Of a DNA stretch of 64,000 nucleotides, positions 1-64,000 are shown piece after piece. Source of the DNA: Nanohaloarchaea archaeon B1-Br10_U2g1 (lineage in GTDB: Archaea; Nanohalarchaeota; Nanosalinia; Nanosalinales; Nanosalinaceae); NCBI GenBank assembly GCA_001563875.1, contig LKMN01000002.1:1-64000 (forward strand). The letters are read 5' to 3'. The notes beneath the pieces were generated by a model. It ran no database searches and was not told where the DNA came from. It saw nothing but the letters and a program-made list of their open reading frames with translations. Position numbers and translations under genes: made by a program. How positions within the stretch are numbered: position 1 is the stretch's first letter; each line of letters opens with the position of its first letter.

Positions 1-2
1 GA

Positions 3-71
3 CGAGTTATGGCTGGAGATAACCGGGCCTTACAGAACCTCATCGACACATGTCTGTCATCCTACAGATAG
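3..71 (+). CDS. possible 3' end of an upstream gene (partial)
   Basis: Reading from base 3, one frame stays open to a TAG at 69-71 and gives a protein-like C-terminal tail (contains GDNRALQNLIDT). The other two forward frames also stop soon, so this could be chance. If real, it ends about 40 bases before the pilus operon promoter. Nothing about function can be said from 22 codons. Confidence 0.3.
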   Translation, partial: RVMAGDNRALQNLIDTCLSSYR

Positions 72-113
72 ACCCTCTTGTTAAGAATAAAGAGGAGACA
101 GCAGTCTGAAAAC

Positions 114-121
114 TATAAAAA
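114..121 (+). promoter_or_regulatory. TATA box of the pilus operon
   Basis: The run TATAAAAA lies about 28 nt before the ATG at 146. In archaea transcription starts roughly 25-27 nt downstream of the TATA box, so the first pilin would be translated from a leaderless or nearly leaderless mRNA. A GAGG element at 123-126 is too far from the ATG to act as a normal ribosome binding site. Confidence 0.6.
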
Positions 122-145
122 AGAGGTAACACAATTAGATAAACA

Positions 146-667
146 ATGGCATGGTTAACAAATAGAAAAGGTGTAACACCTGTAATTGCAGTCGTACTTT
201 TACTACTACTAACAATTGGAATGGTGGGAATCCTATGGACACAAGCTGAAGACTTGATGGATCTAGGAGATGAGGCAAGCTTCCTGGAAGACATCGATGT
301 CCAGATAAACACCGTGACTAGGAATGATACCACCGATGAACACCGTATGGAGCTAAGAGTTGAGAACGTCGGTGACGAGCAGTACAACCTCACAGATATT
401 GCAAGGCTAGAATACAGTGTACCGGGAGAACAGTCACTACAGCCTGCAGGAGGTAACGTACACGGCTTCACACACAGTGAAGAAGACGAAAACTGTTTCG
501 ATGATCTTGAAGAAATCACACCTGGCGATGTAGAAACATGTAACACAGGAGTAGAGATGCCGGACCCTGATGAGTCAATAACTGTAGAGATGGTTGAATC
601 AGGAGGAGCCGACAGTATCGCAAGCTACAGCTGTAGTCCATCAACCAGCACAAGCACAACCTGTTAA
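146..667 (+). CDS. archaeal type IV pilin-like protein (pilin 1)
   Basis: This 173-residue protein has a class III signal peptide: a short charged start, RKG, then a hydrophobic helix VTPVIAVVLLLLLTIGMVGILW. Prepilin peptidase would cut after the glycine at residue 9. The VTPVIA-type N-terminus is the hallmark of the euryarchaeal pilin N-terminal family. The mature domain is acidic and extracellular, with four cysteines, two of them near the C-terminus in a Ser/Thr-rich tail (SPSTSTSTTC), so disulfides or glycosylation are possible. It opens the operon and has its own TATA box; a 56-nt T-rich gap separates it from the next gene, so it may be expressed at a different level, as expected for a major pilin. 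Its role as major subunit is inferred. Confidence 0.8.
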   Translation: MAWLTNRKGVTPVIAVVLLLLLTIGMVGILWTQAEDLMDLGDEASFLEDIDVQINTVTRNDTTDEHRMELRVENVGDEQYNLTDIARLEYSVPGEQSLQPAGGNVHGFTHSEEDENCFDDLEEITPGDVETCNTGVEMPDPDESITVEMVESGGADSIASYSCSPSTSTSTTC

Positions 668-691
668 AAAGGAACTACCTTATTCCCTTTA

Positions 692-700
692 TTTTATATT
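692..700 (+). promoter_or_regulatory. internal TATA box before pilin 2
   Basis: TTTTATATT is centred about 28 nt before the GTG at 724 inside a T-rich intergenic stretch (668-723). It predicts a leaderless transcript beginning at or next to the GTG. The same T-rich stretch could also end transcripts from the first pilin, since archaeal terminators are T-runs. Confidence 0.5.
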
Positions 701-723
701 CTAATCTCACTTTCTATTTAGGT

Positions 724-1407
724 GTGAAAGGTCAAACACAGGCGGTCACCGCAGTACTTATAACCACGGTAATGATAGGTGCTATAGCCACAGCCTACGT
801 ATGGGGAGGGCCTTTACTCCAGAAGGGGCAAGCAGAGGCAGATCTAGATCAAGTAGAGAACGAGGTCAGAACCTTATACGAGAACATTGAACAGGTAAGT
901 GAAAGCGGATCAGGAGCAGCAGAAACATTAACACTAGACCTAGATACAGGCGGATCAGGAGAGACTAGAATAGATATCAACGAAGATGAGAACTACATAG
1001 ATATTGTGACCGAATCAGGAGATATACCGTATCCAAGAGAAACCTGGACAGTTATAGAGGGACAGAACCTTCAAAACCTGAGCATAGTAGAAGAGGAGAA
1101 CTCTGGAGACTACGGTATCTCCGGCCAAGACTCAAAAGGAGTAGTAGCGGTACGTCCTATAGGAGAAGGCTCCGAGAACATTGTAACGTACCGTATTGAG
1201 TTTAGGAACATGCTTTCACAGACCCCTGACGGAACAAAGCTAGAGAAGGTTGATATAAGAGCAAGAGACTCAGCTACAGAGACAGGAACCGTTCAGACCG
1301 TTGTAAGCAATGAAGGTCAAGAATACGACTCGGAGAGCGATATGACTCTTTCAACAGGGGAGAGTATTGAACGTGAGAGGACTGTGGTAGAGATAGACTT
1401 GAGGTGA
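724..1407 (+). CDS. class III signal peptide pseudopilin (pilin 2)
   Basis: A 227-residue protein starting with GTG. It begins MKGQTQAVTAVLITTVMIGA: Lys-Gly then Gln, followed by a hydrophobic helix, which fits cleavage after the glycine by the archaeal prepilin peptidase. A helix-rich region (residues 30-60) is followed by a long acidic beta-rich domain that should lie outside the membrane. The next gene starts at the end of this one with GTGA overlap or just after it. It is probably a minor pilin or archaellin-like subunit assembled by the ATPase and TadC-type proteins downstream. No specific family beyond the signal could be recognised. Confidence 0.75.
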   Translation: MKGQTQAVTAVLITTVMIGAIATAYVWGGPLLQKGQAEADLDQVENEVRTLYENIEQVSESGSGAAETLTLDLDTGGSGETRIDINEDENYIDIVTESGDIPYPRETWTVIEGQNLQNLSIVEEENSGDYGISGQDSKGVVAVRPIGEGSENIVTYRIEFRNMLSQTPDGTKLEKVDIRARDSATETGTVQTVVSNEGQEYDSESDMTLSTGESIERERTVVEIDLR

Positions 1408-1412
1408 GAAGT

Positions 1413-1808
1413 TTGAAGGGACAGTACCTAGCAGTAGAAGCAGTTCTAACATTTGGGATGGGCCTCATAATCGCTGTAGGAACAATAACAATGTTCAACA
1501 GTTACCAGCAAGGCCTCCTAGACACTGCATCAGATCAGCACAAAGCCGCTGTTGCCTCCGAAGTTAACGAGAAGCTTATGCATCTAAAAGACGCTGACTC
1601 AGCGGAATCAACGCTCAATCTACCAGAGGAGATAGGTGGATCCGAATACACTCTAGCTCTAGACGACGAAATAATAATTTTCTTAGATGGAGGGAGGTAC
1701 AGCTACGATATCAGAGGTTTCGAGGACTACAGTATGGAAGGTAGCGTGGAGGGAGGACAGGTTAATGTTTTCAAAAGCGATAACGAATTCATTATAGGTG
1801 CTCGATAA
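1413..1808 (+). CDS. class III signal peptide pseudopilin (pilin 3)
   Basis: The protein (131 residues from TTG at 1413) starts MKGQYLAVEAVLTFGMG, the same M-K-G-Q opening as pilin 2 and pilin 6. A GTG at 1404 would add three residues, but the TTG has a GGTGA ribosome binding site (1403-1407) at normal spacing and gives the conserved start. After one hydrophobic helix comes a small acidic domain. The stop codon overlaps the ATG of the ATPase gene by one base, so translation is coupled. Likely a minor subunit of the pilus; the exact role is unknown. Confidence 0.7.
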   Translation: MKGQYLAVEAVLTFGMGLIIAVGTITMFNSYQQGLLDTASDQHKAAVASEVNEKLMHLKDADSAESTLNLPEEIGGSEYTLALDDEIIIFLDGGRYSYDIRGFEDYSMEGSVEGGQVNVFKSDNEFIIGAR

Positions 1809-3517
1809 TGTCTTTCAACTTCATACAGCTAAAAGAGAAAATGAGGAGAGTTAAACACCCTGAACTGTATGAAGATGATGACGAGGAGGATGAAATAAAC
1901 GACAACGGCGGAATAGAAATACCTATACCAGGAAAATTCCGCCCTGAGATGGTCGAACAAGAGGACGAGGACGAAGAAAGCCTCACAGATGTAGACGTCC
2001 AGTACCCACTAGTTCCTCAAGATCCAGACAAAGGAGATATAGTATACGCTTGGGCTCACATAGTATGGAGCGAGGATAAAGGAGAGCTCATATACAGAGT
2101 TATAGAACCTGAGCTTGACAGAGGAACAGAAAGAGTTCTAAATAAGATAAAGGAGATACTTGAGAGAAGCTTCGACATAAACTTTACAGATTTAGAGACC
2201 GAAGAGGCGGAAGAGTACTTAGAAGAAAAAATCGACGACATTGTTGACAAATACGACATCCGTCTAAGCTCAGACCAACGAGAGGTAATAAGATACTACT
2301 CGAAGAGAGATTTTGCAGGTCTAGGTAGGTTACAGCCGCTTATGAACGATACCGAGGTAGAGGACATCTCATGCGACGGAACAGATATACCTGTATATGC
2401 TTACCACAGAAATCCTCGATTCGGATCTGTCAAGACCAGTATCATGTGGGAAGATCCTGAAGAGCTTGACAGCTTTGTCATGAAAATCGCTCAAAGATGC
2501 GGAAGATCCATAAGTGTATCACAGCCTTTGCTTGACGGTTCTTTACCGGACGGTTCACGTGTACAGGCAACCCTAGCCACAGATATTGCTAGAAAAGGAT
2601 CAAACTTTACTATTAGACGTTTCACAGAGGATCCGTTGACCCCTATCCATATGATGGATTTTGAGACGGAGAACGCCCAGATGTTAAGCTATCTCTGGAC
2701 AATAATCGAACATGAAAAATCTGTTCTTGTCTGTGGTACAACAGGAGCCGGTAAGACATCCCAGCTCAACTCCTTGTCTCTATTCATAAGACCTGATAAA
2801 AAAATTGTATCCATTGAGGACACTCCTGAGCTTAGACTTCCTCACAGCCACTGGGTCCCCGAGGTTGCAAGAAGCGGGTTCGGGTCGAGTGTTGAAGACG
2901 GTGGAGAAGTATCAATGGACGATCTCCTAAAGGAATCCTTACGTCAGAGACCGGAATACATTATCGTCGGAGAGGTCAGAGGTGAGGAGGCATACATACT
3001 ATTCCAGCAGATGGCTACAGGGCACACAGGTCTCTCTACCATCCACGCAGACTCTCTCAACATGCTTATGGACCGTTTGACTACAAACCCAATCAATCTG
3101 TCTCCAAGCCTTATAGAGACATTAGACGCAGTGATGCTTATCAAGAGGATAAGGAGAGGAAACAAGTACGTCAGAAGGATTACAGGGCTGTACGAAATCG
3201 AGGACTACGATAAAAGAACCGGTCTGAACTCGAACAAGGTATTCGGCTGGGATCCGGAAACCGATACTTACAGCATGGTTAACAACTCTCTTCTCCTGAA
3301 GGAAATCGTCCATGAGACCGGAGGAGATGAGGAGGACATGAGAAAAGAGCTTAAGAACAGGCAGCACGTACTAAACTGGATGCAAGAAGAGCAGATAAAG
3401 CATTACAGGAAGGTGGGAGACGTCATATCGCGGTACTACTCTGATCCTCAGTCTGTTCTGGAAGATGTAGGAGAAAGTTTAAACTCTGAAGAAGATGAAA
3501 TCGAAGTAGAGAGCTAG
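1808..3517 (+). CDS. type IV pilus/archaellum-type assembly ATPase (GspE/PilB/TadA family)
   Basis: A hexameric motor ATPase of the type II/IV secretion superfamily, acting at the cytoplasmic face to assemble pili. Residues 1-100 form a very acidic N-terminal extension, then an N-terminal domain (100-290). The ATPase core shows Walker A GTTGAGKT (310-317), an acidic Asp-box SIEDTPEL (335-342), a Walker B region PEYIIVGEVRGEE (382-394) and the His-box HTGLSTIH (406-413). The length of 569 residues fits archaeal TadA/FlaI-like ATPases. It lies between pseudopilin genes and two T2SSF membrane proteins, the standard core set. No archaellum accessory genes (flaC-H) are present, so a pilus is more likely than an archaellum. 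No retraction ATPase is seen. Confidence 0.93.
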   Translation: MSFNFIQLKEKMRRVKHPELYEDDDEEDEINDNGGIEIPIPGKFRPEMVEQEDEDEESLTDVDVQYPLVPQDPDKGDIVYAWAHIVWSEDKGELIYRVIEPELDRGTERVLNKIKEILERSFDINFTDLETEEAEEYLEEKIDDIVDKYDIRLSSDQREVIRYYSKRDFAGLGRLQPLMNDTEVEDISCDGTDIPVYAYHRNPRFGSVKTSIMWEDPEELDSFVMKIAQRCGRSISVSQPLLDGSLPDGSRVQATLATDIARKGSNFTIRRFTEDPLTPIHMMDFETENAQMLSYLWTIIEHEKSVLVCGTTGAGKTSQLNSLSLFIRPDKKIVSIEDTPELRLPHSHWVPEVARSGFGSSVEDGGEVSMDDLLKESLRQRPEYIIVGEVRGEEAYILFQQMATGHTGLSTIHADSLNMLMDRLTTNPINLSPSLIETLDAVMLIKRIRRGNKYVRRITGLYEIEDYDKRTGLNSNKVFGWDPETDTYSMVNNSLLLKEIVHETGGDEEDMRKELKNRQHVLNWMQEEQIKHYRKVGDVISRYYSDPQSVLEDVGESLNSEEDEIEVES

Positions 3518-3519
3518 CA

Positions 3520-4392
3520 ATGCTTGAGGAATACGCCGACTTCTGTTATACGCAGATAGGCGGACATACCTTAGATTATATAGAGTACTTCGAAGGTCTG
3601 CGACCTCAGTTATCGAAAGCAGATATCGAGATATCTCTTCCAGAGTATGTCAGCATGATAGCTTTTACAGCTATAACCGTTTTCGTGTTCGGGGTGTTTC
3701 TACTAGGTACTTTTATGGGAATTACAGCCGGTATATCAGGATTTATATTTGCCATAGTTTTATCAATAATATTCTCAGTTGGCAGCTCATTCCTTTTCTA
3801 CTTGTATCCTTCTATTGTAATGAAGGACAGAGCTACGAAGATGAGAGATACTCTACCATTCGCAACAATGTATATGGCGACTCTTGCAGGAACAGGGACA
3901 TCTATTAGTGAGCTTTTCTCAAACCTTTCGAAGACAGAAGAGTACGGCGAAATATCTAAAGAGGCTCAAAAGATAAACAGAGATATTGAAACATTTGGAA
4001 TGGATGTTACAGAGGCTCTTCAAAGAGCAGCAGAAAGAACACCGAGTAAGGACTTCAAAGACCTTCTGTGGGGCATCAACCATACAATGACCTCAGGTGG
4101 TTCACTTAGAACCTTCCTGCATGAAAGATCCGACACATTGATGAAAGATTATCAAAGAAGAGTTAAGGCATTCTCTGAGCAGCTATCACTCTTTGTGGAA
4201 CTCTATATTACATTGGTAATTGTTGGATCTATCGTATTTACATCTATGAGCGTTGTGATGAGCTCTTTCACTGGTTACTCTCCGAACTTTATAGTTATCA
4301 TACAGATGGGGGCCATATTCCTAGGGCTTCCGGTTATATCTGGTATATTCATATTCATAGTTGACTCAATAGCTCCCGGAGGGATAAGATGA
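3520..4392 (+). CDS. type II secretion F-domain membrane protein (TadB/C-like), first copy
   Basis: This 290-residue integral membrane protein is the platform on which the ATPase works. Two membrane segments occur near residues 45-65 and 75-95, then a helical cytoplasmic T2SSF domain (about 105-215), then two more membrane segments near 225-250 and 255-280. It starts two bases after the ATPase stop and overlaps the next gene by four bases (ATGA). Many archaea have one FlaJ protein with two F-domains; here, as in Tad systems, the two halves are separate genes. Confidence 0.85.
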   Translation: MLEEYADFCYTQIGGHTLDYIEYFEGLRPQLSKADIEISLPEYVSMIAFTAITVFVFGVFLLGTFMGITAGISGFIFAIVLSIIFSVGSSFLFYLYPSIVMKDRATKMRDTLPFATMYMATLAGTGTSISELFSNLSKTEEYGEISKEAQKINRDIETFGMDVTEALQRAAERTPSKDFKDLLWGINHTMTSGGSLRTFLHERSDTLMKDYQRRVKAFSEQLSLFVELYITLVIVGSIVFTSMSVVMSSFTGYSPNFIVIIQMGAIFLGLPVISGIFIFIVDSIAPGGIR

Positions 4393-5411
4393 TAGACTTC
4401 TTCAAAGAAGAGGGGATAGAGAAGGGTAGGTCAAAAGAAGACAAGATTGTAATAGGCTCAGTTGTAGCTGGCTGTATTCTTATAGTTGCCGGTATGCTCA
4501 GCTATATAGTTCTATCACCTCAAATAGGAGGATCACTCATAATATTAGGTCTTATAGTAGCTGTACTGCCTTATGGAATTCTTTCCTTCCTAAAGAACCG
4601 TGCAATTAGAGAGGTAGAGGATCAGTTCCCTACATTCTTAAAAGATTTAGCAGAGTCTAAGAGAGGCGGAATGACTCTATTACAGGCGTTTGAATCAGCT
4701 AAGGAATCAGATTACGGAAGATTAAACAGAGAGATAGACCGGATACATGATGAACTGACCTGGGGCATACCGTTTCCAAAGGTCATTGAAAGGTTTTCAA
4801 GGAGAATGGATGAGTCTGCAGTAATACAGGAGTCGGTATCTATACTTCTACAGAGCTTCCAGAGTGGAGGCAACATCACAAAAACAATTGAATCGATAGC
4901 TGAAGACTCCTCAAAGCTGAGAGAGACTATAAGAGAGAAGAACTCTCAGATAAAACAGCAGATACTGATAATGTACGTTATATTTTTCCTTTTCGTAGGT
5001 ATAACAATAGGTCTATATGTGATGATGGCGGAGCTTATGGGTCTAGGAACAGCACAGGACGGAGCTCTGGAGAACGTCGAGTTTATGGGTGACGACGGAG
5101 GGACAGAAAACTTCTGCGACGGCTCCATACTCGCCGCACAGCCACTTTGTACAACAGCCCAGATCTTTCGATTTGTACCTAGCGATATAAGCAATTTGGG
5201 TAGCGAACAGGCCGAGGAGTACAGCTATGGACAGATGGCGTACTATAAGTCATTACTGTTTACGATGCTTATGATACAAGGAATGTGTACCGCTGCCGTA
5301 GCAGGACAGATAGCTGAGGGCTCGCCGAGCGCAGGTATAAAACACGCATTGATAATGATCCCTATAGCCTTTGTGGCATTCATGTATACCGTAGGTCTGG
5401 CAGGTGTCTAA
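4389..5411 (+). CDS. type II secretion F-domain membrane protein (TadB/C-like), second copy
   Basis: A 340-residue partner of the preceding protein. It has N-terminal membrane helices (about 22-65), a T2SSF domain (about 75-185; FPTFLKDLAESKRGGMTL is typical), a membrane helix near 195-215, an unusual insert of about 60 residues with three cysteines (216-280), and two C-terminal helices. The Cys-bearing insert would face outside if the topology follows FlaJ/TadC, and is absent from the first copy. Translation is coupled to the preceding gene by a four-base overlap. The two proteins probably form a heteromeric platform. Confidence 0.85.
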   Translation: MIDFFKEEGIEKGRSKEDKIVIGSVVAGCILIVAGMLSYIVLSPQIGGSLIILGLIVAVLPYGILSFLKNRAIREVEDQFPTFLKDLAESKRGGMTLLQAFESAKESDYGRLNREIDRIHDELTWGIPFPKVIERFSRRMDESAVIQESVSILLQSFQSGGNITKTIESIAEDSSKLRETIREKNSQIKQQILIMYVIFFLFVGITIGLYVMMAELMGLGTAQDGALENVEFMGDDGGTENFCDGSILAAQPLCTTAQIFRFVPSDISNLGSEQAEEYSYGQMAYYKSLLFTMLMIQGMCTAAVAGQIAEGSPSAGIKHALIMIPIAFVAFMYTVGLAGV

Positions 5412-5414
5412 CAG

Positions 5415-6245
5415 ATGGAAGGTCAGATAAACCTCGAATTCCTAACGGCAGCGATGCTGTATATAATTGCTTTAAGCAGTATATTCCTGGTAGGCGATCA
5501 AGTACTTCCCTCATTCCACAGCGAGACCGAGAGGACCTCTCTGAACTTGGAGGCAAAGACGTTCACATACGAAATCTTGACACATCCCGGACAGCACGAG
5601 AACGGAGATAACTGGGAGGACGTGGAGATAGACGAAATTGAATCCTTCGGGCTAGCTAACGACTTCTTCGAAGTTAATAGGGATAAGATTGAACGGCTTT
5701 CCACGGTAGGAGATGAAGATCTAAACTACACGACTTTCCGAGAACTGAACAGCCTTGAACACCAGTACCATTTCAGATTTACCTGGATGCCCGTAGTACA
5801 TACAAATGAAAGCTTTACAAGAGGAGAGTCTCCTGACTTCATTGAGGAGCCTTGCCCAGAGGATCCTGATCACACATGTCCGAGCGGCTACAACGATGCC
5901 GATGATACCGTTACGTACGGCTCCGCGGAGATAGAGGGAATGGAACATACATTTCTGGCGACTGCGGAAGACGGATCCTACAACAGTCTTTATATCTCTC
6001 ACAACTGGGATTTCTCAGACAGAAACCCTTACTATAGCAGAGAAAGCTTTGACAAGTACACGGATTCCGAGTATACTATAGAGAGTTTTCAGAACCGTGA
6101 GGAACAGGAAGGATCAGTAGTGATTCTAAAGGATGAAATAAACCAGTTCGGGCCAAGTCCCGACACAACAACAGCAATACAGAGGGTTGAGAGGTTTGCA
6201 GTGATGGAAGACGAACCTCTACTGATAGAGGTGCTTGTATGGTAG
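5415..6245 (+). CDS. class III signal peptide pseudopilin (pilin 4)
   Basis: Begins MEGQINLEFLTAAMLYIIALSS: a short Glu-Gly start, Gln, then a hydrophobic helix with Glu at mature position 5 (counting from Gln), like classical type IV pilins. The remaining 240 residues are acidic, with a Cys pair (PCPEDPDHTC) likely to form a small disulfide loop, and would be extracellular. The gene starts three bases after the TadC-like gene and overlaps the next by seven bases. A minor pilin role is inferred. Confidence 0.75.
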   Translation: MEGQINLEFLTAAMLYIIALSSIFLVGDQVLPSFHSETERTSLNLEAKTFTYEILTHPGQHENGDNWEDVEIDEIESFGLANDFFEVNRDKIERLSTVGDEDLNYTTFRELNSLEHQYHFRFTWMPVVHTNESFTRGESPDFIEEPCPEDPDHTCPSGYNDADDTVTYGSAEIEGMEHTFLATAEDGSYNSLYISHNWDFSDRNPYYSRESFDKYTDSEYTIESFQNREEQEGSVVILKDEINQFGPSPDTTTAIQRVERFAVMEDEPLLIEVLVW

Positions 6246-7978
6246 AGAGAAAAGGAGTGGGCTATATGATCGAGGCAATTGTCTCGATGATGATACTGCT
6301 TGTGTTCGTTTTAGGAAACAGCGTAAGCTCTCCTGTACAGGACTGGGGTGAGACACAGGATCAGATAACAGCCAACGACCTAACCTACACTTTGAAAGAG
6401 ACAGGAGATTTAGAAAAATTCATGGTAAGGAATGAGCCAGGATCTCTCGAAACAACTGTCTCCACATTAACACCTAGAGATCTTGAAATATCAGGAAGTA
6501 TTGAAGGTCTACCGTTAGACGATATATACATGGGTTTCCATGCCCCGGAAGATGAGCGACATACACTGGAGCTGAAGGACGATATAACCCAAGACGAGTG
6601 TTACCAGAATGATGAGTTAGAGGAGCTCGAGGAAAGAGCCGGACTAGAAGGACTGAATCCTCAGATAGAGAGAACTGAAGGATCTGGACCTAACGGAGTT
6701 TATCTCTACTTTGTAGATCAGAACCCTGATACCTCAGGGTTTGATGAAAGCCTATGGGTGGACAACGGCACAAGATGCCAGTTCGCTGACTCAGACGGCC
6801 CAATTCTCCAAGACGAGTTCTACTTATGGGGGGACAAGGACGAAGACTACGAGTACTACGAGTTTAAAGATATAGATGTTGGAGGTCAGGAGTTCACAAC
6901 CTATGAGGCAACTCAGGTATACCGGATAAAACAGAAGATGAACAAGCCTGTGAACAGCGTAGAGACCTCAGCAGAGTTTGAAACATTCAGCTTCGACGAG
7001 AAGAATATACACGAATACGATATTATAGGACTCCGTAACAATGTTGATGAGTTCAATCATGGAGGTGAGAGAGCCCAGTTAGAAGAGTTTCTCGACAACA
7101 AGCCGGCACTATTACTAACAGATATACAGGAAGAACAGTTGGAGGAGGGATTGTTAGGAGAGACAGGTTTTGAACACGTGAACACCGGTAGAGAAGGAAA
7201 TTTAGGGACACCTCTTTTAGGTACTAACAGTGACGGACTGGAGATAGAGACCTATTTCAACGGATTAGATGGAGATCTAGACTCTTTGAGTGTGGAGCCA
7301 CAGGGACAGATATCTTCCTCAAACTCCGATAGATTTATGGAGGAAGACCACTTACTTTATGACTCCAACCAGAGATACACCCTAGAAGAGTTCTATGCAG
7401 AGAACAACAGTATGGAACAGGTAGATAACCTTGGTGTGATAGATGGCGTGCCAACGAGCAGATGTGTAGAAGAGTACGGTGAAGAAGCGGTAACAATAGG
7501 AGATATAGAGTTTGCAACAGACCATGGAACGGAGACTTATGAGGCTATAAGCACCCAGATGGCAGGAGACCACGGAGACTGCGGAGAGCTTAGAGCGGTG
7601 AACATAGATCTTGGCAGCGGCTTCAGCGATCTAGGACCCTTATTACCAGGAGAAAGTGTGGAAATCGAAGATAGGACATATACAGTAGTAGTAGATGGAG
7701 AGGATACTGTAGAATTCTTGTTCCAAGGCAACGATGAGGTAGAGATTTTAAACTATAGAGAGAGCTTTGAAGGCTTTTCTTCTGACAGGCTCGCAAGACT
7801 GCCTCACCAAGAAGAGTACAACAAACAAGATAGGAGGCTTATAGCATCGATGATATACTGGCTTGCAAGAGAAGACACCGAGTTCGGGGAGGATAGTTAC
7901 GATGTATCCAGTTCTGTAGTAGGCGGTATAAACCATGAAACATATATGTCATACAGAGCATCTCTAAGGTGGGAATAG
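6239..7978 (+). CDS. large class III signal peptide surface protein (pilin 5, possible tip adhesin)
   Basis: At 579 residues this is by far the largest pilin-like protein of the operon. It starts MVERKGVGYMIEAIVSMMIL, with Arg-Lys-Gly as the cleavage site and one hydrophobic helix; no other membrane segment is visible. The remaining 550 residues are acidic, with paired cysteines (residues near 122 and 172, and again near 405 and 450), and would lie outside. Size and position in the operon resemble non-pilin tip or adhesin subunits carried by minor pilin scaffolds. No known adhesin domain was recognised. Its ATG overlaps the previous gene by seven bases. Confidence 0.7.
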   Translation: MVERKGVGYMIEAIVSMMILLVFVLGNSVSSPVQDWGETQDQITANDLTYTLKETGDLEKFMVRNEPGSLETTVSTLTPRDLEISGSIEGLPLDDIYMGFHAPEDERHTLELKDDITQDECYQNDELEELEERAGLEGLNPQIERTEGSGPNGVYLYFVDQNPDTSGFDESLWVDNGTRCQFADSDGPILQDEFYLWGDKDEDYEYYEFKDIDVGGQEFTTYEATQVYRIKQKMNKPVNSVETSAEFETFSFDEKNIHEYDIIGLRNNVDEFNHGGERAQLEEFLDNKPALLLTDIQEEQLEEGLLGETGFEHVNTGREGNLGTPLLGTNSDGLEIETYFNGLDGDLDSLSVEPQGQISSSNSDRFMEEDHLLYDSNQRYTLEEFYAENNSMEQVDNLGVIDGVPTSRCVEEYGEEAVTIGDIEFATDHGTETYEAISTQMAGDHGDCGELRAVNIDLGSGFSDLGPLLPGESVEIEDRTYTVVVDGEDTVEFLFQGNDEVEILNYRESFEGFSSDRLARLPHQEEYNKQDRRLIASMIYWLAREDTEFGEDSYDVSSSVVGGINHETYMSYRASLRWE

Positions 7979-7980
7979 TT

Positions 7981-8286
7981 ATGAAAGGACAGTTCATGGT
8001 GATATCATCTATACTAGTAGGACTTATTGTGATATCTTTAGCATCAGTTATTTCAGATGTACAGACCCAGGAGTTTGATACGCTTGACACCGGTTACACT
8101 GTTGATGTAATTAAGAGTGAGGCAGCAGACATGGATGTAGAAGAGGTACAGGACAGGCGTAACTTTGAACAGATGCTTACAAAAACAGGATATGAGACAG
8201 AGATGGATTACTGGACTGATGAAAACTGTTTAAACGTCACATTAGAAGATTCTAGTGAACGTATAGATCTAGACTGTATCGGTTAA
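7981..8286 (+). CDS. class III signal peptide pseudopilin (pilin 6)
   Basis: A small protein (101 residues from ATG 7981) beginning MKGQFMVISSILVGLIVISLA. A GTG at 7969 would add four residues, but ATG 7981 restores the M-K-G-Q start shared with pilins 2 and 3 and has a GGTGGG element upstream. A hydrophobic helix is followed by a short acidic domain with two cysteines. This is the last gene of the operon; it overlaps the convergent rfcL gene by four bases at the 3' end. Confidence 0.7.
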   Translation: MKGQFMVISSILVGLIVISLASVISDVQTQEFDTLDTGYTVDVIKSEAADMDVEEVQDRRNFEQMLTKTGYETEMDYWTDENCLNVTLEDSSERIDLDCIG

Positions 8287-9470
8287 CGGAATTCTTCCAT
8301 AAACTCAACCTCGTCATCAGTCAGCTCCAACTGTTCTTGGACCTGCGGATTCTCTTCTATAAGCTTAGAGATAAACTTGAGCTCTGACTTAGACTCACGG
8401 AGAGAGATGTGAAGTTTCTCACCTATCTTGGTTGATATAGCTTCCAGTCTACTTCTTGAGGCGCGGCTTGAACCCATCTTACGTATCTTGGACGGGTATT
8501 GGTACCGTGTCCAACCCTTGTACTTAGCTCTCTTACTAAGAGCTACACCAACCGTTGAGTAAAGGTATACGTACTTGAGTAGTTTCCAGTTCATTCTTTT
8601 CCTGATTCTGCCATTAAATAGATCGGCCTTGGAAATCCAGTTATAGGCTTTGGCATTGTCCTCAGACCTTTCATACTCTCTTGGCGTATTCTCCCTTATC
8701 CACTGTAGAAACGTATCTGCATCCTCCTGAAGGTTTTCAGTTGCTTGATTGGCTGTAGACGCATTCTCAGTCTTGAAAACCATTTTAAGGGCCTGGAATA
8801 CTTCTTGTTCACCGTCTCGCGCCGAGATAGCTCCTATATCCTCAACCTCTAAAGAATCCTTGCCTTTGGCTAAAGCCTCCAAGTCGTTTATAGCCGACCT
8901 CATTTGGCCGTTAGCCTGTCTTGCAATCCTTTTGACAGCTCCCTCGTCGTACTCAATACCTTCTTCTTCAAGTATCTGTTTAAGATGTGCATTTATAGAG
9001 TTGGTATGAACATTTCCTATCTCCATAACCTCAGATTTATCTTTTAAAGTCCTGATACCAGAATCATACGCATCGTTTGCTGTCATAACTAAGGGGAACC
9101 TTGTTTCACCTACTATTCTGTTCAGTTCTTTTGTTCCTCCTCTATCAGATCTTCCCATACCGTCTACTTCATCTATGAGGATCAGTTTTTTGCCTCCAAA
9201 GAATGACTGCTGTCTTACAGCCTCTTTCAACTCTTTTTTGAGCTTAGATTTGGTTCGGACATCTGAAGCGTTTGTTTCAACTAGTTCATAATCTAAGTCG
9301 TTTGCAAGAGCTTCAACTAGAGAGGTTTTTCCGGTTCCTGCCGGACCATGTAGAAGGACAGGTTTATCTCCATTTTCCCAGTTTTCAGCCCATTCTCTAA
9401 GCTTTTCTTTCTCCTTGCTTGCTCCTCTGTAATCAGAAAGTGTTTGAGGCCTGTATTTTTCAACCCACAT
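8283..9470 (-). CDS. rfcL: replication factor C large subunit
   Basis: Clamp-loader subunit that, with RFC small, opens the PCNA ring and loads it at primer-template junctions. It starts MWVEKYRPQTLSDYRG, typical of archaeal RFC-L; Walker A GPAGTGKTS (about 43-51), Walker B LILIDEVDGM (about 95-104) and a C-terminal helical collar follow. At 395 residues it is somewhat short for RFC-L, and the usual C-terminal PCNA-interacting motif is not obvious (the end is acidic: DDEVEFMEEFR). It lies 10 bases downstream of the small subunit gene with a GAGGAG ribosome binding site, so the two form an operon, as is seen in many euryarchaea. Confidence 0.95.
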   Translation of the reverse strand: MWVEKYRPQTLSDYRGASKEKEKLREWAENWENGDKPVLLHGPAGTGKTSLVEALANDLDYELVETNASDVRTKSKLKKELKEAVRQQSFFGGKKLILIDEVDGMGRSDRGGTKELNRIVGETRFPLVMTANDAYDSGIRTLKDKSEVMEIGNVHTNSINAHLKQILEEEGIEYDEGAVKRIARQANGQMRSAINDLEALAKGKDSLEVEDIGAISARDGEQEVFQALKMVFKTENASTANQATENLQEDADTFLQWIRENTPREYERSEDNAKAYNWISKADLFNGRIRKRMNWKLLKYVYLYSTVGVALSKRAKYKGWTRYQYPSKIRKMGSSRASRSRLEAISTKIGEKLHISLRESKSELKFISKLIEENPQVQEQLELTDDEVEFMEEFR

Positions 9471-9480
9471 AAATACTCCT

Positions 9481-10428
9481 CTAGTTCTTAAGATCCGCTA
9501 TTTTGGCGAGAAGCGCTTCTATCTGTATGTCGCTCGTTCCTCCTTCCGCTATCCGGAATTCAAACTCTCCAAGGTTATCGATTATTTTGAGTTTACCTTC
9601 ATCTGATATGTCTAGGTCTAAAACTTCTCTATGTATTGCATTGATGACGTCTTGTCCGTCAAGACCCCTGTCAATCATAAGATCTGATAACTGGTCTCTG
9701 GCATCCATGAAATCTCCATCCAGTGCCTTTTCAAGAACTTCGTTTATCTCCTCTGGCTTCAGTGATGCGGCTGCGCCGTATATATCTTCTTCAGTGATTT
9801 CGTCTTTCTGCATAGTTGCGGTCTGTAGGATGTTGGTTACTCTTCTTAAATCACCGCTTGCAACTCTTAGAACAGCTTTTATTGCCTCTTCAGATATCTT
9901 GAAGTCTTCGTTTTCTGCAAGTCTTTTAATGTACTGCTTTACTTCGGCTTCTTGATGTCTGTTGAATCTGAAGACTGCGCACCTGGACTGTATTGGATCT
10001 ATTATCTTTGAGGAGTAGTTGCAGGATAGTATGAAACGACAGTTGTCTGAGAACTGCTCCATTGTTCTTCTCAGTGCTTGTTGAGCATCACTGGTCAATG
10101 CATCCGCCTCATCTAGGAAGATTATCTTGTACTCTGCGTCGACAGGCTTTGTTCTTGCAAAGTCTTTAATTCTATCTCTTACAACATCTATACCTCTTTC
10201 ATCAGACGCGTTTGTCTCCATAAAGTTCTGTTTCCATTCGTCTCCGTACAGGTCTTTCGCTAGTGCTATTGCGCTCGTGGTTTTTCCTGTGCCTGCTGGA
10301 CCTGTAAACATGAGGTGCGGGATTGTTCCCTCATCAACGAAGGCTTGGAGCCTCCCAATAATCTTTTCATGTCCTACAACCTGTTCCAGCGTATCCGGTC
10401 GGTACTTTTCAGTCCAAACATCTATCAT
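9481..10428 (-). CDS. rfcS: replication factor C small subunit
   Basis: AAA+ clamp-loader small subunit of 315 residues, the normal length, with no intein. It starts MIDVWTEKYRPDTLEQVVGH; Walker A GPAGTGKTT (about 43-51), Walker B IIFLDEADAL (about 104-113), sensor 1 ILSCNYSSKI, and the SRC arginine finger box (QSRCAVFRF) are all intact. Four copies normally pair with one large subunit. First gene of the rfcS-rfcL operon, divergent from the AK6-like kinase gene. Confidence 0.96.
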   Translation of the reverse strand: MIDVWTEKYRPDTLEQVVGHEKIIGRLQAFVDEGTIPHLMFTGPAGTGKTTSAIALAKDLYGDEWKQNFMETNASDERGIDVVRDRIKDFARTKPVDAEYKIIFLDEADALTSDAQQALRRTMEQFSDNCRFILSCNYSSKIIDPIQSRCAVFRFNRHQEAEVKQYIKRLAENEDFKISEEAIKAVLRVASGDLRRVTNILQTATMQKDEITEEDIYGAAASLKPEEINEVLEKALDGDFMDARDQLSDLMIDRGLDGQDVINAIHREVLDLDISDEGKLKIIDNLGEFEFRIAEGGTSDIQIEALLAKIADLKN

Positions 10429-10489
10429 TTCTACCAGTTATCTCCTCGTCAAAACTTTCAGTAAACCACTCTTTTATTCTTTCACAGAG

Positions 10490-10501
10490 CTGTTTAAACA
10501 G
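10490..10501. promoter_or_regulatory. 12-bp perfect palindrome before the AK6-like gene
   Basis: CTGTTTAAACAG is a perfect palindrome ending two bases before the ATG at 10504. A TATA-like TTTTATT at 10472-10478 would place the transcription start close to this palindrome, so a protein bound here could block the divergent promoters of rfcS and the kinase gene. A 12-bp palindrome around TTTAAA can also occur by chance in AT-rich DNA. Confidence 0.25.
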
Positions 10502-10503
10502 GA

Positions 10504-10983
10504 ATGAAGCTATGTATAACAGGTACTCCAGGAACCGGTAAAACATCTGTTTCAAAGAATCTGGACAGATTCAAGGTTATCGGTATAACCGAGTTAGTTG
10601 AAAGAGAAGATCTTGGAGAGGATGTTGTCATAGAGCAGCTTCTAGAAGCACTAAAAAACGAGATAGAGCTCCAGGAAGATACCTTAATTGAGGGGCATCT
10701 ATCACACCATTTAGAATGTGATTACTGTGTTGTTTTACGGTGTAAACCCGACGTTTTGAGAGAAAGACTTTCAAAGAGAGATTATCCCGATAGGAAGGTA
10801 GAGCAGAATGTTGAAGCAGAGATACTTGACCTAGTGCTTGTAGAAGCCTTAGATAATCAGGAAAAGGTTATTGAAATAGATACAACAAACCGTGATCCTG
10901 AAAATGTTGCTGAAGAGATTGAAAGAAGAATAGAAGAGGACGATACAGGATATGGAGATACTGACTGGACAGATTATCTCTAA
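10504..10983 (+). CDS. AK6/Fap7-type adenylate kinase
   Basis: A small P-loop nucleoside monophosphate kinase of 159 residues. It has Walker A GTPGTGKTS (7-15), the short NMP-binding segment, a GHLSHH motif near residue 65, and a lid with RLSKRDYPDRKVEQN. The ending with acidic residues and a Trp (GDTDWTDYL) is typical of the AK6 (hCINAP/Fap7) family. The eukaryotic and archaeal members transfer phosphate from ATP to AMP and act in maturation of the small ribosomal subunit with uS11. It is transcribed divergently from rfcS and converges on thioredoxin with a four-base overlap. Cytidylate kinase was considered and does not fit the lid. Confidence 0.85.
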   Translation: MKLCITGTPGTGKTSVSKNLDRFKVIGITELVEREDLGEDVVIEQLLEALKNEIELQEDTLIEGHLSHHLECDYCVVLRCKPDVLRERLSKRDYPDRKVEQNVEAEILDLVLVEALDNQEKVIEIDTTNRDPENVAEEIERRIEEDDTGYGDTDWTDYL

Positions 10984-11291
10984 ACGTTCTCCTTTATCCA
11001 GTTCTTAAGTTCTTCTTTCTTCATGGCTCCTGAGGTCCGAGATACCTCCTCACCGTTCTTAATGATTAGAAGTGTTGGAAGAGCTCTTACTCCGTACTTT
11101 GTTCCTAGCTGCTGGCTCTCTTGCATATCTACTTTCCCAAATTTGGGTTTGTCCATCTCCTCGGATACCTCTTCGAACACCGGTGCCAGCTTCTTACATG
11201 GCGCACACCATTCCGCCCAGAAATCGATGACCCAGACCTCGTCCGAGCCCTCAACCTTTTGTATAGAGTCTTGATCTATCTGTTCTACCAT
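10980..11291 (-). CDS. trxA: thioredoxin
   Basis: A 103-residue thioredoxin with the active site WCAPC (28-32), the buried Asp and the cis-Pro loop (RALPTLLI, about 70-77). It reduces protein disulfides in the cytoplasm; no signal peptide. A TATA-like GTTTTAAGG on the minus strand (11314-11322) sits about 27 nt before the ATG, implying a leaderless mRNA. Alone in its transcription unit. The cognate reductase is not in the window. Confidence 0.93.
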   Translation of the reverse strand: MVEQIDQDSIQKVEGSDEVWVIDFWAEWCAPCKKLAPVFEEVSEEMDKPKFGKVDMQESQQLGTKYGVRALPTLLIIKNGEEVSRTSGAMKKEELKNWIKENV

Positions 11292-11332
11292 ACTACTTGA
11301 GTACTGTTCTAATCCTTAAAACTGGTCCGGTA

Positions 11333-12169
11333 TCACTCTTCCATATAGACAGTTCTGATAGGATAAGGAATGTCTATGCCTTCTCTATCAAACTTCTCTT
11401 TAACCAGCTGTGTTACCTCGGAAGAGGCCTTTACAACGCTTGCCCTACCGGTATCGGTCCATCCTCTAAGCCTTAAGTCTACGGATGAACCTCCGAGTTC
11501 GTCTGTCAGTATCTGAGGCTCGGGCTCGGACTCAACCGTTTCAGCATCATCAAGTGTCTCCCTTGCAAGATCTCTAGCTTTCTGTATATTGTCGTCGTAA
11601 CTTATTCCTACCACCACATCAAATCTTCTTTTCTCGTAGCCTGTGTTGTTAACAACAGTTTCGTTGTACAGTTTGGAGTTAGGAACAATGACCTTTCTAC
11701 CGTCAAAAGTCTTTATATCGGTAGCTCTAACCCTTATATCCTCTACAGTACCTGCTTCATCTTCTGCGGCTATCTGATCTCCTATCTTGAAAGGACGGTT
11801 TATCATTATCATAAGTCCCGAGATAAAGTTAGCAATCATTTCTCTAAGCGCAAAAGATATACCTAAGCCTATAAGACCTACAGCTGTACCTAAGGCTGAC
11901 GGAGGGACTCCGAAAACTCCTAAAATCACTATGAAAGCTACTGAATATATTAAGTATGAAGTAAGTTTTTTAGCTGTCGCTGAAGCGTGCTTTGTCCCAT
12001 TGCTATGCTCTATTGATCTTTCAACTATCTTGTTTGAAGCTCTATCCACTACCAGCGCAAGAGCTAAAACAACTGCAGCCCAAGCTACCGCTTGTAAAGT
12101 TATATCAGGCGGAAGAAGCTGTGCTACATCCTCCGATACTAGCTCTCCTGTAGAAGCAATCGAATCCAT
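11333..12169 (-). CDS. mscS: small-conductance mechanosensitive channel, MscS family
   Basis: A 278-residue channel that releases small solutes when membrane tension rises after hypo-osmotic shock. Three membrane segments are visible (about 28-45, 70-92, 95-125). The last carries the pore helix (SALGTAVGLIGLGISFALREMIANFISGLM region). The beta domain (FKIGDQIAAEDEAGTVEDIRVRAT) and the C-terminal alpha/beta domain follow. Length matches E. coli MscS. It is single and divergent from the E1-like gene. A second, very different MscS-like protein is at 35396-36961. Confidence 0.93.
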   Translation of the reverse strand: MDSIASTGELVSEDVAQLLPPDITLQAVAWAAVVLALALVVDRASNKIVERSIEHSNGTKHASATAKKLTSYLIYSVAFIVILGVFGVPPSALGTAVGLIGLGISFALREMIANFISGLMIMINRPFKIGDQIAAEDEAGTVEDIRVRATDIKTFDGRKVIVPNSKLYNETVVNNTGYEKRRFDVVVGISYDDNIQKARDLARETLDDAETVESEPEPQILTDELGGSSVDLRLRGWTDTGRASVVKASSEVTQLVKEKFDREGIDIPYPIRTVYMEE

Positions 12170-12200
12170 AATCTAACATTAAATACAGGTTAAGGAATCT

Positions 12201-12208
12201 TAATAAAA
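12201..12208 (+). promoter_or_regulatory. TATA box of the E1-like gene
   Basis: TAATAAAA lies about 28 nt before the ATG at 12233, inside the 63-bp region shared with the divergent mscS gene. It predicts a leaderless transcript. Confidence 0.45.
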
Positions 12209-12232
12209 ATTCGGACACAGGAATGATTATCG

Positions 12233-13168
12233 ATGTACAGCCGTTTCACAGCCTTAACAGATTTTGAGGAGAAAGATCTCGAGAAGTTAAGAAACTGCAA
12301 AGTAGCTGTAGTAGGTTTAGGTGCCACAGGATCCGTTATAGCAGAGCATTTAGCCCGGCACGGCATCAATCTTCTGATCTTGGATAGAGACTACCTTGAG
12401 GAAAACGATGTGTACTCCTCCAATATCTACACACCTGAAGACTGTCAAGATTCAATTCCAAAAGCTGTAGCAGCGGAAAAGTACCTAGAAAAATTCACAG
12501 GTATAGATTCAAGGGTTGCTAGTCTAAACCCTGAAAACGTCGATCTTCTTGACGGAACAGATTTAATAATTGACGGAACAGATAATCTGGAGACCCGTTT
12601 CCTAATAAACGAGTTCTCAAAGAAAGAGGAAATCCCTTGGATATACACCGCAGCAATTGGAGAGAAAGGATATTCAATGTTCTTCAAAGAAAAATGTTTC
12701 AACTGCGTGTTTGACGATATAAATGCAGGATCCTTGGAGACATGTGAAGTAGCCGGAGTTTTAAGAGAGTCTTCTACTGCAGCAGCCTCTATAACCTCTA
12801 CGAAAGCTGTAAAACACTTGACAGGACAGACTGTTGAAGAAACGCTTGACACTGTTGAAGGAGACAGCTTTCAGGTGGTTTCCTCGGGATGCGATGTGTG
12901 TAGAGATGGATCGTACAGCCGACTTGGATCCTCCAGAAAAACTGTAGCGGTCTGCGGAGAAAACAAGTACCAGCTGGATACAGATATAGGAGCTGAAGGC
13001 AGAGAAAAAATTAGAGAACAAGGAAAAGTACTTTCCGATAACGAATATGTTCTGAGATCAAATATTAACGGTAAAGAGATATCAGTTTTCAGTTCAGGAC
13101 GGATAATAGTTGAAGCAAATGACAAAGGTCATGCTGAAAGCTTCGTTTCAGAGACGATAGGGGTTTAA
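12233..13168 (+). CDS. E1-like adenylyltransferase (ThiF/MoeB/HesA/UbaA family)
   Basis: This enzyme class adenylates the C-terminal glycine of a ubiquitin-like or sulfur-carrier protein (ThiS, MoaD, SAMP). The 311 residues include the nucleotide-binding GLGATGS motif (about 28-34), the DRDYLEENDV loop, a Zn site formed by two CxxC pairs (CFNC near 152, CDVC near 216), and the candidate catalytic Cys in ETCEVAG (near 167). After about residue 225 there is an extra domain of about 85 residues (GEISVFSSGRIIVEA-like strands) that could itself be a beta-grasp or carrier-binding module; this is uncertain. In haloarchaea the homologue UbaA serves both tRNA thiolation and protein samp-ylation. No carrier gene is seen nearby. 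Confidence 0.85.
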   Translation: MYSRFTALTDFEEKDLEKLRNCKVAVVGLGATGSVIAEHLARHGINLLILDRDYLEENDVYSSNIYTPEDCQDSIPKAVAAEKYLEKFTGIDSRVASLNPENVDLLDGTDLIIDGTDNLETRFLINEFSKKEEIPWIYTAAIGEKGYSMFFKEKCFNCVFDDINAGSLETCEVAGVLRESSTAAASITSTKAVKHLTGQTVEETLDTVEGDSFQVVSSGCDVCRDGSYSRLGSSRKTVAVCGENKYQLDTDIGAEGREKIREQGKVLSDNEYVLRSNINGKEISVFSSGRIIVEANDKGHAESFVSETIGV

Positions 13169-13199
13169 ATTTCTCTAGTTCTTATCTATCCCTAGAAAA

Positions 13200-14045
13200 A
13201 TGGATTTAGAAGAAGATTATGTAAAGTATGCAGGACAGTTCTCACTTACGCTCTTAGCTGTATCTGCCACTTACTTCTTTGATCCGGCCAATGCCTATAG
13301 CTACGGAACCTTTCTAGGTGTGACTGTACTATTTGGTTATACAGCCTATATTTCACGTGAAGGCTTCCAGTCATCCGCCTTCCTAGCTTTTGCTGCATTG
13401 ATATTTCTACCTTTAAACGCTCAGATGGCTGCTACATCCATAGTTGTAAGCTTTGGAAACGTTCTGATATCTTTCTTCTCTAAAGGATCAAGCTTTAGAA
13501 GTTATTACGGCACAGTATCTTTGCCTATGCTTTTTACCGGTGCAATACTAGGTATAGCTTTCTTCTACGGTGCTAGCCTGCAACCTGAGATAGCGGAAGA
13601 TCTAGGAGAGCAGTTTTCAGGCGCTACTGCCGAAAAAACAGGTCTATTAGTTGAGCAAGCGGAGATAATAGAGGTTCAGCAGGACCAACAGACAGACATG
13701 ATTGAGGACTCTGTAACCGGGACAGTTATGCTAACAAGAGAATATGTCACGAGTGAGACCGAAGGAGAGCTTAGTGCCGAAGACCAACAGGTCATAATTG
13801 AAGCTTTTGAAGGAGCCGAGCAGAACATATCACAAGAGTTTAGGGAAGAGACAGACGACAGTATGGACGATATTGAGATGGCAGGGCAGGTAGAAAAAGT
13901 GGTTCAGAATCTGATTGAAGGTAACGAAGTCTTATACCTAGCGCCTATACTAGCGGTGGGTTTATACGCCTTACATCCGTTTATAGGAATTCTAACCGCG
14001 ATTTCTGCAGTCTCGTTTCAAAGGTTTGACAGAAAGTCAGAGTAA
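13200..14045 (+). CDS. membrane protein of unknown function
   Basis: A 281-residue protein with about five hydrophobic segments in the first 125 residues, an acidic, Gln/Glu-rich soluble segment (about 130-245) containing helices, and one or two membrane helices at the C-terminal end (about 245-272). The soluble part would be a large loop on one side of the membrane. A TTTAAAT box that overlaps the stop of the E1-like gene (13163-13170) is about 33 nt before the ATG. No family recognised. Confidence 0.7.
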   Translation: MDLEEDYVKYAGQFSLTLLAVSATYFFDPANAYSYGTFLGVTVLFGYTAYISREGFQSSAFLAFAALIFLPLNAQMAATSIVVSFGNVLISFFSKGSSFRSYYGTVSLPMLFTGAILGIAFFYGASLQPEIAEDLGEQFSGATAEKTGLLVEQAEIIEVQQDQQTDMIEDSVTGTVMLTREYVTSETEGELSAEDQQVIIEAFEGAEQNISQEFREETDDSMDDIEMAGQVEKVVQNLIEGNEVLYLAPILAVGLYALHPFIGILTAISAVSFQRFDRKSE

Positions 14046-14084
14046 TCTTTCAGGCTATTAAAGTTTGTAATGAATAAGCTGTTT

Positions 14085-16781
14085 ATGACCGAGATAAAAT
14101 TTGTAGACGATTCTGATGCTTCTCAGAAGCTTCCAAGAGACTTTGAACCATACGTTAAAGACTGGTTTAACTCAGAGTTTCCAGGGCTGAGCGAGCCCCA
14201 GAAATACTCTTTCGACCTGATACATAGAGAGGAGAACTCTCTTATCTCTGCACCTACAGGATCTGGTAAGACGTTGTCAGCCTTCATGTCAGCGTTGAAC
14301 GAGGTTTTCAGGATGGGTAACGAGGACGAACTAGAAGATAAAGTCTACGTGCTGTACGTTTCTCCACTGAGAGCGCTCAGTAACGATATCAAAAGGAATC
14401 TTCAGGACCCTCTAGAAGGAATTAAGCAGAAGGCAGAGGAGAACGGCTACGAAGTTCCTGAGGTTCGTAGTGCGGTCAGAACAGGAGATACAACAGATTC
14501 AGAGAAGAGTAAGATGCGTGAAAAACCTCCTCATATAATGATAACCACACCTGAATCACTGGGTATCATACTTGACTCTCCAAAGTTTAGAGAAAAGTTC
14601 AGAGACATAAAGTACGTTATAGTTGATGAGATACATAGCCTGTCTGAAAACAAGAGAGGTGTACACCTATCGCTTTCTCTTGAAAGACTTGAAGAGATGG
14701 TAAACGGATCTCCTACACGGATAGGTCTATCAGCAACTCAGGCGCCTATAGATGAGATAGCAAAGTATCTGGTCGGATATGAGAACAGTAACGAAAGTTC
14801 AACCAAGATAACAGAAAGAGGCGACGAGATAAAGACCGAGGAGTTAAGCTCCGAACAAGAATACCGTTCCAGAGGCTGTAATATCGTAGATGTTGCAGCA
14901 TCGAAGGAGATTGATCTAGAAACTATATCGCCGGTTAAGGATCTTATCTATACAGACCCTTCGAAAATCAATAACGAGATGTACGAGAGGATTCACAGCC
15001 TCATACAAGACCACGAGTCCACCATAATTTTTACCAATACACGTAGCGCTACCGAAAGAGTCGTGAACAACCTTAAGGAACGGTTTCCTGAAAGTTACGA
15101 TGATAACATAGGCGCACACCACTCCTCAATGTCACGAGAGGAAAGACTAAAGGTAGAGGAGAAACTGAAGAAAGGCGAGATGAAGGTCGGAGTAACCTCA
15201 ACCTCTCTAGAGCTTGGGGTAGATATCGGTACAGTAGATTTAGTGCTACAGCTGGGATCTCCTAAAGGCGTTGCAAGAGGTATACAGAGGATAGGAAGGT
15301 CCGGCCACCAGATAGGAGAAAAAGCTAAAGGAAAGATGATAGTCGTGGACAGAGATGATGCCAAAGAGTGTTCAGTACTTACCAAATGTGCTAAAGAAGA
15401 CGAACTGGACAAGATACAGATACCCAGAAACTGTTTAGATGTCTTAGCTCAGCATATAGTTGGTATGGCCTGCAACAGGAAATGGGATATTGATCAAGCC
15501 TTCAACATGATCAGGAAAAGTTACTGTTACCAGGAGCTGGACCTAGGAGAGTACGAGGACGTATTGAAATATCTGGCCGGAGAGTACGAGCTAGAGGATC
15601 AGAACGTCTACAGAAAGATCTGGATAGACCACGAGGAAGAAATATTCGGCAGAAGCGGTAAAATGACAAGAGTCATCTACATGACCAATATAGGGACCAT
15701 ACCAGACGAGTCGGGCTACGACGTCGTAACACGTGGCGATAAAAACTATGTAGGGACTCTGGACGAAGAGTTCTTAGACCGGCTTACGAAAGGAGATATA
15801 TTCACCCTAGGAGGATCAACTTACGAGTTCCGTTATGCTAGAGGCATGAAAGTCTATGTTGATCCTCGGCCTAAGAAACAGCCCACAGTACCTTCTTGGT
15901 ACTCTGAAAGACTTCCTCTGAGCTACGATCTAGGCGTCAAGATCGGCGAGTTCCGGCAAAGCGTTGAAAAACAGATAGAGTTAGGTGCCGAAGACGAAGA
16001 CATCGTAGAGTGGATTATGCAAAACTACTATCTCGATAGGAATACTGCGGAAGCCATCTACCAGTACATAAATGAACAGAAAAGATTTCTTGGCAAGGTT
16101 TCAAACCACGAAAGCATCACTGTAGAGAGGTATATTGACGAGGAGAACCGTCAAAACTTCATATTCCACACAATCTATGGACGGAGAACTCACGATGCAT
16201 TGGCCCGTATACTCTCCCACATACTTCAGAAGCGAATCGGTTCGAACATAGGAATGATAATAGACGATAACGGTTTTGTTATAGTTACACCGAGAAGGCC
16301 TGTTGACATCGAAAGACTGTTAGACCAGTTAAAAGACTGCAATCTTGAGGAAGAGCTACGTAACGCAATAAGTAAGACAGAGCTGATGAAGAGAAGATTT
16401 CGTCACGTCGCAGGGCGTTCTCTAATGATACTGAGGAACTATGGAGGGAATTCGAAGACTGTAGGCCAACAGCAGATGAAAGGCCACTTCTTACTCTCAA
16501 CAATTAGAAACGAGCACAGTGAAGAATTCCCTATGATAAAAGAGACTTACAGAGAAATAATGGAGGACGCTATGGATATAAAACACACTAGAGAAGTTGT
16601 AAAAAACCTAGAAGGCGGCAAGATAGATTTAGAGGTAATTGAATCTGATATACCCTCTCCTTTCAGTCACAACTTGATTCTACAGGAGAGTACTGACGTC
16701 ATCCGTGTAGAAGATAAGAAAGAAAGACTTCAACAGCTTCATAAACAAGTGATGGAAAGAATAGAACAGAAAGAGAATTAG
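14085..16781 (+). CDS. lhr: Lhr-family ATP-dependent helicase
   Basis: A superfamily 2 helicase of about 900 residues. It has a Q-motif region, Walker A SAPTGSGKT, the DEIH box (VDEIHSL), motif III SATQAP, motifs IV-VI (IIFTNTRS, TSTSLELGVDIG, QRIGRSGH), and then the winged-helix and Lhr-core C-terminal domains. Lhr proteins unwind DNA or RNA-DNA hybrids 3' to 5'. I chose ATG 14085 because a TATTAAAG box at 14056-14063 is about 26 nt upstream, which fits a leaderless start; ATG 14070 would add five residues. In many archaea lhr lies next to a metallophosphoesterase gene; here that partner is 7 kb downstream. Confidence 0.93.
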   Translation: MTEIKFVDDSDASQKLPRDFEPYVKDWFNSEFPGLSEPQKYSFDLIHREENSLISAPTGSGKTLSAFMSALNEVFRMGNEDELEDKVYVLYVSPLRALSNDIKRNLQDPLEGIKQKAEENGYEVPEVRSAVRTGDTTDSEKSKMREKPPHIMITTPESLGIILDSPKFREKFRDIKYVIVDEIHSLSENKRGVHLSLSLERLEEMVNGSPTRIGLSATQAPIDEIAKYLVGYENSNESSTKITERGDEIKTEELSSEQEYRSRGCNIVDVAASKEIDLETISPVKDLIYTDPSKINNEMYERIHSLIQDHESTIIFTNTRSATERVVNNLKERFPESYDDNIGAHHSSMSREERLKVEEKLKKGEMKVGVTSTSLELGVDIGTVDLVLQLGSPKGVARGIQRIGRSGHQIGEKAKGKMIVVDRDDAKECSVLTKCAKEDELDKIQIPRNCLDVLAQHIVGMACNRKWDIDQAFNMIRKSYCYQELDLGEYEDVLKYLAGEYELEDQNVYRKIWIDHEEEIFGRSGKMTRVIYMTNIGTIPDESGYDVVTRGDKNYVGTLDEEFLDRLTKGDIFTLGGSTYEFRYARGMKVYVDPRPKKQPTVPSWYSERLPLSYDLGVKIGEFRQSVEKQIELGAEDEDIVEWIMQNYYLDRNTAEAIYQYINEQKRFLGKVSNHESITVERYIDEENRQNFIFHTIYGRRTHDALARILSHILQKRIGSNIGMIIDDNGFVIVTPRRPVDIERLLDQLKDCNLEEELRNAISKTELMKRRFRHVAGRSLMILRNYGGNSKTVGQQQMKGHFLLSTIRNEHSEEFPMIKETYREIMEDAMDIKHTREVVKNLEGGKIDLEVIESDIPSPFSHNLILQESTDVIRVEDKKERLQQLHKQVMERIEQKEN

Positions 16782-16822
16782 GAGAAAAACGTTAAACTCT
16801 CACATTCAAAACTATATGGTAG

Positions 16823-18541
16823 ATGGTTTCGATTAATCAGATCTTAAGTACACTTGGAAGCTATTTCTTAAGTCCAGTAGGGCTTTTAGCTCTTTTAGGA
16901 GTTATACCTCTAGTACTGTTCTATTTGATTAAGCGAAAACCAGAAAAAGAGATAATGCCCTCCATGATGTTCTTTATGAAGGATAAAAGAGAGGGTAAAG
17001 CTAGCAAAGCCTTTAGAAAGCTACAGAGAAACAATCTGCTTTTATTACACATTCTTATTATCTCTTTATTAGCTGTTGCAATGGCTCAACCATTTCTTGA
17101 GACAGAGGAATCTTCTGAAAACGCAGTTATTATTTTAGATAGATCAGCCAGCATGGCAAATCAGATGGATAATGCTAAAGATTTTATAGAGGAAAATAAA
17201 GGTTCTTCAAACACCCTGATATTGGCAGATAGTGGTACCGAAGTTTTAGCTGAAGATTCTTCGTCAACCCAGGTCAGCTCCCATATTAATGACGTAGAGC
17301 CAACTCATCTGCCCGGAGACCCTGCCAGGGCGTTGGAACTGGCCTCTATGTATGACGGAGATATGGTTGTAGCCAGCGATTTACAGCATTCACAGGATCA
17401 GAGACCTCCTGAGGAAGTTGTAGAAGACCTTAGAAACGACGGCAGAGACGTCCAAATCTTTGAACCAGAACCCGATAACTCTTGGGGTATAGTAGATGTT
17501 GATCCTGGTGAGGAAGAAAGCTCTCTAGACATAATGAACTTTGAGGATACTGAAAGAGAGATAACTATAGAGAAAGATGGGGAAGAAACCGTTCAGTCCG
17601 TCGAACCAAGAGCTGTTGAGACAGTAACCTTCTCAACCTCGCCCGGAGAAAATGTCTTATCACTTGACTCAGACGGATTCGCTCCGGATAATACCGCTTA
17701 CATATCAGTACCGGAGAGGGAGGTATACGACGTACTTTTCATATCTGATGAAGAAAATCCTTATCTAGAGACTGCGTTTGATCTCATCGACTTTGTAGAG
17801 ATGGAGACAGAGAGTCCTCCTCTAGACAATGATATGGACGCAGATATATACATGGTAGGAGAGACAGAGAATATCCTCTCAGAGACTGTCAACGAAATCG
17901 AGGAGCAGGTAGAGGAAGGCTCTTCACTAGTTGTCTTTGGCCATGAAACTGTATTCGACACCGGTTTCGATTCTTTACCGGTAGAGAGTTCCTATGACAT
18001 AAAGGAAACACCGGTTGAGATCTATGAACCTCATATAACAAGTTTAGAGACAACTATCCTAGACACAAATAAGACAGATGGCGAATCTTACGCCGAACCA
18101 GAGGAATCACTGGTTAAAGCTGGCTATGGCGACGGAGAAGTATTTTTCTACAACATTAACGATAAAGATTTCCGTAACAGACTCAACTACCCTCTCATGT
18201 GGCAGACCGTTCTGAGAGATCTTGTTGATCAGCCTTCTTTAGAGGAGCTGAACCTCCAGACAGGGGACGAGATAGACCACTCATCTATCGAGACTGCCTC
18301 AGGAGATGAGGAGGAAGGACTCACCGAGTTAACAGAGACGGGATTCTATGAAGCAGATGACAGGGTTTATGCTGCGAATCTTGAGAGTATAGATGAGTCA
18401 GACTACCAGGAACCAAGTATTGAAGCCGAGACAGGAGATGAAGAGATGACCGAAGAAGAAGTTCAAAACCTTGTAATCCTACTTATAGGGCTTTTAATCT
18501 TGGGAGAAATAATCTACCTAAGATATATAGGTGAGATATAG
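16823..18541 (+). CDS. BatA-type membrane protein with von Willebrand A domain
   Basis: A 572-residue protein with the aerotolerance-regulator (BatA) N-terminal layout: membrane helix at about 15-35, a basic segment (KRKPEKEIMPSMMFF), a second helix at about 72-92, then a vWA domain with an intact MIDAS motif DRSAS (about 104-108). An extended acidic, beta-rich region follows, and a last membrane helix at about 545-567. The vWA part would be extracellular or sandwiched depending on topology. In bacteria and archaea, BatA-like, DUF58 and MoxR proteins form modules that act as chaperones or metal-insertion machines on membrane or secreted complexes. First gene of a six-gene module here. Confidence 0.82.
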   Translation: MVSINQILSTLGSYFLSPVGLLALLGVIPLVLFYLIKRKPEKEIMPSMMFFMKDKREGKASKAFRKLQRNNLLLLHILIISLLAVAMAQPFLETEESSENAVIILDRSASMANQMDNAKDFIEENKGSSNTLILADSGTEVLAEDSSSTQVSSHINDVEPTHLPGDPARALELASMYDGDMVVASDLQHSQDQRPPEEVVEDLRNDGRDVQIFEPEPDNSWGIVDVDPGEEESSLDIMNFEDTEREITIEKDGEETVQSVEPRAVETVTFSTSPGENVLSLDSDGFAPDNTAYISVPEREVYDVLFISDEENPYLETAFDLIDFVEMETESPPLDNDMDADIYMVGETENILSETVNEIEEQVEEGSSLVVFGHETVFDTGFDSLPVESSYDIKETPVEIYEPHITSLETTILDTNKTDGESYAEPEESLVKAGYGDGEVFFYNINDKDFRNRLNYPLMWQTVLRDLVDQPSLEELNLQTGDEIDHSSIETASGDEEEGLTELTETGFYEADDRVYAANLESIDESDYQEPSIEAETGDEEMTEEEVQNLVILLIGLLILGEIIYLRYIGEI

Positions 18542-18545
18542 GAAG

Positions 18546-20753
18546 ATGATAGGATTTGAGAGACCTGAAGTACTGATTCTGCTTTTAGGAGTGCTACCTA
18601 TGCTCTATGCGGGCTTAAAGGCAGATAAAAGATTTAAAGAAGGTTTATGGGCTTCAAAGATACTTACGTTTAGCCTTATAGTTTTAGCTTTAACCTATCC
18701 TTTCATAGAAACCTCTTCTCAGCTGACAGAAGATCCCGAGCTCGAAGTTTTAGAGGACCGTTCAATGTCGACAGAAATCCTTGAAGATCCAGAACTAGAG
18801 TTTGAGGACGTCGAGAAAACCAGCCGTGTAATAGCTTCGGGAAACAGCTCTAACCTCAAGGACGGAATAGTCAGAAATATTGAGAGGAACGGGAACTACC
18901 TGCTTAAGACCGATCTACAGTCAGACCAAAGCCTAGAAGGTTTAGAAGACAAGATTAACGAAAGAAACGCAACCCTAAATCTGCTGAAGACTGATACCAA
19001 GGACGATATATCCGTCAGTATAAACGGACCTGACTCAACAGTTCCAGGGGCCGACAACCGTTACAAGGTAGAGACATACTCTACGGTTGACTCGGAGCTT
19101 GAACCTTCAGTAAAAGTTAACGGAGAGCCTGTAGGCCTTGAAGACACAGATGAAGGAAGATGGTCTTTCGAGGAAAGCTTTGAAAACGAGGGCGTGCAGA
19201 CGATAGAGGCTGAGATAGATTATGATGGATACTTCAACAGCAACCAAAAATACTACAAAGCGGTAGATGTAAGAGAAAAACCTGAAACACTGATACTTGG
19301 AGAACGAGGCTCTTTAGGAGAACAGCTCGAAACATTTTATAACGTCGAGCATACTTCGAGTCTGCCTGAAGACCTCTCGGACTACCACAGTGTTATTGCC
19401 AAACAGGATTTCGATGAGACAGAGCTAGTCGACTACGTTGCAGAAGGTAACGGACTTGTACATACCGGAGATCTCGAGGAAGATTACGACATCTTACCGG
19501 TATCCCCCACAGGAGAGGATCAGGATACTGACGGAGCACAGATAATGCTTGTAATTGATGCATCTCACACCACAGGTACAGAAGGTCCTACAGGAAACAT
19601 CGAAGAGTCCATAGATATTGCGTACGCCCTTGTAGATCAGCTTCCCGGAAATAATGAGGTAGGTGCTGTAGCATATCAACAAGAAGCTTACCTAATCAGT
19701 GAGCCTGAACCTCTTGTATACAACCGCGAAAACTTGAAAGAAGATATAAGCAGGATAGAGACCGAAGGCAATACCTTCCACCATAAAGGTTTGAAAGGAG
19801 CTGAAGACGCCCTAGGCGACGAGGAAGGCAATATAATAATGATAAGTGACGGTATAATACATCCACTAGGAGAGGAAGAGAATACTTATGAAAAAGCCAG
19901 TGATATAGCTTCCCGACTCTCTCAGCAGTTGATAACTGTAGGAGTAGGGGAGGACACAAACGAAGAGTTCTTAAGAGAGCTTTCAAATCTTGGAGGCGGA
20001 ACCTACATGGACGCAGAAGAGTCCTCACAACTTAATTTCATGTTTGATGCCGGAGGAGCTGAGACAGGAACCGGAGAGTTAGGAGTACTTGATTCAACAC
20101 ATTTCATAACCGAAAATCTTGAAGTCTCAGCGCAAGTACTAGGCTTTAATCCTGTAGAACCTAAGACCGGTTCAGATAGACTAGTTGCTTCTGCGGACGG
20201 AGAACCATTCCTCACTACCTGGAACTATGGAGTTGGGAGAGTGGCCTCTTTCACCGGAGATGATCCAGACCTCAGCAATCTTATGTCACAGGAACCATCT
20301 CTAGTTACCAGAACTTTAAGCTGGACAGTTGGAGACCCTGAAAGAAATAGAGAGGAATGGCTCAACATAGAGTCAGCTCGGGAAGGAGAGACTGTAGATG
20401 TAAGGTCTTCTGAAAACTTTGAAAAACTAACAAGAGAAGGAGATAATCTCTATACAGGAGAAATTGAGCCCAAGAGCACAGGTTTCCATAATTTTGAAGG
20501 GAAGACATACTCTTACAATTACAACAAGCAGATAGAGCGTATAGGCTACAACGAGGAAAATAAGGATATCATATCAAGGACCGGCGGACACATCTACGAG
20601 CCGGGTGACGAAGAGGATATAGTATCAGACCTAGAGACTCACGCTGAAAGAGAAGTAACAACTGAAAAATCTTTAACCGGCTACCTGCTACTTCTGATAC
20701 TGGTTATCTTTTTATCAGAGGTAGGATACAGAAAGTATAGAGGTAAGAAATAA
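18546..20753 (+). CDS. membrane protein with vWA domain and amidotransferase-like fold (BatB-type)
   Basis: About 735 residues. Two N-terminal membrane helices (GFERPEVLILLLGVLPML start, then KILTFSLIVLALTYPF) resemble the BatA N-terminal domain. A beta-rich Ig-like part, a vWA domain near the middle and a C-terminal membrane helix follow. The MIDAS motif is DASHT rather than DxSxS, so metal binding may be altered. Parts flanking the vWA domain (LILGERGSLGEQL; LVASADGEPFLTTWNYGVGRVASFTGD) resemble class I glutamine amidotransferase-like vWA proteins. GTG 18531 would add five residues; ATG 18546 fits the expected N-terminus. It follows the previous gene by four bases. Confidence 0.75.
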   Translation: MIGFERPEVLILLLGVLPMLYAGLKADKRFKEGLWASKILTFSLIVLALTYPFIETSSQLTEDPELEVLEDRSMSTEILEDPELEFEDVEKTSRVIASGNSSNLKDGIVRNIERNGNYLLKTDLQSDQSLEGLEDKINERNATLNLLKTDTKDDISVSINGPDSTVPGADNRYKVETYSTVDSELEPSVKVNGEPVGLEDTDEGRWSFEESFENEGVQTIEAEIDYDGYFNSNQKYYKAVDVREKPETLILGERGSLGEQLETFYNVEHTSSLPEDLSDYHSVIAKQDFDETELVDYVAEGNGLVHTGDLEEDYDILPVSPTGEDQDTDGAQIMLVIDASHTTGTEGPTGNIEESIDIAYALVDQLPGNNEVGAVAYQQEAYLISEPEPLVYNRENLKEDISRIETEGNTFHHKGLKGAEDALGDEEGNIIMISDGIIHPLGEEENTYEKASDIASRLSQQLITVGVGEDTNEEFLRELSNLGGGTYMDAEESSQLNFMFDAGGAETGTGELGVLDSTHFITENLEVSAQVLGFNPVEPKTGSDRLVASADGEPFLTTWNYGVGRVASFTGDDPDLSNLMSQEPSLVTRTLSWTVGDPERNREEWLNIESAREGETVDVRSSENFEKLTREGDNLYTGEIEPKSTGFHNFEGKTYSYNYNKQIERIGYNEENKDIISRTGGHIYEPGDEEDIVSDLETHAEREVTTEKSLTGYLLLLILVIFLSEVGYRKYRGKK

Positions 20754-20765
20754 GGTGAAAACCGT

Positions 20766-21257
20766 TTGAGAACTCCTATGCTTAAAAGACAACTTAATCC
20801 ATTTTTGCTGGTTACTACCGTCCTAGTGCTTTCCCTGCTTGCTGGATTATCAGTCATATACCAAGACCAGCTTGATACTGTTCTTTCAGACAATCAGGAG
20901 CTGCATGATGAGATCGATGATAAATCGGAGGAGATAAACAGTCTGGAGGAAGACCGTTCAAACCTAGAAGACGATCTCTCAGACACAGAGGACGATCTAC
21001 AGAACTTTATTGACGAATCTGAAAGCCTGGAAAGCGAGGTAGATAGTCTTGAAATAGATATAGATGGTTTAGAGACAGATTTATCTGTTCTTGAGGAGGA
21101 GAAGGAGAATATTTCAGAGGAAAAAGAGGAGATTGAGATAGATCTTACCAGAGTGAACAGCACCTTGGGAGATATCTGTGAGAACAGCAACAACGAGATT
21201 GAGAACGGAAGCCAGGAATGTTCTGAATGGGGTCACACATACGAAGGTGAGAATTAA
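20766..21257 (+). CDS. single-pass membrane protein with long coiled coil
   Basis: Starts with TTG after a GGTGA ribosome binding site. Residues 13-33 form one membrane helix (FLLVTTVLVLSLLAGLSVIY), followed by about 100 residues of acidic coiled coil (repeated EEI..LEEDRSNLEDDL-type heptads), then a short tail with two cysteines. It could act as a spacer or trimeric stalk that links the vWA membrane proteins. Its stop overlaps the next start by one base (TAATG). No family recognised. Confidence 0.7.
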   Translation: MRTPMLKRQLNPFLLVTTVLVLSLLAGLSVIYQDQLDTVLSDNQELHDEIDDKSEEINSLEEDRSNLEDDLSDTEDDLQNFIDESESLESEVDSLEIDIDGLETDLSVLEEEKENISEEKEEIEIDLTRVNSTLGDICENSNNEIENGSQECSEWGHTYEGEN

Positions 21258-22015
21258 TGCGTGTTGAAAAGCTTCTGAAAAGGCTTAAGAGAGAGTTTAT
21301 AAAAGTAAATGTTTTACAGGCTAGTTTAGACTCAATAATATTCTTTTTAACGGTTAACTTAACTCTTTTCCTGTTTTCACTACAGCTTATTGAAGGCTTC
21401 TCAAATATAGAGGCTTTAGCAGCTCTGACACTGGTATTTTTCCTGATAGATCTGGCATACAGGACGAAAAATTACCGATTGGAGATTTACGAAGAGAAAA
21501 ATCCGGAGCTACAAGAAGTGCTAAGAACTGCTAGAGACAACCTAGACTCGAACAACATAGTTTCCCAGGCTCTCTTTGATGACTTGCTTGAAAGATCACG
21601 ATCAGTCACTTCTGAAAGCATTGTTCCTAGCAAAATAATAATACAAAAATCTATAGCAGTAGGTATACTAAGTTTTCTTACTGTTTTGTCCGGCGTAGCA
21701 GGTTTCCATGTACAGGCAAATGGAGGAGAAGTCTTGCCAGGTATGGAGTCAGTTCAAGAGTTTGTGGGAGACGAACCGGACGAAGAATTTGAGCTGCAGA
21801 ACAGTACAGATATTTTTGGAGATCCTGAGGACATAGGAGAACCTGGAAGCGTAGTAGACTTTGAGATAGAAGGAGAAGGAAATGCATCTGAATCAGAACC
21901 ATCTTACCGCGAGCTTGACGAAGAAGATGTCTTCATGGAGGTATCGGGACCTGAGACAGACGAAGATATTGATCTAGCTAAGGAATATATGCTTGAGATT
22001 AGAGAGTTCCGCTGA
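21257..22015 (+). CDS. membrane protein of the MoxR-vWA module, unknown function
   Basis: A 252-residue protein with two adjacent membrane helices (about 24-45 and 50-70), an amphipathic helical segment (75-125), a third membrane helix (about 135-152), and an acidic C-terminal tail of about 95 residues that would lie outside. Its place immediately before moxR, in a row of overlapping genes, ties it to the module. A hydrophobic scaffold is the most that can be inferred. Confidence 0.65.
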   Translation: MRVEKLLKRLKREFIKVNVLQASLDSIIFFLTVNLTLFLFSLQLIEGFSNIEALAALTLVFFLIDLAYRTKNYRLEIYEEKNPELQEVLRTARDNLDSNNIVSQALFDDLLERSRSVTSESIVPSKIIIQKSIAVGILSFLTVLSGVAGFHVQANGGEVLPGMESVQEFVGDEPDEEFELQNSTDIFGDPEDIGEPGSVVDFEIEGEGNASESEPSYRELDEEDVFMEVSGPETDEDIDLAKEYMLEIREFR

Positions 22016-22054
22016 GATTAAACCGATTTAAATCTAGAAGTCACAGATTCCTGT

Positions 22055-23020
22055 ATGAAGTTGAAGGCTAGAGATGAAGCGGGAAAGTATGATAGAGCAA
22101 ATGAGAAACTTAATCAAGTGATTGAAGAGACCGGAAAAGTAATAGTAGGGCAGGATGAAGTGCTGAAGAACACTCTTATATCCATACTTTGTGACGGAAA
22201 CGTTTTACTCGAATCGTACCCCGGTCTAGGGAAGACGAAAATGACCAGAACCCTTTCGGAAGTTTTAGGACTTGAATTCTCACGTATACAGAACACTCCT
22301 GACCTGATGCCTACAGACATAACAGGAACACAGATTATAAACGATAATGCTGACGGTAAAGAGTTCAAGTTTCAAGAAGGACCTATCTTCGCTAATATGG
22401 TTCTTGCAGATGAGATAAACAGGGCCACGCCTAAAACACAGGCAGCGCTTCTCGAGGCCATGGAAGAGAAACAGGTTACCGCAGGTAATACCTCCTATGA
22501 GCTGGAGAAACCTTTCTTCGTGATCGCAACACAGAACCCTATAGACCAGGAAGGTACTTATCCTCTCCCTGAAGCCCAGACAGATCGATTCCTCATGAAA
22601 CTGAGACTTGACTACCCACCGAGAGAGGATGAAGAAGAGATAGTAGACCGTTTCACCTCAGAGCTTGATTACTCCCCGAAACTTGAGACAGTTCTTTCCA
22701 AGCCATCTCTCATCAAGCTTCAAGAGTTCACCCGTAGTGTCCCTATAGCCGACGATATACGTGAGAGAGCCGTTGAGATAGTAGCCGAAACCCGTAAGAA
22801 CGACAAACTTGACTTTGGGGCCTCTCCAAGAGCATCCATGAGCCTTGTGCTGACCTCGAAAGCGAACGCATTAATAGAGGGTCGGAACTATGTCTCTGCC
22901 AGAGATATTGACTCCATGGCCAAACCTGTTTTGAGGCATCGTATAGGACTTAACTTCAAAGCCGAGAAGGAAGGTCTTTCTACCGACGATGTTGTAGAGG
23001 AGATAATCAGCAACGTATGA
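22055..23020 (+). CDS. moxR: MoxR-family AAA+ ATPase
   Basis: A 321-residue AAA+ ATPase with Walker A PGLGKT (56-61), the helix-2 insert region LMPTDITGT, Walker B MVLADEINRA (115-124), sensor 1 FVIATQNPID and the MoxR lid domain. MoxR proteins remodel partner complexes and act with vWA proteins. A TTTAAAT box (22029-22035) lies about 25 nt before the ATG, so this gene probably has its own leaderless promoter within the module. It overlaps the DUF58 gene by four bases (ATGA), the classic MoxR-DUF58 pair. Confidence 0.93.
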   Translation: MKLKARDEAGKYDRANEKLNQVIEETGKVIVGQDEVLKNTLISILCDGNVLLESYPGLGKTKMTRTLSEVLGLEFSRIQNTPDLMPTDITGTQIINDNADGKEFKFQEGPIFANMVLADEINRATPKTQAALLEAMEEKQVTAGNTSYELEKPFFVIATQNPIDQEGTYPLPEAQTDRFLMKLRLDYPPREDEEEIVDRFTSELDYSPKLETVLSKPSLIKLQEFTRSVPIADDIRERAVEIVAETRKNDKLDFGASPRASMSLVLTSKANALIEGRNYVSARDIDSMAKPVLRHRIGLNFKAEKEGLSTDDVVEEIISNV

Positions 23021-23874
23021 TAGAGATAGATTTCATAGACCAGTTAGACCGGTTCAACCTAGTTCTGAAGAAGAACTCCTCAGAGATAAATGAAGGGCAA
23101 CAGAAAAGCAACTTCTCCGGTCAGGGAATGATCTTTGAGGACCATAAGAAGTATGTGCCCGGTGACGACATACGTAAGATGGACTGGAAAGCGTATGCAC
23201 GTACAGAACAGTTCTATATCAAACGTTTCGAGCAGGAGAAAAGTCTTACATTACATATCCTTGTAGACCGTTCAAGCTCTATGGATTACGGAGAGAACAA
23301 TAAGTACGATTATGCAGCCAAGCTCGGTTTAGCGACCGCTTACATGGCTTCGAACACTAACGACCGTTTCCGTTACTCGGTCTTCTCAGAAACTATTACA
23401 GATATTTCCTCGGCAAGAAGAAATCCTAATCTGGCTGCTATGGTTGAAACACTGAACAATCTTCGGAAGACGCCTGATAGTCTTATAGAAGAATGTATAA
23501 CCGAGTACAGTAAACGTATTCGGAACAAATCGGCCGTTATTATCTTCTCAGACTTCCTCACTGACTTAGAACAGATCGAATCCGCTCTTAAAAGACTGAA
23601 AGACACCGAGACTATACTAGTGAATACTTTAGCCGCACAGGAGTTAGATCCTGACCTTCAAGGAGATAAAATTCTTCTAGATCCTGAGTCAGATTCCCGC
23701 ATCAGAACTTACCTATCAAAAAAGACTCGTAAAGATTATAGGAAAGATTTAGAGGAACACACCTCTAATATAGAGGAGTTAACTAACCGTTACAACGCCA
23801 AGTACGTCAAAATATCTACAGAAGAGGAAGTATTCGACTCTTTTCTAAAAGTTTGGAGAGCGTTGAACAGTTAA
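23017..23874 (+). CDS. DUF58 protein with vWA domain
   Basis: A 285-residue soluble protein with the DUF58 signature (DDIRKMDWKAYARTEQFYIKRFEQE region, residues about 50-75) followed by a vWA-like domain with an intact MIDAS motif DRSSS (84-88). Proteins of this family are the standard partner of MoxR ATPases. It has no membrane helix, so it probably links MoxR to the membrane-bound vWA proteins encoded upstream. Last gene of the module. Confidence 0.92.
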   Translation: MIEIDFIDQLDRFNLVLKKNSSEINEGQQKSNFSGQGMIFEDHKKYVPGDDIRKMDWKAYARTEQFYIKRFEQEKSLTLHILVDRSSSMDYGENNKYDYAAKLGLATAYMASNTNDRFRYSVFSETITDISSARRNPNLAAMVETLNNLRKTPDSLIEECITEYSKRIRNKSAVIIFSDFLTDLEQIESALKRLKDTETILVNTLAAQELDPDLQGDKILLDPESDSRIRTYLSKKTRKDYRKDLEEHTSNIEELTNRYNAKYVKISTEEEVFDSFLKVWRALNS

Positions 23875-23904
23875 ACAAAAAGATTACTATCCGAATATAT
23901 CTTC

Positions 23905-24639
23905 ATGAATATACACGGTTTTGAAACCGTTGACAGTTTGCCCTGTCTATACCAGCCGGATACAGATATCTTAATCGTCTCCGATCTACACCTCGGTTTA
24001 GAGGGAACTATGACCTCTGACGGCAACTACGTCCCTAGACACCAACTGAAAGGTATCAAAGAAGATATTGAAGAGGCGAGAGACCTTACAGAAGCTTCAA
24101 GGATACTTATTAACGGAGACATGAAGAATGAGTTCAAGACACGCTACTCCGAGACAAGAGAGATAGAAAAGCTTCTAAAGTTCTTAGAAAATCTCTTCAA
24201 AGAAGTAATAGTCGTCAAAGGGAACCACGACACCTTTCTAGAATCAACTCTAAAAAAGTTCGGTATAGAACTAAAGGATCACCATCTAGAGAACAGGACA
24301 CTGTTTATACATGGAGACAGAGAGATAGAAGAACTGCAAACAGATGGTTTTGATAAAATTGTTATAGGTCATGAACATCCTGCTCTTATACTCAAGGACG
24401 ACATAGGTGTTAGAGAGAAGATACCTTGCTTCTTGTATGGCAAAACAGCTGAAGACGAGAGAATTACCGTACTTCCCGCGTTCTCAAACATTTCAAAAGG
24501 TACAGGAATAAACGAAGTTCCGGAGAACCAGCTTCTATCACCGATAATAAAGAACAGAACAGACAAAGACAACCTGAAGGCAGTAGGCGTGTCACGTGAG
24601 GCAGGACTTTTCAAGTTCCCCAAGCTGAAAAAGATCTAG
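23905..24639 (+). CDS. metallophosphoesterase (archaeal Lhr-associated type)
   Basis: A 244-residue calcineurin-like phosphoesterase. The di-metal site motifs are all visible: DLHLG (near 28), GDM(K)NE (near 72), KGNHD (near 112), HGD (near 135) and GHEHP (near 156). Members of this archaeal family are usually encoded next to a large Lhr-type helicase and are thought to work on nucleic acids. Here they are separated by the MoxR-vWA module. It converges on the MFS gene with a four-base overlap. Confidence 0.88.
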   Translation: MNIHGFETVDSLPCLYQPDTDILIVSDLHLGLEGTMTSDGNYVPRHQLKGIKEDIEEARDLTEASRILINGDMKNEFKTRYSETREIEKLLKFLENLFKEVIVVKGNHDTFLESTLKKFGIELKDHHLENRTLFIHGDREIEELQTDGFDKIVIGHEHPALILKDDIGVREKIPCFLYGKTAEDERITVLPAFSNISKGTGINEVPENQLLSPIIKNRTDKDNLKAVGVSREAGLFKFPKLKKI

Positions 24640-25811
24640 TTCCTCGAAGCAACCAGAGTAATAACAAATATTAGAGCAGCCACGAAAGCAGCGCCAAAGA
24701 AGGAAACATTGATACTCCAGACCGAAGCTATAGTTCCTGCCATTATAGGTCCTGCAGCCTGACCTATATGCTTAGAAAACTCCCAAAAACCTGTCAGCTC
24801 TCCCTCAATTTCCTCAGGAGCTCTGGAGTCAAAGAATGCGTGTAATGCTGGCGAAATACCGTCAGAAAGTAACCTTGCAACAAGGAAGAACACTGCAACA
24901 GCGTATATACTGGTTGTTAATCCCATTAAGACAAGTACAGGAACTAAAAGCAGAGATAGAATTGACACCGTTCTTAACCATCCTACCTTATCAGCCCATC
25001 TAGCGAATAGGAACTGGAATACGCTTGGAAGAGCTGCAAATCCGAATACTATACCCATTAACTCATAACTAGCGCCTATATCGTCCAAAAGCAGAGGTAC
25101 GGCCAACCAGAAAAAGGTGAATATTATTGAGTAGAGAAAAATAAGCAGCAGAGGAAACTTGATATTATGCCAGTTGTCTTCAAGGTGCTGTAGATCGTTA
25201 GCATATGTTTTTCTATTTAATAGATCTTCCATAGAGTCAAAAAATCCTCTCTTACCTTCCAAACCTATGTATAGATAGAAAACTAGCACAGCAAGCCAGG
25301 CCGTCAATATCCATAAAGCAAAGGTTACGTCAAACCCTCTAGAAGCTATCAGAAAACCTCCTATCATAGGTCCTACAACTGCAGCAAGGTTAGCGCCTAG
25401 CAAGAACACCGACTGGGTTTCTGACTCATTGTCTTCATCACCACTTTTTAGAGACATGCTCCAGCCCCCGTTCCATATCATTGACTTGACTATTCCTTCA
25501 AACGCTCTTCCAACCACAATAAACAGAGGTGCACCTGTCAAGTAGAAGAGACCAGGCATCAGCTGTAGAACTAGCCCTACAAATATCACTACTTTCTCTC
25601 CAGCTCTCTGGACTAGGTTACCCATAGGTATATCCAGAAACAGCGCCAGCAAAGGCGGTAGGGAAGTAAGTACCCCTACTAAGAATACGTTAGCTATATG
25701 TTTCTCAAAGAATATCGGCAGAAACATCCATACAGTGTTGCTTCCCAACCAGGTAAGCATGAATACTAGAGATAGATGCTTGGCTATGGAAGGAACCTTG
25801 TCGAACTGCAT
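24636..25811 (-). CDS. major facilitator superfamily transporter
   Basis: A 391-residue protein with about twelve hydrophobic segments in two halves and a central acidic loop (about 190-215). The loop between helices 2 and 3 (DIPMGNLVQRAGEKVV) matches the MFS A-motif region. The substrate cannot be told; it resembles multidrug or sugar-phosphate antiporters of the general MFS-1 type. It is monocistronic, and convergent with the phosphoesterase gene. Confidence 0.88.
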   Translation of the reverse strand: MQFDKVPSIAKHLSLVFMLTWLGSNTVWMFLPIFFEKHIANVFLVGVLTSLPPLLALFLDIPMGNLVQRAGEKVVIFVGLVLQLMPGLFYLTGAPLFIVVGRAFEGIVKSMIWNGGWSMSLKSGDEDNESETQSVFLLGANLAAVVGPMIGGFLIASRGFDVTFALWILTAWLAVLVFYLYIGLEGKRGFFDSMEDLLNRKTYANDLQHLEDNWHNIKFPLLLIFLYSIIFTFFWLAVPLLLDDIGASYELMGIVFGFAALPSVFQFLFARWADKVGWLRTVSILSLLLVPVLVLMGLTTSIYAVAVFFLVARLLSDGISPALHAFFDSRAPEEIEGELTGFWEFSKHIGQAAGPIMAGTIASVWSINVSFFGAAFVAALIFVITLVASRN

Positions 25812-25830
25812 TACATTAAAAACAAGTTGT

Positions 25831-26073
25831 TCAGTGAGTTATAAAGACGTCGTCTTCGTCATCCTCTTCCTGTTCTGTCTCCTCTTGAGCTCTTTCTTCT
25901 TGACGGCGTACGAACTCTTCTTTGGCCTCTTTCTTTATTTCTTGAAACCTTTTCTCGGCCATTGACTTGTCTTCAGTACCTGCCTCTTCCTTCTTCAGCT
26001 TCTCATACCTTTCACTGCTGGACTCTTTCTCATCGTTGCCGTCAGAGTTTATAGCGTTCAAGAAGTCGTTCAT
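25831..26073 (-). CDS. small highly charged helical protein, unknown
   Basis: An 80-residue protein composed mainly of Glu, Lys, Arg and Asp, predicted to be one long helix (EIKKEAKEEFVRRQEERAQEE) with an acidic tail ending DDVFITH. Its ATG overlaps the stop of the small membrane protein upstream (ATGA), so the two are made together. No domain recognised. It could be a cytoplasmic partner of the membrane protein. Confidence 0.55.
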   Translation of the reverse strand: MNDFLNAINSDGNDEKESSSERYEKLKKEEAGTEDKSMAEKRFQEIKKEAKEEFVRRQEERAQEETEQEEDDEDDVFITH

Positions 26074-26291
26074 TTATTTTTACCTCCGACGAAAGGCAGT
26101 ATACGTGCGATAGTTGTTAGATCTTCAACCGTTTCCGCAGTATGCTCTAGCGACTCTGCAGATTTCTCTAGAGACCTTATTGTCTTATCGATATTTCTCA
26201 GCATCAGAAGCGTGAAGACCAGTATCACTACCAGTAAAGTCTTAAGGATAATATTCAGAGCTAGGTCTAGAGCTACAAGTTCTGATGTCAC
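26070..26291 (-). CDS. small single-pass membrane protein (DUF948-like)
   Basis: A 73-residue protein with one membrane helix (about 9-28: LALNIILKTLLVVILVFTLL) followed by an amphipathic helix with SLEKSAESLEHTAETVEDL, resembling the membrane-plus-heptad layout of DUF948 proteins. Its GTG start follows an AAGGAGG sequence at very short distance, so the exact start is uncertain. It is coupled to the charged 80-residue protein downstream and divergent from the histone-fold gene. Confidence 0.6.
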   Translation of the reverse strand: MTSELVALDLALNIILKTLLVVILVFTLLMLRNIDKTIRSLEKSAESLEHTAETVEDLTTIARILPFVGGKNK

Positions 26292-26376
26292 ACCTCCTTA
26301 TTGTCATGCCTTGGTTTTATAGCTGGCGGTTGGAAACCCTTAAAAGCTTCTAAACCGACAATTTTTACGTGATAAC

Positions 26377-26718
26377 ATGGTAAACATACCAGATGAAGTC
26401 GAGGTATCTGAACTACCTTTCACTCATGCAAGAGTAAAAAGGATGGTTAGAGAAAAAGCAGATGACGGACAGTACGTCCGAAGCGAAGTGTACTACGGTT
26501 TAAACCTTTTACTGGGCGAGATTGCTGATGAGATAATTGAGAGGATGATGAACACCGAGTCCGCTTATGTAGAGAAGTACGATCTTGACAGAGCGTCAAG
26601 AAAGTACGAGAAGGTTGAAAACATTATCAAAGAGAAGGAAAGAGTTTCACGCAAGCTTGATGCTCTAGCAGCAGATGTAGAACATCTGTCTCGCGAAGTA
26701 CAACAAGCAGACCACTAG
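26377..26718 (+). CDS. histone-fold protein with C-terminal helical (coiled-coil) extension
   Basis: Residues about 10-78 align by eye with archaeal histones: an ELPF start like the ELPIAP of HMf histones, a first helix THARVKRMVREKA, a short loop-strand (GQYVRS), a long central helix (EVYYGLNLLLGEIADEIIERMM), then a third helix beginning KYDLDRASRKYEKV. The Arg-Thr pair that anchors DNA in classical histones is not conserved. After the fold there is an extra helix of about 35 residues (NIIKEKERVSRKLDALAADVEHLSREV) with heptad character. The length of 113 contrasts with about 67 for HMf-type histones. DNA binding or bridging is inferred. A CTTAAAAG box lies about 35 nt before the ATG, and a hairpin follows the stop. 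Confidence 0.6.
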   Translation: MVNIPDEVEVSELPFTHARVKRMVREKADDGQYVRSEVYYGLNLLLGEIADEIIERMMNTESAYVEKYDLDRASRKYEKVENIIKEKERVSRKLDALAADVEHLSREVQQADH

Positions 26719-26719
26719 A

Positions 26720-26742
26720 AAAGAGGGTTTCAAAACCTCTTT
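26720..26742 (+). terminator. hairpin after the histone-fold gene
   Basis: A perfect 7-bp stem, AAAGAGG (26720-26726) with CCTCTTT (26736-26742), begins two bases after the stop codon, with a 9-nt loop. The sequence after it is pyrimidine-rich. It probably ends or stabilises the short histone-fold mRNA. Confidence 0.5.
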
Positions 26743-26835
26743 CTATCTCGTATTCTTACTGATTTTGTTATTATCTTTAGGTTGAACTGATTGGCCTTTA
26801 TCTCTTAGAAATGGTTTCACTGAGCTCTCGTAAAA

Positions 26836-26854
26836 TTTATAACAGCGTTATAAA
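26836..26854 (+). promoter_or_regulatory. perfect inverted repeat overlapping the TATA box of the HTH gene
   Basis: TTTATAAC, spacer AGC, GTTATAAA form a perfect 8-bp inverted repeat with a 3-bp spacer. Each arm is itself a TATA-like sequence. It lies about 40-58 nt upstream of the regulator's ATG (26894); transcription would start about 26875 and leave a short leader with the GAGGT ribosome binding site. A dimeric repressor bound here would occlude TBP, so autoregulation by the adjacent HTH protein is likely (inference). Confidence 0.6.
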
Positions 26855-26893
26855 AAGTAGGTTCTGAAAAAGCTTATAGAGGTAAAAGGAAGA

Positions 26894-27238
26894 ATGAGGT
26901 TCGAATCCGAAGTTGTCGCAGAAAACATACTTCCCGCCATAAGAAAGATACTGGCAGTCTCTCTGAGCACAGACTACGGTCTCACCCAGAGAGATATCTC
27001 TCAGAAACTCGCAGTTACACAACCCGCCGTAAGCCAGTATCTAAAAGGAAAAAGGGCAGACAAAAATGTGGTAGAAAAACTTGAGGATGACCCTCAAATC
27101 AATATACTTATAGAAGACGCAGTAGCCAAAGCCGCAAAAGATGAGGACTTCTCAGACGAGATAAGACAGATAATACAGACCTCAAGAGACAAAGGGTTGT
27201 TCAAGGAAAAGTTTAGAGACACCAAACGCTGCCTCTAA
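26894..27238 (+). CDS. HTH transcriptional regulator (XRE/ThiR-like winged type)
   Basis: A 114-residue DNA-binding protein. The helix-turn-helix is clear at about 33-58: LTQRDISQKLAVTQPAVSQYLKGKR, the motif seen in archaeal ThiN-linked and XRE-like regulators. It is followed by an acidic helical domain (about 65-105), probably for dimerisation, and no ligand domain is present. A ribosome binding site GAGGT precedes the ATG. A perfect palindrome overlies its own TATA box. The gene converges on the large surface-protein gene with four bases of overlap. Targets are unknown. Confidence 0.85.
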   Translation: MRFESEVVAENILPAIRKILAVSLSTDYGLTQRDISQKLAVTQPAVSQYLKGKRADKNVVEKLEDDPQINILIEDAVAKAAKDEDFSDEIRQIIQTSRDKGLFKEKFRDTKRCL

Positions 27239-29373
27239 TCCCTAAAACCGTCCCAAGAGAACTCTTCAGCCTCATCTTCATTCTTCAGAACAGCGTTTAC
27301 ACGGCTCTCAATACCTTCCAAAGAGTTTACGGAGATATCTGAATCGACAACGCTTTCAAGATCAAAGTCATACTCCTCACTGTAGGCGAAAAATCCTACA
27401 GCACCTATACCACCTACTCCAATTAGGACCAGCAATACCATCAACATTCTTGTACGCTGGGAGGAAATATGATCTGATCTGACCTCTTCATAGGTCTGTT
27501 CTGCCTCTGAGAAGTCAGAGCTTATACCTGAAAGTGCTTCATCAGCCTTATAGTACTCACCATCTTCAATAGCTCTTTCAGCTTCATCCATTCTCTCTTC
27601 AAAGGATGCCATAGCTGCCTCTGCTTCTTCAGATCTCTCTTCAGAGAGGCCGTCCTCTTCAAGCTCTGTAATATTAGATCTCAGAGCGTCAAGACTTTGA
27701 TCGTGACCTGAGAACTGTTGATCAATCTCCTGTTTCTGGTCCTCGTTCGCAGTTACCAAAAGCTCCGACTCAGCACTGTATGAAGGACCTTCAGAGGATA
27801 TCTCTAAATCATGAGAACCTAAATCTTCATCCTCAGTTTCAATCTCCCAAGTCAAGGACACCACACTACCATTATCAAGATGTGAAACAGTTTCGGACTG
27901 GTTGAATATATCCTCAACATGACCTTCAATCTCCAGATCTTCTATTATGAACATTCCTGTGTTTTCAACACTTAAGTCAAAATCTCCTGTACTTCCCGCT
28001 TCTACCTCAAACTGTTCAGGAGTATCTATCTCTACTTCAGGACCATCATCAGGATAGTACTCAAAGTCTAGATTCTGTGGTGTGCTCCACTGACCTAGAT
28101 TGTCTTGCGCTCTAACATATAGTGTGTGTTCACCATCATCAAGTTCTGAAGGATCTATATCTAGACTTATTGTTCCGTCAGACTCGCTTGACCTCGTTCC
28201 GTCACCTGCACCATCAAAATCAAAGTAGTACTCTACCTGATCTACTCCGGAAGTATCATCCAAAGCCTCAAACTCTACCTCAAACTCATCATTGAAAATA
28301 TAGTGTCCTGATACCGTATCAAGATCCAAGACTGTTGGAGGACTACCGTCAAAAGTATATTCTTCGGAATCACTTTCCTCGCAGTGACCGGCCTCATCAC
28401 AGACCTCTACGTAGATATCTACGGTAGAATCACCGTAATCCGACATATCAACATCACAGTAGAACTCTACTTCATCTTCACCATCTAAGCTTTCGAAACC
28501 GTCGCTATCAATCTCATCATCTGAATCATCTTTACATATAACTTCTTTTTCAGATACCTCATCACCTGTCTCATACACAGTTATCTCAAGTTCTTCATTG
28601 TAGTCGTCTTCAAACTCGTCTTCAGTGTATAAGCCTCCACTTGGATCAAAGTCGACATCTTCATCCCCTTCGAAACTGGTTGTTACTGTGAAACTCCATT
28701 CGTCATCCCATTCCTCATCCTCCCAGTTACCTCTATCGTTTCCCAAAGTGTCGTTAACCCACCATTCAACATAGTAGGTTTCTGTATCATTAAGGTCGGT
28801 ATCGAGTTCCGGATTATCTGTCTCTCCAAAGGTATAGTCAACCAGGTCTTCTCTATCACTGTCCTCATAGACCGTTAAGTTAGTGTAATGGACTCCAGAA
28901 CGGTCATCCTCAAACTCCGCTTCGACTGTCGGAGAATCATCCGATATGTATTCACCGTTGCTAGGACTTTTAGAATCAATTACGGGCCCTGTTTTGTCAA
29001 GGGTAACCTCTATTGTTTGATTCCTGTCTGTATTGTTGATATTGGTTGCGTTAAGATAATATTCTCCGGAAGATTCAGTATCTTCCCATGTAGGTGTGAC
29101 GTAGCCATCCTCATCAATCTGTTCAACACTTATCTCCTCCCAAGTTTCATTGTCTTCACTGAAAGTCACGTTTATCTCTTCGTTCTCGTCACCCTCTTCT
29201 TCAATTACTCCTGCTGGATCTGAAATATTGAAATCAGGAGTATCAGGAATGAATTCTCCGTCTTCAGGCTCTATCCACTCAAGTTCATCTTCTGCAGATC
29301 CTAGTCCTAGTAATAGCGTGGTGATTATGAGAAATGTTGTAAGTCGTAATGCTTTACGGTTGAGAATGGTCAA
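27235..29373 (-). CDS. membrane-anchored surface protein with Ig-like domains and stalk
   Basis: A 712-residue exported protein with TTG as its only good start. A Sec signal peptide (LTTFLIITTLLLGLGSA, about 10-27) is followed by very acidic Ig-like beta domains with the DxTGPV/DDTSGV pattern of bacterial and archaeal Ig-like repeats (at about residues 128, 155 and 370), a CARDB-like domain (about 450-540; VEAGSTGDFDLSVENTG), a coiled-coil stalk (about 560-630), one membrane helix (about 640-660) and a cytoplasmic tail of about 50 residues. At least eight N-glycosylation sequons (NVT, NAT, NNT, NQT, NLT, NDT, NQS, NGS) are seen. It could be an S-layer component or a contact protein for the host cell; both are inferences. 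Confidence 0.8.
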   Translation of the reverse strand: MTILNRKALRLTTFLIITTLLLGLGSAEDELEWIEPEDGEFIPDTPDFNISDPAGVIEEEGDENEEINVTFSEDNETWEEISVEQIDEDGYVTPTWEDTESSGEYYLNATNINNTDRNQTIEVTLDKTGPVIDSKSPSNGEYISDDSPTVEAEFEDDRSGVHYTNLTVYEDSDREDLVDYTFGETDNPELDTDLNDTETYYVEWWVNDTLGNDRGNWEDEEWDDEWSFTVTTSFEGDEDVDFDPSGGLYTEDEFEDDYNEELEITVYETGDEVSEKEVICKDDSDDEIDSDGFESLDGEDEVEFYCDVDMSDYGDSTVDIYVEVCDEAGHCEESDSEEYTFDGSPPTVLDLDTVSGHYIFNDEFEVEFEALDDTSGVDQVEYYFDFDGAGDGTRSSESDGTISLDIDPSELDDGEHTLYVRAQDNLGQWSTPQNLDFEYYPDDGPEVEIDTPEQFEVEAGSTGDFDLSVENTGMFIIEDLEIEGHVEDIFNQSETVSHLDNGSVVSLTWEIETEDEDLGSHDLEISSEGPSYSAESELLVTANEDQKQEIDQQFSGHDQSLDALRSNITELEEDGLSEERSEEAEAAMASFEERMDEAERAIEDGEYYKADEALSGISSDFSEAEQTYEEVRSDHISSQRTRMLMVLLVLIGVGGIGAVGFFAYSEEYDFDLESVVDSDISVNSLEGIESRVNAVLKNEDEAEEFSWDGFRD

Positions 29374-29452
29374 TCACTATTTATTCGATGGGATTCGAAT
29401 GTTTAAGTAAATTTTTCGGTGAGGACAGGCTTTTTTCTTCCCTGTTTCAGGT

Positions 29453-30055
29453 TCACCGGTTTTGGCTTTGAAGGAACTGTTCCAGGTCGTTCAGAGATGT
29501 AGTGTATCCTCCTTCAGACGATTTTGCAGTGACTATTCCATGTATATCGTCTTCTTGATCTACTAGAGGTCCGCCACTGTTTCCTGGCCGAATCTCTGCA
29601 TCTGTGAAAACCATGTCTGTAAATACTTTGTTCTCTTGTTGAAGCTCTAAGGTTACTCCTGTTTCTAGTACTTTTCCTTCTGTTATATCGAGTTCGGACG
29701 CGTATGGATAACCTATAGCTGCTACTTCTTGGTTTACCGTTGTTTCATCAGCAAGCTCCAACGGTTGTAACTGCTCAGGTATATCTGCCTCCAGCAAGGC
29801 TAGATCGGTAGAGCTTTCTCCCGCTAGGTTGTCGGCCTCAACAGTCTCTCCTGTACTGAAAGCTACCTCTAAATCTTCTGAGTCCTCAACAACATGGTAA
29901 GAAGTTATGATATAGTCTTCATAGATTACTCCGGATCCGAACTCGTGGTCTCCTTGGTTGACCAGAACTATTGAGTCTGCGGCGTCTTCAAAGCTTGCTT
30001 CCGCGGCGACCGACATTAAAAAAATCGGTATCAGAACCAGTAGAGCCTTCTTCAT
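29453..30055 (-). CDS. secreted trypsin-like serine protease (S1C type, no PDZ)
   Basis: A 200-residue protein with a Sec signal peptide (about 1-20, ending AEAS) and a chymotrypsin-fold domain. The triad is intact: His in TSYHVV (about 54), Asp in STDLALL (about 84) and Ser in GNSGGPL (about 160). There is no PDZ domain, unlike DegP. The mature enzyme would act outside the membrane. It is encoded just upstream of, and in the same direction as, the large surface protein (79-nt gap), so that protein could be a substrate or co-expressed partner; this is inference. Confidence 0.87.
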   Translation of the reverse strand: MKKALLVLIPIFLMSVAAEASFEDAADSIVLVNQGDHEFGSGVIYEDYIITSYHVVEDSEDLEVAFSTGETVEADNLAGESSTDLALLEADIPEQLQPLELADETTVNQEVAAIGYPYASELDITEGKVLETGVTLELQQENKVFTDMVFTDAEIRPGNSGGPLVDQEDDIHGIVTAKSSEGGYTTSLNDLEQFLQSQNR

Positions 30056-30094
30056 AGGACGGAAATAGACATTGAGCCTTGAAATACAGTTATG

Positions 30095-31498
30095 TTATTC
30101 TCTGACATCTTCGAATCTCTGGATAGATTTCTCTCTCTGTTGGGAGTGGTCAACTATAGGTCTTGGATAGTCTTCTCCTATCTCGCATCCGGACTCTTCC
30201 TGTATCTCTTCAGGCATTTCAAACGGTTTATGGATATGCTCTTTTGGTACGTCTCCCAGCTCCGGAACCCATCTCCGTATATACTTCCCGTCAGGATCGT
30301 ATCTTTCTCCCTGTGTCCAAGGATTGAAAACCCGGAAGTATGGCTGTGCATCGGTACCTATACTGTATGCCCACTGTATTCCTCCCACCATTGAAGCTAG
30401 CTCCGCGTCTACGAACACTCTACTGAAGTAGCTGTGTAGATCTCTCCAGTCTAGCCACAAATCCTTACATGCAAAACTAGTTGTAACCATTCTAAGCCGG
30501 TTGTGCATCCAGCCTGTTTCTTTTAACTGTCTCATTCCTGCGTCAACAAACGGAAAACCTGTTTTACCGTTCACAAATCTTTTCCAGTCTTCCGACGCCT
30601 GTTTCTTCGTTCTCCATTCGATATCTTGGTACTGTTTTTGGAAGGGCTGGTTCACGGTTTCGGGATAGTTCCATAGCAGCTGCAGGTAGAAGTCTCTCCA
30701 GGCCAGTTCCTCTTGCCATGTTTTGGGTCCCTCAGAGTCCGGATTCCTCGCCTTCATTCTTTCAGCCATCCAGAACACCTCTCTGATGCTTACTGTTCCA
30801 AACTTTAGATGCGGCGATAGCTTGCTGGTAGAGTCCTTCCATGCGTAGTCTCTGTCCGAGTCGTAATCAGAGATTTTCTCTTTGAACCTCTCCATACGCT
30901 CTAAGCCTTTTTTTCGGCCTCCTTCCCATACATTCATTCCTGGATCTTCAAATCCTAGCTCTTGAAGCGAAGGAAGTTGATCAGACTCTACGTCCGGTAC
31001 AGCATATTTGGAGGGTTTTTGCGGTCTTCTTTTCTGCTTGTCAAACCATTTCTTTGCGTAGTAGCTGTATACCTTGTAAGGGTCTCCGGAGTTGGTTAGT
31101 ATCTCTCTCTTCTCAAACATTACGTTATCTTTGAAGGTTTCAACTTCTACGGAAAGGTTTTCTCTGACTTCTCTGTCTCTTCTCTTCGAGTAAGGCGAGT
31201 AGTCTCTATTGAAGTAAATTTTTTCTGGGTTCAGCTCTTCCACGATTTTTCCAACCTGTTCTACAGGTTTACCTTTTCTTAGAACTAGGTCTTTTCCTTT
31301 GTCCTGTAGATTCTGTCTAAGTCTCTGTACAGAGTCTCTCCAGAACTTTACACGAGGATAACCTAGGTCAGCGTTTTCGAAGTAGCTGTCATCAACAACG
31401 TAGAAAGGTACAACCTCCTCATACTCTTCTGAAGCCTGTACTAAAGCGGTGTTGTCTTCTTCTCGAAGCGATCTCCGGATCCAAACTACAGCAGTCAC
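30095..31498 (-). CDS. phrB: deoxyribodipyrimidine photolyase
   Basis: A 467-residue class I-type photolyase/cryptochrome that repairs cyclobutane pyrimidine dimers with light. The N-terminal alpha/beta antenna domain starts VVWIRRSLREEDNTAL. The FAD-binding helical domain shows TSKLSPHLKFGTVS, the WQEELAWRDFY stretch, and FPFVDAGMRQLKETGWMHNR with the conserved Asp and Trp residues; GTDAQPYFRVFNP is also present. The start codon is GTG, with a TATA-like TGTAAAAG on the minus strand (31520-31527) about 26 nt before it (leaderless). Photoprotection suits a sunlit brine habitat. Whether the antenna cofactor is F420, FAD or MTHF cannot be told. Confidence 0.95.
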   Translation of the reverse strand: MTAVVWIRRSLREEDNTALVQASEEYEEVVPFYVVDDSYFENADLGYPRVKFWRDSVQRLRQNLQDKGKDLVLRKGKPVEQVGKIVEELNPEKIYFNRDYSPYSKRRDREVRENLSVEVETFKDNVMFEKREILTNSGDPYKVYSYYAKKWFDKQKRRPQKPSKYAVPDVESDQLPSLQELGFEDPGMNVWEGGRKKGLERMERFKEKISDYDSDRDYAWKDSTSKLSPHLKFGTVSIREVFWMAERMKARNPDSEGPKTWQEELAWRDFYLQLLWNYPETVNQPFQKQYQDIEWRTKKQASEDWKRFVNGKTGFPFVDAGMRQLKETGWMHNRLRMVTTSFACKDLWLDWRDLHSYFSRVFVDAELASMVGGIQWAYSIGTDAQPYFRVFNPWTQGERYDPDGKYIRRWVPELGDVPKEHIHKPFEMPEEIQEESGCEIGEDYPRPIVDHSQQREKSIQRFEDVRE

Positions 31499-31532
31499 GT
31501 ATGAAGAATTGGGTGCTAAGCTTTTACAGTTA

Positions 31533-32192
31533 TTACTGGTGTTTGAAGTACTTATTGAGCTGTTCTTTTCTGTCCGAAGGACCTACCAGAAGAAGGTTGT
31601 CCCCTACATCAAGACCTACGTTCATATCCTTGGTTATAGTCTTACCTCCCTGAAGTATAGATACGATCTTGAAACGTTCAGGAAAAGAGTCTTCTCCTGT
31701 TATCTCGTCGACAGTTTTACCTCTAAGATCAGAGTTCTTCCTTACAGAAGCCTTTACAACCTCGTTTTCCTCCGAAAGGTTAGCAAGCTTCACAAGGTAG
31801 GGATGCTCTATACTGCTCATAAACTCTGAAAGCATCAGACCTGTATGCGCTATAGTTTCGGCCTCTATCAGTTCAAAGGCCTCCATATACTCGTCGTTGA
31901 CAACCTTGGATATAACTTTAGGAACGCCGTACTTCTTCGCTAAGGAACAGACAACCATGTTCTCGTTATCATTGTTTAAAACAGATATAAGCGCGTCGGC
32001 CTCGGTTACTCCCGCATCCTCTAAAGCGGAAAGGGTTGCAGGATCTTTGTTTATCACTGTTGCTCCTGAAGACGCGTACAATCTTTCACATTTATCCTGA
32101 TCCTCATCTATAACCACTACGTCATGCCTGTCCTCAAGCTGTTTGACAAGCCTTCTTCCAAGAGTGGTTATCCCTGATACGATTATGTACAT
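31533..32192 (-). CDS. trkA: TrkA regulatory subunit of K+ uptake
   Basis: A 219-residue RCK protein: a Rossmann domain (residues 1-130, starting MYIIVSGITTLGRRL with part of the Gly-rich loop, and VVIDEDQDKC with the acidic residue that binds NAD ribose) and a C-terminal TrkA-C domain (about 140-215). It gates TrkH in response to nucleotides. It is encoded two bases after trkH. High K+ uptake is expected of salt-in halophiles. Confidence 0.94.
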   Translation of the reverse strand: MYIIVSGITTLGRRLVKQLEDRHDVVVIDEDQDKCERLYASSGATVINKDPATLSALEDAGVTEADALISVLNNDNENMVVCSLAKKYGVPKVISKVVNDEYMEAFELIEAETIAHTGLMLSEFMSSIEHPYLVKLANLSEENEVVKASVRKNSDLRGKTVDEITGEDSFPERFKIVSILQGGKTITKDMNVGLDVGDNLLLVGPSDRKEQLNKYFKHQ

Positions 32193-32194
32193 CT

Positions 32195-33643
32195 CTATTC
32201 AGAGTCTTTGAACAGCTCGCTATTAAATATTGCCAGAAGCGGTATCATCTCAAGTCTTCCCGCAATCATGACTATAATCCATGTAAACTTGGTGACAGCG
32301 GAGAGATCAACCATTTCACTACCCTCCATGTAGACCGGTCCCATGTTCCCTGCCGCGGAAACCGTCCCTGACAACGCCGCCATAAGATTTGTGCCCTCGG
32401 CGTAAAGCACGATAAGCGTTCCTAAGAAGATTATGGATACCCAGCTGAAGAACAGTACTGAGATCGTTCTTATCATAGAGCTGTCCAGTATCTCTCCGTC
32501 TATCTTCACCTCGTTAATAGCCGACTTAGGAAGCTTGTATGATCTCAAATGTGTTCTGAGAAGCTCTATCATAGCTTTCAAACGGAAAATCTTGAAACCT
32601 CCTGAAGTCGATCCAAGAGAGCCTCCTACAAACATTACGCCTATGAATGCTGCCTGTAAGCCAACTGTAAGCGATGTAAGTGTTATAGTTGAGTGTCCTG
32701 TTGAGGAAACCACTGCTGCAGACGTGAAAACTCCATCAAAAACCGCTCTCTCCGGTGTAAAGCCCTGACGAATCAGCTCAAAACAGGTAAGCACAGACAT
32801 AACTAGGAAAACCTTGAAGTAGAGCTTGAACTCTGCGCTTCTAAGGAATGATCCGTAATCCGTTCTAAGGAACCTGTAAAGAAGTACGAAGTTAACACCT
32901 CCCAGAAACATTAAGAGAATTGTAGCAGCTTCTATAGGAGTAGAGTTGAATCCTGCTATGCTTTCACCCATTGTAGAAAACCCTCCTGTCGAAATTCCGG
33001 AGAAAGAATGTAGAACAGAATCGAATGCCGGCATACCAAGCAGCACGTAGATACCTGCAAACAAGGCAGTTATGAAACCGTAAACTCTCCATAAGTCAGC
33101 TATGGATTTTGTCAGAGAAGGTCTTATAGAACCTGCATCTGTTTTATGGGACTCGGCAGAGTAAAGACTTCTTGTTGCAGCACCAGACTCTCTAATAACC
33201 ACTATGAAGAATGTTAGTATCCCTAAACCTCCTATCCACTGCATGAAAGATCTCCAGAAAAGTATTGAACTTGGTAAGGTCTCTGGTGCTAAAACTATAG
33301 ATATTCCTGTAGTTGTGAGACCGGCTGTAGCCTCAAAGACCGCATCTATTATATTTAAGTGTGTTAGAAATGGTATTGCTCCGAATACAACCGCAAGCAC
33401 CCATCCAAGAACCGTGGCAAACATCGCCTCGGATATATCCGGATTTCTAGAGCTTTCACCCTGTTTACCAGACATATAGATTGAATATCCCAGCACTAAA
33501 GAGGAGACGGAGGCAACTATAAATCCCGAGATCTGAGCCAGACTTTCTCCATAGTAAACACCGACTATTATTGGCAGAGCTACTAAAACAGCGAAAATCT
33601 GGAGGAAAGCACCTACAATCCTCAGAATTACCGAGCTCCTCAT
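32195..33643 (-). CDS. trkH: TrkH K+ transporter
   Basis: A 482-residue K+ translocating subunit with about ten or more membrane helices. The four selectivity-filter loops are recognisable: TTTGIS (about 111), STGGFS (about 219), STGHST (about 315) and AAGNMG (about 435). It forms an operon with trkA. It is divergent from the ribosomal protein S6e gene across a 123-bp region. Confidence 0.94.
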   Translation of the reverse strand: MRSSVILRIVGAFLQIFAVLVALPIIVGVYYGESLAQISGFIVASVSSLVLGYSIYMSGKQGESSRNPDISEAMFATVLGWVLAVVFGAIPFLTHLNIIDAVFEATAGLTTTGISIVLAPETLPSSILFWRSFMQWIGGLGILTFFIVVIRESGAATRSLYSAESHKTDAGSIRPSLTKSIADLWRVYGFITALFAGIYVLLGMPAFDSVLHSFSGISTGGFSTMGESIAGFNSTPIEAATILLMFLGGVNFVLLYRFLRTDYGSFLRSAEFKLYFKVFLVMSVLTCFELIRQGFTPERAVFDGVFTSAAVVSSTGHSTITLTSLTVGLQAAFIGVMFVGGSLGSTSGGFKIFRLKAMIELLRTHLRSYKLPKSAINEVKIDGEILDSSMIRTISVLFFSWVSIIFLGTLIVLYAEGTNLMAALSGTVSAAGNMGPVYMEGSEMVDLSAVTKFTWIIVMIAGRLEMIPLLAIFNSELFKDSE

Positions 33644-33695
33644 AACTACGGCTTAGAATTTCTCTGAATAAAAAGGGTGTTCGAGACGAAAGATG

Positions 33696-33703
33696 TTTAT
33701 AAA
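33696..33703 (+). promoter_or_regulatory. TATA box of the S6e-eIF2 gamma unit
   Basis: TTTATAAA, a consensus-like archaeal TATA box, lies 64-71 nt before the S6e ATG at 33767. Transcription from about 33726 gives a leader of about 40 nt that contains a 5-bp stem (TGCTC 33726-33730 with GAGCA 33747-33751) just before the AAAGGTGA ribosome binding site. Confidence 0.6.
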
Positions 33704-33766
33704 GTTTGTATACGCATCTCCGAACTGCTCGGAACGAAAACTGACTGAGCAAAGGTGAAACTAATA

Positions 33767-34138
33767 ATGAAGATTACAGTAGGAGATACAGACGGTAAAA
33801 CACACCAAATCGAACTAGAAGAAAGCTCAAAAGTAGTTGGAAAGAAGATTGGAGACAGCTTTGAAGGAGGAATAGTAGGCTTAGACGGCTACAAACTTGA
33901 GATAACCGGTGGAAGCGACAAACAAGGGTTCCCTATGAGAGAAAGTATCGAAGGAACAGGTAGAAGAAGTATACTACTCAAAAAAGGATCCGGAATAGAC
34001 GAGGAAGAAAACGTTAGAAAGAGAAAAACCGTTAGAGGAAACACAGTCTCCGACGAAATAGAACAGCTAAACACCAAAGTTGTAGAAGAAGGAAATGAAT
34101 CTGTAGAAGATCTTCTATCAGAAGAGGAAGAGGAGTAA
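33767..34138 (+). CDS. rps6e: ribosomal protein eS6
   Basis: The 123-residue protein begins MKITVGDTDGKTHQIELEE and carries the S6e core (VGKKIGDSFEGG, GSDKQGFPMR, RKRKTVRGNTV). ATG 33767 is preceded by AAAGGTGA at good spacing; a GTG at 33755 would overlap that ribosome binding site and adds a non-conserved tail. First gene of the archaeal S6e-eIF2 gamma-PIN-Rpo7 supercluster. Confidence 0.94.
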   Translation: MKITVGDTDGKTHQIELEESSKVVGKKIGDSFEGGIVGLDGYKLEITGGSDKQGFPMRESIEGTGRRSILLKKGSGIDEEENVRKRKTVRGNTVSDEIEQLNTKVVEEGNESVEDLLSEEEEE

Positions 34139-34141
34139 AAA

Positions 34142-34163
34142 CCTTTTCAACCCTGTAAAAAGG
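34142..34163 (+). promoter_or_regulatory. hairpin that may hide the eIF2 gamma ribosome binding site
   Basis: CCTTTT (34142-34147) can pair with AAAAGG (34158-34163), and the 3' arm includes the AAGGAG ribosome binding site of the following gene (ATG 34177). The stem could either end the S6e transcript or control access to the site. The stem is short and AT-rich, so this is weak. Confidence 0.25.
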
Positions 34164-34176
34164 AGTTAAAACTATA

Positions 34177-35364
34177 ATGACTGAGATACCTGAGGCCAAC
34201 ATCGGACTAGTAGGACACGTCGACCACGGAAAAACAACTTTAACGAACGCATTATCCGGTAAATGGACCGACGAACACTCTGAAGAACTGAAAAGAGGCA
34301 TCACCATAAGACTAGGTTACGCCGATATAACCTATTACAGAGATAGTGACGGAAACCTCAACGTAAAAGAAGAAGGTGACGCCGAGAGAACTATTTCTCT
34401 GGTAGACGCTCCAGGACACGAAACACTGATGGCCAACGTGCTTTCAGGAGCAGCAATAATGGACGGAGCAATACTTCTAGTCGCTGCAGATGAAGAGTGT
34501 CCTCAACCTCAGACAAGAGAGCATTTAGCGGCTCTAAATATTGCAGGAGTTGAGAATATAGTAGTTGTACAGAACAAGATCGATAAAGTTTCTAAAGAAG
34601 AAGCTAAAGACAATTACAGACAGATAAAAGAGTTCTTGAAAGGTTCTGTTGCCGAAGACGCTCCTATAGTACCTATATCAGCACAACAGGAGATTAACAT
34701 CGATGCTCTTCTGGAAGCTGTAGATGAAGAGATATCTACACCAGACAGAGATAGAGATGCGGACCCGAAGATGTTGTTAGCGCGTTCATTCGATATAAAC
34801 AAGCCCGGAACTAAGACAGAAGATCTGAACGGCGGCGTAATCGGCGGAAGCCTTGTTAAAGGAGAGTTAGAAGTAGGAGATAAAATTGAGGTAAGGCCCG
34901 GAGTACGTATCGGCGGAAAATGGAAGCCTGTTAAGACAAAGGTAAGAAGTATACTACAAGGAGGAAAACCAGTAGAGAAAGGAAGTCCAGGGGGATTACT
35001 GGCTGTAGAGACAGAACTGGATCCTGCTCTGGCTAAGTCCGATGGATTATCTGGAAACGTTTTGGGCGTTGAAGACAAGCTTCCTGATACTTTAGATGAG
35101 ATAGAGGTTGAGGTAGAGCTTATGGAGAGACTTGTTGGTTCAGAAGACGAGAAGGAGATTGAGAATATCAAGAAGAAAGAACCTTTGATGCTTAACGTTG
35201 GAACAGGTAAGTCCGCAGGGATAGTAACAGGTCTAGGTAAAACCGTTGAACTCAACCTTAAAGCACCCGTCTGTGCCGAGGAAGGAGACCGAATCGCGAT
35301 TTCGAGGCAGATAGGCTCTAGATGGAGGCTTATTGGCCACGGCAAAATTGTGTCTACACAGTAG
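34177..35364 (+). CDS. eif2g: translation initiation factor aIF2 gamma
   Basis: A 395-residue GTPase that, with the alpha and beta subunits, carries initiator Met-tRNA to the small ribosomal subunit. G1 GHVDHGKTT (about 13-21), G2 region GITIRLGYAD, G3 DAPGHE, G4 VQNKID and G5 SAQQ are all present, followed by domains II and III. The zinc knuckle usually found between G1 and G3 is replaced by a short loop without cysteines. It ends with a T-run (35373-35379) that could terminate transcription. Confidence 0.95.
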   Translation: MTEIPEANIGLVGHVDHGKTTLTNALSGKWTDEHSEELKRGITIRLGYADITYYRDSDGNLNVKEEGDAERTISLVDAPGHETLMANVLSGAAIMDGAILLVAADEECPQPQTREHLAALNIAGVENIVVVQNKIDKVSKEEAKDNYRQIKEFLKGSVAEDAPIVPISAQQEINIDALLEAVDEEISTPDRDRDADPKMLLARSFDINKPGTKTEDLNGGVIGGSLVKGELEVGDKIEVRPGVRIGGKWKPVKTKVRSILQGGKPVEKGSPGGLLAVETELDPALAKSDGLSGNVLGVEDKLPDTLDEIEVEVELMERLVGSEDEKEIENIKKKEPLMLNVGTGKSAGIVTGLGKTVELNLKAPVCAEEGDRIAISRQIGSRWRLIGHGKIVSTQ

Positions 35365-35395
35365 GCTACCGGGTTTTTTATACTGTAGAACGTGA

Positions 35396-36961
35396 ATGAT
35401 GGTTATGGTAGACTTTCTAACTCCTTTAATTGATTTTATAAGCAGAGATCAAGCCACGGTACAAATACTAGTTACTCTTTCAATTTTGGTTCTAGGCCAT
35501 CTACTCACGAAATTTGTTAAGACGGTCGGTAGAAGGGTCTGGGTAGCAAGAGAAGGCATCACAAAAAAGGAGTTAAGGAGAAGACAGGAAGGACTGAAAT
35601 ATGTAGGGTATATCATAGATGCATCCGCCATATCAGTAGCTCTACTTTACCTAAATACAGGCATAACAGGTTCAGTAGTTGAGCAGGCAGCCGAGTTTGC
35701 ACCAAACCTGCTTTCAGCGATGCTTATCGCAGTCCTTGGAATACTAACGATACAGATAGTTACACGTGCTGGAGAGAACTTCCTAAGAACGATGGGAGTT
35801 CAAAACTACTTCAGAGAGTTAGGAGTCTCCTACAACGGAATTAGAATTATAACAGGTTTCTTCAAGGCTTTCCTATACCTACTGCTTCTCCAAGTGGCGC
35901 TAGACCAGCTTGGGGTAGGAGACAGCTTTGTAAGAGAACTTATTACAGCCTCATCATGGGCAGCAGCGTTCCTAGTAGCAGGACTACTCATATACGGTTT
36001 TAAAGATCTTATAGCAAACTTCGCAGCAGGTATCTACCTAAAGAGTTCAAGACTAGTCAAACCTGGAGAGAAAGTGTATCTTGAGGAAGATTCTGGTGAG
36101 ATACGTAGCGTAGATCTTTTCAGCACCGAAATAGGTACCGGAGAAGGATACAATCTTGTGACACAGAACAAGAACATTATGAATGCAGATCTCAAGTTCA
36201 AGAGAACCAAAGGAGATCTAAACACCTTAGAAGATATCAAGAGATACTTCACAGCCCAAGATCCTTCTTACTGCGGTCCTGCATCCGCAGAGATGGCGTT
36301 AAACATCTTCGGATACCGTTTCAACCAGCAGGAGATAGGAGATATGGCCGGTACAGAGAAAGGGGTTGGAACAATGCCGGACGAATTAATAGAGGTTGTA
36401 GAGAACTTGACTGACGAAGAAGTTAGAGGTGCTTACGTAGAGTACGACAAGATAACGGATCTATCAGACGAGTTCAAGACCTGGTTTAACGACGGAGCTC
36501 TAATAATACCTAACTTTGCGAAGCCGGTACTTTTCCCTCAGGCAGATACAGCGCATTACAGCCTATGTGTGGCCGTAGAAGGAGATGAGCTACTGGTAGT
36601 TGATCCTAGCGCCAACACTGTTTCAGGCGGGGTATACTACGCGGACAGCTCGGAGATGCTGGAAGCTATGGGAGAGTTCGAAGGCCGTACCAGAGGATAT
36701 ATCGTACTGGCTCCAGAGGATACAACCGCGTACTGGAGAATCAAAGAGGACCTTATTTACTCGGACGAGAACCTGTACGACCATATAAATAAGAACATGG
36801 AGCTTCAGCTCCGTAGAATCCTGAGACAGGGCAGAATACTGAAGAATGTTCTACCGGAAGATCTTCAGGACTACATAGAGAAGTGGGAGAAGGATGAAAA
36901 AGTTGGAAGGGTATGGAAGCCTGACGGAGGGGAAGAAGATGAAGACACTGATACTAGGTAA
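35396..36961 (+). CDS. MscS-like channel fused to a C39-type cysteine peptidase domain
   Basis: A 521-residue fusion. Residues 1-205 contain about five membrane helices; 200-265 match the MscS pore-to-beta-domain region (KDLIANFAAGIYL, VKPGEKVYLEEDSGEIRSVD). The usual MscS C-terminal alpha/beta domain is replaced by a papain-like C39 domain (about 275-440): Gln288 for the oxyanion hole, Cys293 in SYCGPASAEM, His387 in DTAHYSL and Asp403 in VVDPS, so the catalytic set looks complete. A helical, acidic tail ends the protein. The peptidase should face the cytoplasm. ATG 35405 would give a shorter start (MVDFLTPL) that fits a leaderless mRNA from the TTTATACT box at 35377-35384. The gene overlaps the first ATP-grasp gene by 23 bases. 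The combined function is unknown. Confidence 0.82.
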   Translation: MMVMVDFLTPLIDFISRDQATVQILVTLSILVLGHLLTKFVKTVGRRVWVAREGITKKELRRRQEGLKYVGYIIDASAISVALLYLNTGITGSVVEQAAEFAPNLLSAMLIAVLGILTIQIVTRAGENFLRTMGVQNYFRELGVSYNGIRIITGFFKAFLYLLLLQVALDQLGVGDSFVRELITASSWAAAFLVAGLLIYGFKDLIANFAAGIYLKSSRLVKPGEKVYLEEDSGEIRSVDLFSTEIGTGEGYNLVTQNKNIMNADLKFKRTKGDLNTLEDIKRYFTAQDPSYCGPASAEMALNIFGYRFNQQEIGDMAGTEKGVGTMPDELIEVVENLTDEEVRGAYVEYDKITDLSDEFKTWFNDGALIIPNFAKPVLFPQADTAHYSLCVAVEGDELLVVDPSANTVSGGVYYADSSEMLEAMGEFEGRTRGYIVLAPEDTTAYWRIKEDLIYSDENLYDHINKNMELQLRRILRQGRILKNVLPEDLQDYIEKWEKDEKVGRVWKPDGGEEDEDTDTR

Positions 36962-37748
36962 AGACTTCGAGACAGAGATGTTTGAGGAACACTTTGAGGA
37001 GGTAGAGGAAAAATCTCTCGCAGACACCATGATAACTATGAACGGTGGCAGCGAGGTCTTGATAAACGGAGAAGATATAGAGACCTGGGACGCTGTCTAT
37101 ATCCAGCCAGAGTCAAAGGCTGTACAGTTCTCAAGAGTCTTGATGGAGACACTTTCTCTCAAAGAGATACACTGTAATCTGAATACCTCTGTATTCATAC
37201 CTGTAAAAAAGCCTTACCTACTACAGGTACTTTCAGAAAAAGAGGTTAAAACCCCTGTTCAGACAAGTATCTCGACAGAGAAAGGTCTCACCGAGATCGA
37301 AAAAGAGGTTGAGTTCCCGGTTGTAACTAAAAAATACAGGAATCTAGATCTTGAGGAGACAAAGATATTTGATAATTTTGAGAATCTTAAGAAGTTCTGT
37401 GAAAATACCGAACACGGAGAAAGCTTTGTAGTAATCCAAGAGTATTCCGAAGAAGATGTTTTCGATATACTGTATATAGACGGAGATATTATCTCTCTAA
37501 AGCTAGAGGATAATCCTTGGAGCTCCGAAGAAGTAGTAACCGGAAAGTACCACAGTCTTTCAGACAAGCAGAAAGAGGTTGTAAAAGATGCTGTCTCAGC
37601 TATAGGCCTTAAGATATGTAGTTTAAGATTAAACGGTACAGAGGTCATGGATGTTAAAAACGATCCTCAGCTCGAAAGATTCAGAGAAGAGAGCGGTAAA
37701 AACGTTTATGGAAGAGTTGCATCAATGTTAGAAGGTGATCAAGATTAA
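36939..37748 (+). CDS. degenerate RimK-like ATP-grasp protein
   Basis: About 269 residues from ATG 36939, which has a GGAGGGG ribosome binding site; ATG 36894 lies inside the upstream gene and adds 15 unlikely residues. The fold matches RimK/GSHB ATP-grasp ligases: an N-terminal alpha/beta domain (WDAVYIQPESKA; TLSLKEIHCNLNTS), then FPVVTKKYRNLD where active enzymes have a Lys followed by a Gly-rich loop. Here the glycines are missing. The metal-binding end reads EVMDVKNDPQL instead of the canonical E-x-N-x-S-P-G. It therefore may be a pseudoenzyme that pairs with the intact ATP-grasp encoded next, or it may bind a different ligand. It overlaps both neighbours, so all three proteins are made together. 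Confidence 0.72.
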   Translation: MKTLILGKDFETEMFEEHFEEVEEKSLADTMITMNGGSEVLINGEDIETWDAVYIQPESKAVQFSRVLMETLSLKEIHCNLNTSVFIPVKKPYLLQVLSEKEVKTPVQTSISTEKGLTEIEKEVEFPVVTKKYRNLDLEETKIFDNFENLKKFCENTEHGESFVVIQEYSEEDVFDILYIDGDIISLKLEDNPWSSEEVVTGKYHSLSDKQKEVVKDAVSAIGLKICSLRLNGTEVMDVKNDPQLERFREESGKNVYGRVASMLEGDQD

Positions 37749-38619
37749 GTGTGCAGTAATATACGGAAGCAAGTCAGCACAACACCAGTACTTCATAGAG
37801 AAAGGTAAAGAGTACTTCGACAAAGTTCTCGGCGTTCCTCTAGAAGGTGTGAGAACGGTTTATGATGGAGATGGCGCTCATTTAATGTACAAGAACACCG
37901 ATCTATGTGAGTTCGATGCCGTATACCTAAGGCTTCTAGGAAACGACTTGATGTACGGCGAACATCTACCTGAAATACTGGATGAGAACAATGTATACAC
38001 CCAGCTTGAATCGGAAGCTCTAGCAATAGCCTCTAACAAGTTCCATATGATGAAGGTCCTAGGAGAGTCAGGTCTGCCTGTCCCCGATTCAATCTACACT
38101 CTTTCAACAGAAGAAACCGAAAGAGCAGGAGAAACATTAGGATACCCCAACATAATCAAGATAATATCAGGTTATGGAGGGAAAGGAGTAATCAAAGCAA
38201 ACTCTGAATCCGATATAGGACCCATAACTGATGCTTTAACACTTTTCGAACAGGAAATCTGTGTACAGGAGTATATTGACAATCCTGGCGAAGACATACG
38301 TATAACGGTAGTAGGAGACGAAACATTCGCATACAAAAGGGTTGGAGGAGAAGAAGAGTTCCGTTCAAATATATCTGCAGGAGGCAACAGAGAATCCTTT
38401 GAACCTTCTGAAGAAATGAAAGAATCTGCCATAAACGCTGCAAGACTCTGCGGCCTGGACATCGCAGGAATAGACATAATTGAGGATGAGAAAACCGGCG
38501 AAATTTATCTTGGAGAGGTAAACGCTTCGCCCGGCGTCGAAGGAACAGAAGAAGTTTTGGAAGTTGATATGGCCAAAAAGATAATGGCTTTTATCAAAAA
38601 GAAGGCCGCGGAGCGGTAA
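37735..38619 (+). CDS. RimK-type ATP-grasp ligase
   Basis: A 294-residue ligase of the family that joins an amino acid (often glutamate) or amine to a carboxylate via an acyl phosphate. The N-terminal domain (YGSKSAQHQYFIEKGKEYF; EFDAVYLRLLGNDLM) is followed by the ATP-grasp fold with Lys and an intact Gly-rich loop (IIKIISGYGGKGV, about 140-152), VQEYIDNPGEDIRI, and the metal-binding signature GEVNASPGVEG (about 261-271). The GTG start overlaps the preceding gene by 14 bases. It converges with the P-loop NTPase gene with 26 bases of overlap. Substrate unknown; no LysW, F420 or methanopterin genes are near, so the known roles of RimK relatives (LysX, CofF, MptN) have no support here. Confidence 0.85.
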   Translation: MIKIKCAVIYGSKSAQHQYFIEKGKEYFDKVLGVPLEGVRTVYDGDGAHLMYKNTDLCEFDAVYLRLLGNDLMYGEHLPEILDENNVYTQLESEALAIASNKFHMMKVLGESGLPVPDSIYTLSTEETERAGETLGYPNIIKIISGYGGKGVIKANSESDIGPITDALTLFEQEICVQEYIDNPGEDIRITVVGDETFAYKRVGGEEEFRSNISAGGNRESFEPSEEMKESAINAARLCGLDIAGIDIIEDEKTGEIYLGEVNASPGVEGTEEVLEVDMAKKIMAFIKKKAAER

Positions 38620-39643
38620 ACTCCTCAAAGCTTTGAGCCAGTATCTCTTTAGCCTCAGTCATCTCCTCCTCTGAGAAAGCGTTCAAAGCCGGAACCCCTA
38701 CATAATCTTCTACAGTATCTTTCCCAACGGTCGTATCAGTAATCGGTCCTGACATAAACGAGAGCTCGTAATCCAGATCAGTTAAAACCTTTTTTAGGCC
38801 GTATGCTCCCATAACATCTAAGCTTACACCACAAATACTGAATATTGAGTTCTTTACATCTAGATCTCTTAGAACTTCTTGGACATGGTAGTTACTGATC
38901 AGCCCTGCACCAAACTCTATAACTATGAAGTCAAGATCTTCGTTCCAAGCATGGTTGATCAAGCCTTTAGCAGAGGATATAACTATCTCAGGATCATCTA
39001 CAGTTGAAGGCAGTCCTGCATCAACAAAATCCAGTGATATCTCTGAACCGGATTCAAACATGCTTACTCGGTCTCTTTCTCTTGCGGAACCAGTAAGTTT
39101 CAAGGAACCAACTTCATACTCCTCTGAAAGGTTTTCAATTATCTTCGTAGCCAGTGTTGTCTTTCCTGCATCCATCCTGGTCGAGACAACGCCCACCAGT
39201 CTTGGCTCTCCTTCAATCTCTTCAACTCTTTCAATACCATAATCTTTCATGTTCAAGATCTTTTCGTCCTGTGAGACGTATCCAAGAAACTCTGCCTCAC
39301 ATGGCTCTCCTAAATTCTTTGCAGCGCTTAAACAGTCTCCGAAAACGCCTCCCGAGCCTATGAAATCTATTCGATCGCCTTCACTGACTTCATCAGGCAC
39401 TTCTCCAATATATCCTTTGACTCCTGCCCGGTTTCCAAACGTTCCAAGGACTATATCTCCCTCTTCAATCTCTACGAGCTCTCCTCCAGGGAGATCCAGT
39501 TCGTTGTAGTCGCCTTTTTTCTCTGTTATCTTTACTGCTACAACATCCCCTACCTGAGGTCTATGTCCGCTTTCAACTATCTCTGAACTATCTGTTATCT
39601 CTATCCTTTTCAGGCACGAGGCCTTGTAATCATGTCTAACCAT
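38594..39643 (-). CDS. P-loop NTPase (MobB/dethiobiotin-synthetase-like fold) with N-terminal beta domain
   Basis: A 349-residue protein. Residues 1-125 form a beta-rich domain (VGDVVAVKITEKKGDY; GTFGNRAGVKGYIG) with a conserved-looking Gly stretch SGGVFGDC. Residues about 145-345 form a P-loop domain with STRMDAGKTTLATKI as Walker A, a KLTGSARERDR segment, LDFVDAGLPST, and FIVIEFGAGL as Walker B-like strand. This arrangement resembles DUF1611-type and MobB-like P-loop proteins, some of which act on amino acid or cofactor substrates; the relation is by eye only. It overlaps the ATP-grasp gene tail-to-tail, which argues for a link. Specific function unknown. Confidence 0.65.
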   Translation of the reverse strand: MVRHDYKASCLKRIEITDSSEIVESGHRPQVGDVVAVKITEKKGDYNELDLPGGELVEIEEGDIVLGTFGNRAGVKGYIGEVPDEVSEGDRIDFIGSGGVFGDCLSAAKNLGEPCEAEFLGYVSQDEKILNMKDYGIERVEEIEGEPRLVGVVSTRMDAGKTTLATKIIENLSEEYEVGSLKLTGSARERDRVSMFESGSEISLDFVDAGLPSTVDDPEIVISSAKGLINHAWNEDLDFIVIEFGAGLISNYHVQEVLRDLDVKNSIFSICGVSLDVMGAYGLKKVLTDLDYELSFMSGPITDTTVGKDTVEDYVGVPALNAFSEEEMTEAKEILAQSFEEFTAPRPSF

Positions 39644-39706
39644 AAGTTTTGGAGTGACGTGGAGTTTATTTAATACTTCTTGAAGCTTGAGCTTTAACAG
39701 TACGTT

Positions 39707-40093
39707 ATGACTAAGGAAATAATACTTGACACCAACTTTTTGGTAGCTCCTTTCCAGCTATCGATCAGTCTTTTTGAGGATATAGAGGAGCTGTATCCTT
39801 TTGCAGAGATATACACTATAGACGACGCTGTTGAAGAGTCCAAAAGCATTAAGTCAGGTAAATACGGCGACTTAGTGGAAAAGCTTATTGATACACAAGG
39901 AATCAAAGTCTTGGAGACCGAAGGAGAAGGCAGTGTCGATGATCTTCTTGTAAAGCTTTCTGACGAATACATTGTGGCTACTAACGACAAAGAGCTGAAA
40001 CAGAGAGTACTGGACAGAAACAATCCTGTGATGATCATAAGGTCAAGAAGCCATCTAGAAGTTGTTAAAGGCCGAGAGCACGACCTCGGCTAA
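39707..40093 (+). CDS. PIN-domain RNase, Fcf1/Utp24-like
   Basis: A 128-residue PIN nuclease. Acidic metal ligands are in place: LDTNFLV (Asp8), an acidic EELYPFAEIYT/DAVEES stretch (Glu near 44), and IVATNDKELKQRV (Asp near 101). Archaeal members located between eIF2 gamma and Rpo7 are the Fcf1/Utp24-like type, tied to small-subunit rRNA processing. Here the neighbouring gene order is kept on the Rpo7 side but broken by 4 kb on the eIF2 gamma side. Confidence 0.85.
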   Translation: MTKEIILDTNFLVAPFQLSISLFEDIEELYPFAEIYTIDDAVEESKSIKSGKYGDLVEKLIDTQGIKVLETEGEGSVDDLLVKLSDEYIVATNDKELKQRVLDRNNPVMIIRSRSHLEVVKGREHDLG

Positions 40094-40123
40094 ACCCTTC
40101 TCCAGACTATAAAAACAAACACA

Positions 40124-40131
40124 ATTTAAAA
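40124..40131 (+). promoter_or_regulatory. TATA box of the Rpo7-Spt4-S24e-S27ae unit
   Basis: ATTTAAAA lies about 45 nt before the Rpo7 ATG (40172); a start near 40154 would leave a leader of about 18 nt that holds the AGGTCGAG ribosome binding site. A second TATAAAAA at 40108-40115 is an alternative. Confidence 0.45.
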
Positions 40132-40171
40132 CTTGCGAAGAATCCTGTAATTAGTTCTAGGTCGAGAAAAT

Positions 40172-40744
40172 ATGTACAAAAGGCTGACAATAGAAGACAA
40201 GGTCCGGGTGCCGCCTCAGCACTTCGGTGAAGATGTAGAGGACAGCGTTAAAGCAGGACTCGAATCAGAAGTAGAGGGAACAATAAACTCTGAGATAGGA
40301 GTAGTAATAGCTGTAGAAAAAGTTAACAGTATCGAAGGAGGCGATATAGAGCCGGAAGATGCAGGAGTACACTACGATGTAGAGTACGAAGCTATAGTAT
40401 ACGAACCAGAGCTACACGAAGTCGTAAACGGAGAGGTAGTCGATATAACAGAGTTCGGAGCATTCGTAAGAATCGGTCCTTTCGACGGTCTATGCCACGT
40501 CAGCCAGGTAATGGACGACTACGTTAACTACGATGAAGAGAACGCAATGCTTGTATCCGACGAAGAACAGTTCACACTGGAAATCGGGGACGTACTCACA
40601 ACAAGAATAATCGCGGTCTCACTCGACAAACAGGATACCAACAAAGTAAACCTGACAATGAGACAGCCAGGTCTAGGAAAACAGGAATGGATTGAAAAAT
40701 ACGAAGAAGAACAAGAAGAAGCCGAAGAGGCAGAAACTGAATAA
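40172..40744 (+). CDS. rpo7: RNA polymerase subunit Rpo7 (E')
   Basis: The stalk subunit of archaeal RNA polymerase (190 residues). It starts MYKRLTIEDKVRVPPQHFGED; residues 1-80 are the N-terminal RNP-like domain and 80-165 the S1 domain (VVNGEVVDITEFGAFVRIGPFDGLCHVSQ). A Glu-rich tail ends it, typical of halophilic versions. It works with Rpo4 in initiation and RNA binding. It heads a tight operon with Spt4. Confidence 0.96.
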   Translation: MYKRLTIEDKVRVPPQHFGEDVEDSVKAGLESEVEGTINSEIGVVIAVEKVNSIEGGDIEPEDAGVHYDVEYEAIVYEPELHEVVNGEVVDITEFGAFVRIGPFDGLCHVSQVMDDYVNYDEENAMLVSDEEQFTLEIGDVLTTRIIAVSLDKQDTNKVNLTMRQPGLGKQEWIEKYEEEQEEAEEAETE

Positions 40745-40757
40745 GGTGAAAATTTGA

Positions 40758-40946
40758 ATGGCCGAAAAAGCGTGTAAGGAATGTAACAGAATTGTAGAGG
40801 ACTCTGACGAGTGCCCTGTATGTAAGAACAACGATCTTTCAACATCTTGGAGCGGGCTAGTAGTTATTTACGACTCTGAAGACTCTGAGATAGCTGAAAA
40901 ACTGGAGATTAAAACACCTGGAAAATACGCTATAAGAACGAGGTAA
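40758..40946 (+). CDS. spt4: transcription elongation factor Spt4 (formerly RpoE'')
   Basis: A 62-residue zinc protein with CKEC (7-10) and CPVC (19-22) pairs and the SxxWSGLVVIYDSEDSEIAEKL core that pairs with Spt5. Together they keep RNA polymerase processive. It has a GGTGA ribosome binding site and lies 13 bases after rpo7, the conserved order. Confidence 0.95.
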   Translation: MAEKACKECNRIVEDSDECPVCKNNDLSTSWSGLVVIYDSEDSEIAEKLEIKTPGKYAIRTR

Positions 40947-40953
40947 AAATATT

Positions 40954-41391
40954 ATGGAAACTGAAATTGTATCTGTAAGAGAGAACCCTCTATTAGAGAG
41001 GAGAAAAGTAAAACTAAAAGTCAGTCACGATGGAGAACCAACACCAAGCGAAGAGGATATCGTTGACCGACTGGCAGCAGAACAAGATCTTGGAGCCGAT
41101 GAAATCGAAGTTCTAAGCATCTACACAGGTTACGGAAGTAACACATCGGAAGCAACTCTAAACGTTTACGAAGAGTTCGAGTACGATGAAGAAGTCGAGA
41201 AAGATCCTGCAGAAGAACAAGGAGAAGAAGTAGAAGTAACAGCAGAATACGAAGAAATCGTCTCAGGAACCATTACAGAAGCTAAAGAAGCACTAGGAGA
41301 GATGGAAAGCCCTGACTACAAGGCAGCTATTGAAGCAGAAAAAGCTAACAAAAACCGTACAACCTTAATCGATTGGCTTGAAAGCCAGTAG
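40954..41391 (+). CDS. rps24e: ribosomal protein eS24
   Basis: A 145-residue small-subunit protein that starts METEIVSVRENPLLERRKVKLKVSH with the family signature. The ordinary core ends at about residue 95; the remaining 50 residues are a Glu-rich tail that ends in a helix (DYKAAIEAEKANKNRTTLIDWLE), longer than in most archaea. GAGGT precedes the ATG, and the gene follows spt4 by seven bases. Confidence 0.93.
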   Translation: METEIVSVRENPLLERRKVKLKVSHDGEPTPSEEDIVDRLAAEQDLGADEIEVLSIYTGYGSNTSEATLNVYEEFEYDEEVEKDPAEEQGEEVEVTAEYEEIVSGTITEAKEALGEMESPDYKAAIEAEKANKNRTTLIDWLESQ

Positions 41392-41400
41392 GTGAATAAT

Positions 41401-41550
41401 ATGGCTAAACATGAGAAGGTTTCTCGACACGAGAAGTACAGTGAAGATGGAAGCTATGAAGGAGAAAAATGCCCAAGATGCAGCTCCTTCCTAGCCGAAC
41501 ACGAAGACCGTAAAAGCTGCGGTAAATGCGGATACACAAAACACGAATAA
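41401..41550 (+). CDS. rps27ae: ribosomal protein eS31 (S27ae)
   Basis: A 49-residue zinc-ribbon protein read directly from the sequence: ATG at 41401, TAA at 41548-41550. It carries CPRC (residues 24-27) and CGKCG (residues 40-44), with the [13 protein letters not shown] and GYTKHE segments typical of S27ae. Its ribosome binding site GGTGA overlaps the end of rps24e. The last codons form one arm of a terminator-like hairpin. Confidence 0.93.
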
Positions 41551-41561
41551 CCTTCGTGTTT
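41539..41561 (+). terminator. terminator-like hairpin at the end of rps27ae
   Basis: AAACACGAA (41539-41547) pairs perfectly over 9 bp with TTCGTGTTT (41553-41561), with a 5-nt loop TAACC that contains the stop codon. TTTAAAC and CTTTTC follow. It likely separates the Rpo7-S27ae unit from kae1; the TTTAAA at 41559-41564 could also serve as the TATA box of kae1, whose ATG is about 30 nt away. Confidence 0.6.
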
Positions 41562-41592
41562 AAACTTTTCACTATTTAACTGTATTTCTATA

Positions 41593-42591
41593 ATGATAGT
41601 CCTTGGAATTGAGTCTACAGCCCATACTTTAGGGATTGGTATAGTCAGAGAGGAAAAAGTAGGAGTTAATAAGAAATGGGACTGTCTTGCCAGCCAGAAA
41701 TCAATGTTTGAACCAGACCAAGGAGGCATACATCCTAGGAAGGCTGCGGAACACCATTATCAACATGCTTTGGAGCTTCTTAACAATGCCGAACAGGAAG
41801 CTGGTATAGATATCTCTGAGGTTGACGGAATAGCGTTCTCACAAGGACCTGGTATCCCTCAGTGTCTTGATACGGGAGCTGTAATCGCGAGAAGTTTAGC
41901 AGAAAAACACGGTATCCCTCTTATAGGTGTGAACCACTGTCTCTCACACATTTCTATAGGTACTAGGACTACGAAAGCGGACAACCCGACAACCCTGTAC
42001 GTATCCGGAGGGAACAGCCAGATAATAGACTACCGTAAAGGCCGGTACCGAGTAATAGGAGAGACACAAGACATTGCATTAGGAAATGCATTGGACAAGC
42101 TAGCTAGAACAATGGGATATCCTCATCCTGGAGGACCAGAGATTGAAAGACTCGCAGAACAGACAGATGAAATCGTGGAGCTTTCATATCCCGTTAAAGG
42201 TATGGACTTTTCATTCTCGGGTATAGTGACAGAGACACAGAGAACGGTTGGAGACCTAGAGGACCAGGTTTTAGCAAACAGCTTCCAAGAGCACGCATAC
42301 GCCGTAGTGGTTGAGGCTCTTGAGAGAGCGATGAGTCAAGAAGACTCAGAAGAAGCACTACTGACAGGAGGGGTAGCTATGAACTCCCGGTTAAGAGAAA
42401 TGGTGAGAACAATGTGCGAACAACGAGGAGCTAAAGCTTACTTCCCACCTAAAGAGTACTGTATGGACAATGGAGTCATGATAGCGGAACAAGGACTTCT
42501 AGAACTTAAGGCCGGAAGTAAAACAAGGATAGAAGAGTCTACAAAGAAGCCTAACTGGAGACCTGACGAGGTAGAAGTAGAATGGATCTAG
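41593..42591 (+). CDS. kae1: Kae1/TsaD, tRNA N6-threonylcarbamoyladenosine synthase subunit
   Basis: The catalytic subunit of the KEOPS complex, which transfers threonylcarbamoyl from TC-AMP to A37 of ANN-decoding tRNAs. The 332 residues belong to the ASKHA fold: MIVLGIESTAHTLGIGI start, metal-binding His pair in GVNHCLSHI (about 115-121), phosphate loop VSGGNSQI (about 137-144), PGGPEIERLA, and LLTGGVAMN. It is not fused to Bud32, unlike in many euryarchaea. It overlaps sua5 by ten bases, so both t6A enzymes are made together. Confidence 0.96.
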   Translation: MIVLGIESTAHTLGIGIVREEKVGVNKKWDCLASQKSMFEPDQGGIHPRKAAEHHYQHALELLNNAEQEAGIDISEVDGIAFSQGPGIPQCLDTGAVIARSLAEKHGIPLIGVNHCLSHISIGTRTTKADNPTTLYVSGGNSQIIDYRKGRYRVIGETQDIALGNALDKLARTMGYPHPGGPEIERLAEQTDEIVELSYPVKGMDFSFSGIVTETQRTVGDLEDQVLANSFQEHAYAVVVEALERAMSQEDSEEALLTGGVAMNSRLREMVRTMCEQRGAKAYFPPKEYCMDNGVMIAEQGLLELKAGSKTRIEESTKKPNWRPDEVEVEWI

Positions 42592-43184
42592 ATAAAGCAA
42601 AAAAAGTGATTCAAGAAGGCGGAATAGTAATTTATCCGACAGAGACAGCTTACGGCATAGCTGCAGATGCAATGAACTCGGAAGCTGTACGAAAAGTTTT
42701 TGAGGCGAAAAATCGCCCGAGAGACAAAGGATTAACTGTAATAGTAGACAGCTTAGAGACCGCTGAGAGGTATTCAGAGCTTTCAGAAAAGGAGAGAAAC
42801 ATTGTGAAAGAGTTTATGCCCGGTCCTTTAACACTTGTTACAGAGAAAAAAGATTCTGTACCCGATGTTCTAAACGAGAAATTTGTTTTCCGTATATCTT
42901 CCAGTCCTATAGCAAGAAAACTTGCTGAAAACGGACCTATAACCGCTACAAGCGCCAATATTTCTGGAGAAGATACAAGTTATTCTGTTGGAGATATCTC
43001 TGAAGAATTAAAAACAAGTGCAGACTACGTTATAGATACAGGGCTCTTAGAGCAGAAACCTACGTCTACCATAGTAGAGATACAGGTAGAAGAAATTAAG
43101 ATACATCGTAAAGGCCCTATAAGCAAGGAACAAATTGCAGACGTGTTAAAGAATGACAGCAGGGATAACGGCATTAGTAACTGA
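42582..43184 (+). CDS. sua5: Sua5/YrdC/TsaC threonylcarbamoyl-AMP synthase
   Basis: A 200-residue YrdC-domain enzyme that makes threonylcarbamoyl-AMP from threonine, bicarbonate and ATP, feeding Kae1. Motifs GGIVIYPTETAYGIAADA, KNRPRDKGLTVIV and ITATSANISG are all clear. It lacks the C-terminal Sua5 domain, so it is of TsaC length. It overlaps kae1 by 10 bases and the next gene by 32. Confidence 0.95.
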   Translation: MDLDKAKKVIQEGGIVIYPTETAYGIAADAMNSEAVRKVFEAKNRPRDKGLTVIVDSLETAERYSELSEKERNIVKEFMPGPLTLVTEKKDSVPDVLNEKFVFRISSSPIARKLAENGPITATSANISGEDTSYSVGDISEELKTSADYVIDTGLLEQKPTSTIVEIQVEEIKIHRKGPISKEQIADVLKNDSRDNGISN

Positions 43185-44850
43185 TTTTGCACTTCTAATA
43201 GCGACAGCAACTTTGCTAGGCATATTTGCTAAAAAGACGAAACAACCTACTATAATCGCCTATATTCTGACCGGTCTGGTTTTGGGACCTGTAGTCTTCG
43301 GAGTAGTAGGAGAATCAGAACTAACCTATCTTATGTCTGAACTTGGTTTGGGGCTCTTACTCTTCTTACTGGGAATTGAGATGAACTTGAAGGAAATAAA
43401 AGATATTTTACGCCCTGTAACCAGTATTGCAATATGGCAAACTGTTTTACAAACCTCTCTAGCCTTCATAATACCTTTATTTTTAGGCTTCACAATTATG
43501 GAAACTATAATCATTGCTCTATGTACTGTTTTCGGAGCTACTCCCGTAATTGTCAAATTGTTAACAGATAAAGACGAAATAACTAGTTTACCAGGAAAAA
43601 TCGATGTCGGAGTGCTGATACTTCAAGATATCTACTTAGTGATTATATTAGCTCTGCTTGCGGCAGACATATTCTCGAACCCCGATCTTGCAGGCATTGG
43701 ACTTACATTAGGAAAAATTTTCCTTCTAATGGGCATGATAACTGTGCTAAGTCTTGCATCTTCAAAATACATCCTGCCCGGATTATTCCGGATATCTGCA
43801 TCGAATAAACACACATTATTCATTCACGGAATTACATGGGCTTTCCTTTTCATATCTCTGGCCTTAGCACTGGATCTATCTGTAGAGGTAGGCGCGTTCT
43901 TAGCAGGGCTAGGCCTGGGACAGATACCTTATAGAGAGGAGCTTAAGGAACGTGTAAGGCCCTTAACCGACTTCTTCATGGTGATATTTTTCTCAAGTAT
44001 AGCGCTGACTATAAACCGAGATAATCTTTTCGCTTACTGGCAAGAAGCCATAGTAGCATCTATAATCCTCATGGTTGGTAATTTCCTAATAATGTTCTAT
44101 CTTATTGATAGGCAGCATTTTACACCAAAAACCAGCTTTTTAGGAAGCTTGAACATGACACAGGTTTCCGAGTTCTCATTAGTTGTAGGAGCCTTAGCGG
44201 TTAGTCAAGACTATGTTGGTAACGATATACTAGGCTACCTGTCACTTATGGCTTTACTGACTATGTCTACATCATCTTACTTAATCCAGTATAACCAGGA
44301 GATTTACCAGAAAGCTGCGCCTTATCTGAAGAGGTTTGAAGCCGAACATAAGAAAGATGTAGAGCTCAGAACACTGGATAACCACATAGTTATCGTAGGA
44401 TACAACCAGATTTCTAAACAGGTAATTTCTATACTAAAAGAATCTGATAAAGATATAGTGGTAGTTGACAGAAACAGCGATAATACGGCGCAACTAGAGT
44501 CTAGAGACGATATAGACTACATATACGGCGATATACAGCACAGCGAGATAAGAAAGACTGCAGGAGTGAAAAGAGCAGACCTTGTATTTTCTCTAAGTCC
44601 TGAGTACGAGATAAACAAGAAGATCGCTATTGAAAGCCCTGATGCAGCTCTATTTGTTAAAGCCAGAAGATTTGAAGAGGCGGCAGAACTTTACGAAGCC
44701 GGAGCACATTATGTACTACTGAAATCGGAAATCGCATCAGATCAGATAGTCGAATATCTAGAAGCTTACCTAGAGGACAAGTCTCTCTTCCTAGAAATGA
44801 CAGAAACCGATAAAGAACGAATAAGGTGGAGTGAAAAAGAAAAATGGTAG
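43153..44850 (+). CDS. CPA2 (Kef-type) cation/proton antiporter with C-terminal RCK domain, first copy
   Basis: A 565-residue membrane protein with about twelve helices (residues 1-385), including PTIIAYILTGLVLGP and LGLGLLLFLLGIEMNL, both typical of Kef/NapA CPA2 antiporters, and a cytoplasmic Rossmann (TrkA-N) domain from about 410. In that domain the nucleotide loop reads VGYNQISKQV, so two of the three usual glycines are lost and nucleotide binding may be weak. It exchanges Na+ or K+ for protons. ATG 43153 lies 32 bases inside sua5. The second copy overlaps it by seven bases. Confidence 0.88.
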   Translation: MTAGITALVTDFALLIATATLLGIFAKKTKQPTIIAYILTGLVLGPVVFGVVGESELTYLMSELGLGLLLFLLGIEMNLKEIKDILRPVTSIAIWQTVLQTSLAFIIPLFLGFTIMETIIIALCTVFGATPVIVKLLTDKDEITSLPGKIDVGVLILQDIYLVIILALLAADIFSNPDLAGIGLTLGKIFLLMGMITVLSLASSKYILPGLFRISASNKHTLFIHGITWAFLFISLALALDLSVEVGAFLAGLGLGQIPYREELKERVRPLTDFFMVIFFSSIALTINRDNLFAYWQEAIVASIILMVGNFLIMFYLIDRQHFTPKTSFLGSLNMTQVSEFSLVVGALAVSQDYVGNDILGYLSLMALLTMSTSSYLIQYNQEIYQKAAPYLKRFEAEHKKDVELRTLDNHIVIVGYNQISKQVISILKESDKDIVVVDRNSDNTAQLESRDDIDYIYGDIQHSEIRKTAGVKRADLVFSLSPEYEINKKIAIESPDAALFVKARRFEEAAELYEAGAHYVLLKSEIASDQIVEYLEAYLEDKSLFLEMTETDKERIRWSEKEKW

Positions 44851-46493
44851 ATATTATCAACACACTCACACTAATATTTGTAGCGTCATCCTTAACACTG
44901 TTTATAGCTAAAAGAACAGGTCATCCCGCAATACCTGCCTATATAATAGCAGGCATAATGTCTGGATACTTCATAACAGAACAAGAACAGCTTTTTACTC
45001 TTGTTCAGCTCGGCATAGCGTTTTTAGTATTCTTATTCGGGTTAAAGTTCGACCCTGAGAAGATTAGAGACGTTGCTGTAGACTCTCATATAGCCGTGCT
45101 AATCCAAGTTGTAGTAATAGGGCTTGTAGGGCTTCTGTCCGGTCTTATAATGGGTTTAGATATTTTCCACGCAACCATTTTTGCTCTAGCAGCAGCTTTA
45201 AGCTCAAGCTTAGTCGGAATAGAGCTCTTAGAGAAGGAAATTGACTTTAAACTCATACATGGCCGACTAACAGAATCTATGAATTTAGTCCAGGATTTGA
45301 TTGCTATTCTTGCAATAATAATCCTTAGTAGCACGGCCTTCGATGTATCAACAGTATCAACAACCCTGTTTTATGGCGCAAGTATTCTACTGGCCGGATT
45401 CTTGGTTCGAAGATACTTAATGGAATTTATTGCTAGCCAGGCAGAGAGTTCAAACGAGCTTCTAATGTTGATAAGCATAACTATATTAACCGGTTTCATA
45501 GCGGTTTCAGAATATTTAGGACTTTCTATGATCGTAGGAAGCTTTGCAGCCGGTGTAGCGGTAGCCAGATATCCTTATAACTTAGAGATTCTTGATGCTA
45601 TTTCTAGTTTAAAAGACTTTTTCTCAGCAATATTCTTTGTAACTCTGGGCGCATTATTGACGCTCCCTAATCTAAACGTGCTATTCTTGACCCTGCTCCT
45701 AGTTTTTCTAACAATCTTTATCCAGCCTTACCTAACCTCAGTGATACTTACTTATCTAGGATACGACTCACGTACAAGTTTTGCTACAGCAACAAGTACT
45801 GACCAAATCAGCGAGCTAGTGCTTATACTTGTTATACAACTCTATCTCGTAGGAAGCATTATCAGCGAACTTTACCAGGCAGTAATACTGGCGGCAACTA
45901 TCACAATGGTAACCTCAAGCTATACTACTCAGCACGAACAAGAGCTTTTCACAAGATTGAAAAAATACAACTTCCCGCTCACCGACACCTCTAGCCAGAA
46001 AATCAGTATAAAGGAGAGACTTGAAGACCACACAATTCTTTTAGGATACGACATACAAGGGAAGAAAATAGCTAGACTTCTAGATAAAGAGGACGAGCCC
46101 TTCATAATTTTAGAGAACGATCCAGAAAAAATCGATGAAATCAAGAAGAAAAAGTACAACTACATTTATGGAAACGCCTTCCAAGAAGAGATATGGACCC
46201 AAGCAGAGTACGAGAGAGCCAAACTAATTATCTCCACACCTCCATTCAGCAAAGTGTCTCAAAAAGTTGCCGAGCTTGAAACAGATGCGGATAAGATATT
46301 AACCGAGCAAGAGCTAGATAAGGCACGGGAGCTGCTACAGAAGAAAGATGTTATATATGTAAACGTTCCCGAGGTTGCTGCTGTAGACCAGATAACAGAA
46401 CACTTGATCGGTACATTAAACGATGTAAACTACAAAGAAAAACTGAGGAGGAAGTACATGTTAGACATAAGAAACTATCTAGAGTCAAACTAG
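44844..46493 (+). CDS. CPA2 (Kef-type) cation/proton antiporter with C-terminal RCK domain, second copy
   Basis: A 549-residue paralogue of the preceding protein: twelve or so membrane helices (PAIPAYIIAGIMSGYF; LGIAFLVFLFGLKFDP) and a Rossmann domain from about residue 405 with LLGYDIQGKKI, where the first and last glycines of the loop are kept. The RCK part ends in a helical tail. The overlap and paralogy suggest a heteromer or duplicated function in Na+/K+ homeostasis. It lies eight bases before bud32. Confidence 0.88.
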   Translation: MVDIINTLTLIFVASSLTLFIAKRTGHPAIPAYIIAGIMSGYFITEQEQLFTLVQLGIAFLVFLFGLKFDPEKIRDVAVDSHIAVLIQVVVIGLVGLLSGLIMGLDIFHATIFALAAALSSSLVGIELLEKEIDFKLIHGRLTESMNLVQDLIAILAIIILSSTAFDVSTVSTTLFYGASILLAGFLVRRYLMEFIASQAESSNELLMLISITILTGFIAVSEYLGLSMIVGSFAAGVAVARYPYNLEILDAISSLKDFFSAIFFVTLGALLTLPNLNVLFLTLLLVFLTIFIQPYLTSVILTYLGYDSRTSFATATSTDQISELVLILVIQLYLVGSIISELYQAVILAATITMVTSSYTTQHEQELFTRLKKYNFPLTDTSSQKISIKERLEDHTILLGYDIQGKKIARLLDKEDEPFIILENDPEKIDEIKKKKYNYIYGNAFQEEIWTQAEYERAKLIISTPPFSKVSQKVAELETDADKILTEQELDKARELLQKKDVIYVNVPEVAAVDQITEHLIGTLNDVNYKEKLRRKYMLDIRNYLESN

Positions 46494-46501
46494 GTGTAGA
46501 G

Positions 46502-47077
46502 ATGATCGAATTAAAGGGTGCAGAAGCTACAATAGAGATTAGAGAAGACCGAGTTGTTAAGACCCGTCTACCGAAAAAATACCGTCACCCTGATATAGAT
46601 AGCGAGATAAGAAGGGAGAGAACCAGTTCTGAGAAAAGAATTATCGACCACGCCATCAAACACGGGGTTAATGCACCGGAGACAGAGAAAACCGGGGAAA
46701 ACGTGCTTGAAATGCAGAAAATCTCAGGCAACACGTTAAGAGATATTTTGGAAGAAAAAGCTGGAAAAGCGGAAGAACTCGGTAAAAACGTTGCCTACCT
46801 TCATTCAGCAGATATTATACACGGCGACCTGACCACCAGCAACGTCTTAGTAAACGAAGACGTCTACCTGATAGATTTCGGTCTCTCGTTCAGATCTGAC
46901 AGGGTTGAAGATAAAGCTGTAGATATACATCTCCTCAAACAGGTTTTGAACAGCTCACATCCTGAAAAGGCAGAAACTGTTTGGCGCCACTTTTTAGACG
47001 GCTACAGTAGTTATGAGGAATACGAAGAAGTTATGAGTCAGCTCAGTGAAGTTGAAAAACGAGGCCGTTACAAGTAG
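46502..47077 (+). CDS. bud32: Bud32 atypical kinase/ATPase of KEOPS
   Basis: A 191-residue small kinase (piD261/PRPK family). The N-lobe lacks the Gly-rich loop (TIEIREDRVVKTRLPKKYRHPDID); the RRERTSSEKRII helix, the catalytic loop IHGDLTTSNVL (about 110-120) and the metal motif IDFGLS (about 127-132) are intact. It drives Kae1 by ATP hydrolysis. In most archaea it directly follows or is fused to kae1; here two antiporter genes and sua5 lie between. Confidence 0.95.
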   Translation: MIELKGAEATIEIREDRVVKTRLPKKYRHPDIDSEIRRERTSSEKRIIDHAIKHGVNAPETEKTGENVLEMQKISGNTLRDILEEKAGKAEELGKNVAYLHSADIIHGDLTTSNVLVNEDVYLIDFGLSFRSDRVEDKAVDIHLLKQVLNSSHPEKAETVWRHFLDGYSSYEEYEEVMSQLSEVEKRGRYK

Positions 47078-47084
47078 TCTGTTG

Positions 47085-47093
47085 ATTTAAAAG
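47085..47093 (+). promoter_or_regulatory. TATA box and structured leader of the S15 gene
   Basis: ATTTAAAAG predicts a transcription start near 47116 and a leader of about 50 nt before the S15 ATG (47168). In that leader CCGGT (47120-47124) can pair with ACCGG (47143-47147), directly upstream of the AGGTGA ribosome binding site (47154-47159). Confidence 0.45.
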
Positions 47094-47167
47094 ATTTCGT
47101 CTCGTACCTGTATCTTAGACCGGTGAGGTCGACAAGGCTTGAACCGGATCAGTAGGTGAATCAAACA

Positions 47168-47602
47168 ATGGCAAAAATGCATTCTGACGGACGAGGAAGT
47201 TCTGGATCAGCTAAACCTGTAAACAAGAAGACTCCTAGATGGGTTGACTACGATGAAGATGAAGTAGTTGATCTCGTCGTGAAACTTAGAAGAGACGACA
47301 ACGATCCTTCTCAGATAGGTTTGAAACTTAGAGACCAGTACGGAATCCCTAGCGTAAAACAGATAACAGACAAAACAGTTACAGAAATTCTGGAAGAAGA
47401 AGGACTGGAACTTAACGTTCCAGAAGATCTTTCCAATCTAGTGGAGAAAGCAGAGTCAATTCAAGAACATCTTGAAGAGAATCCTAAAGACAGAGACGCA
47501 GAAAGAAGTCTGGAGCTGACAGAAGCAAGGATTCGAAGGCTTGCACAGTACCACAGAGATGAAGGGAACATTCCTGAAAACTGGAAGTACAGCCGAGAGT
47601 AA
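47168..47602 (+). CDS. rps15: ribosomal protein uS15
   Basis: A 144-residue archaeal/eukaryal-type S15 (S13e). The start MAKMHSDGRGSSGS is the family N-terminus; ATG 47168 has an AGGTGA ribosome binding site, while a GTG at 47156 would lie within it. The body includes PSQIGLKLRDQYGIPSV and the C-terminal LTEARIRRLAQYHR helix. It opens the S15-RecJ-S1e cluster. Confidence 0.95.
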   Translation: MAKMHSDGRGSSGSAKPVNKKTPRWVDYDEDEVVDLVVKLRRDDNDPSQIGLKLRDQYGIPSVKQITDKTVTEILEEEGLELNVPEDLSNLVEKAESIQEHLEENPKDRDAERSLELTEARIRRLAQYHRDEGNIPENWKYSRE

Positions 47603-47612
47603 GACCTCTCTT

Positions 47613-48170
47613 TTACAACTCTTTATTTCTATCTAAAGTTTCTTTATAATCTCTAAGAAGCTCTTCAGGAAGCTTATCTCTATTCAAGAGATGTTCTTGT
47701 ACGTTCTTTACGGATAAGGAGTTCTCATAGTTGAACCTTGAGGACTGTTCTCTAGGGCCCGCCTCCGTAGAACCCTCAAACGTACCTGCAACCACATAGT
47801 ATTCTGGCTGGTCATCAATCTCGGGGTAGAGAGCTTCGATCTCGTTAGACCATTCGTACAAACGCCACTTTCCTCTTTCACTAAACCCGTTGTGGTCCAC
47901 TAGAATAGCATGGCAGACATAAGATACCTCCCTATAATCTCTATTCACAAAGCTACCGAGTTTTGCAGCTTCCTGTAGAACACCTTGGTAAGCTCTTCCT
48001 TCCTCAATCTCCTTACCCGTCTCCTTTTCAGCTTTATCAAGCCAGTTCTTCACGTCCCGGGGATTAGTATCTCTTGAACCTTTTTGGACCAGTATATACT
48101 CTGATGAACCGTTAACTTCATTTTGCACCTTTGAAAACACCTTTACATTGTTTAAAGAGTCCTGAACCAC
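47613..48170 (-). CDS. hypothetical protein, unknown
   Basis: A 185-residue soluble protein starting with GTG. The sequence alternates strands and helices (EYILVQKGSR; SYVCHAILVDHNGFSERGKWRLYEW; PEYYVVAGTFEGS), with no signal or membrane segment and no motif I recognise. It lies on the opposite strand between rps15 and recJ, in a cluster that is otherwise conserved in archaea, so it looks like an insertion. Codon use looks similar to its neighbours. Confidence 0.55.
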   Translation of the reverse strand: MVQDSLNNVKVFSKVQNEVNGSSEYILVQKGSRDTNPRDVKNWLDKAEKETGKEIEEGRAYQGVLQEAAKLGSFVNRDYREVSYVCHAILVDHNGFSERGKWRLYEWSNEIEALYPEIDDQPEYYVVAGTFEGSTEAGPREQSSRFNYENSLSVKNVQEHLLNRDKLPEELLRDYKETLDRNKEL

Positions 48171-48302
48171 ATAAAAATAAGTATATATAACAGAACATCA
48201 AAAAACCACCATAACTACCTTCTTTTATAACAAGATTTCTCTGAAATAAATCAAAATGAATAAAAGATGAGAATCCGGATAGAGAGAATAGTGATCTAAA
48301 CT

Positions 48303-49658
48303 TTGGTAGAAGATATTCTTAACGAAGCAAAGCCTGCAGCGGAAAAACTGGAAAATTTTGAAGGCAAAATCCGTTTAATCGGTCAGTACGACGCTGATGG
48401 AATCTGCTCAACAGCTATAGCACACGAAATACTTGAAAGACTTGGAAAAGAGTTCGAATACGAAATCTTAAAGCAGCTGTACGAGGAAGACGTTAGAAGG
48501 TTAGCAGAAGAAGAGGAAGAGCTTCTGCTGTTTGTTGACATAGGATCAGGACAGTCAAAACATATACAGAAACTGATAATTGAAGAAACCGACAAAGAAG
48601 TAATAGTTTCAGATCACCACGAACCACAGATAGAGGGAGACTTCATACATCTTAACCCTCATTTCCTCGGTCATGACGGAGGAGAAGCTATTTCCGCAGC
48701 AGGAATGACCTACCTTCTTGCTGAAGCAGTATCAGAGGAAAACTATGACCTAGTAACTTACGCACTTATAGGAGCTACCGGAGACGTACAGAAACAGGAA
48801 GGTGAGTTCCTAGGGCTGAACAAGGAACTTCTAGAGAGAGCTGAAGAACACGGACTTATCGATAAAAGACAGGGACTGGACCTGTATGGAAAAAGCACAA
48901 AGCCGTTACACAAAGCACTTATGTATACTTCCGATCCTTACCTCGAAGGTATCAGCAACAATGAGTCTGGCTCAATCCAGTTCTTAAAGTCTACAGGAGT
49001 CGATATACGAGAAAACGGGAGCTTCAAAACGCTCTCAGATCTGACGGAAGAGGAGGAAAAAAAGATTATTCACGGCCTGATAACCCAAGGATTCGATGCT
49101 GGAAAACTTGTCAACCCTGTCTACATGCTTGACAACGGCCACGGAATAGACGAATACTCAACAATAATCAACGCATGCGGAAGGCTTGGAGAGCCTAAAA
49201 CCGGAGTCAAGATCCTTCTAGAAAACGATTTGAAAGCCGCAAAGAAAATATCCCGGAAATATGGTCGTAAAATTTCTTCTGCTCTCCGATATGTAGAAGA
49301 CAACAAAGACAATACCGATGTAATCTATGAAGACGGTATAGGAGTTATTGATGGGAAAGACAAGATTGAGGATGACTTTATTGGAACCGTTACAACTATT
49401 TCGATGAGTAATGGCTTCTTCGGGGATGTACCTGTTATAGTTGGTGTTGCGGAAACCGAGAAAGACAAGATAAAGGCCTCCTGTAGAGCCACAAAGACAG
49501 CGGTAGACGAAGGACTGAATCTAGGAGAGATCATAGAAAGTATATGCGAAGAGATTGACGGCGAAGGAGGAGGACACAATGTAGCTGCAGGAGCAAAGTT
49601 TCCTCAGACGAACAAAGAAGAGTTTATAGAACAGTTAAGCTCTGAGGTAGCTCGTTAA
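48303..49658 (+). CDS. recJ: archaeal RecJ-like DHH-family phosphoesterase (GAN/RecJ)
   Basis: A 451-residue DHH/DHHA1 nuclease. Motif I QYDADGICS (about 28-36), motif II FVDIGSG, the DHH motif VSDHHEP (about 100-106) and a fourth acidic motif near GATGDVQ are present. The C-terminal DHHA1 domain has GGGHNVAAGA. Archaeal homologues degrade single-stranded DNA or RNA and bind GINS/CMG at the fork or act on RNA. The start is TTG; TAAAAGATG-like TATA at 48256-48266 gives a short leader. Its place between rps15 and rps1e is conserved in archaea. Confidence 0.9.
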   Translation: MVEDILNEAKPAAEKLENFEGKIRLIGQYDADGICSTAIAHEILERLGKEFEYEILKQLYEEDVRRLAEEEEELLLFVDIGSGQSKHIQKLIIEETDKEVIVSDHHEPQIEGDFIHLNPHFLGHDGGEAISAAGMTYLLAEAVSEENYDLVTYALIGATGDVQKQEGEFLGLNKELLERAEEHGLIDKRQGLDLYGKSTKPLHKALMYTSDPYLEGISNNESGSIQFLKSTGVDIRENGSFKTLSDLTEEEEKKIIHGLITQGFDAGKLVNPVYMLDNGHGIDEYSTIINACGRLGEPKTGVKILLENDLKAAKKISRKYGRKISSALRYVEDNKDNTDVIYEDGIGVIDGKDKIEDDFIGTVTTISMSNGFFGDVPVIVGVAETEKDKIKASCRATKTAVDEGLNLGEIIESICEEIDGEGGGHNVAAGAKFPQTNKEEFIEQLSSEVAR

Positions 49659-49664
49659 TATTGT

Positions 49665-50324
49665 TCAGCAGTACTCTTCTAGAGAAACAAAATCTGAGCC
49701 CTCGAAAACAGACTCAATATCTTCAATGTTCCTCAGATCTTCATCGAGATAAAAGCTTCTGACGACGTTGTCCTCTTCAACAAGACTTATCTGTATATCT
49801 ATATCTGTATGGTTGTCTTCTATCTCCTCTACGAACTGCTGTAGATCTGAACCCTCAACGGCCTCTCTATAAAGACCTGCAGCCACATAACCCGGGCGTT
49901 TAACAGGCTCTTCTGACAGAAACTCGTCTTCAACCACAACATAGTCATACGTCTTTAGTTCTTCCTCAAAGCTTGAGTTCGACTCCTCCAGTTTTTGGGC
50001 CTGACTCCAAAGCCTTCTTCTCTCTGAAACATCAGAGAAACCGTGCTCTATAAGCTTGTAGCTTCCGTAAAGTCCTGCAGCAAACCCGGCTAAGGCAAAT
50101 GCCGGCATAGACATGCCTGGCTCATGGGAAGATTCAAGGACCCCAAAGTTTTCCAGCCCATAGTTAAGAGCTCCTGCAAAACCTGCGGAGGCAACAGGAA
50201 TAGCCAGCATCTTATTGTAGCTGTATTCTAGCTCCGGATAGTCTTCCCCTACATAATCCAAGATATCGCTGTGCGACCTCGGAACCTCTTTCTCATAGAC
50301 AGGGAAGAGTTCATGCTCAGTCAT
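49665..50324 (-). CDS. membrane protein of unknown function
   Basis: A 219-residue protein with two hydrophobic segments (about 38-58, IPVASAGFAGALNYG, and 72-92, MPAFALAGFAAGLYG) and an acidic C-terminal domain of about 125 residues (LKTYDYVVVEDEFL; DIDIQISLVEEDN; SVFEGSDFVSLEEYC). It lies opposite to the ribosomal cluster between recJ and rps1e. No family recognised. Confidence 0.6.
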   Translation of the reverse strand: MTEHELFPVYEKEVPRSHSDILDYVGEDYPELEYSYNKMLAIPVASAGFAGALNYGLENFGVLESSHEPGMSMPAFALAGFAAGLYGSYKLIEHGFSDVSERRRLWSQAQKLEESNSSFEEELKTYDYVVVEDEFLSEEPVKRPGYVAAGLYREAVEGSDLQQFVEEIEDNHTDIDIQISLVEEDNVVRSFYLDEDLRNIEDIESVFEGSDFVSLEEYC

Positions 50325-50387
50325 AACGACAGAATAACCGGTAATTCATATATTGGTTATCTAATCGTCACAGGAATAGACCTATTG

Positions 50388-50395
50388 TTTATAAA
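50388..50395 (+). promoter_or_regulatory. TATA box of the S1e (S3ae) gene
   Basis: TTTATAAA is centred about 27 nt before the ATG at 50419, a leaderless layout, though a purine-rich GAGGTTAGG also precedes the ATG. Confidence 0.6.
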
Positions 50396-50418
50396 GTTTT
50401 GATTCGAGGTTAGGTTCT

Positions 50419-50973
50419 ATGGCTAAGGCAGTTATTCAGAAAAACTGGTACGAACTCAAGGTACCCGATATATTCAGTGTTGATACTATAGCAGAGACGC
50501 CGGCAGAAAAAGACTCCCAGGTAATGGGAAGAACTGTCAAAGAAAGTCTTACAGAAATAATGGAGGACGCAGACAAGTACTACGTTGATGTAGAATTTGT
50601 TGTAAACGATGTAGAAGGTAACAACGCTTTCACAGAAATCAAAGGAATGGCTTGCTCCTCCGAGTTCGTCTCAAGAATGATAAGAAAAAGAAGCAACCGT
50701 ATGGATCTCGTAGAAGACTTCGAGACATCCGACGGAAGAAAAGTAAGAGTCAAAGTTGTGGGAGCAACTGTGAAAAAGGCTTCAGGAAAAGCAATGAGAG
50801 ACGCAAGAAAAGAGATTAAAGAAGTCATCGAAGAGAAGGCTTCAGAACAGTCTTACAACGAGTTCATGGAGAACATCTTCCTAGACAAGATCCAGACAGA
50901 AGCTAGAGACAAGGTAAACAAGATCTATCCTTTCAGAGAGCTCGAAGTTCGTAAAACCGAACTACTAGAGTAA
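50419..50973 (+). CDS. rps3ae: ribosomal protein eS1 (S3ae)
   Basis: A 184-residue small-subunit protein, a little shorter than most. Starts MAKAVIQKNWYELKVPDIFS with KNW-Y as family mark; middle TVKESLTEIMEDADKYYVDVEF; the C-terminal region includes KIYPFRELEVRKTELLE. It closes the S15-RecJ-S1e cluster. Confidence 0.95.
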   Translation: MAKAVIQKNWYELKVPDIFSVDTIAETPAEKDSQVMGRTVKESLTEIMEDADKYYVDVEFVVNDVEGNNAFTEIKGMACSSEFVSRMIRKRSNRMDLVEDFETSDGRKVRVKVVGATVKKASGKAMRDARKEIKEVIEEKASEQSYNEFMENIFLDKIQTEARDKVNKIYPFRELEVRKTELLE

Positions 50974-51028
50974 ACCGTCTTTACCCATCTATCTTTCCAT
51001 TTAATTTTAACTTAGACCAACGTTTCTG

Positions 51029-51036
51029 TTTAAAAA
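51029..51036 (+). promoter_or_regulatory. TATA box of tRNA-Leu
   Basis: TTTAAAAA lies 29 nt before the first base of the tRNA, the expected archaeal spacing. Confidence 0.55.
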
Positions 51037-51061
51037 ACTCTATACCCTCATCTTAACTATA

Positions 51062-51144
<83 letters not shown>

Positions 51145-51200
51145 AAAAAACTTGTACAATACTACAGTTTTTTAACTCGGAGAACCTAAGAATTAATTTA

Positions 51201-52364
51201 ATGGGCGAGAAAAAAGCTTTTTCACGGGTTTCATCCGGTGAAGACGAGCAAACAAACAGTGAGGACCTTGAACAGTCTATTGACGAAGCCCTTGAAGACC
51301 AGAAGGAAGAGCTGAACCAGGTCTTTGCAAAGTATCAGATGCAACAACAAAATTTACGGACCAAGGCCATGGAGGAAGCTCAGAAAGTAGTTCTAAGACA
51401 GGTTGTAGGCGACATAAAGGAGCTTATAAATTCTGAAACTGAGGACCTCGAACAGAAGCTTGAGCAGCGACTCATAGATGCAGAGCAAAGTCTTGAGGAC
51501 AAAATATCTGAAAACAGGACGCGTATAAGCGATACTGAACAGAAAATTGAAAATATACAAGAGAGCTCCAGTAAAGAGTTAAAAAATGCTGAGGAAGACA
51601 GAGAAAGTCTTCGAAAGGAAATTAGCGATGTTAAAAGCGATCTTGAAGAAGAAATCAAATTCAATACATCTATCTTCAACGAAGATTTAGAAGAGATATC
51701 AGAGAAGATATCCGAACTTGAGGACACCTCAATAAATTCCAATATAGAAGAACTGAAACAGAATTTTGAGACATCCGATAAGAAGCTTGAAGAGTTCGAG
51801 AAAAGTCTTGAAACAATAAACTTGAAGTTCGAAGATAGGAGCGAGAGGCTGGAAAAACTGGAAAACAAGGTGAGGTCAGAAGAAACCTCTCCCGGGAAGA
51901 GCCCCAAAGATATTGAAGAGAGAATAGGCCAAATACAGGAAAAATTAGCGGACCTAGAAAGCAAGATAAATATCATCAATAATGAAAGTGTTGAATCTGT
52001 TCAAGAAACCTCTGAAACCGTAAAGGAAACAGTAACAGATGATGAGAAAGATGTAGAATTAGAAGACGAAGAATCTGGAACCATTGAAGACAAAGATCTT
52101 TCCTCTAAAGAGAGCGAAGACACAACAAGTTCCAAGAACTCTACACTTCTACCTGAAGAAGTAAACAGTAGTCTAGAGGGAGAAGAAATCCGAATAAGAG
52201 GTAAACTCGACCATAGAAAGGAAACCTCTAAACACCACTTTTACAAACTTTCTGCGGGCGGAGACCAGATAATTGTGAGATCGGTTGACAAAATCCCTGA
52301 AGGCAACAGAATACTGAAAGGAGAAGTAGAGGAAATTAAAGGAAATCTCTGTATCGTAGTTTAA
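51201..52364 (+). CDS. coiled-coil protein with C-terminal OB-like domain (short paralogue)
   Basis: A 387-residue protein. Residues about 20-260 are almost continuous coiled coil with regular Leu/Ile/Phe heptads and Glu/Lys in between, then an acidic linker (about 265-315), then a beta-rich C-terminal domain (about 318-387) with IRIRGKLDHRKETS, QIIVRS and ILKGEVEEIKG. That domain matches by eye the end of the 890-residue protein at 54715-57387 and looks like an OB fold, which often binds nucleic acid. TATA-like TTTTTTAA at 51168-51175 gives a leaderless start. Function unknown; SMC-like organisation without ATPase heads. Confidence 0.72.
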   Translation: MGEKKAFSRVSSGEDEQTNSEDLEQSIDEALEDQKEELNQVFAKYQMQQQNLRTKAMEEAQKVVLRQVVGDIKELINSETEDLEQKLEQRLIDAEQSLEDKISENRTRISDTEQKIENIQESSSKELKNAEEDRESLRKEISDVKSDLEEEIKFNTSIFNEDLEEISEKISELEDTSINSNIEELKQNFETSDKKLEEFEKSLETINLKFEDRSERLEKLENKVRSEETSPGKSPKDIEERIGQIQEKLADLESKINIINNESVESVQETSETVKETVTDDEKDVELEDEESGTIEDKDLSSKESEDTTSSKNSTLLPEEVNSSLEGEEIRIRGKLDHRKETSKHHFYKLSAGGDQIIVRSVDKIPEGNRILKGEVEEIKGNLCIVV

Positions 52365-52387
52365 ATGTTCTATAAACAGAAACCTGA

Positions 52388-52395
52388 TTTATAAA
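52388..52395 (+). promoter_or_regulatory. TATA box of the L18e-L13-S9-Rpo10 operon
   Basis: TTTATAAA lies 61-68 nt before the L18e ATG (52456). The leader would be about 38 nt and includes AGCC/GGCT that could form a small stem (52420-52433), followed by the GAGGTAGA ribosome binding site. Confidence 0.6.
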
Positions 52396-52455
52396 GATTA
52401 ACTTCGTTTTTGTAGTCACAGCCTGTAGTGGCTTTATGCCGCGAGGTAGATCAAA

Positions 52456-52806
52456 ATGGATAAAAAAGCAGACCCAACCAACCCAGTACTTTTGAATACT
52501 ATAGAGCTTCTCCAGAAACAGGACGCAGCTGTCTGGAACGAAGTAGCTGAAAACCTTGGAAAAGTAAACCGGAAAAGACCGGAAGTAAACCTTTCAGATA
52601 TAGAAAGGATAGCTGAAGAAGGAGACACCGTAATTGTACCCGGAAAAGTTCTAGGATCCGGAAGAATCACTAAAGAGGTAAAAGTTGCAGCCTTCAAAGC
52701 ATCAAGATCCGCGAAGAACAAGATAAAAGAAGAAGGCGATTTCATGTTTATCGAAGATCTTGTAGAAGACAACCCTGAAGGATCCGAGGTGAAAATAGTA
52801 AAATGA
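52456..52806 (+). CDS. rpl18e: ribosomal protein eL18
   Basis: A 116-residue large-subunit protein: TNPVLLNTIELLQKQDAAVWNEVAENL start, VNLSDIERIAEEGDTVIVPGKVLGSG core and KVAAFKASRSAKNKI near the end. It overlaps rpl13 by four bases (ATGA). The order L18e-L13-S9-Rpo10 is conserved across archaea. Confidence 0.96.
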   Translation: MDKKADPTNPVLLNTIELLQKQDAAVWNEVAENLGKVNRKRPEVNLSDIERIAEEGDTVIVPGKVLGSGRITKEVKVAAFKASRSAKNKIKEEGDFMFIEDLVEDNPEGSEVKIVK

Positions 52807-53228
52807 TTATAAACGCAGAAAACAGAGTGATCGGAAGACTAGCATCTAAGATAGCTCGAGAAGCAAAGAAAGGTGAAGAAGTACACGTAGTAAACTCCGA
52901 GAAATCAGTTATCTCTGGAGACAAAGAAAAAGTCTTTGAAGACTACAAACAGAAATACGAAAGAGGCGGGAGACATACCGGACCTCACTACCCGAAAAGA
53001 CCTGACAAAATACTGAAAAGAACGGTAAGAGGAATGCTCCCAACCAACAAAGAAGCCGGTAGAGACGCATTCTCAAACGTGAAAACCTACTTAGGAGTTC
53101 CTCTAAAGCTAGAGGAAGACGTTGAAGAAGTTGAAGTCAAACAGGGAGACGACTTAAAGAACAGGAACTATGTAAAACTTGGCGAAGTATCAAAGTTCAT
53201 AGGCTGGACACCAAGAGGTGAAAAATAG
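52803..53228 (+). CDS. rpl13: ribosomal protein uL13
   Basis: A 141-residue protein: MIINAENRVIGRLASKIAREAKKGEEVHVVNSE start, RPDKILKRTVRGMLP signature in the middle. The stop codon directly abuts the S9 ATG. Confidence 0.96.
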   Translation: MIINAENRVIGRLASKIAREAKKGEEVHVVNSEKSVISGDKEKVFEDYKQKYERGGRHTGPHYPKRPDKILKRTVRGMLPTNKEAGRDAFSNVKTYLGVPLKLEEDVEEVEVKQGDDLKNRNYVKLGEVSKFIGWTPRGEK

Positions 53229-53630
53229 ATGCCAACACATACAAACGGAAAAAGAAAAACAGCTAAGGCACGTGCTACAGTGAAAGAAGGAGAAGGAACA
53301 CTTAGAATTGACTCCCAGCCACTTAACACATGGCCGGAGATGCAGCAAAGAAACATTAAGGAACCTCTCGTAATAGCAGGAGAAGAAATAGTAGGAGATC
53401 TAGAGATAAATGTCTCTGTAAACGGTGGAGGAAAAAGCAGTCAGGCAGAAGCTATAAGAATGGCGATAGCCAGAGGTCTTGTCGAACACACAGGAAGCGA
53501 CGACCTTGAAAGAGATTTCAGAGACTACGACAGAAACATGATGGTCGAAGATCCAAGAAGAACCGAGACAAGAAAACCTTCACAGTCGAGCAAAGGTGCC
53601 CGACACAAACAGCAGAAGTCTTACAGGTGA
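53229..53630 (+). CDS. rps9: ribosomal protein uS9
   Basis: A 133-residue protein: THTNGKRKTAKARATVKEGEGT start, VNGGGKSSQAEAIRMAIARGLV core and C-terminal GARHKQQKSYR, where the last Arg reaches the P-site tRNA. The family's usual ending is KxQKSYR, so the protein is complete. Confidence 0.96.
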   Translation: MPTHTNGKRKTAKARATVKEGEGTLRIDSQPLNTWPEMQQRNIKEPLVIAGEEIVGDLEINVSVNGGGKSSQAEAIRMAIARGLVEHTGSDDLERDFRDYDRNMMVEDPRRTETRKPSQSSKGARHKQQKSYR

Positions 53631-53635
53631 TTTAA

Positions 53636-53833
53636 TTGCAGTTTCCTGTTAGATGTTTAAGCTGTGGAAAGGTAATCGGAGATAAATGGGAAGAGTACCA
53701 GGAAAGAGTCGAAGACGGTGAAGATGAGAAAGAGGTTCTCGACGACCTAGGGATCGAAAAGTACTGTTGTAGAACAATCTTCCTTACACACGTAGACAGT
53801 ATAGACGAAGTTGGAGAACACAAAATAACATAA
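53636..53833 (+). CDS. rpo10: RNA polymerase subunit Rpo10 (N)
   Basis: A 65-residue zinc-bundle subunit with the signature CLSCGK (7-12) and CCRTIFLTHVD (about 44-54). It starts with TTG, with an AGGTGA ribosome binding site at the end of rps9. It helps assemble the Rpo3-Rpo11 platform. The usual neighbours rpoK, enolase and rps2 do not follow here. Confidence 0.95.
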   Translation: MQFPVRCLSCGKVIGDKWEEYQERVEDGEDEKEVLDDLGIEKYCCRTIFLTHVDSIDEVGEHKIT

Positions 53834-53853
53834 ATCCTCTTTTTTCCTTATAA

Positions 53854-54231
53854 TTATTCTAATATTCTTCTTAGCGAAGGTTCAATCATCTTTAGATTAG
53901 GCGCTACTTCTACATCTTCTAAATCCTCAGAGGTAAACCATTTCATATCCGTAGACCTATCTTCTTTAATCTCAGGATCACCGTTTAAATGAGCTATATA
54001 TCCATGCCATAGATATATTTGATCTTTATGATGGAACTCTCCACTGTAAAACGGTTTCTCAAGCTCAACTCTTACCTCTATCTCTTCTTCGGCTTCTCTC
54101 ACAGCTGCTTCTGTCGGAGACTCTTTTTCCTTGACTTTTCCTCCAGGGACCTCCCAATGTTCTTCATCTTCCCTGTAAAGTAGCAGCAACCTGCCCTCCT
54201 CAATTATAATATTTCCTGAGACCTCTATCAT
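53854..54231 (-). CDS. Nudix hydrolase
   Basis: A 125-residue protein with a Nudix box (31-53: GKVKEKESP..AAVREAEEEIEV), where the conserved Gly of the EExG end is Glu. It likely hydrolyses a nucleoside diphosphate derivative such as an oxidised nucleotide or ADP-ribose. Its ATG overlaps the stop of the HIT gene by four bases, making a two-gene nucleotide clean-up operon. Confidence 0.88.
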   Translation of the reverse strand: MIEVSGNIIIEEGRLLLLYREDEEHWEVPGGKVKEKESPTEAAVREAEEEIEVRVELEKPFYSGEFHHKDQIYLWHGYIAHLNGDPEIKEDRSTDMKWFTSEDLEDVEVAPNLKMIEPSLRRILE

Positions 54232-54629
54232 ATTTCAGACCTCAGTTTCTCAGCTATCTCCTCGCCATTTTCCAGCTCTGACCGGTCGTACTCTAGCTTA
54301 ACCTCTTCTCCCGTATAACGCGGTGTTACATGGAAGTGTAGGTGAAATACTTCCTGTCCCGCAATAGAACCATTGTTCTGCGTTATGTTCACTCCCTCCG
54401 CTTCGAACGTGTCCTTGACACTGTTTGAAACATTAACTAAGACCTTCCAGAGATAGCTCATCTCTTCCGCCTCAAAAATATTCTCCACATGCTTCTTAGG
54501 TATGACGAGTGTGTGTCCTTTAGACACCGGCTCATTATCTAGGAATGCCAAGATATTTTCATCTTCGTAAACTCGGTGACAAGGCAATTTTCCGTCGATT
54601 ATCTTACAGAAGACGCAGTCATCTCTCAT
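54228..54629 (-). CDS. HIT-family nucleotide hydrolase (Hint-like)
   Basis: A 133-residue HIT protein. CVFCKII start with a CxxC pair (5-8) as in zinc-containing Hint proteins, the PVSKGHTLVIPKKHVEN segment, and the triad motif HLHFHVTPR (about 97-105). It hydrolyses phosphoramidates of AMP or dinucleoside polyphosphates. It is divergent from the 890-residue coiled-coil gene and upstream of the Nudix gene. Confidence 0.92.
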   Translation of the reverse strand: MRDDCVFCKIIDGKLPCHRVYEDENILAFLDNEPVSKGHTLVIPKKHVENIFEAEEMSYLWKVLVNVSNSVKDTFEAEGVNITQNNGSIAGQEVFHLHFHVTPRYTGEEVKLEYDRSELENGEEIAEKLRSEI

Positions 54630-54714
54630 ACATTCATATTCTAGGGAACCGTTTCTTTTTCTATCTTACTCGAGGAATTATTTTTAAGGGAGCCAACCTC
54701 ATTCTCAACTATAG

Positions 54715-57387
54715 ATGAAGGACATTCTAAGTAAGCTGCGAGGCGAAGATTCCGACTTCGAGAAGCAGTTAAAGGAGCTTCAGGAACAGGAAAAGAAGCG
54801 GGTTACTGAGGAGATGGAGAATGCCTTGAATGAGAAACTTCAAGAAACCGAGGAAGAGTGGCGTCAAGCCTTTGAGAGTTATAGAGCGAACGATCACGAA
54901 CGTTTCTTGGAGATACTTGAAGAAGTAAGAGAAGAGATGATTGAAGAGACGGTAAGAAGCATTTCCAAGTTTCTGGAAGAAGAACAGGCAAAATTGAGAG
55001 ACGTTACTTCATCCGAGCTGGAGGATAGAACTCAAGAGGTATTTACCGAGTTAGAGCATACTGAGCAGTCGTTGAAAAATGAGCTCTCAAACCAGTCAGA
55101 ACAGATTGAATCAAACCTTAAATCTAGCCTTAACAGACTTGACGAATCAACAGAGGAACGTATCAAGAAGTTGAATAAGAGCGAGGAGGCTTTAAAGAAC
55201 AATATAGAGGAAAAGACTGAAGATTTGAATAACGAAATTAGTAGGTTAGAGGCTGCGAAGGCGCAACAGGAAGCGTTGGAGGATCTAAGAGATAAAGTCA
55301 CTGAAACCAGCTCCAAAATTCAAAGAGAGGAAGAAAAATTAAGAAACAGCGTTAAAGATAACAAAAAAAGGTTAAAAGACCATGAAGAGGCTCTAAACAA
55401 TCTCCAAGAACAGTTGGAAGATCATAAGAGCGCCATAAATAATAGAGTAAAGGATATAAGAAATGAAAGACAGGAGGCCATAGAAGGTTTACGATCTGAG
55501 CTACATAACCAAAAAGAAGAGATAGCTCTTAGACTAGATTCTCTAGATGACGAGTTTGACAGCCTAAAAGAATGGATTGAGCATATAGATAGAGAGGAGC
55601 TTGAAGACGTTAGGAGACGTCTTGACGAGTTAGATGAAGGTCTGAATAAGAGAGTCGACACTATAGAGCAAGAACTTAAAGATTCTCTAGAGAACCAGAA
55701 TAGTAGGATTGAAGCTCAGAAAGAGCAGTTAAACCAGATGGAAGAGGGTAATAACGAGATAGATCAGAAAATTGAGCGGCTGGACGAAAACCTGAATAAG
55801 CAGATAGAAAGCTCTACAGAGGAACTAAGAAACAGGATAGACACTCTGGAAGAAGAGGACTTAGAAAGACTTGAAGATGATTTAAACAGGTCTATCAAAG
55901 AGGTTAGAAAAGATCTGGAATCTGTCTATGAGGAAGCAGAGCTTGATGTAAAATGGCTTGAAGAGAGAACAGAGGAGCATTCCCAGACCCTAGAATCGAT
56001 AAAAGAACTTACCGAACAGAATACGGAAAAAGTTGAGCAAACCGAAATCAACAGCGAGGACATAGAGCATCTTAAAAGCAGTCTCCAAGACCTGCGTGAA
56101 ACCCTTCTGGACAAGCAAAGGGAACAGGTCGATAAAATAAACTCAAAAAGAGATAAGTTAGAAAAAAAGCTTCTTGGACAAATTGAAGAGAGCTTAGGAC
56201 CTATCAGAAACAAAGTTGAGAGCAAAGTAGATAGGAAGAACTTCGAAAATACAGTATCTGAGCTAGAGAATAGCCTAAAAGAAGAATTAGGATCTAAGGT
56301 TAGTCTCAAGAAATTTGAAAGACTAGAAACCGGATTAGAGGACCTAAAACACAATTTTGAAGATCTAAAAGAGCTAGAAAATGATCTCTTAGAACACGAA
56401 AACGAATTTGAGAATGTAATCGGAGATGTGGAAAAAAGCCTAAGAAACAAAGCCGATTCTGAAGATCTAGAGCAACTAAGACAAGAGTTCGGGAAGAGCA
56501 TAGAAGATTTTACTAGGATAGACGATAGACTTGAGCAAGTAGCCAGTGATCTTGAAGATGAGCTGGAAGACGAAAAAGAAACACGTAAATCATATCAGAA
56601 CGAGATCAATAAAGAGATAGAGAACATTCGGTCCTCCCTCCAAACCACCGACAGGAAAGTTGAAGATCTAGATCAGGTTAACGAAAAAGTTGAAGGAAAC
56701 AGAGAAAAACTGGAGTCTGTAAAGAAACTTTCAAGCCAAAATACAGATAGAATAGACGAAGCACAGAACCAGCTCCAAGAGAAAATTAAGAGCATAGAAG
56801 AGAATGAGAAAGGAGTGTTCAAAGAACTTGAAAAAGATTTAGCTGATCTGAAAGAAGAAAAGAGGAATCTAAAGAAAGAACTTTCTAGTAAAGCAGACAG
56901 TAACGAACTGAAAAAAATGAAGTCAAATATAGAATCTAAAATACAGGATAACAAAGAATCTGAAGAGATCTCCGACTTAAGGAACATATTAGACTCAATA
57001 GATCACAAGGTTGATGAAACGACTAACAGAGTTAACAGCTTAGAGTCTCGCTTGAAATACGTAGAAGACGAGCTAGGATACAGTAAGGATGTAAGTAAAT
57101 CTACAGAAGAAAATGCTGGGGTAGGCAAAACAGATAATGAAGCTGCAACTCAGACCTCAAAAAGCGTTTTACATCCAGAGGACCTGAATGAGAAATTCCT
57201 CAACAAAGAGGTAACAATTTCAGGAGAGCTTAAATTCCGTAGAGAAGTATCTAATAGCAAGCTCTATGCTTTAACAGGTAAGGACGACTGGGTAATAGTA
57301 CGTTCAGACTCAGAACTGGATGAAGGTCAACAAGAGATAGATGGAACCGTAAAATCTCTTGAAGGCAAGTTATACCTAAGGGTTTAG
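54715..57387 (+). CDS. long coiled-coil protein with C-terminal OB-like domain (long paralogue)
   Basis: An 890-residue protein. Residues about 10-790 are nearly unbroken coiled coil with short breaks (EWIEHIDREELEDV near 285; SKVDRKNFENTVSELE near 503 and SKVSLKKFERLE near 528, a repeated K-F-E pattern; NKADSEDLEQL and SKADSNELKKM also repeat). Residues about 820-890 form a beta-rich domain (EVTISGELKFRREVS; WVIVRSDSELDEG; IDGTVKSLEGKLYL) that matches the C-terminus of the 387-residue protein at 51201. A TTTTTAAG box about 30 nt upstream gives a leaderless start. It resembles SMC arms without ATPase heads; a role in DNA organisation or cell structure is inference. Confidence 0.72.
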   Translation: MKDILSKLRGEDSDFEKQLKELQEQEKKRVTEEMENALNEKLQETEEEWRQAFESYRANDHERFLEILEEVREEMIEETVRSISKFLEEEQAKLRDVTSSELEDRTQEVFTELEHTEQSLKNELSNQSEQIESNLKSSLNRLDESTEERIKKLNKSEEALKNNIEEKTEDLNNEISRLEAAKAQQEALEDLRDKVTETSSKIQREEEKLRNSVKDNKKRLKDHEEALNNLQEQLEDHKSAINNRVKDIRNERQEAIEGLRSELHNQKEEIALRLDSLDDEFDSLKEWIEHIDREELEDVRRRLDELDEGLNKRVDTIEQELKDSLENQNSRIEAQKEQLNQMEEGNNEIDQKIERLDENLNKQIESSTEELRNRIDTLEEEDLERLEDDLNRSIKEVRKDLESVYEEAELDVKWLEERTEEHSQTLESIKELTEQNTEKVEQTEINSEDIEHLKSSLQDLRETLLDKQREQVDKINSKRDKLEKKLLGQIEESLGPIRNKVESKVDRKNFENTVSELENSLKEELGSKVSLKKFERLETGLEDLKHNFEDLKELENDLLEHENEFENVIGDVEKSLRNKADSEDLEQLRQEFGKSIEDFTRIDDRLEQVASDLEDELEDEKETRKSYQNEINKEIENIRSSLQTTDRKVEDLDQVNEKVEGNREKLESVKKLSSQNTDRIDEAQNQLQEKIKSIEENEKGVFKELEKDLADLKEEKRNLKKELSSKADSNELKKMKSNIESKIQDNKESEEISDLRNILDSIDHKVDETTNRVNSLESRLKYVEDELGYSKDVSKSTEENAGVGKTDNEAATQTSKSVLHPEDLNEKFLNKEVTISGELKFRREVSNSKLYALTGKDDWVIVRSDSELDEGQQEIDGTVKSLEGKLYLRV

Positions 57388-57393
57388 AGTACC

Positions 57394-57401
57394 CTTAAAA
57401 G
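57394..57401 (+). promoter_or_regulatory. TATA box of tRNA-Glu
   Basis: CTTAAAAG sits about 30-35 nt before the tRNA 5' end, directly after the stop codon of the long coiled-coil gene. Confidence 0.5.
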
Positions 57402-57429
57402 TGTTAGAGGTTACAATAATTTCTACAAG

Positions 57430-57504
57430 GCGGCCGTGGTGTAGTCCGGCTAATCATTTCGGCCTTTCGAGCCGACGACCCGGGTTCAAATCCCGGCGGC
57501 CGCA
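57430..57504 (+). tRNA. tRNA-Glu(UUC)
   Basis: The acceptor stem GCGGCCG (57430-57436) pairs with CGGCCGC (57497-57503), discriminator A at 57504, CCA not encoded. The anticodon arm UCGGC/GCCGA holds the loop CUUUCGA with anticodon UUC (57466-57468). T-arm CCGGG-UUCAAAU-CCCGG. The D-arm GUGUAGUCCGGCUAAUCAU is typical of archaeal tRNA-Glu. No intron. Confidence 0.96.
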
Positions 57505-57535
57505 TCTAATTTAAATTTCTATAATTCAGGTATTT

Positions 57536-58249
57536 CTAGAGTTTTAGCCAGAGATCTCTCAGGTACTGTTCGTTCTGCTCTTCGCCTTCATACTCCTTGA
57601 GAGAGGTTTTTAGAACTTCTTCAAGATACCTGTTTAGGTAGTGCTGGTTTCTATCTTTATTTTCTCTTTTTGAAGACTTACCTACCGGTATAGCTCCTTT
57701 AGGACTGTCTTCCAGAGTCTGACCTGTATGGAGTTCAAACATAGAGCTGTAAGGCATTAACATATGCGATATCTTTGTTTCCTTGTCATAGTACTTCTCT
57801 GAAATATCTCTGATATCTTCTCCAAGCCTTTGAAACTCTTCTTTCAAAGTTTTGAGCTCTGTGTCCTCTCCTTCATCTGCCATAGACGGAAGGCTTTTAT
57901 AGACGTCTTCCTCTTCAGATCCGTATACGAACAGCTCTACAGCCTGGTTAAGTCTCCTCTCCCTCTCTATGAGCTCTTCAAAGATGCTCTGGTAGACAGG
58001 CTCCTGGTAGTTAATGTTGTCCATATCTAGTTCGATAAACGTGTTTTGAGATCCATCTATCTCTATACCCATTTTTCTAGAGTTCTTAGAACCTCTTACT
58101 TCAACAGTACCGTTTTTAGTCTTGACAGGACTGTATCCATGTCTTAGTAGATGGTTATAGAAGGTGTCAGGGTCGATAGCAGGAGTCTCTCCATCTCTAA
58201 ACTCCAGCGGAGGGATTTTTTTAGTTAAAGGCCTATCTGACAGACTCAT
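57536..58249 (-). CDS. hypothetical protein, unknown
   Basis: A 237-residue soluble, charged protein. The N-terminal half (about 25-80) looks like a small alpha/beta domain (FYNHLLRHGYSPVKTKNGTVEVRGSKN) and the rest is mostly helical (YQSIFEELIERERRLNQAVELF; LKTLKEEFQRLGEDIRDI). No signal or membrane segment. It may share an operon with the two unknown genes upstream (77-nt gap). Confidence 0.55.
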   Translation of the reverse strand: MSLSDRPLTKKIPPLEFRDGETPAIDPDTFYNHLLRHGYSPVKTKNGTVEVRGSKNSRKMGIEIDGSQNTFIELDMDNINYQEPVYQSIFEELIERERRLNQAVELFVYGSEEEDVYKSLPSMADEGEDTELKTLKEEFQRLGEDIRDISEKYYDKETKISHMLMPYSSMFELHTGQTLEDSPKGAIPVGKSSKRENKDRNQHYLNRYLEEVLKTSLKEYEGEEQNEQYLRDLWLKL

Positions 58250-58326
58250 GATACTTATACTACATTACAACCTTTTATCTTTGATTAACCTGTGTAGAAA
58301 GAATAATTGAGAAAAATGGATAGAAA

Positions 58327-58926
58327 CTAGTGTATATCCCTGTTTTTCTCCTTATCCCTACGTCTCAACGCGTTGTCAACAGGATCTTCAGAGTTCTTGG
58401 CCGCATCTATAATCTCTCTAACTCTTTCATTACCGGAAAACTTGGGTCTTAAGTCTCCTCTGAATACGTCTTCCAGATCCTCCCATTTCTCTCTTCTGAT
58501 CATTTCCTGTACGTCTTCACGTTTCAAAGTATCGACCAGCTGTTCCCTGTCCATCTCTTCTATCTGTTCTACTATACCGCGGTCTTCCATCAGGTTCTGT
58601 TTCCGTTTAACCCCTATTAGACCGTTTAAAACTCTTAAAGCCTCCATCAGCTGGGCGTGTTCGTTATGGTATATAGCCATTTCGTCTTCGATTGCGGCTA
58701 TATCTTCTGCTAATTCCTCCTCAAGAAGCTCATCATTCGAGTTTCTAAGTCTTCCGAATTTTTGACGTCTTTTTTCAGCAAGACCTTCGTGTTTATCTCT
58801 TTTTAACTCTAGATCAGCTTTCAGTTCTGATCTCTGTTCCCTAAGATCTTCTAGATCCATTCCTTCGATACTTACTTTGTCGTCGTGCGTGAACCTGTCG
58901 ATTATATTGCTTAGTACGCTTACCAT
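58327..58926 (-). CDS. coiled-coil protein, unknown
   Basis: A 199-residue basic-acidic protein, mainly coiled coil at about 25-115 (DLREQRSELKADLELKRDKHEGLAEKRRQKF; LAEDIAAIEDEMAIYH). The C-terminal third is helical and charged. No family recognised. It is smaller than the two coiled-coil/OB proteins nearby and lacks their C-terminal domain. Confidence 0.6.
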   Translation of the reverse strand: MVSVLSNIIDRFTHDDKVSIEGMDLEDLREQRSELKADLELKRDKHEGLAEKRRQKFGRLRNSNDELLEEELAEDIAAIEDEMAIYHNEHAQLMEALRVLNGLIGVKRKQNLMEDRGIVEQIEEMDREQLVDTLKREDVQEMIRREKWEDLEDVFRGDLRPKFSGNERVREIIDAAKNSEDPVDNALRRRDKEKNRDIH

Positions 58927-58959
58927 GTAAAAGAGAATTGTACAGCTTCTAAATAAAAC

Positions 58960-59271
58960 CTACCTGTATATCTGTCTGAAAGCCTTCCAACGGTACTCTA
59001 AGAGTTTGAAACATTCTTCAGGCCGGTCTCCATCTCGGAAGAACATCCGTTTCCATGTTCCATCTATCTTGAAAAGTATGTATGGGAAGATAGACTCGGG
59101 CTGGTACTTTAGATCTTCAATCTTAGAGAAATGGATTTTATCGACCAGCTCTTCGGAAGAGAAGTTTTCGGTTATCTTATCCCAGTCTTCAGAATCTCTA
59201 CTCTCTCTTTCAACATGGTCTCTTGTAACGGCCACATCACCTAGCTCTGATTCGAACTCCTCATACTCCAT
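58960..59271 (-). CDS. small hypothetical protein coupled to the citryl-CoA lyase gene
   Basis: A 103-residue acidic protein with a C-terminal part rich in aromatic residues (FPYILFKIDGTWKRMFFRDGD; FKLLEYRWKAFRQIY). Its start overlaps the stop of the lyase gene (TAATG), so the two are translated together. No domain recognised. Confidence 0.6.
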   Translation of the reverse strand: MEYEEFESELGDVAVTRDHVERESRDSEDWDKITENFSSEELVDKIHFSKIEDLKYQPESIFPYILFKIDGTWKRMFFRDGDRPEECFKLLEYRWKAFRQIYR

Positions 59272-59972
59272 TACTCGTCACCTACGTACTCGCCTTTCTG
59301 CCTTCTGAAAGGTTTTTCATCCATCTCCTCTCTTACATGAGCTACTATTCCCGGAGTCCTTGCAATTATGAAGAATCCTTTGCCTAGTTCTGGCTCCCAG
59401 CCCATATCAGTCATGACGGCGGCAATGGCTCCATCAACATTTAAGACAAGATCGGTTTTTTGCTCAGCGAACCTATCTCTTATTCTAGTCATCTTTTCCG
59501 TTGCCTCTCCGGATAGACCGAGATTATCTGCCTCCTCTAGTATCTTAGTTGCTCTTGGATCCTCTTCTCGGTAAATCTTATGCCCTATACCTGGTATACG
59601 GTTTTCATTCTCTAGATAGGTCTCAACTATTTTTTCCGGTGATCTGTTATCGCTAAGTATCTGCATAGCCTCCTCTATGGCTCCGCCATGTGAATTACCT
59701 AACGCCAGTATTCCTGCGGCCACGCTCGTATTCATCTCGTTGCCCCCGCTCTGAACGGTTCTGGCAGAGACCGTACTAGGATTGCCTATACCGTGATCGA
59801 TCGATGACGAAAGTATAGTGTTGAAAAGCTCTGACTCCTTTTCTGAAGGTTTTTCACCTTTTAGTATCAGCCATATTGCGTCAGAGAAATCCATATCCAT
59901 TACGTCTTCCAAGGGTTTTCCTCTGATTACCGCGTCCTCTCCTTCAGAAGAAACAGATGTTTCCCAGCTCAT
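59271..59972 (-). CDS. citryl-CoA lyase (citrate synthase-like domain of ATP-citrate lyase)
   Basis: A 233-residue citrate-synthase-fold protein, much shorter than citrate synthase (about 370-430). Its catalytic residues fit the citryl-CoA lyase/ACLY C-terminal module: His in GNSHGGAIEEA (about 94), His in PGIGHKIYREEDPR (about 127), and Asp in LVLNVDGAIAAVM (about 180). Such lyases split citryl-CoA into acetyl-CoA and oxaloacetate, or act as part of citrate synthesis in reverse. SucD-like and SucC-like subunits lie 1-4 kb away on the same strand. Full citrate synthase is less likely because the N-terminal large-domain half is missing. Confidence 0.8.
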   Translation of the reverse strand: MSWETSVSSEGEDAVIRGKPLEDVMDMDFSDAIWLILKGEKPSEKESELFNTILSSSIDHGIGNPSTVSARTVQSGGNEMNTSVAAGILALGNSHGGAIEEAMQILSDNRSPEKIVETYLENENRIPGIGHKIYREEDPRATKILEEADNLGLSGEATEKMTRIRDRFAEQKTDLVLNVDGAIAAVMTDMGWEPELGKGFFIIARTPGIVAHVREEMDEKPFRRQKGEYVGDE

Positions 59973-60000
59973 ACTATTTTCTTGAGAACCTTGTCCGTAA

Positions 60001-60008
60001 ATATTTAA
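60001..60008 (+). promoter_or_regulatory. TATA box of the GH13 amylase gene
   Basis: ATATTTAA lies about 29 nt before the GTG start at 60034 in the 61-bp region shared with the divergent lyase gene. No ribosome binding site is visible, so a leaderless mRNA is likely. Confidence 0.5.
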
Positions 60009-60033
60009 CCAAGATAGGCCTTAGTTTTCTTCA

Positions 60034-61194
60034 GTGGTATGGGACAAGAATACTGTGGTTTACCAAGTTTTTATCGATCGTTTTGCCGGTTTCGAATCTG
60101 AAGAAGGCTGGGACGAACCAGAGTTTCTTGGAGGTAGTTTAGAAGGTGTCTATAATAAACTGGATTATTTGGAAGATCTACGTGTTGATGTTATCTGGCT
60201 TTCACCTTTTTACGAGACCAGTGCCTACCACGGATACCATATAACAGATTTCTTCAGTGTTGATCCCAATTTTGGAACAGAAGAGGATTTGGAAAACATT
60301 ATTGAAGAGGCTCATAGTAGAGATATTGAAGTTATCGCAGACTTTGTTCCTAACCATTTATCGCATAAACATCCTTACTTTGTAGAAGCGCAGGAAAACC
60401 TAGACAGCGAATATCATGACTGGTTTTACTGGAATGACTGGCCGGACAACTATCTCTGTTTCCTAGAGTTTGAAGAGTTACCTAAGATAAATTTGGATAA
60501 TACTGAAGCTCGAGAACATATCATCAAAGCTGCAGAGTACTGGCTAGATAAAGGATTGGACGGTTACAGGCTCGACCATGTAGAAGGACCTAGTAACAAT
60601 TTCTGGGAAGAATTCCACACACGTCTAAAACAAGAGTATCCTGACAGAACTTTTATCGGAGAGGTATGGATGAGAGGTATCAAGTATAGAGAGCTTGAAA
60701 CACTTCTTACCTCGTATAAGCGATTTAAATGGTTTGTACAGCAGTTTGTCGGCGCTCCACCAACTTTCCACCAGAAAAGCTACATAGGCTTGATGGATGG
60801 TTTACTAGACTTTAGAGCTAAAAGACTGATAGATAGGTACGTACGATACAACTCCAAAATTACCAAAAAAGTTGTTAAAACGGCGTTGAAGCTTCATTAC
60901 TCAAGATTTCCTGACAACTTCTATCTACCTGTCTTCTTGGATAACCATGATATGAACCGGTTTCTCTACAGGTTTGAAGACGATAAAGATAAGCTAGTTG
61001 AAGCTTTAGAGCTACAGCTAGATCTTGGTCAGCCTACAATAATTTATTACGGTACTGAAGTAGGTCTCTCACATAGTAAGGGACTGGAAGAGGGTGAAGA
61101 GCATGGAGATTTACAGGCTAGAAGGCCGATGAAATGGGAAGACCAGGATGAAGAACTTCTAAAATCCTTCAGAGACAGACTAAACAGAGATTAA
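60034..61194 (+). CDS. cytoplasmic GH13 alpha-amylase-type glycosidase
   Basis: A 386-residue family 13 enzyme that cleaves alpha-glucosidic bonds in starch, glycogen or maltodextrins. Conserved regions: DFVPNH (about 103-108), nucleophile Asp181 in GYRLDHVEG, acid/base Glu210 in FIGEVW, and Asp306 in FLDNHD. There is no signal peptide and domain C seems missing, so it works inside the cell on imported or stored glucan. Amylolytic ability is reported for cultured nanohaloarchaea, which suits this find. The GTG start has no close alternative. It converges on the SucD-like gene with four bases of overlap. Confidence 0.9.
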   Translation: MVWDKNTVVYQVFIDRFAGFESEEGWDEPEFLGGSLEGVYNKLDYLEDLRVDVIWLSPFYETSAYHGYHITDFFSVDPNFGTEEDLENIIEEAHSRDIEVIADFVPNHLSHKHPYFVEAQENLDSEYHDWFYWNDWPDNYLCFLEFEELPKINLDNTEAREHIIKAAEYWLDKGLDGYRLDHVEGPSNNFWEEFHTRLKQEYPDRTFIGEVWMRGIKYRELETLLTSYKRFKWFVQQFVGAPPTFHQKSYIGLMDGLLDFRAKRLIDRYVRYNSKITKKVVKTALKLHYSRFPDNFYLPVFLDNHDMNRFLYRFEDDKDKLVEALELQLDLGQPTIIYYGTEVGLSHSKGLEEGEEHGDLQARRPMKWEDQDEELLKSFRDRLNRD

Positions 61195-62084
61195 TCCAAG
61201 ATCTTCTCTAAACTACTGCCTATCCTGTGATGGAGATCAACTACATGTGCCCCAGCACTTTCTAAGGCTTTTTTCTTGTTGCTTGGGTTTCCTCTGTCTC
61301 CTCTGATTATGGCTCCGGCATGGCCGTAACTTCTTGAGGGTAACTCTTCCGTGAACTCTCCTGCGATAAAACAGACTAAGGGCTTTGTGAACTTTCCAGC
61401 TTCAAGAAGCTCTGCAGCTTTTTCTTCGTATGTGCCTCCGAGCTCTCCATACATTACTACCGCTTCAGTCCGGTCATCGTCTTCAAACAGTTTTAGCGCA
61501 TCTTCAAACGTAGTGCCTGAGATTACATCTCCTCCAAGACCTATGGCTGTTGATATGCCGTATCCTTTCTGTCTTAAAACCCAGGCGGTTTCTGTCGTCA
61601 TTCCCCCGCTTTTGGAGATTACACCGATCTTTCCAGGCTTGTAAACTTTCTCAGGTTCAGAGCCGCCTATCGGGCCGATCTTTGTCTTTCCTGGAGATAT
61701 TATCCCTATTGACGAAGGACCAACCACCCGGACCTCTTTTTCCTGTGCTCTTCTGTATATTTCCCAGGTGTCTTTGACCGGTATTCTCTCCGTTATTATA
61801 TTGATTAAAGGTATTTCGTTTTCTATTGCTTCCAGTGCTGCATCTTTTGCGGCAAAATTTGGAACATAGATAAGTGAGGCATTGATCTCCGGATGGCTGT
61901 CTAAGGCCTCCCGGACCGTGTTGTAAACAGGCACACCTTCAACTTCTTGCCCTGCTTTACCCGGAGTGACGCCTGCAACTACCTCGGTCCCGTATTCTTG
62001 CATTTCCGGCACCTTTTCTCTTGCCTCTCTTCCTGTTATTCCTTGAACAAGTAGACGTATATCTTCTTCAGCCAGTATACTCAA
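61191..62084 (-). CDS. succinyl-CoA ligase alpha-like subunit (SucD family; citrate- or acyl-CoA ligase)
   Basis: A 297-residue acyl-CoA synthetase alpha subunit. CoA-binding Rossmann domain (LVQGITGREAREK; VYNTVREAL; IITERIPV), then the ligase-CoA domain with KIGPIGGSEPEKVY, KIGVISKSGGMTTE and the phosphorylated His in SYGHAGAII (about 252). The start is TTG. It overlaps the HAD gene by 17 bases, which in turn overlaps the beta-like subunit. Because the beta partner looks ACLY-like, this could be a citryl-CoA synthetase subunit; succinyl-CoA synthetase remains possible. Confidence 0.85.
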   Translation of the reverse strand: MSILAEEDIRLLVQGITGREAREKVPEMQEYGTEVVAGVTPGKAGQEVEGVPVYNTVREALDSHPEINASLIYVPNFAAKDAALEAIENEIPLINIITERIPVKDTWEIYRRAQEKEVRVVGPSSIGIISPGKTKIGPIGGSEPEKVYKPGKIGVISKSGGMTTETAWVLRQKGYGISTAIGLGGDVISGTTFEDALKLFEDDDRTEAVVMYGELGGTYEEKAAELLEAGKFTKPLVCFIAGEFTEELPSRSYGHAGAIIRGDRGNPSNKKKALESAGAHVVDLHHRIGSSLEKILD

Positions 62085-62724
62085 CCTTTTTCTCCTCCAG
62101 TTTTTGAATTGAGTTTCTTACAGATTTAACCGTTGGAACCTTTATTGAGACTTTGTCATATTCTGTTCCGAAAGTATTGTATCCTCTTACCCATACAAAA
62201 TTCATTCCTACATCTTGAGCCGCTTTATCACGAACTACATTGTTTCCGAAGTAGACAAATTTTTCTGAGTGTTCTTTTCTCTTCTCCAAGAAAGCTTGGA
62301 ATATTTCCTTATCAGGCTTTTCAACTCCAACCTCCTCTGAAACCACAAAACCGTTGTAAGGAACTTTGTTTTCCTCTAAAAGCCTCCGAAACCATTTCTT
62401 TCCTTTAATAGAGTTGTCGCTTATGAACCCTATTTCTCCAAACTCTTTGGAACAGTTTTTCAGGAACCTGAAGACATTGTTCCGTTTCAGGAAATTTTCT
62501 TCCTTATTTTTGTAACGTTTGACTATCTTTTCAGCGCTGGCTCCTACACCGTTTTTATCGAGGTATCTTCTCACGTCAGAAGTGTTGTATATTCTAAAGT
62601 TGTTTACGTCGAACTCTGGAGGTTCACCTCCATTCTCTTCAACTACTTCTTTTACTGTCTCGTTTTGAAGTCTGTAACACGGCATTAACGTGTCCCCTAT
62701 ATCGAAAACCGGTATTTTACTCAT
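62068..62724 (-). CDS. HAD-superfamily hydrolase
   Basis: A 218-residue phosphatase-like protein. Motif I FDIGDTL (7-13; DxGDT form), motif II FISDNS (about 100), motif III Lys in GVEKPDKEIF (about 133-142) and motif IV YFGNNVVRD (about 158-166). A helical cap sits between motifs I and II. Substrate unknown. It is translationally coupled between the two CoA-ligase subunits (8 and 17 bases of overlap), an unusual place that suggests a link with a phosphorylated metabolite or repair of a by-product. Confidence 0.85.
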   Translation of the reverse strand: MSKIPVFDIGDTLMPCYRLQNETVKEVVEENGGEPPEFDVNNFRIYNTSDVRRYLDKNGVGASAEKIVKRYKNKEENFLKRNNVFRFLKNCSKEFGEIGFISDNSIKGKKWFRRLLEENKVPYNGFVVSEEVGVEKPDKEIFQAFLEKRKEHSEKFVYFGNNVVRDKAAQDVGMNFVWVRGYNTFGTEYDKVSIKVPTVKSVRNSIQKLEEKKVEYTG

Positions 62725-63838
62725 TTTTTATCATCCTCATCAATGTTTCAGCAGTCTCAGTCATAGTTGTGTCGTTCCTGTAAAGTTTCATATTAAGATC
62801 TAGCTCTTCTCGGGTTTTACGTAAAAGTTTGAATGCTTTGTCTGCGTTTGGCCCATCTCTTCTTACAACTATAGGATAATCCGGCTCTTCTTCTCTGAGA
62901 GCTTGACAGAACCCTTTCATCGTCCTGTGTATATCGGTGTTGTTGGCTGTACCTCCTACATGCCATAAACCTTTCAGACCTTGTCTAGAGATTATAATCT
63001 TTGAAAGACGGTATATCTTCTCCGTTGGAGGGTTTCCGCCGTACTCTGTATAGTTAGCTGGTTTTCCGCCATACTGTATCAAAGCATCCATATTAGTTAG
63101 CGATGCCCCGCCTCCCGCCAACATCATACCTATATTGCCTTCTAGCTCAGTATATTTTCCTGCTATACCTCTGTGATCATTCTCATCTATTTTTTCTGCT
63201 TCTACCTCTCTTTCCGTTTTTTCACGCGGAAACTCTGAGCGTTCCGGGAATTCCCGGCTGTGACGGTAAGCTGCATCACTATCGAGGTCCATCATTGCGT
63301 CCAGAACCTTGAAGCCTTCTTCTGTCTTTGCTAAGGGATTTATCTCTATCATACGAGCATCTTCCTCAAAGAAACATTTACATGCACGGTAAACTGTGTC
63401 TGAAAGCTTTCTGAGATCTTTATTATCTACTTTTATTTGGTTCAGAAACTGTCTGATTCTATGTCTCTCTAGTTCTTCAATCTCAAGCCTTTCAACCTCT
63501 CTCTTCTCGACACCGGTTCCTCCTTCTCTACCGAATACAATTACCGGTTTCCTAACATCTGTATCGTATAGAACGGCTAGATATAGCTCGTTTTCATGCT
63601 CTATTTTTTCCTCTATAAGGACATCTTCTACATTATAGCCTTTGATAGAGGAGCCTTTCATTTCTTCAGCAATCTTTTCCGCGTCTTTCCTGCTGTCCGC
63701 AAACTTTATACCGCCATGTTTCTTCCTGTTCTCGGTTAATACCTGTGCCTTTACTACAAAGCTTTCTCCTTCTTTACCCGGAGTTTCAAGCCCGTATCTA
63801 TCAAGTAGTTTCTTAGCCTCGTACTCGTAAAGCCTCAC
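62717..63838 (-). CDS. ATP-citrate lyase/succinyl-CoA ligase beta-like subunit (SucC-type ATP-grasp)
   Basis: A 373-residue ATP-grasp subunit. The N-terminal half starts RLYEYEAKKLLDRYGL with the usual SucC fold and EEDARMIEINPLA for metal binding. The C-terminal CoA-ligase half differs from SucC: GGGASLTNMDALIQYGG, ANYTEYGGNPP, HVGGTANNTDIHRTMKGF and VVRRDGPNADKAF match the ATP-citrate lyase/citryl-CoA synthetase pattern (GGGAS, NYxEYxGxP, GGxAN, RRxGPN) better than the SucC pattern. The start is GTG, about 27 nt from a TATA box shared with the divergent adenosyltransferase gene. First gene of the operon with HAD and SucD-like genes. Confidence 0.8.
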   Translation of the reverse strand: MRLYEYEAKKLLDRYGLETPGKEGESFVVKAQVLTENRKKHGGIKFADSRKDAEKIAEEMKGSSIKGYNVEDVLIEEKIEHENELYLAVLYDTDVRKPVIVFGREGGTGVEKREVERLEIEELERHRIRQFLNQIKVDNKDLRKLSDTVYRACKCFFEEDARMIEINPLAKTEEGFKVLDAMMDLDSDAAYRHSREFPERSEFPREKTEREVEAEKIDENDHRGIAGKYTELEGNIGMMLAGGGASLTNMDALIQYGGKPANYTEYGGNPPTEKIYRLSKIIISRQGLKGLWHVGGTANNTDIHRTMKGFCQALREEEPDYPIVVRRDGPNADKAFKLLRKTREELDLNMKLYRNDTTMTETAETLMRMIKNE

Positions 63839-63861
63839 ATATAGATCTAAATCTCAAAATG

Positions 63862-63868
63862 TATAAAG
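63862..63868. promoter_or_regulatory. bidirectional TATA box between the SucC-like and adenosyltransferase genes
   Basis: One TATAAAG/CTTTATA element lies 25 nt before the ATG at 63890 on the plus strand and 27 nt before the GTG at 63838 on the minus strand. Both genes would make leaderless mRNAs from the same box. No other TATA-like run of equal quality is in the 51-bp gap. Confidence 0.5.
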
Positions 63869-63889
63869 TCTCTAGAACTGAGTTTCTCT

Positions 63890-64000
63890 ATGGTCTATAC
63901 AGGTAGAGGTGATAGAGGTAGGACTGACTTGTCTTCAGGAGAGCGTGTTTCAAAAAACTCTGAAAGGATTGACGCTTATGGAACTTTAGATGAGCTGAAC
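63890..64000 (+). CDS. cob(I)alamin adenosyltransferase, PduO type (partial, runs off window)
   Basis: The first 37 codons read [21 protein letters not shown] and end AYGTLDELN. This matches the N-terminus of PduO-type ATP:cob(I)alamin adenosyltransferases (YTGxGDxGxTxLxxGxRVxKxxxRxxAYGTVDELN), whose first residues bind ATP. It makes adenosylcobalamin for enzymes such as B12-dependent ribonucleotide reductase or mutases. The 3' end is beyond the window. Confidence 0.9.

Follow-up and report, generated by a model that had tools for sequence, protein, structure and literature searches.

An archaeal operon linking an MscS-C39 fusion protein to a RimK-type ATP-grasp pair: a candidate channel-coupled ligase module

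What might a mechanosensitive channel of the MscS type, fused in a single open reading frame to a C39 papain-fold domain, be doing beside two RimK-like ATP-grasp genes? The question is raised by a locus in a 64,000-nucleotide stretch of nanohaloarchaeal DNA, referred to here as the window, whose relevant features are collected in Table 1. The fusion gene, preceded by only 31 bases, overlaps the first ATP-grasp gene (ag1) by 23 bases and this one overlaps the second (ag2) by 14; genes of the operon overlap or abut throughout, and a convergent P-loop NTPase gene overlaps ag2 tail-to-tail by 26 bases. In nanohaloarchaea the operon lies between the eS6/eIF2gamma and the PIN/rpoE' genes. The original prediction, made from the sequence alone, had proposed a coupled ligase, peptidase and channel module, either maturing and releasing a peptide or small amide, or reversibly tagging a protein; its coordinates, overlaps and catalytic residues were all as stated when checked again.

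Table 1. Features of the locus in the window (residue numbers refer to the fusion protein)
Feature	Position	Strand	Description
eS6 and eIF2gamma genes	33755..35364	+	flank, outside module
MscS-C39 fusion	35396..36961	+	521 aa; Pfam, TM prediction, structure model, residue check
Fusion: TM helices			five predicted
Fusion: MscS TM3 and beta-domain	residues ~182-270		
Fusion: C39 papain-fold domain	residues ~275-442		Q288 C293 H387 D403
Fusion: helical tail	residues 443-508		conserved
ATP-grasp 1 (ag1)	36939..37748	+	269 aa; start ATG 36939; degenerate RimK paralogue, likely pseudoenzyme
ATP-grasp 2 (ag2)	37735..38619	+	294 aa; start GTG 37735; RimK-family alpha-L-glutamate-ligase-like, catalytic set complete
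Accessory P-loop NTPase	38594..39643	-	weak MobB / dethiobiotin-synthetase-like resemblance; convergent; subset of genomes only
PIN-domain and RNA polymerase subunit E' genes	39707..40744	+	flank, outside module

The arrangement of the fusion, ag1 and ag2 as an operon was found in 19/19 sampled genomes of the host's family and is conserved across its order; linkage of the fusion with ATP-grasp genes is kept in archaeal families far removed from the host's, and the chromosomal contexts number at least five (besides that of the nanohaloarchaea, those of L049; L051/L069; L050/L052/L064/L065; and L085), a recurrence that neither chance nor an assembly artefact can account for. An ATP-grasp protein is encoded in all 46 genomes with a full-length fusion (37 plus 9 further) and adjoins it in 33; outside the host's order the figures are 12/12 fusion genomes versus 71/366 (p=1e-9, phylogeny ignored), and neither ATP-grasp is present in the three members of the order that lack the fusion. 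In 13 genomes the fusion is unlinked from the ATP-grasp gene, and 12 of these have a retropepsin. Operon conservation and co-occurrence thus support the idea of a coupled module, and the failure of these neighbours to co-occur in related genomes, which had been named as evidence that would count against it, was not observed. The P-loop gene, previously counted as a member, is accessory and falls outside the core, since it was found in only 12/60 sampled genomes. A mobile element was discarded, given that a search for plasmid, phage or viral-contig relatives of the module returned none and that the locus is constant throughout nanohaloarchaea, as was an anti-phage defence system, for which there was no PADLOC match.

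With respect to the channel part, the fusion exceeds the curated Pfam cut-offs for both MS_channel_1st_1 (29.8 bits, cut-off 22) and MS_channel_2nd (21.8 bits, cut-off 20.2), which bears out the joining of an MscS pore and beta domain to C39 in one reading frame, and PF00924 is matched by 27/28 fusion members at E<=0.1. MscS was also retrieved in a PDB sequence search (E ~4e-4) and by Foldseek with the structural model (E 6e-7), a monomer-only model with mean pLDDT 77 and pTM 0.48. The usual C-terminal alpha/beta cage domain of MscS is absent from the fusion, where the C39 domain, predicted to be cytoplasmic by positive-inside counts, and the helical tail are found instead. Activity as an MscS channel would follow by homology.

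The C39 part models as a papain/C39 fold, the alternative of a non-peptidase fold having been considered in the original prediction as a possible objection, and scores 29.4 bits against Peptidase_C39_2 (PF13529; curated cut-off 24). Its closest fold according to Foldseek is the primitive phytochelatin synthase Alr0975 (E 3.7e-8, TMt 0.62), with TMt values of 0.75 for ComA and 0.72-0.76 for ComA/PCAT C39 domains; the Phytochelatin profile is matched by 9/28 fusions at E<=0.1 and DUF3335 weakly by a few. Alr0975 has been solved as an acyl-enzyme with glutathione. The full catalytic set present in the window is intact in 26/36 fusions, including every one outside the host's order, and in the group holding the window conservation of the fusion peaks in C39; catalysis therefore matters there. 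In the remaining 10/36 the catalytic Cys has been lost, in 8 of them together with the His, and by parsimony the triad disappeared at least three times while the fusion and both ATP-grasps persisted, so that C39 must also have a non-catalytic role. Identity in the C39 region is 46% in the triad-dead group versus 79% in an intact group, with TM, beta and tail regions about equally conserved in both; many tail residues are near-invariant, e.g. R448, Y455, Y461 and W507. Genomes whose fusions lost the Cys have no retropepsin, and an eraser is therefore not always needed. This loss of peptidase residues, in about ten lineages, had not been foreseen.

As for the ligases, ag2 matches Pfam RimK (E 7.5e-36) and surpasses the cut-off of TIGR00768, the RimK family of alpha-L-glutamate ligases (155.8 bits, cut-off 143.4). 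Residues K102, K142, D187, R202, N212, D247 and N263 are present in 44/44 sequences, R210 in 42/44 and E261 in 43/44. It stays below the equivalog cut-offs for RpsF (bS6) ligase (124.7/331 bits), MptN (133.3/350), LysX (113.9/275.6) and CofF (65.7/300), and its closest relatives by sequence are RimK and LysX/ArgX, not MdnB/PsnB. The relationship of ag1 to RimK was recovered by hhalign (99.9%) and by its structure model (pLDDT 90.8), closest to RimK 7qyr (E 3.9e-17); it has no Pfam match of its own, reaches only 16.9 bits with TIGR00768, below the same cut-off, and lacks the Gly loop and the equivalents of D187, N212 and D247 in nearly all sequences, being a degenerate paralogue and likely a pseudoenzyme. 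Both genes are thus RimK-related, as had been proposed, but a pair of active enzymes is not supported.

A further clue comes from other archaea, where the same pair of active and degenerate ATP-grasps adjoins a RimB/RloA-like retropepsin. An ATP-grasp gene lies within 1.5 kb of 37/55 strong retropepsin matches; no retropepsin was found in 28 sampled genomes of the host's order. In L051, fusion-ag1-ag2 occupies a slot between TyrRS/nucleotidyltransferase-like genes and IMPDH that in L073-L075 and L083 holds a retropepsin with ag1-ag2, and the ag2 of L051 is sister to the retropepsin-linked clade in the tree (support 100/98); the fusion here takes the retropepsin's place in a single syntenic slot. 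Simple substitution of the retropepsin by C39 is not the whole story, in view of the retropepsins in 12/13 genomes with an unlinked fusion and of the dead C39 in some retropepsin-free lineages. No evident signal peptide was seen by eye at the start of the archaeal retropepsins.

The reading we favour, to which we assign a probability of around 0.45, is that of an archaeal relative of the RimK-RimB and RloABC modules that is coupled to a mechanosensitive channel and would build and trim an amino-acid tag or peptide, probably of glutamate. The ag2 product would extend a protein or short peptide at its C-terminus by an amino acid, glutamate being the likeliest, or else make poly-glutamate, with degenerate ag1 as a putative regulatory or structural partner; the operon itself encodes no substrate candidate. 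The cytoplasmic C39 domains could take the place of the usual cage in the MscS heptamer, bind the ligase product and, given an intact triad such as that of the window, cut it, while the MscS part may hold the module, presumably a physical complex, at the membrane and link it to tension. Of the two options originally offered, reversible tagging becomes more credible in light of the RimB/RloA-like retropepsins that accompany this ATP-grasp pair in other archaea. A ribosomal peptide that is matured and released becomes less so: the operon has neither a precursor gene nor room for one, and its ligases resemble RimK, not the graspetide enzymes. A more daring version, which we hold to be speculative and somewhat unlikely, is that stretching of the MscS part would switch a C39 eraser or a docked RimK-type ligase, a peptide tag on some protein of the cell thereby recording the osmotic state, and that in archaea the eraser would have been swapped between unrelated folds, the aspartic retropepsin and the cysteine C39.

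There are two other explanations, each unlikely on present data. The ligases could make a short amide or glutamyl peptide, an osmolyte or thiol, that C39 hydrolyses or transpeptidates and that the MscS pore lets out upon hypo-osmotic shock. The proximity of C39 to phytochelatin synthase in fold and profile matches would fit, as would the brine in which these organisms live, and peptide osmolytes made by ATP-grasp enzymes paired with peptidases do exist (NAGGN). However, nanohaloarchaea are thought to follow a salt-in strategy and to have few biosynthetic routes, and the system is also present in archaea whose proteins, judged by eye, look non-halophilic (L050-L052). Moreover, RimK-type ligases with retropepsins act on glutamate-rich polypeptides (PMC12239564, PMC11957791). 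Alternatively, the papain-fold domain may be mainly a sensor or docking site, so that ligase products or ag1 bind and gate the channel, catalysis being secondary. Repeated triad loss with retention of the other components, relaxed C39 identity in the dead group next to evenly conserved TM, beta and tail regions, and the near-invariant tail residues all argue for this, against which stand the intact set in most fusions and the high conservation of C39 in the window's group.

Considerably less probable is a link with translation, in which RimK-like tagging would be directed to the neighbouring eS6 or eIF2gamma. E. coli RimK tags bS6, the operon lies 3' of both genes in nanohaloarchaea, and many eS6 proteins end in Glu/Asp runs. 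In addition, eIF2gamma is bound by CDC123, itself a divergent member of the ATP-grasp proteins (PMC4431377). Yet acidic tails are common among halophiles, and the operon is located elsewhere in other lineages (L049, L051, L050, L085); eS6 as a target by adjacency is a weak candidate because its linkage is lost outside the host's order. The eS6 of archaea is not known to be a homologue of bacterial bS6. Least probable of all, and rejected here, is a RiPP or graspetide cluster in which the ATP-grasps modify a precursor, C39 cuts its leader and the channel passes the product. The closeness of ComA/PCAT folds and the tandem ATP-grasps of microviridin clusters would favour it; nevertheless, as already noted in the original prediction, no precursor gene is visible within the operon, with nothing between its genes, there is no ATP-binding cassette like that of C39 exporters, and both ligases have RimK affinities.

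In other archaea the same ligases are paired with retropepsins, which suggests a membrane-linked tagging system not described before. As an archaeal counterpart of RimK-RimB and RloABC that is inherited largely vertically, it brings together two seldom-meeting fields, the study of mechanosensitive channels and that of RimK-type amino-acid ligases. Whether the partner with the papain fold erases, binds or transfers the product of a RimK-type ligase becomes a testable question. Since streamlined symbiotic archaea of ~1 Mb retain these genes in nearly every member, there is a function to be sought in them.

Compared with known systems, the fusion has TM3 and the beta-domain in common with the MscS family (MscS, YnaI, MscK, MSL), from which it differs by C39 and a helical tail in place of the cage and by two extra N-terminal TM helices. 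It shares fold and the Gln/Cys/His/Asp set with ComA/PCAT peptidases and Alr0975, but is fused to MscS and has neither the ABC domain nor, in the operon, the small double-glycine precursor gene of the exporters. MscS-C39 fusions or nanohaloarchaeal RimK were not found in the open-access literature searched. Loci combining RLAN-RimK with GNAT-C39 (DUF3335) were reportedly described by Iyer and colleagues in 2009; they are alike in setting a RimK-like ligase next to a peptidase that resembles C39, with RLAN and GNAT domains that are both absent here. The Pseudomonas RimK-RimB(-RimA) system for modifying the ribosome likewise joins a RimK-family ligase, matched by ag2 across the catalytic core, to a protease, and RimB not only trims what RimK makes but also stimulates the ligase (PMC11957791). 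Archaeal relatives of the module have RimB/RloA-like retropepsins beside the same ligase pair, whereas the window's lineage has neither retropepsin nor RimA and carries an extra degenerate ATP-grasp, an ag2 below the RpsF-ligase equivalog cut-off, and C39 fused to MscS as protease domain. In RloABC of P. aeruginosa, which is involved in hypo-osmotic tolerance, a retropepsin is teamed with an ATP-grasp and with a membrane protein whose papain-like transglutaminase domain is inactive; deleting rloB or rloC rescues the retropepsin mutant (PMC12239564), so it is possible for a papain-fold partner in the membrane to work alongside the ligase, not against it. There are seven TM helices, one ATP-grasp, a periplasmic transglutaminase and a secreted retropepsin in that system, versus MscS, two ATP-grasps, a C39 predicted to be cytoplasmic and no retropepsin in the window's lineage (retropepsins do occur in archaeal relatives), but both combine a membrane protein bearing a papain-like fold with a RimK-like ATP-grasp, in both the papain-like domain can be inactive, and an osmotic theme runs through the two.

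The open reading frames, overlaps and residues originally noted for 35396-39643 were all borne out on re-check of the window. The fusion of an MscS-type channel with a C39 (papain-fold) domain matched three Pfam models above their cut-offs, two of MscS type and Peptidase_C39_2. Since five transmembrane (TM) helices are predicted and Lys/Arg counts in 36 fusion homologues average 8.4 and 3.9 in cytoplasmic loops and 0.2-0.4 in outer segments, the C-terminal C39 domain is predicted to be cytoplasmic, like the MscS C-terminus. The AlphaFold monomer model (mean pLDDT 77, mostly 77-95 in the C39 region) structurally matches MscS and, in its C39 part, both Alr0975 phytochelatin synthase and the peptidase domains of ComA/PCAT, in line with the fold originally proposed. 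The fusion is not the only MscS that the cell encodes, since the window holds a separate MscS-type gene (a 279-codon open frame). TrkA/TrkH-like potassium uptake genes and two neighboring CPA2-type antiporter-like genes, recognized by eye in translations, lie less than 10 kb from the operon.

Features of the window and of compared loci (L)
Feature	Position	Strand
MscS-C39 fusion	35396-36961	+
ATP-grasp 1	36939-37748	+
ATP-grasp 2	37735-38619	+
P-loop gene	38594-39643	-
eS6 gene	33755-34138	+
Second MscS-type gene	11660-11881	-
Regions with Trk- and CPA2-like genes	31533-33643	-
	43153-46493	+
Extra ATP-grasp gene	L049:7612-8580	
Extra ATP-grasp genes	L042:4851-5771, 6925-7794	
ATP-grasp/MscS-like cluster	L080:3318-6997	

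ATP-grasp 2 belongs to the RimK family, exceeding an NCBIfam subfamily cut-off and no NCBIfam equivalog cut-off; its top PDB relatives, E. coli and Pseudomonas RimK, have the EVNASPG motif in common with it, and its catalytic columns are invariant or almost so in 44 relatives. ATP-grasp 1 of the window gave no Pfam match and is homologous to ATP-grasp 2 over its full length (hhalign, 99.9%), with RimK as the structure nearest to its predicted one (pLDDT 90.8). It is probably a pseudoenzyme, because the glycine loop and the equivalents of D187, N212 and D247 are missing. The same degeneration appears in retropepsin-linked pairs, and the pairing of an active and a degenerate ATP-grasp is therefore an old feature. 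Two genomes carry additional ATP-grasp genes close to the operon, that of L049 separating the P-loop gene from ATP-grasp 2.

The genome is that of a nanohaloarchaeon, going by named relatives, and the originally proposed neighborhood recurs among its kin: fusion and both ATP-grasps are present in 19/19 sampled family genomes and in six of the nine sampled from elsewhere in the order. Where the contig extends far enough to show it, they lie between eS6-eIF2gamma and PIN-rpoE'. The remaining three of the nine have neither the fusion nor either ATP-grasp. All 37 fusion genomes among 394 archaeal ones have an ATP-grasp match, within 1.5 kb of the fusion in 32. Nine further full-length fusion genomes, from the phylum of genome G348, all have both ATP-grasp and retropepsin; in one (G580, locus L085) the three are adjacent, the retropepsin-ATP-grasp genes being convergent with the fusion. 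Fisher tests of fusion/ATP-grasp co-occurrence ignore kinship, and the stronger argument is that the genes stay linked in unrelated settings (the slot used in nanohaloarchaea; L049; L051/L069; L050/L052/L064/L065; L085).

The ATP-grasp pair was also traced at 14 loci where the fusion is missing (L053, L054, L072-L083). A RimB/RloA-like retropepsin gene adjoins it in 11 of these by BLAST and in a twelfth, L080, by profile, with one in-frame stop; conversely, 37 of 55 strong retropepsin matches have an ATP-grasp within 1.5 kb. Fusion, ATP-grasp 2 and retropepsin occur together in four genomes (L050, L052, L064, L065), and no retropepsin was found in any of the 28 sampled genomes of the nanohaloarchaeal order. 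Genes for TyrRS, a nucleotidyltransferase-like protein and IMPDH (names by eye, homology by BLAST) lie near the fusion and ATP-grasp pair in L051 and around retropepsin and ATP-grasp pair in L073-L075 and L083, and the L051 ATP-grasp 2 is sister to those of the latter loci (100/98). This shared slot and sisterhood are the best evidence that fusion and retropepsin serve one ligase system. In L080 the pair forms a strand-consistent cluster with a stand-alone MscS-like gene and another ATP-grasp gene, which again hints at a channel link. Retropepsin-like domains also lie within longer open frames of 231-576 codons (family f14; G036, G058, G078, G098, G118), which are possible fusions.

The C39 set Q288, C293, H387 and D403 is intact in 26 of 36 aligned fusions; Cys is lost in ten and His also in eight of those, every loss falling within the nanohaloarchaeal order with at least three changes on the tree. 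C39 identity is 46% in the group with lost residues versus 79% in that containing the window. Loss of C39 catalysis while TM, beta-domain and tail stay conserved about as in other groups argues that the C39 fold has a function besides cutting. RimB, which cuts glutamate tails and also stimulates RimK (PMC11957791), is a precedent, and RloB, with its inactive transglutaminase domain (PMC12239564), is a second one. Within the nanohaloarchaeal group, C39 is intact at all 12 loci that carry the P-loop gene, as against 4/14 loci without it (Fisher p 2e-4, kinship ignored). A long-branched ATP-grasp 2 clade of twelve family members (L024, L026-L033, L036-L038; support 100/100, branch 0.75) lacks the P-loop gene and contains nine of the ten C39 domains with lost residues, which suggests a functional shift within the family.

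Operon, folds, residues, predicted topology, co-occurrence and partner exchange form the observed basis. RimK-type ligases extend carboxyl ends by acidic amino acids, the RimB/RloA-like retropepsins cleave glutamate-rich chains, and MscS channels react to tension. From these family properties we propose, at slightly under even odds (about 0.45), a channel-coupled ligase module that would assemble and trim a glutamate-type tag or peptide. RloABC genetics are a warning that the membrane papain-fold partner could act with the ligase, not against it. The eS6 protein encoded upstream of the operon and its relatives often end in Glu/Asp runs, which invite the idea of a RimK-like target but do not support it.

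No description of an MscS-C39 fusion was found in the open-access literature searched. The known ligase-protease modules RimK-RimB and RloABC work similarly, but the present module falls outside both as defined, because it lacks a retropepsin, has another membrane protein and another protease fold, and carries a second, degenerate ATP-grasp.
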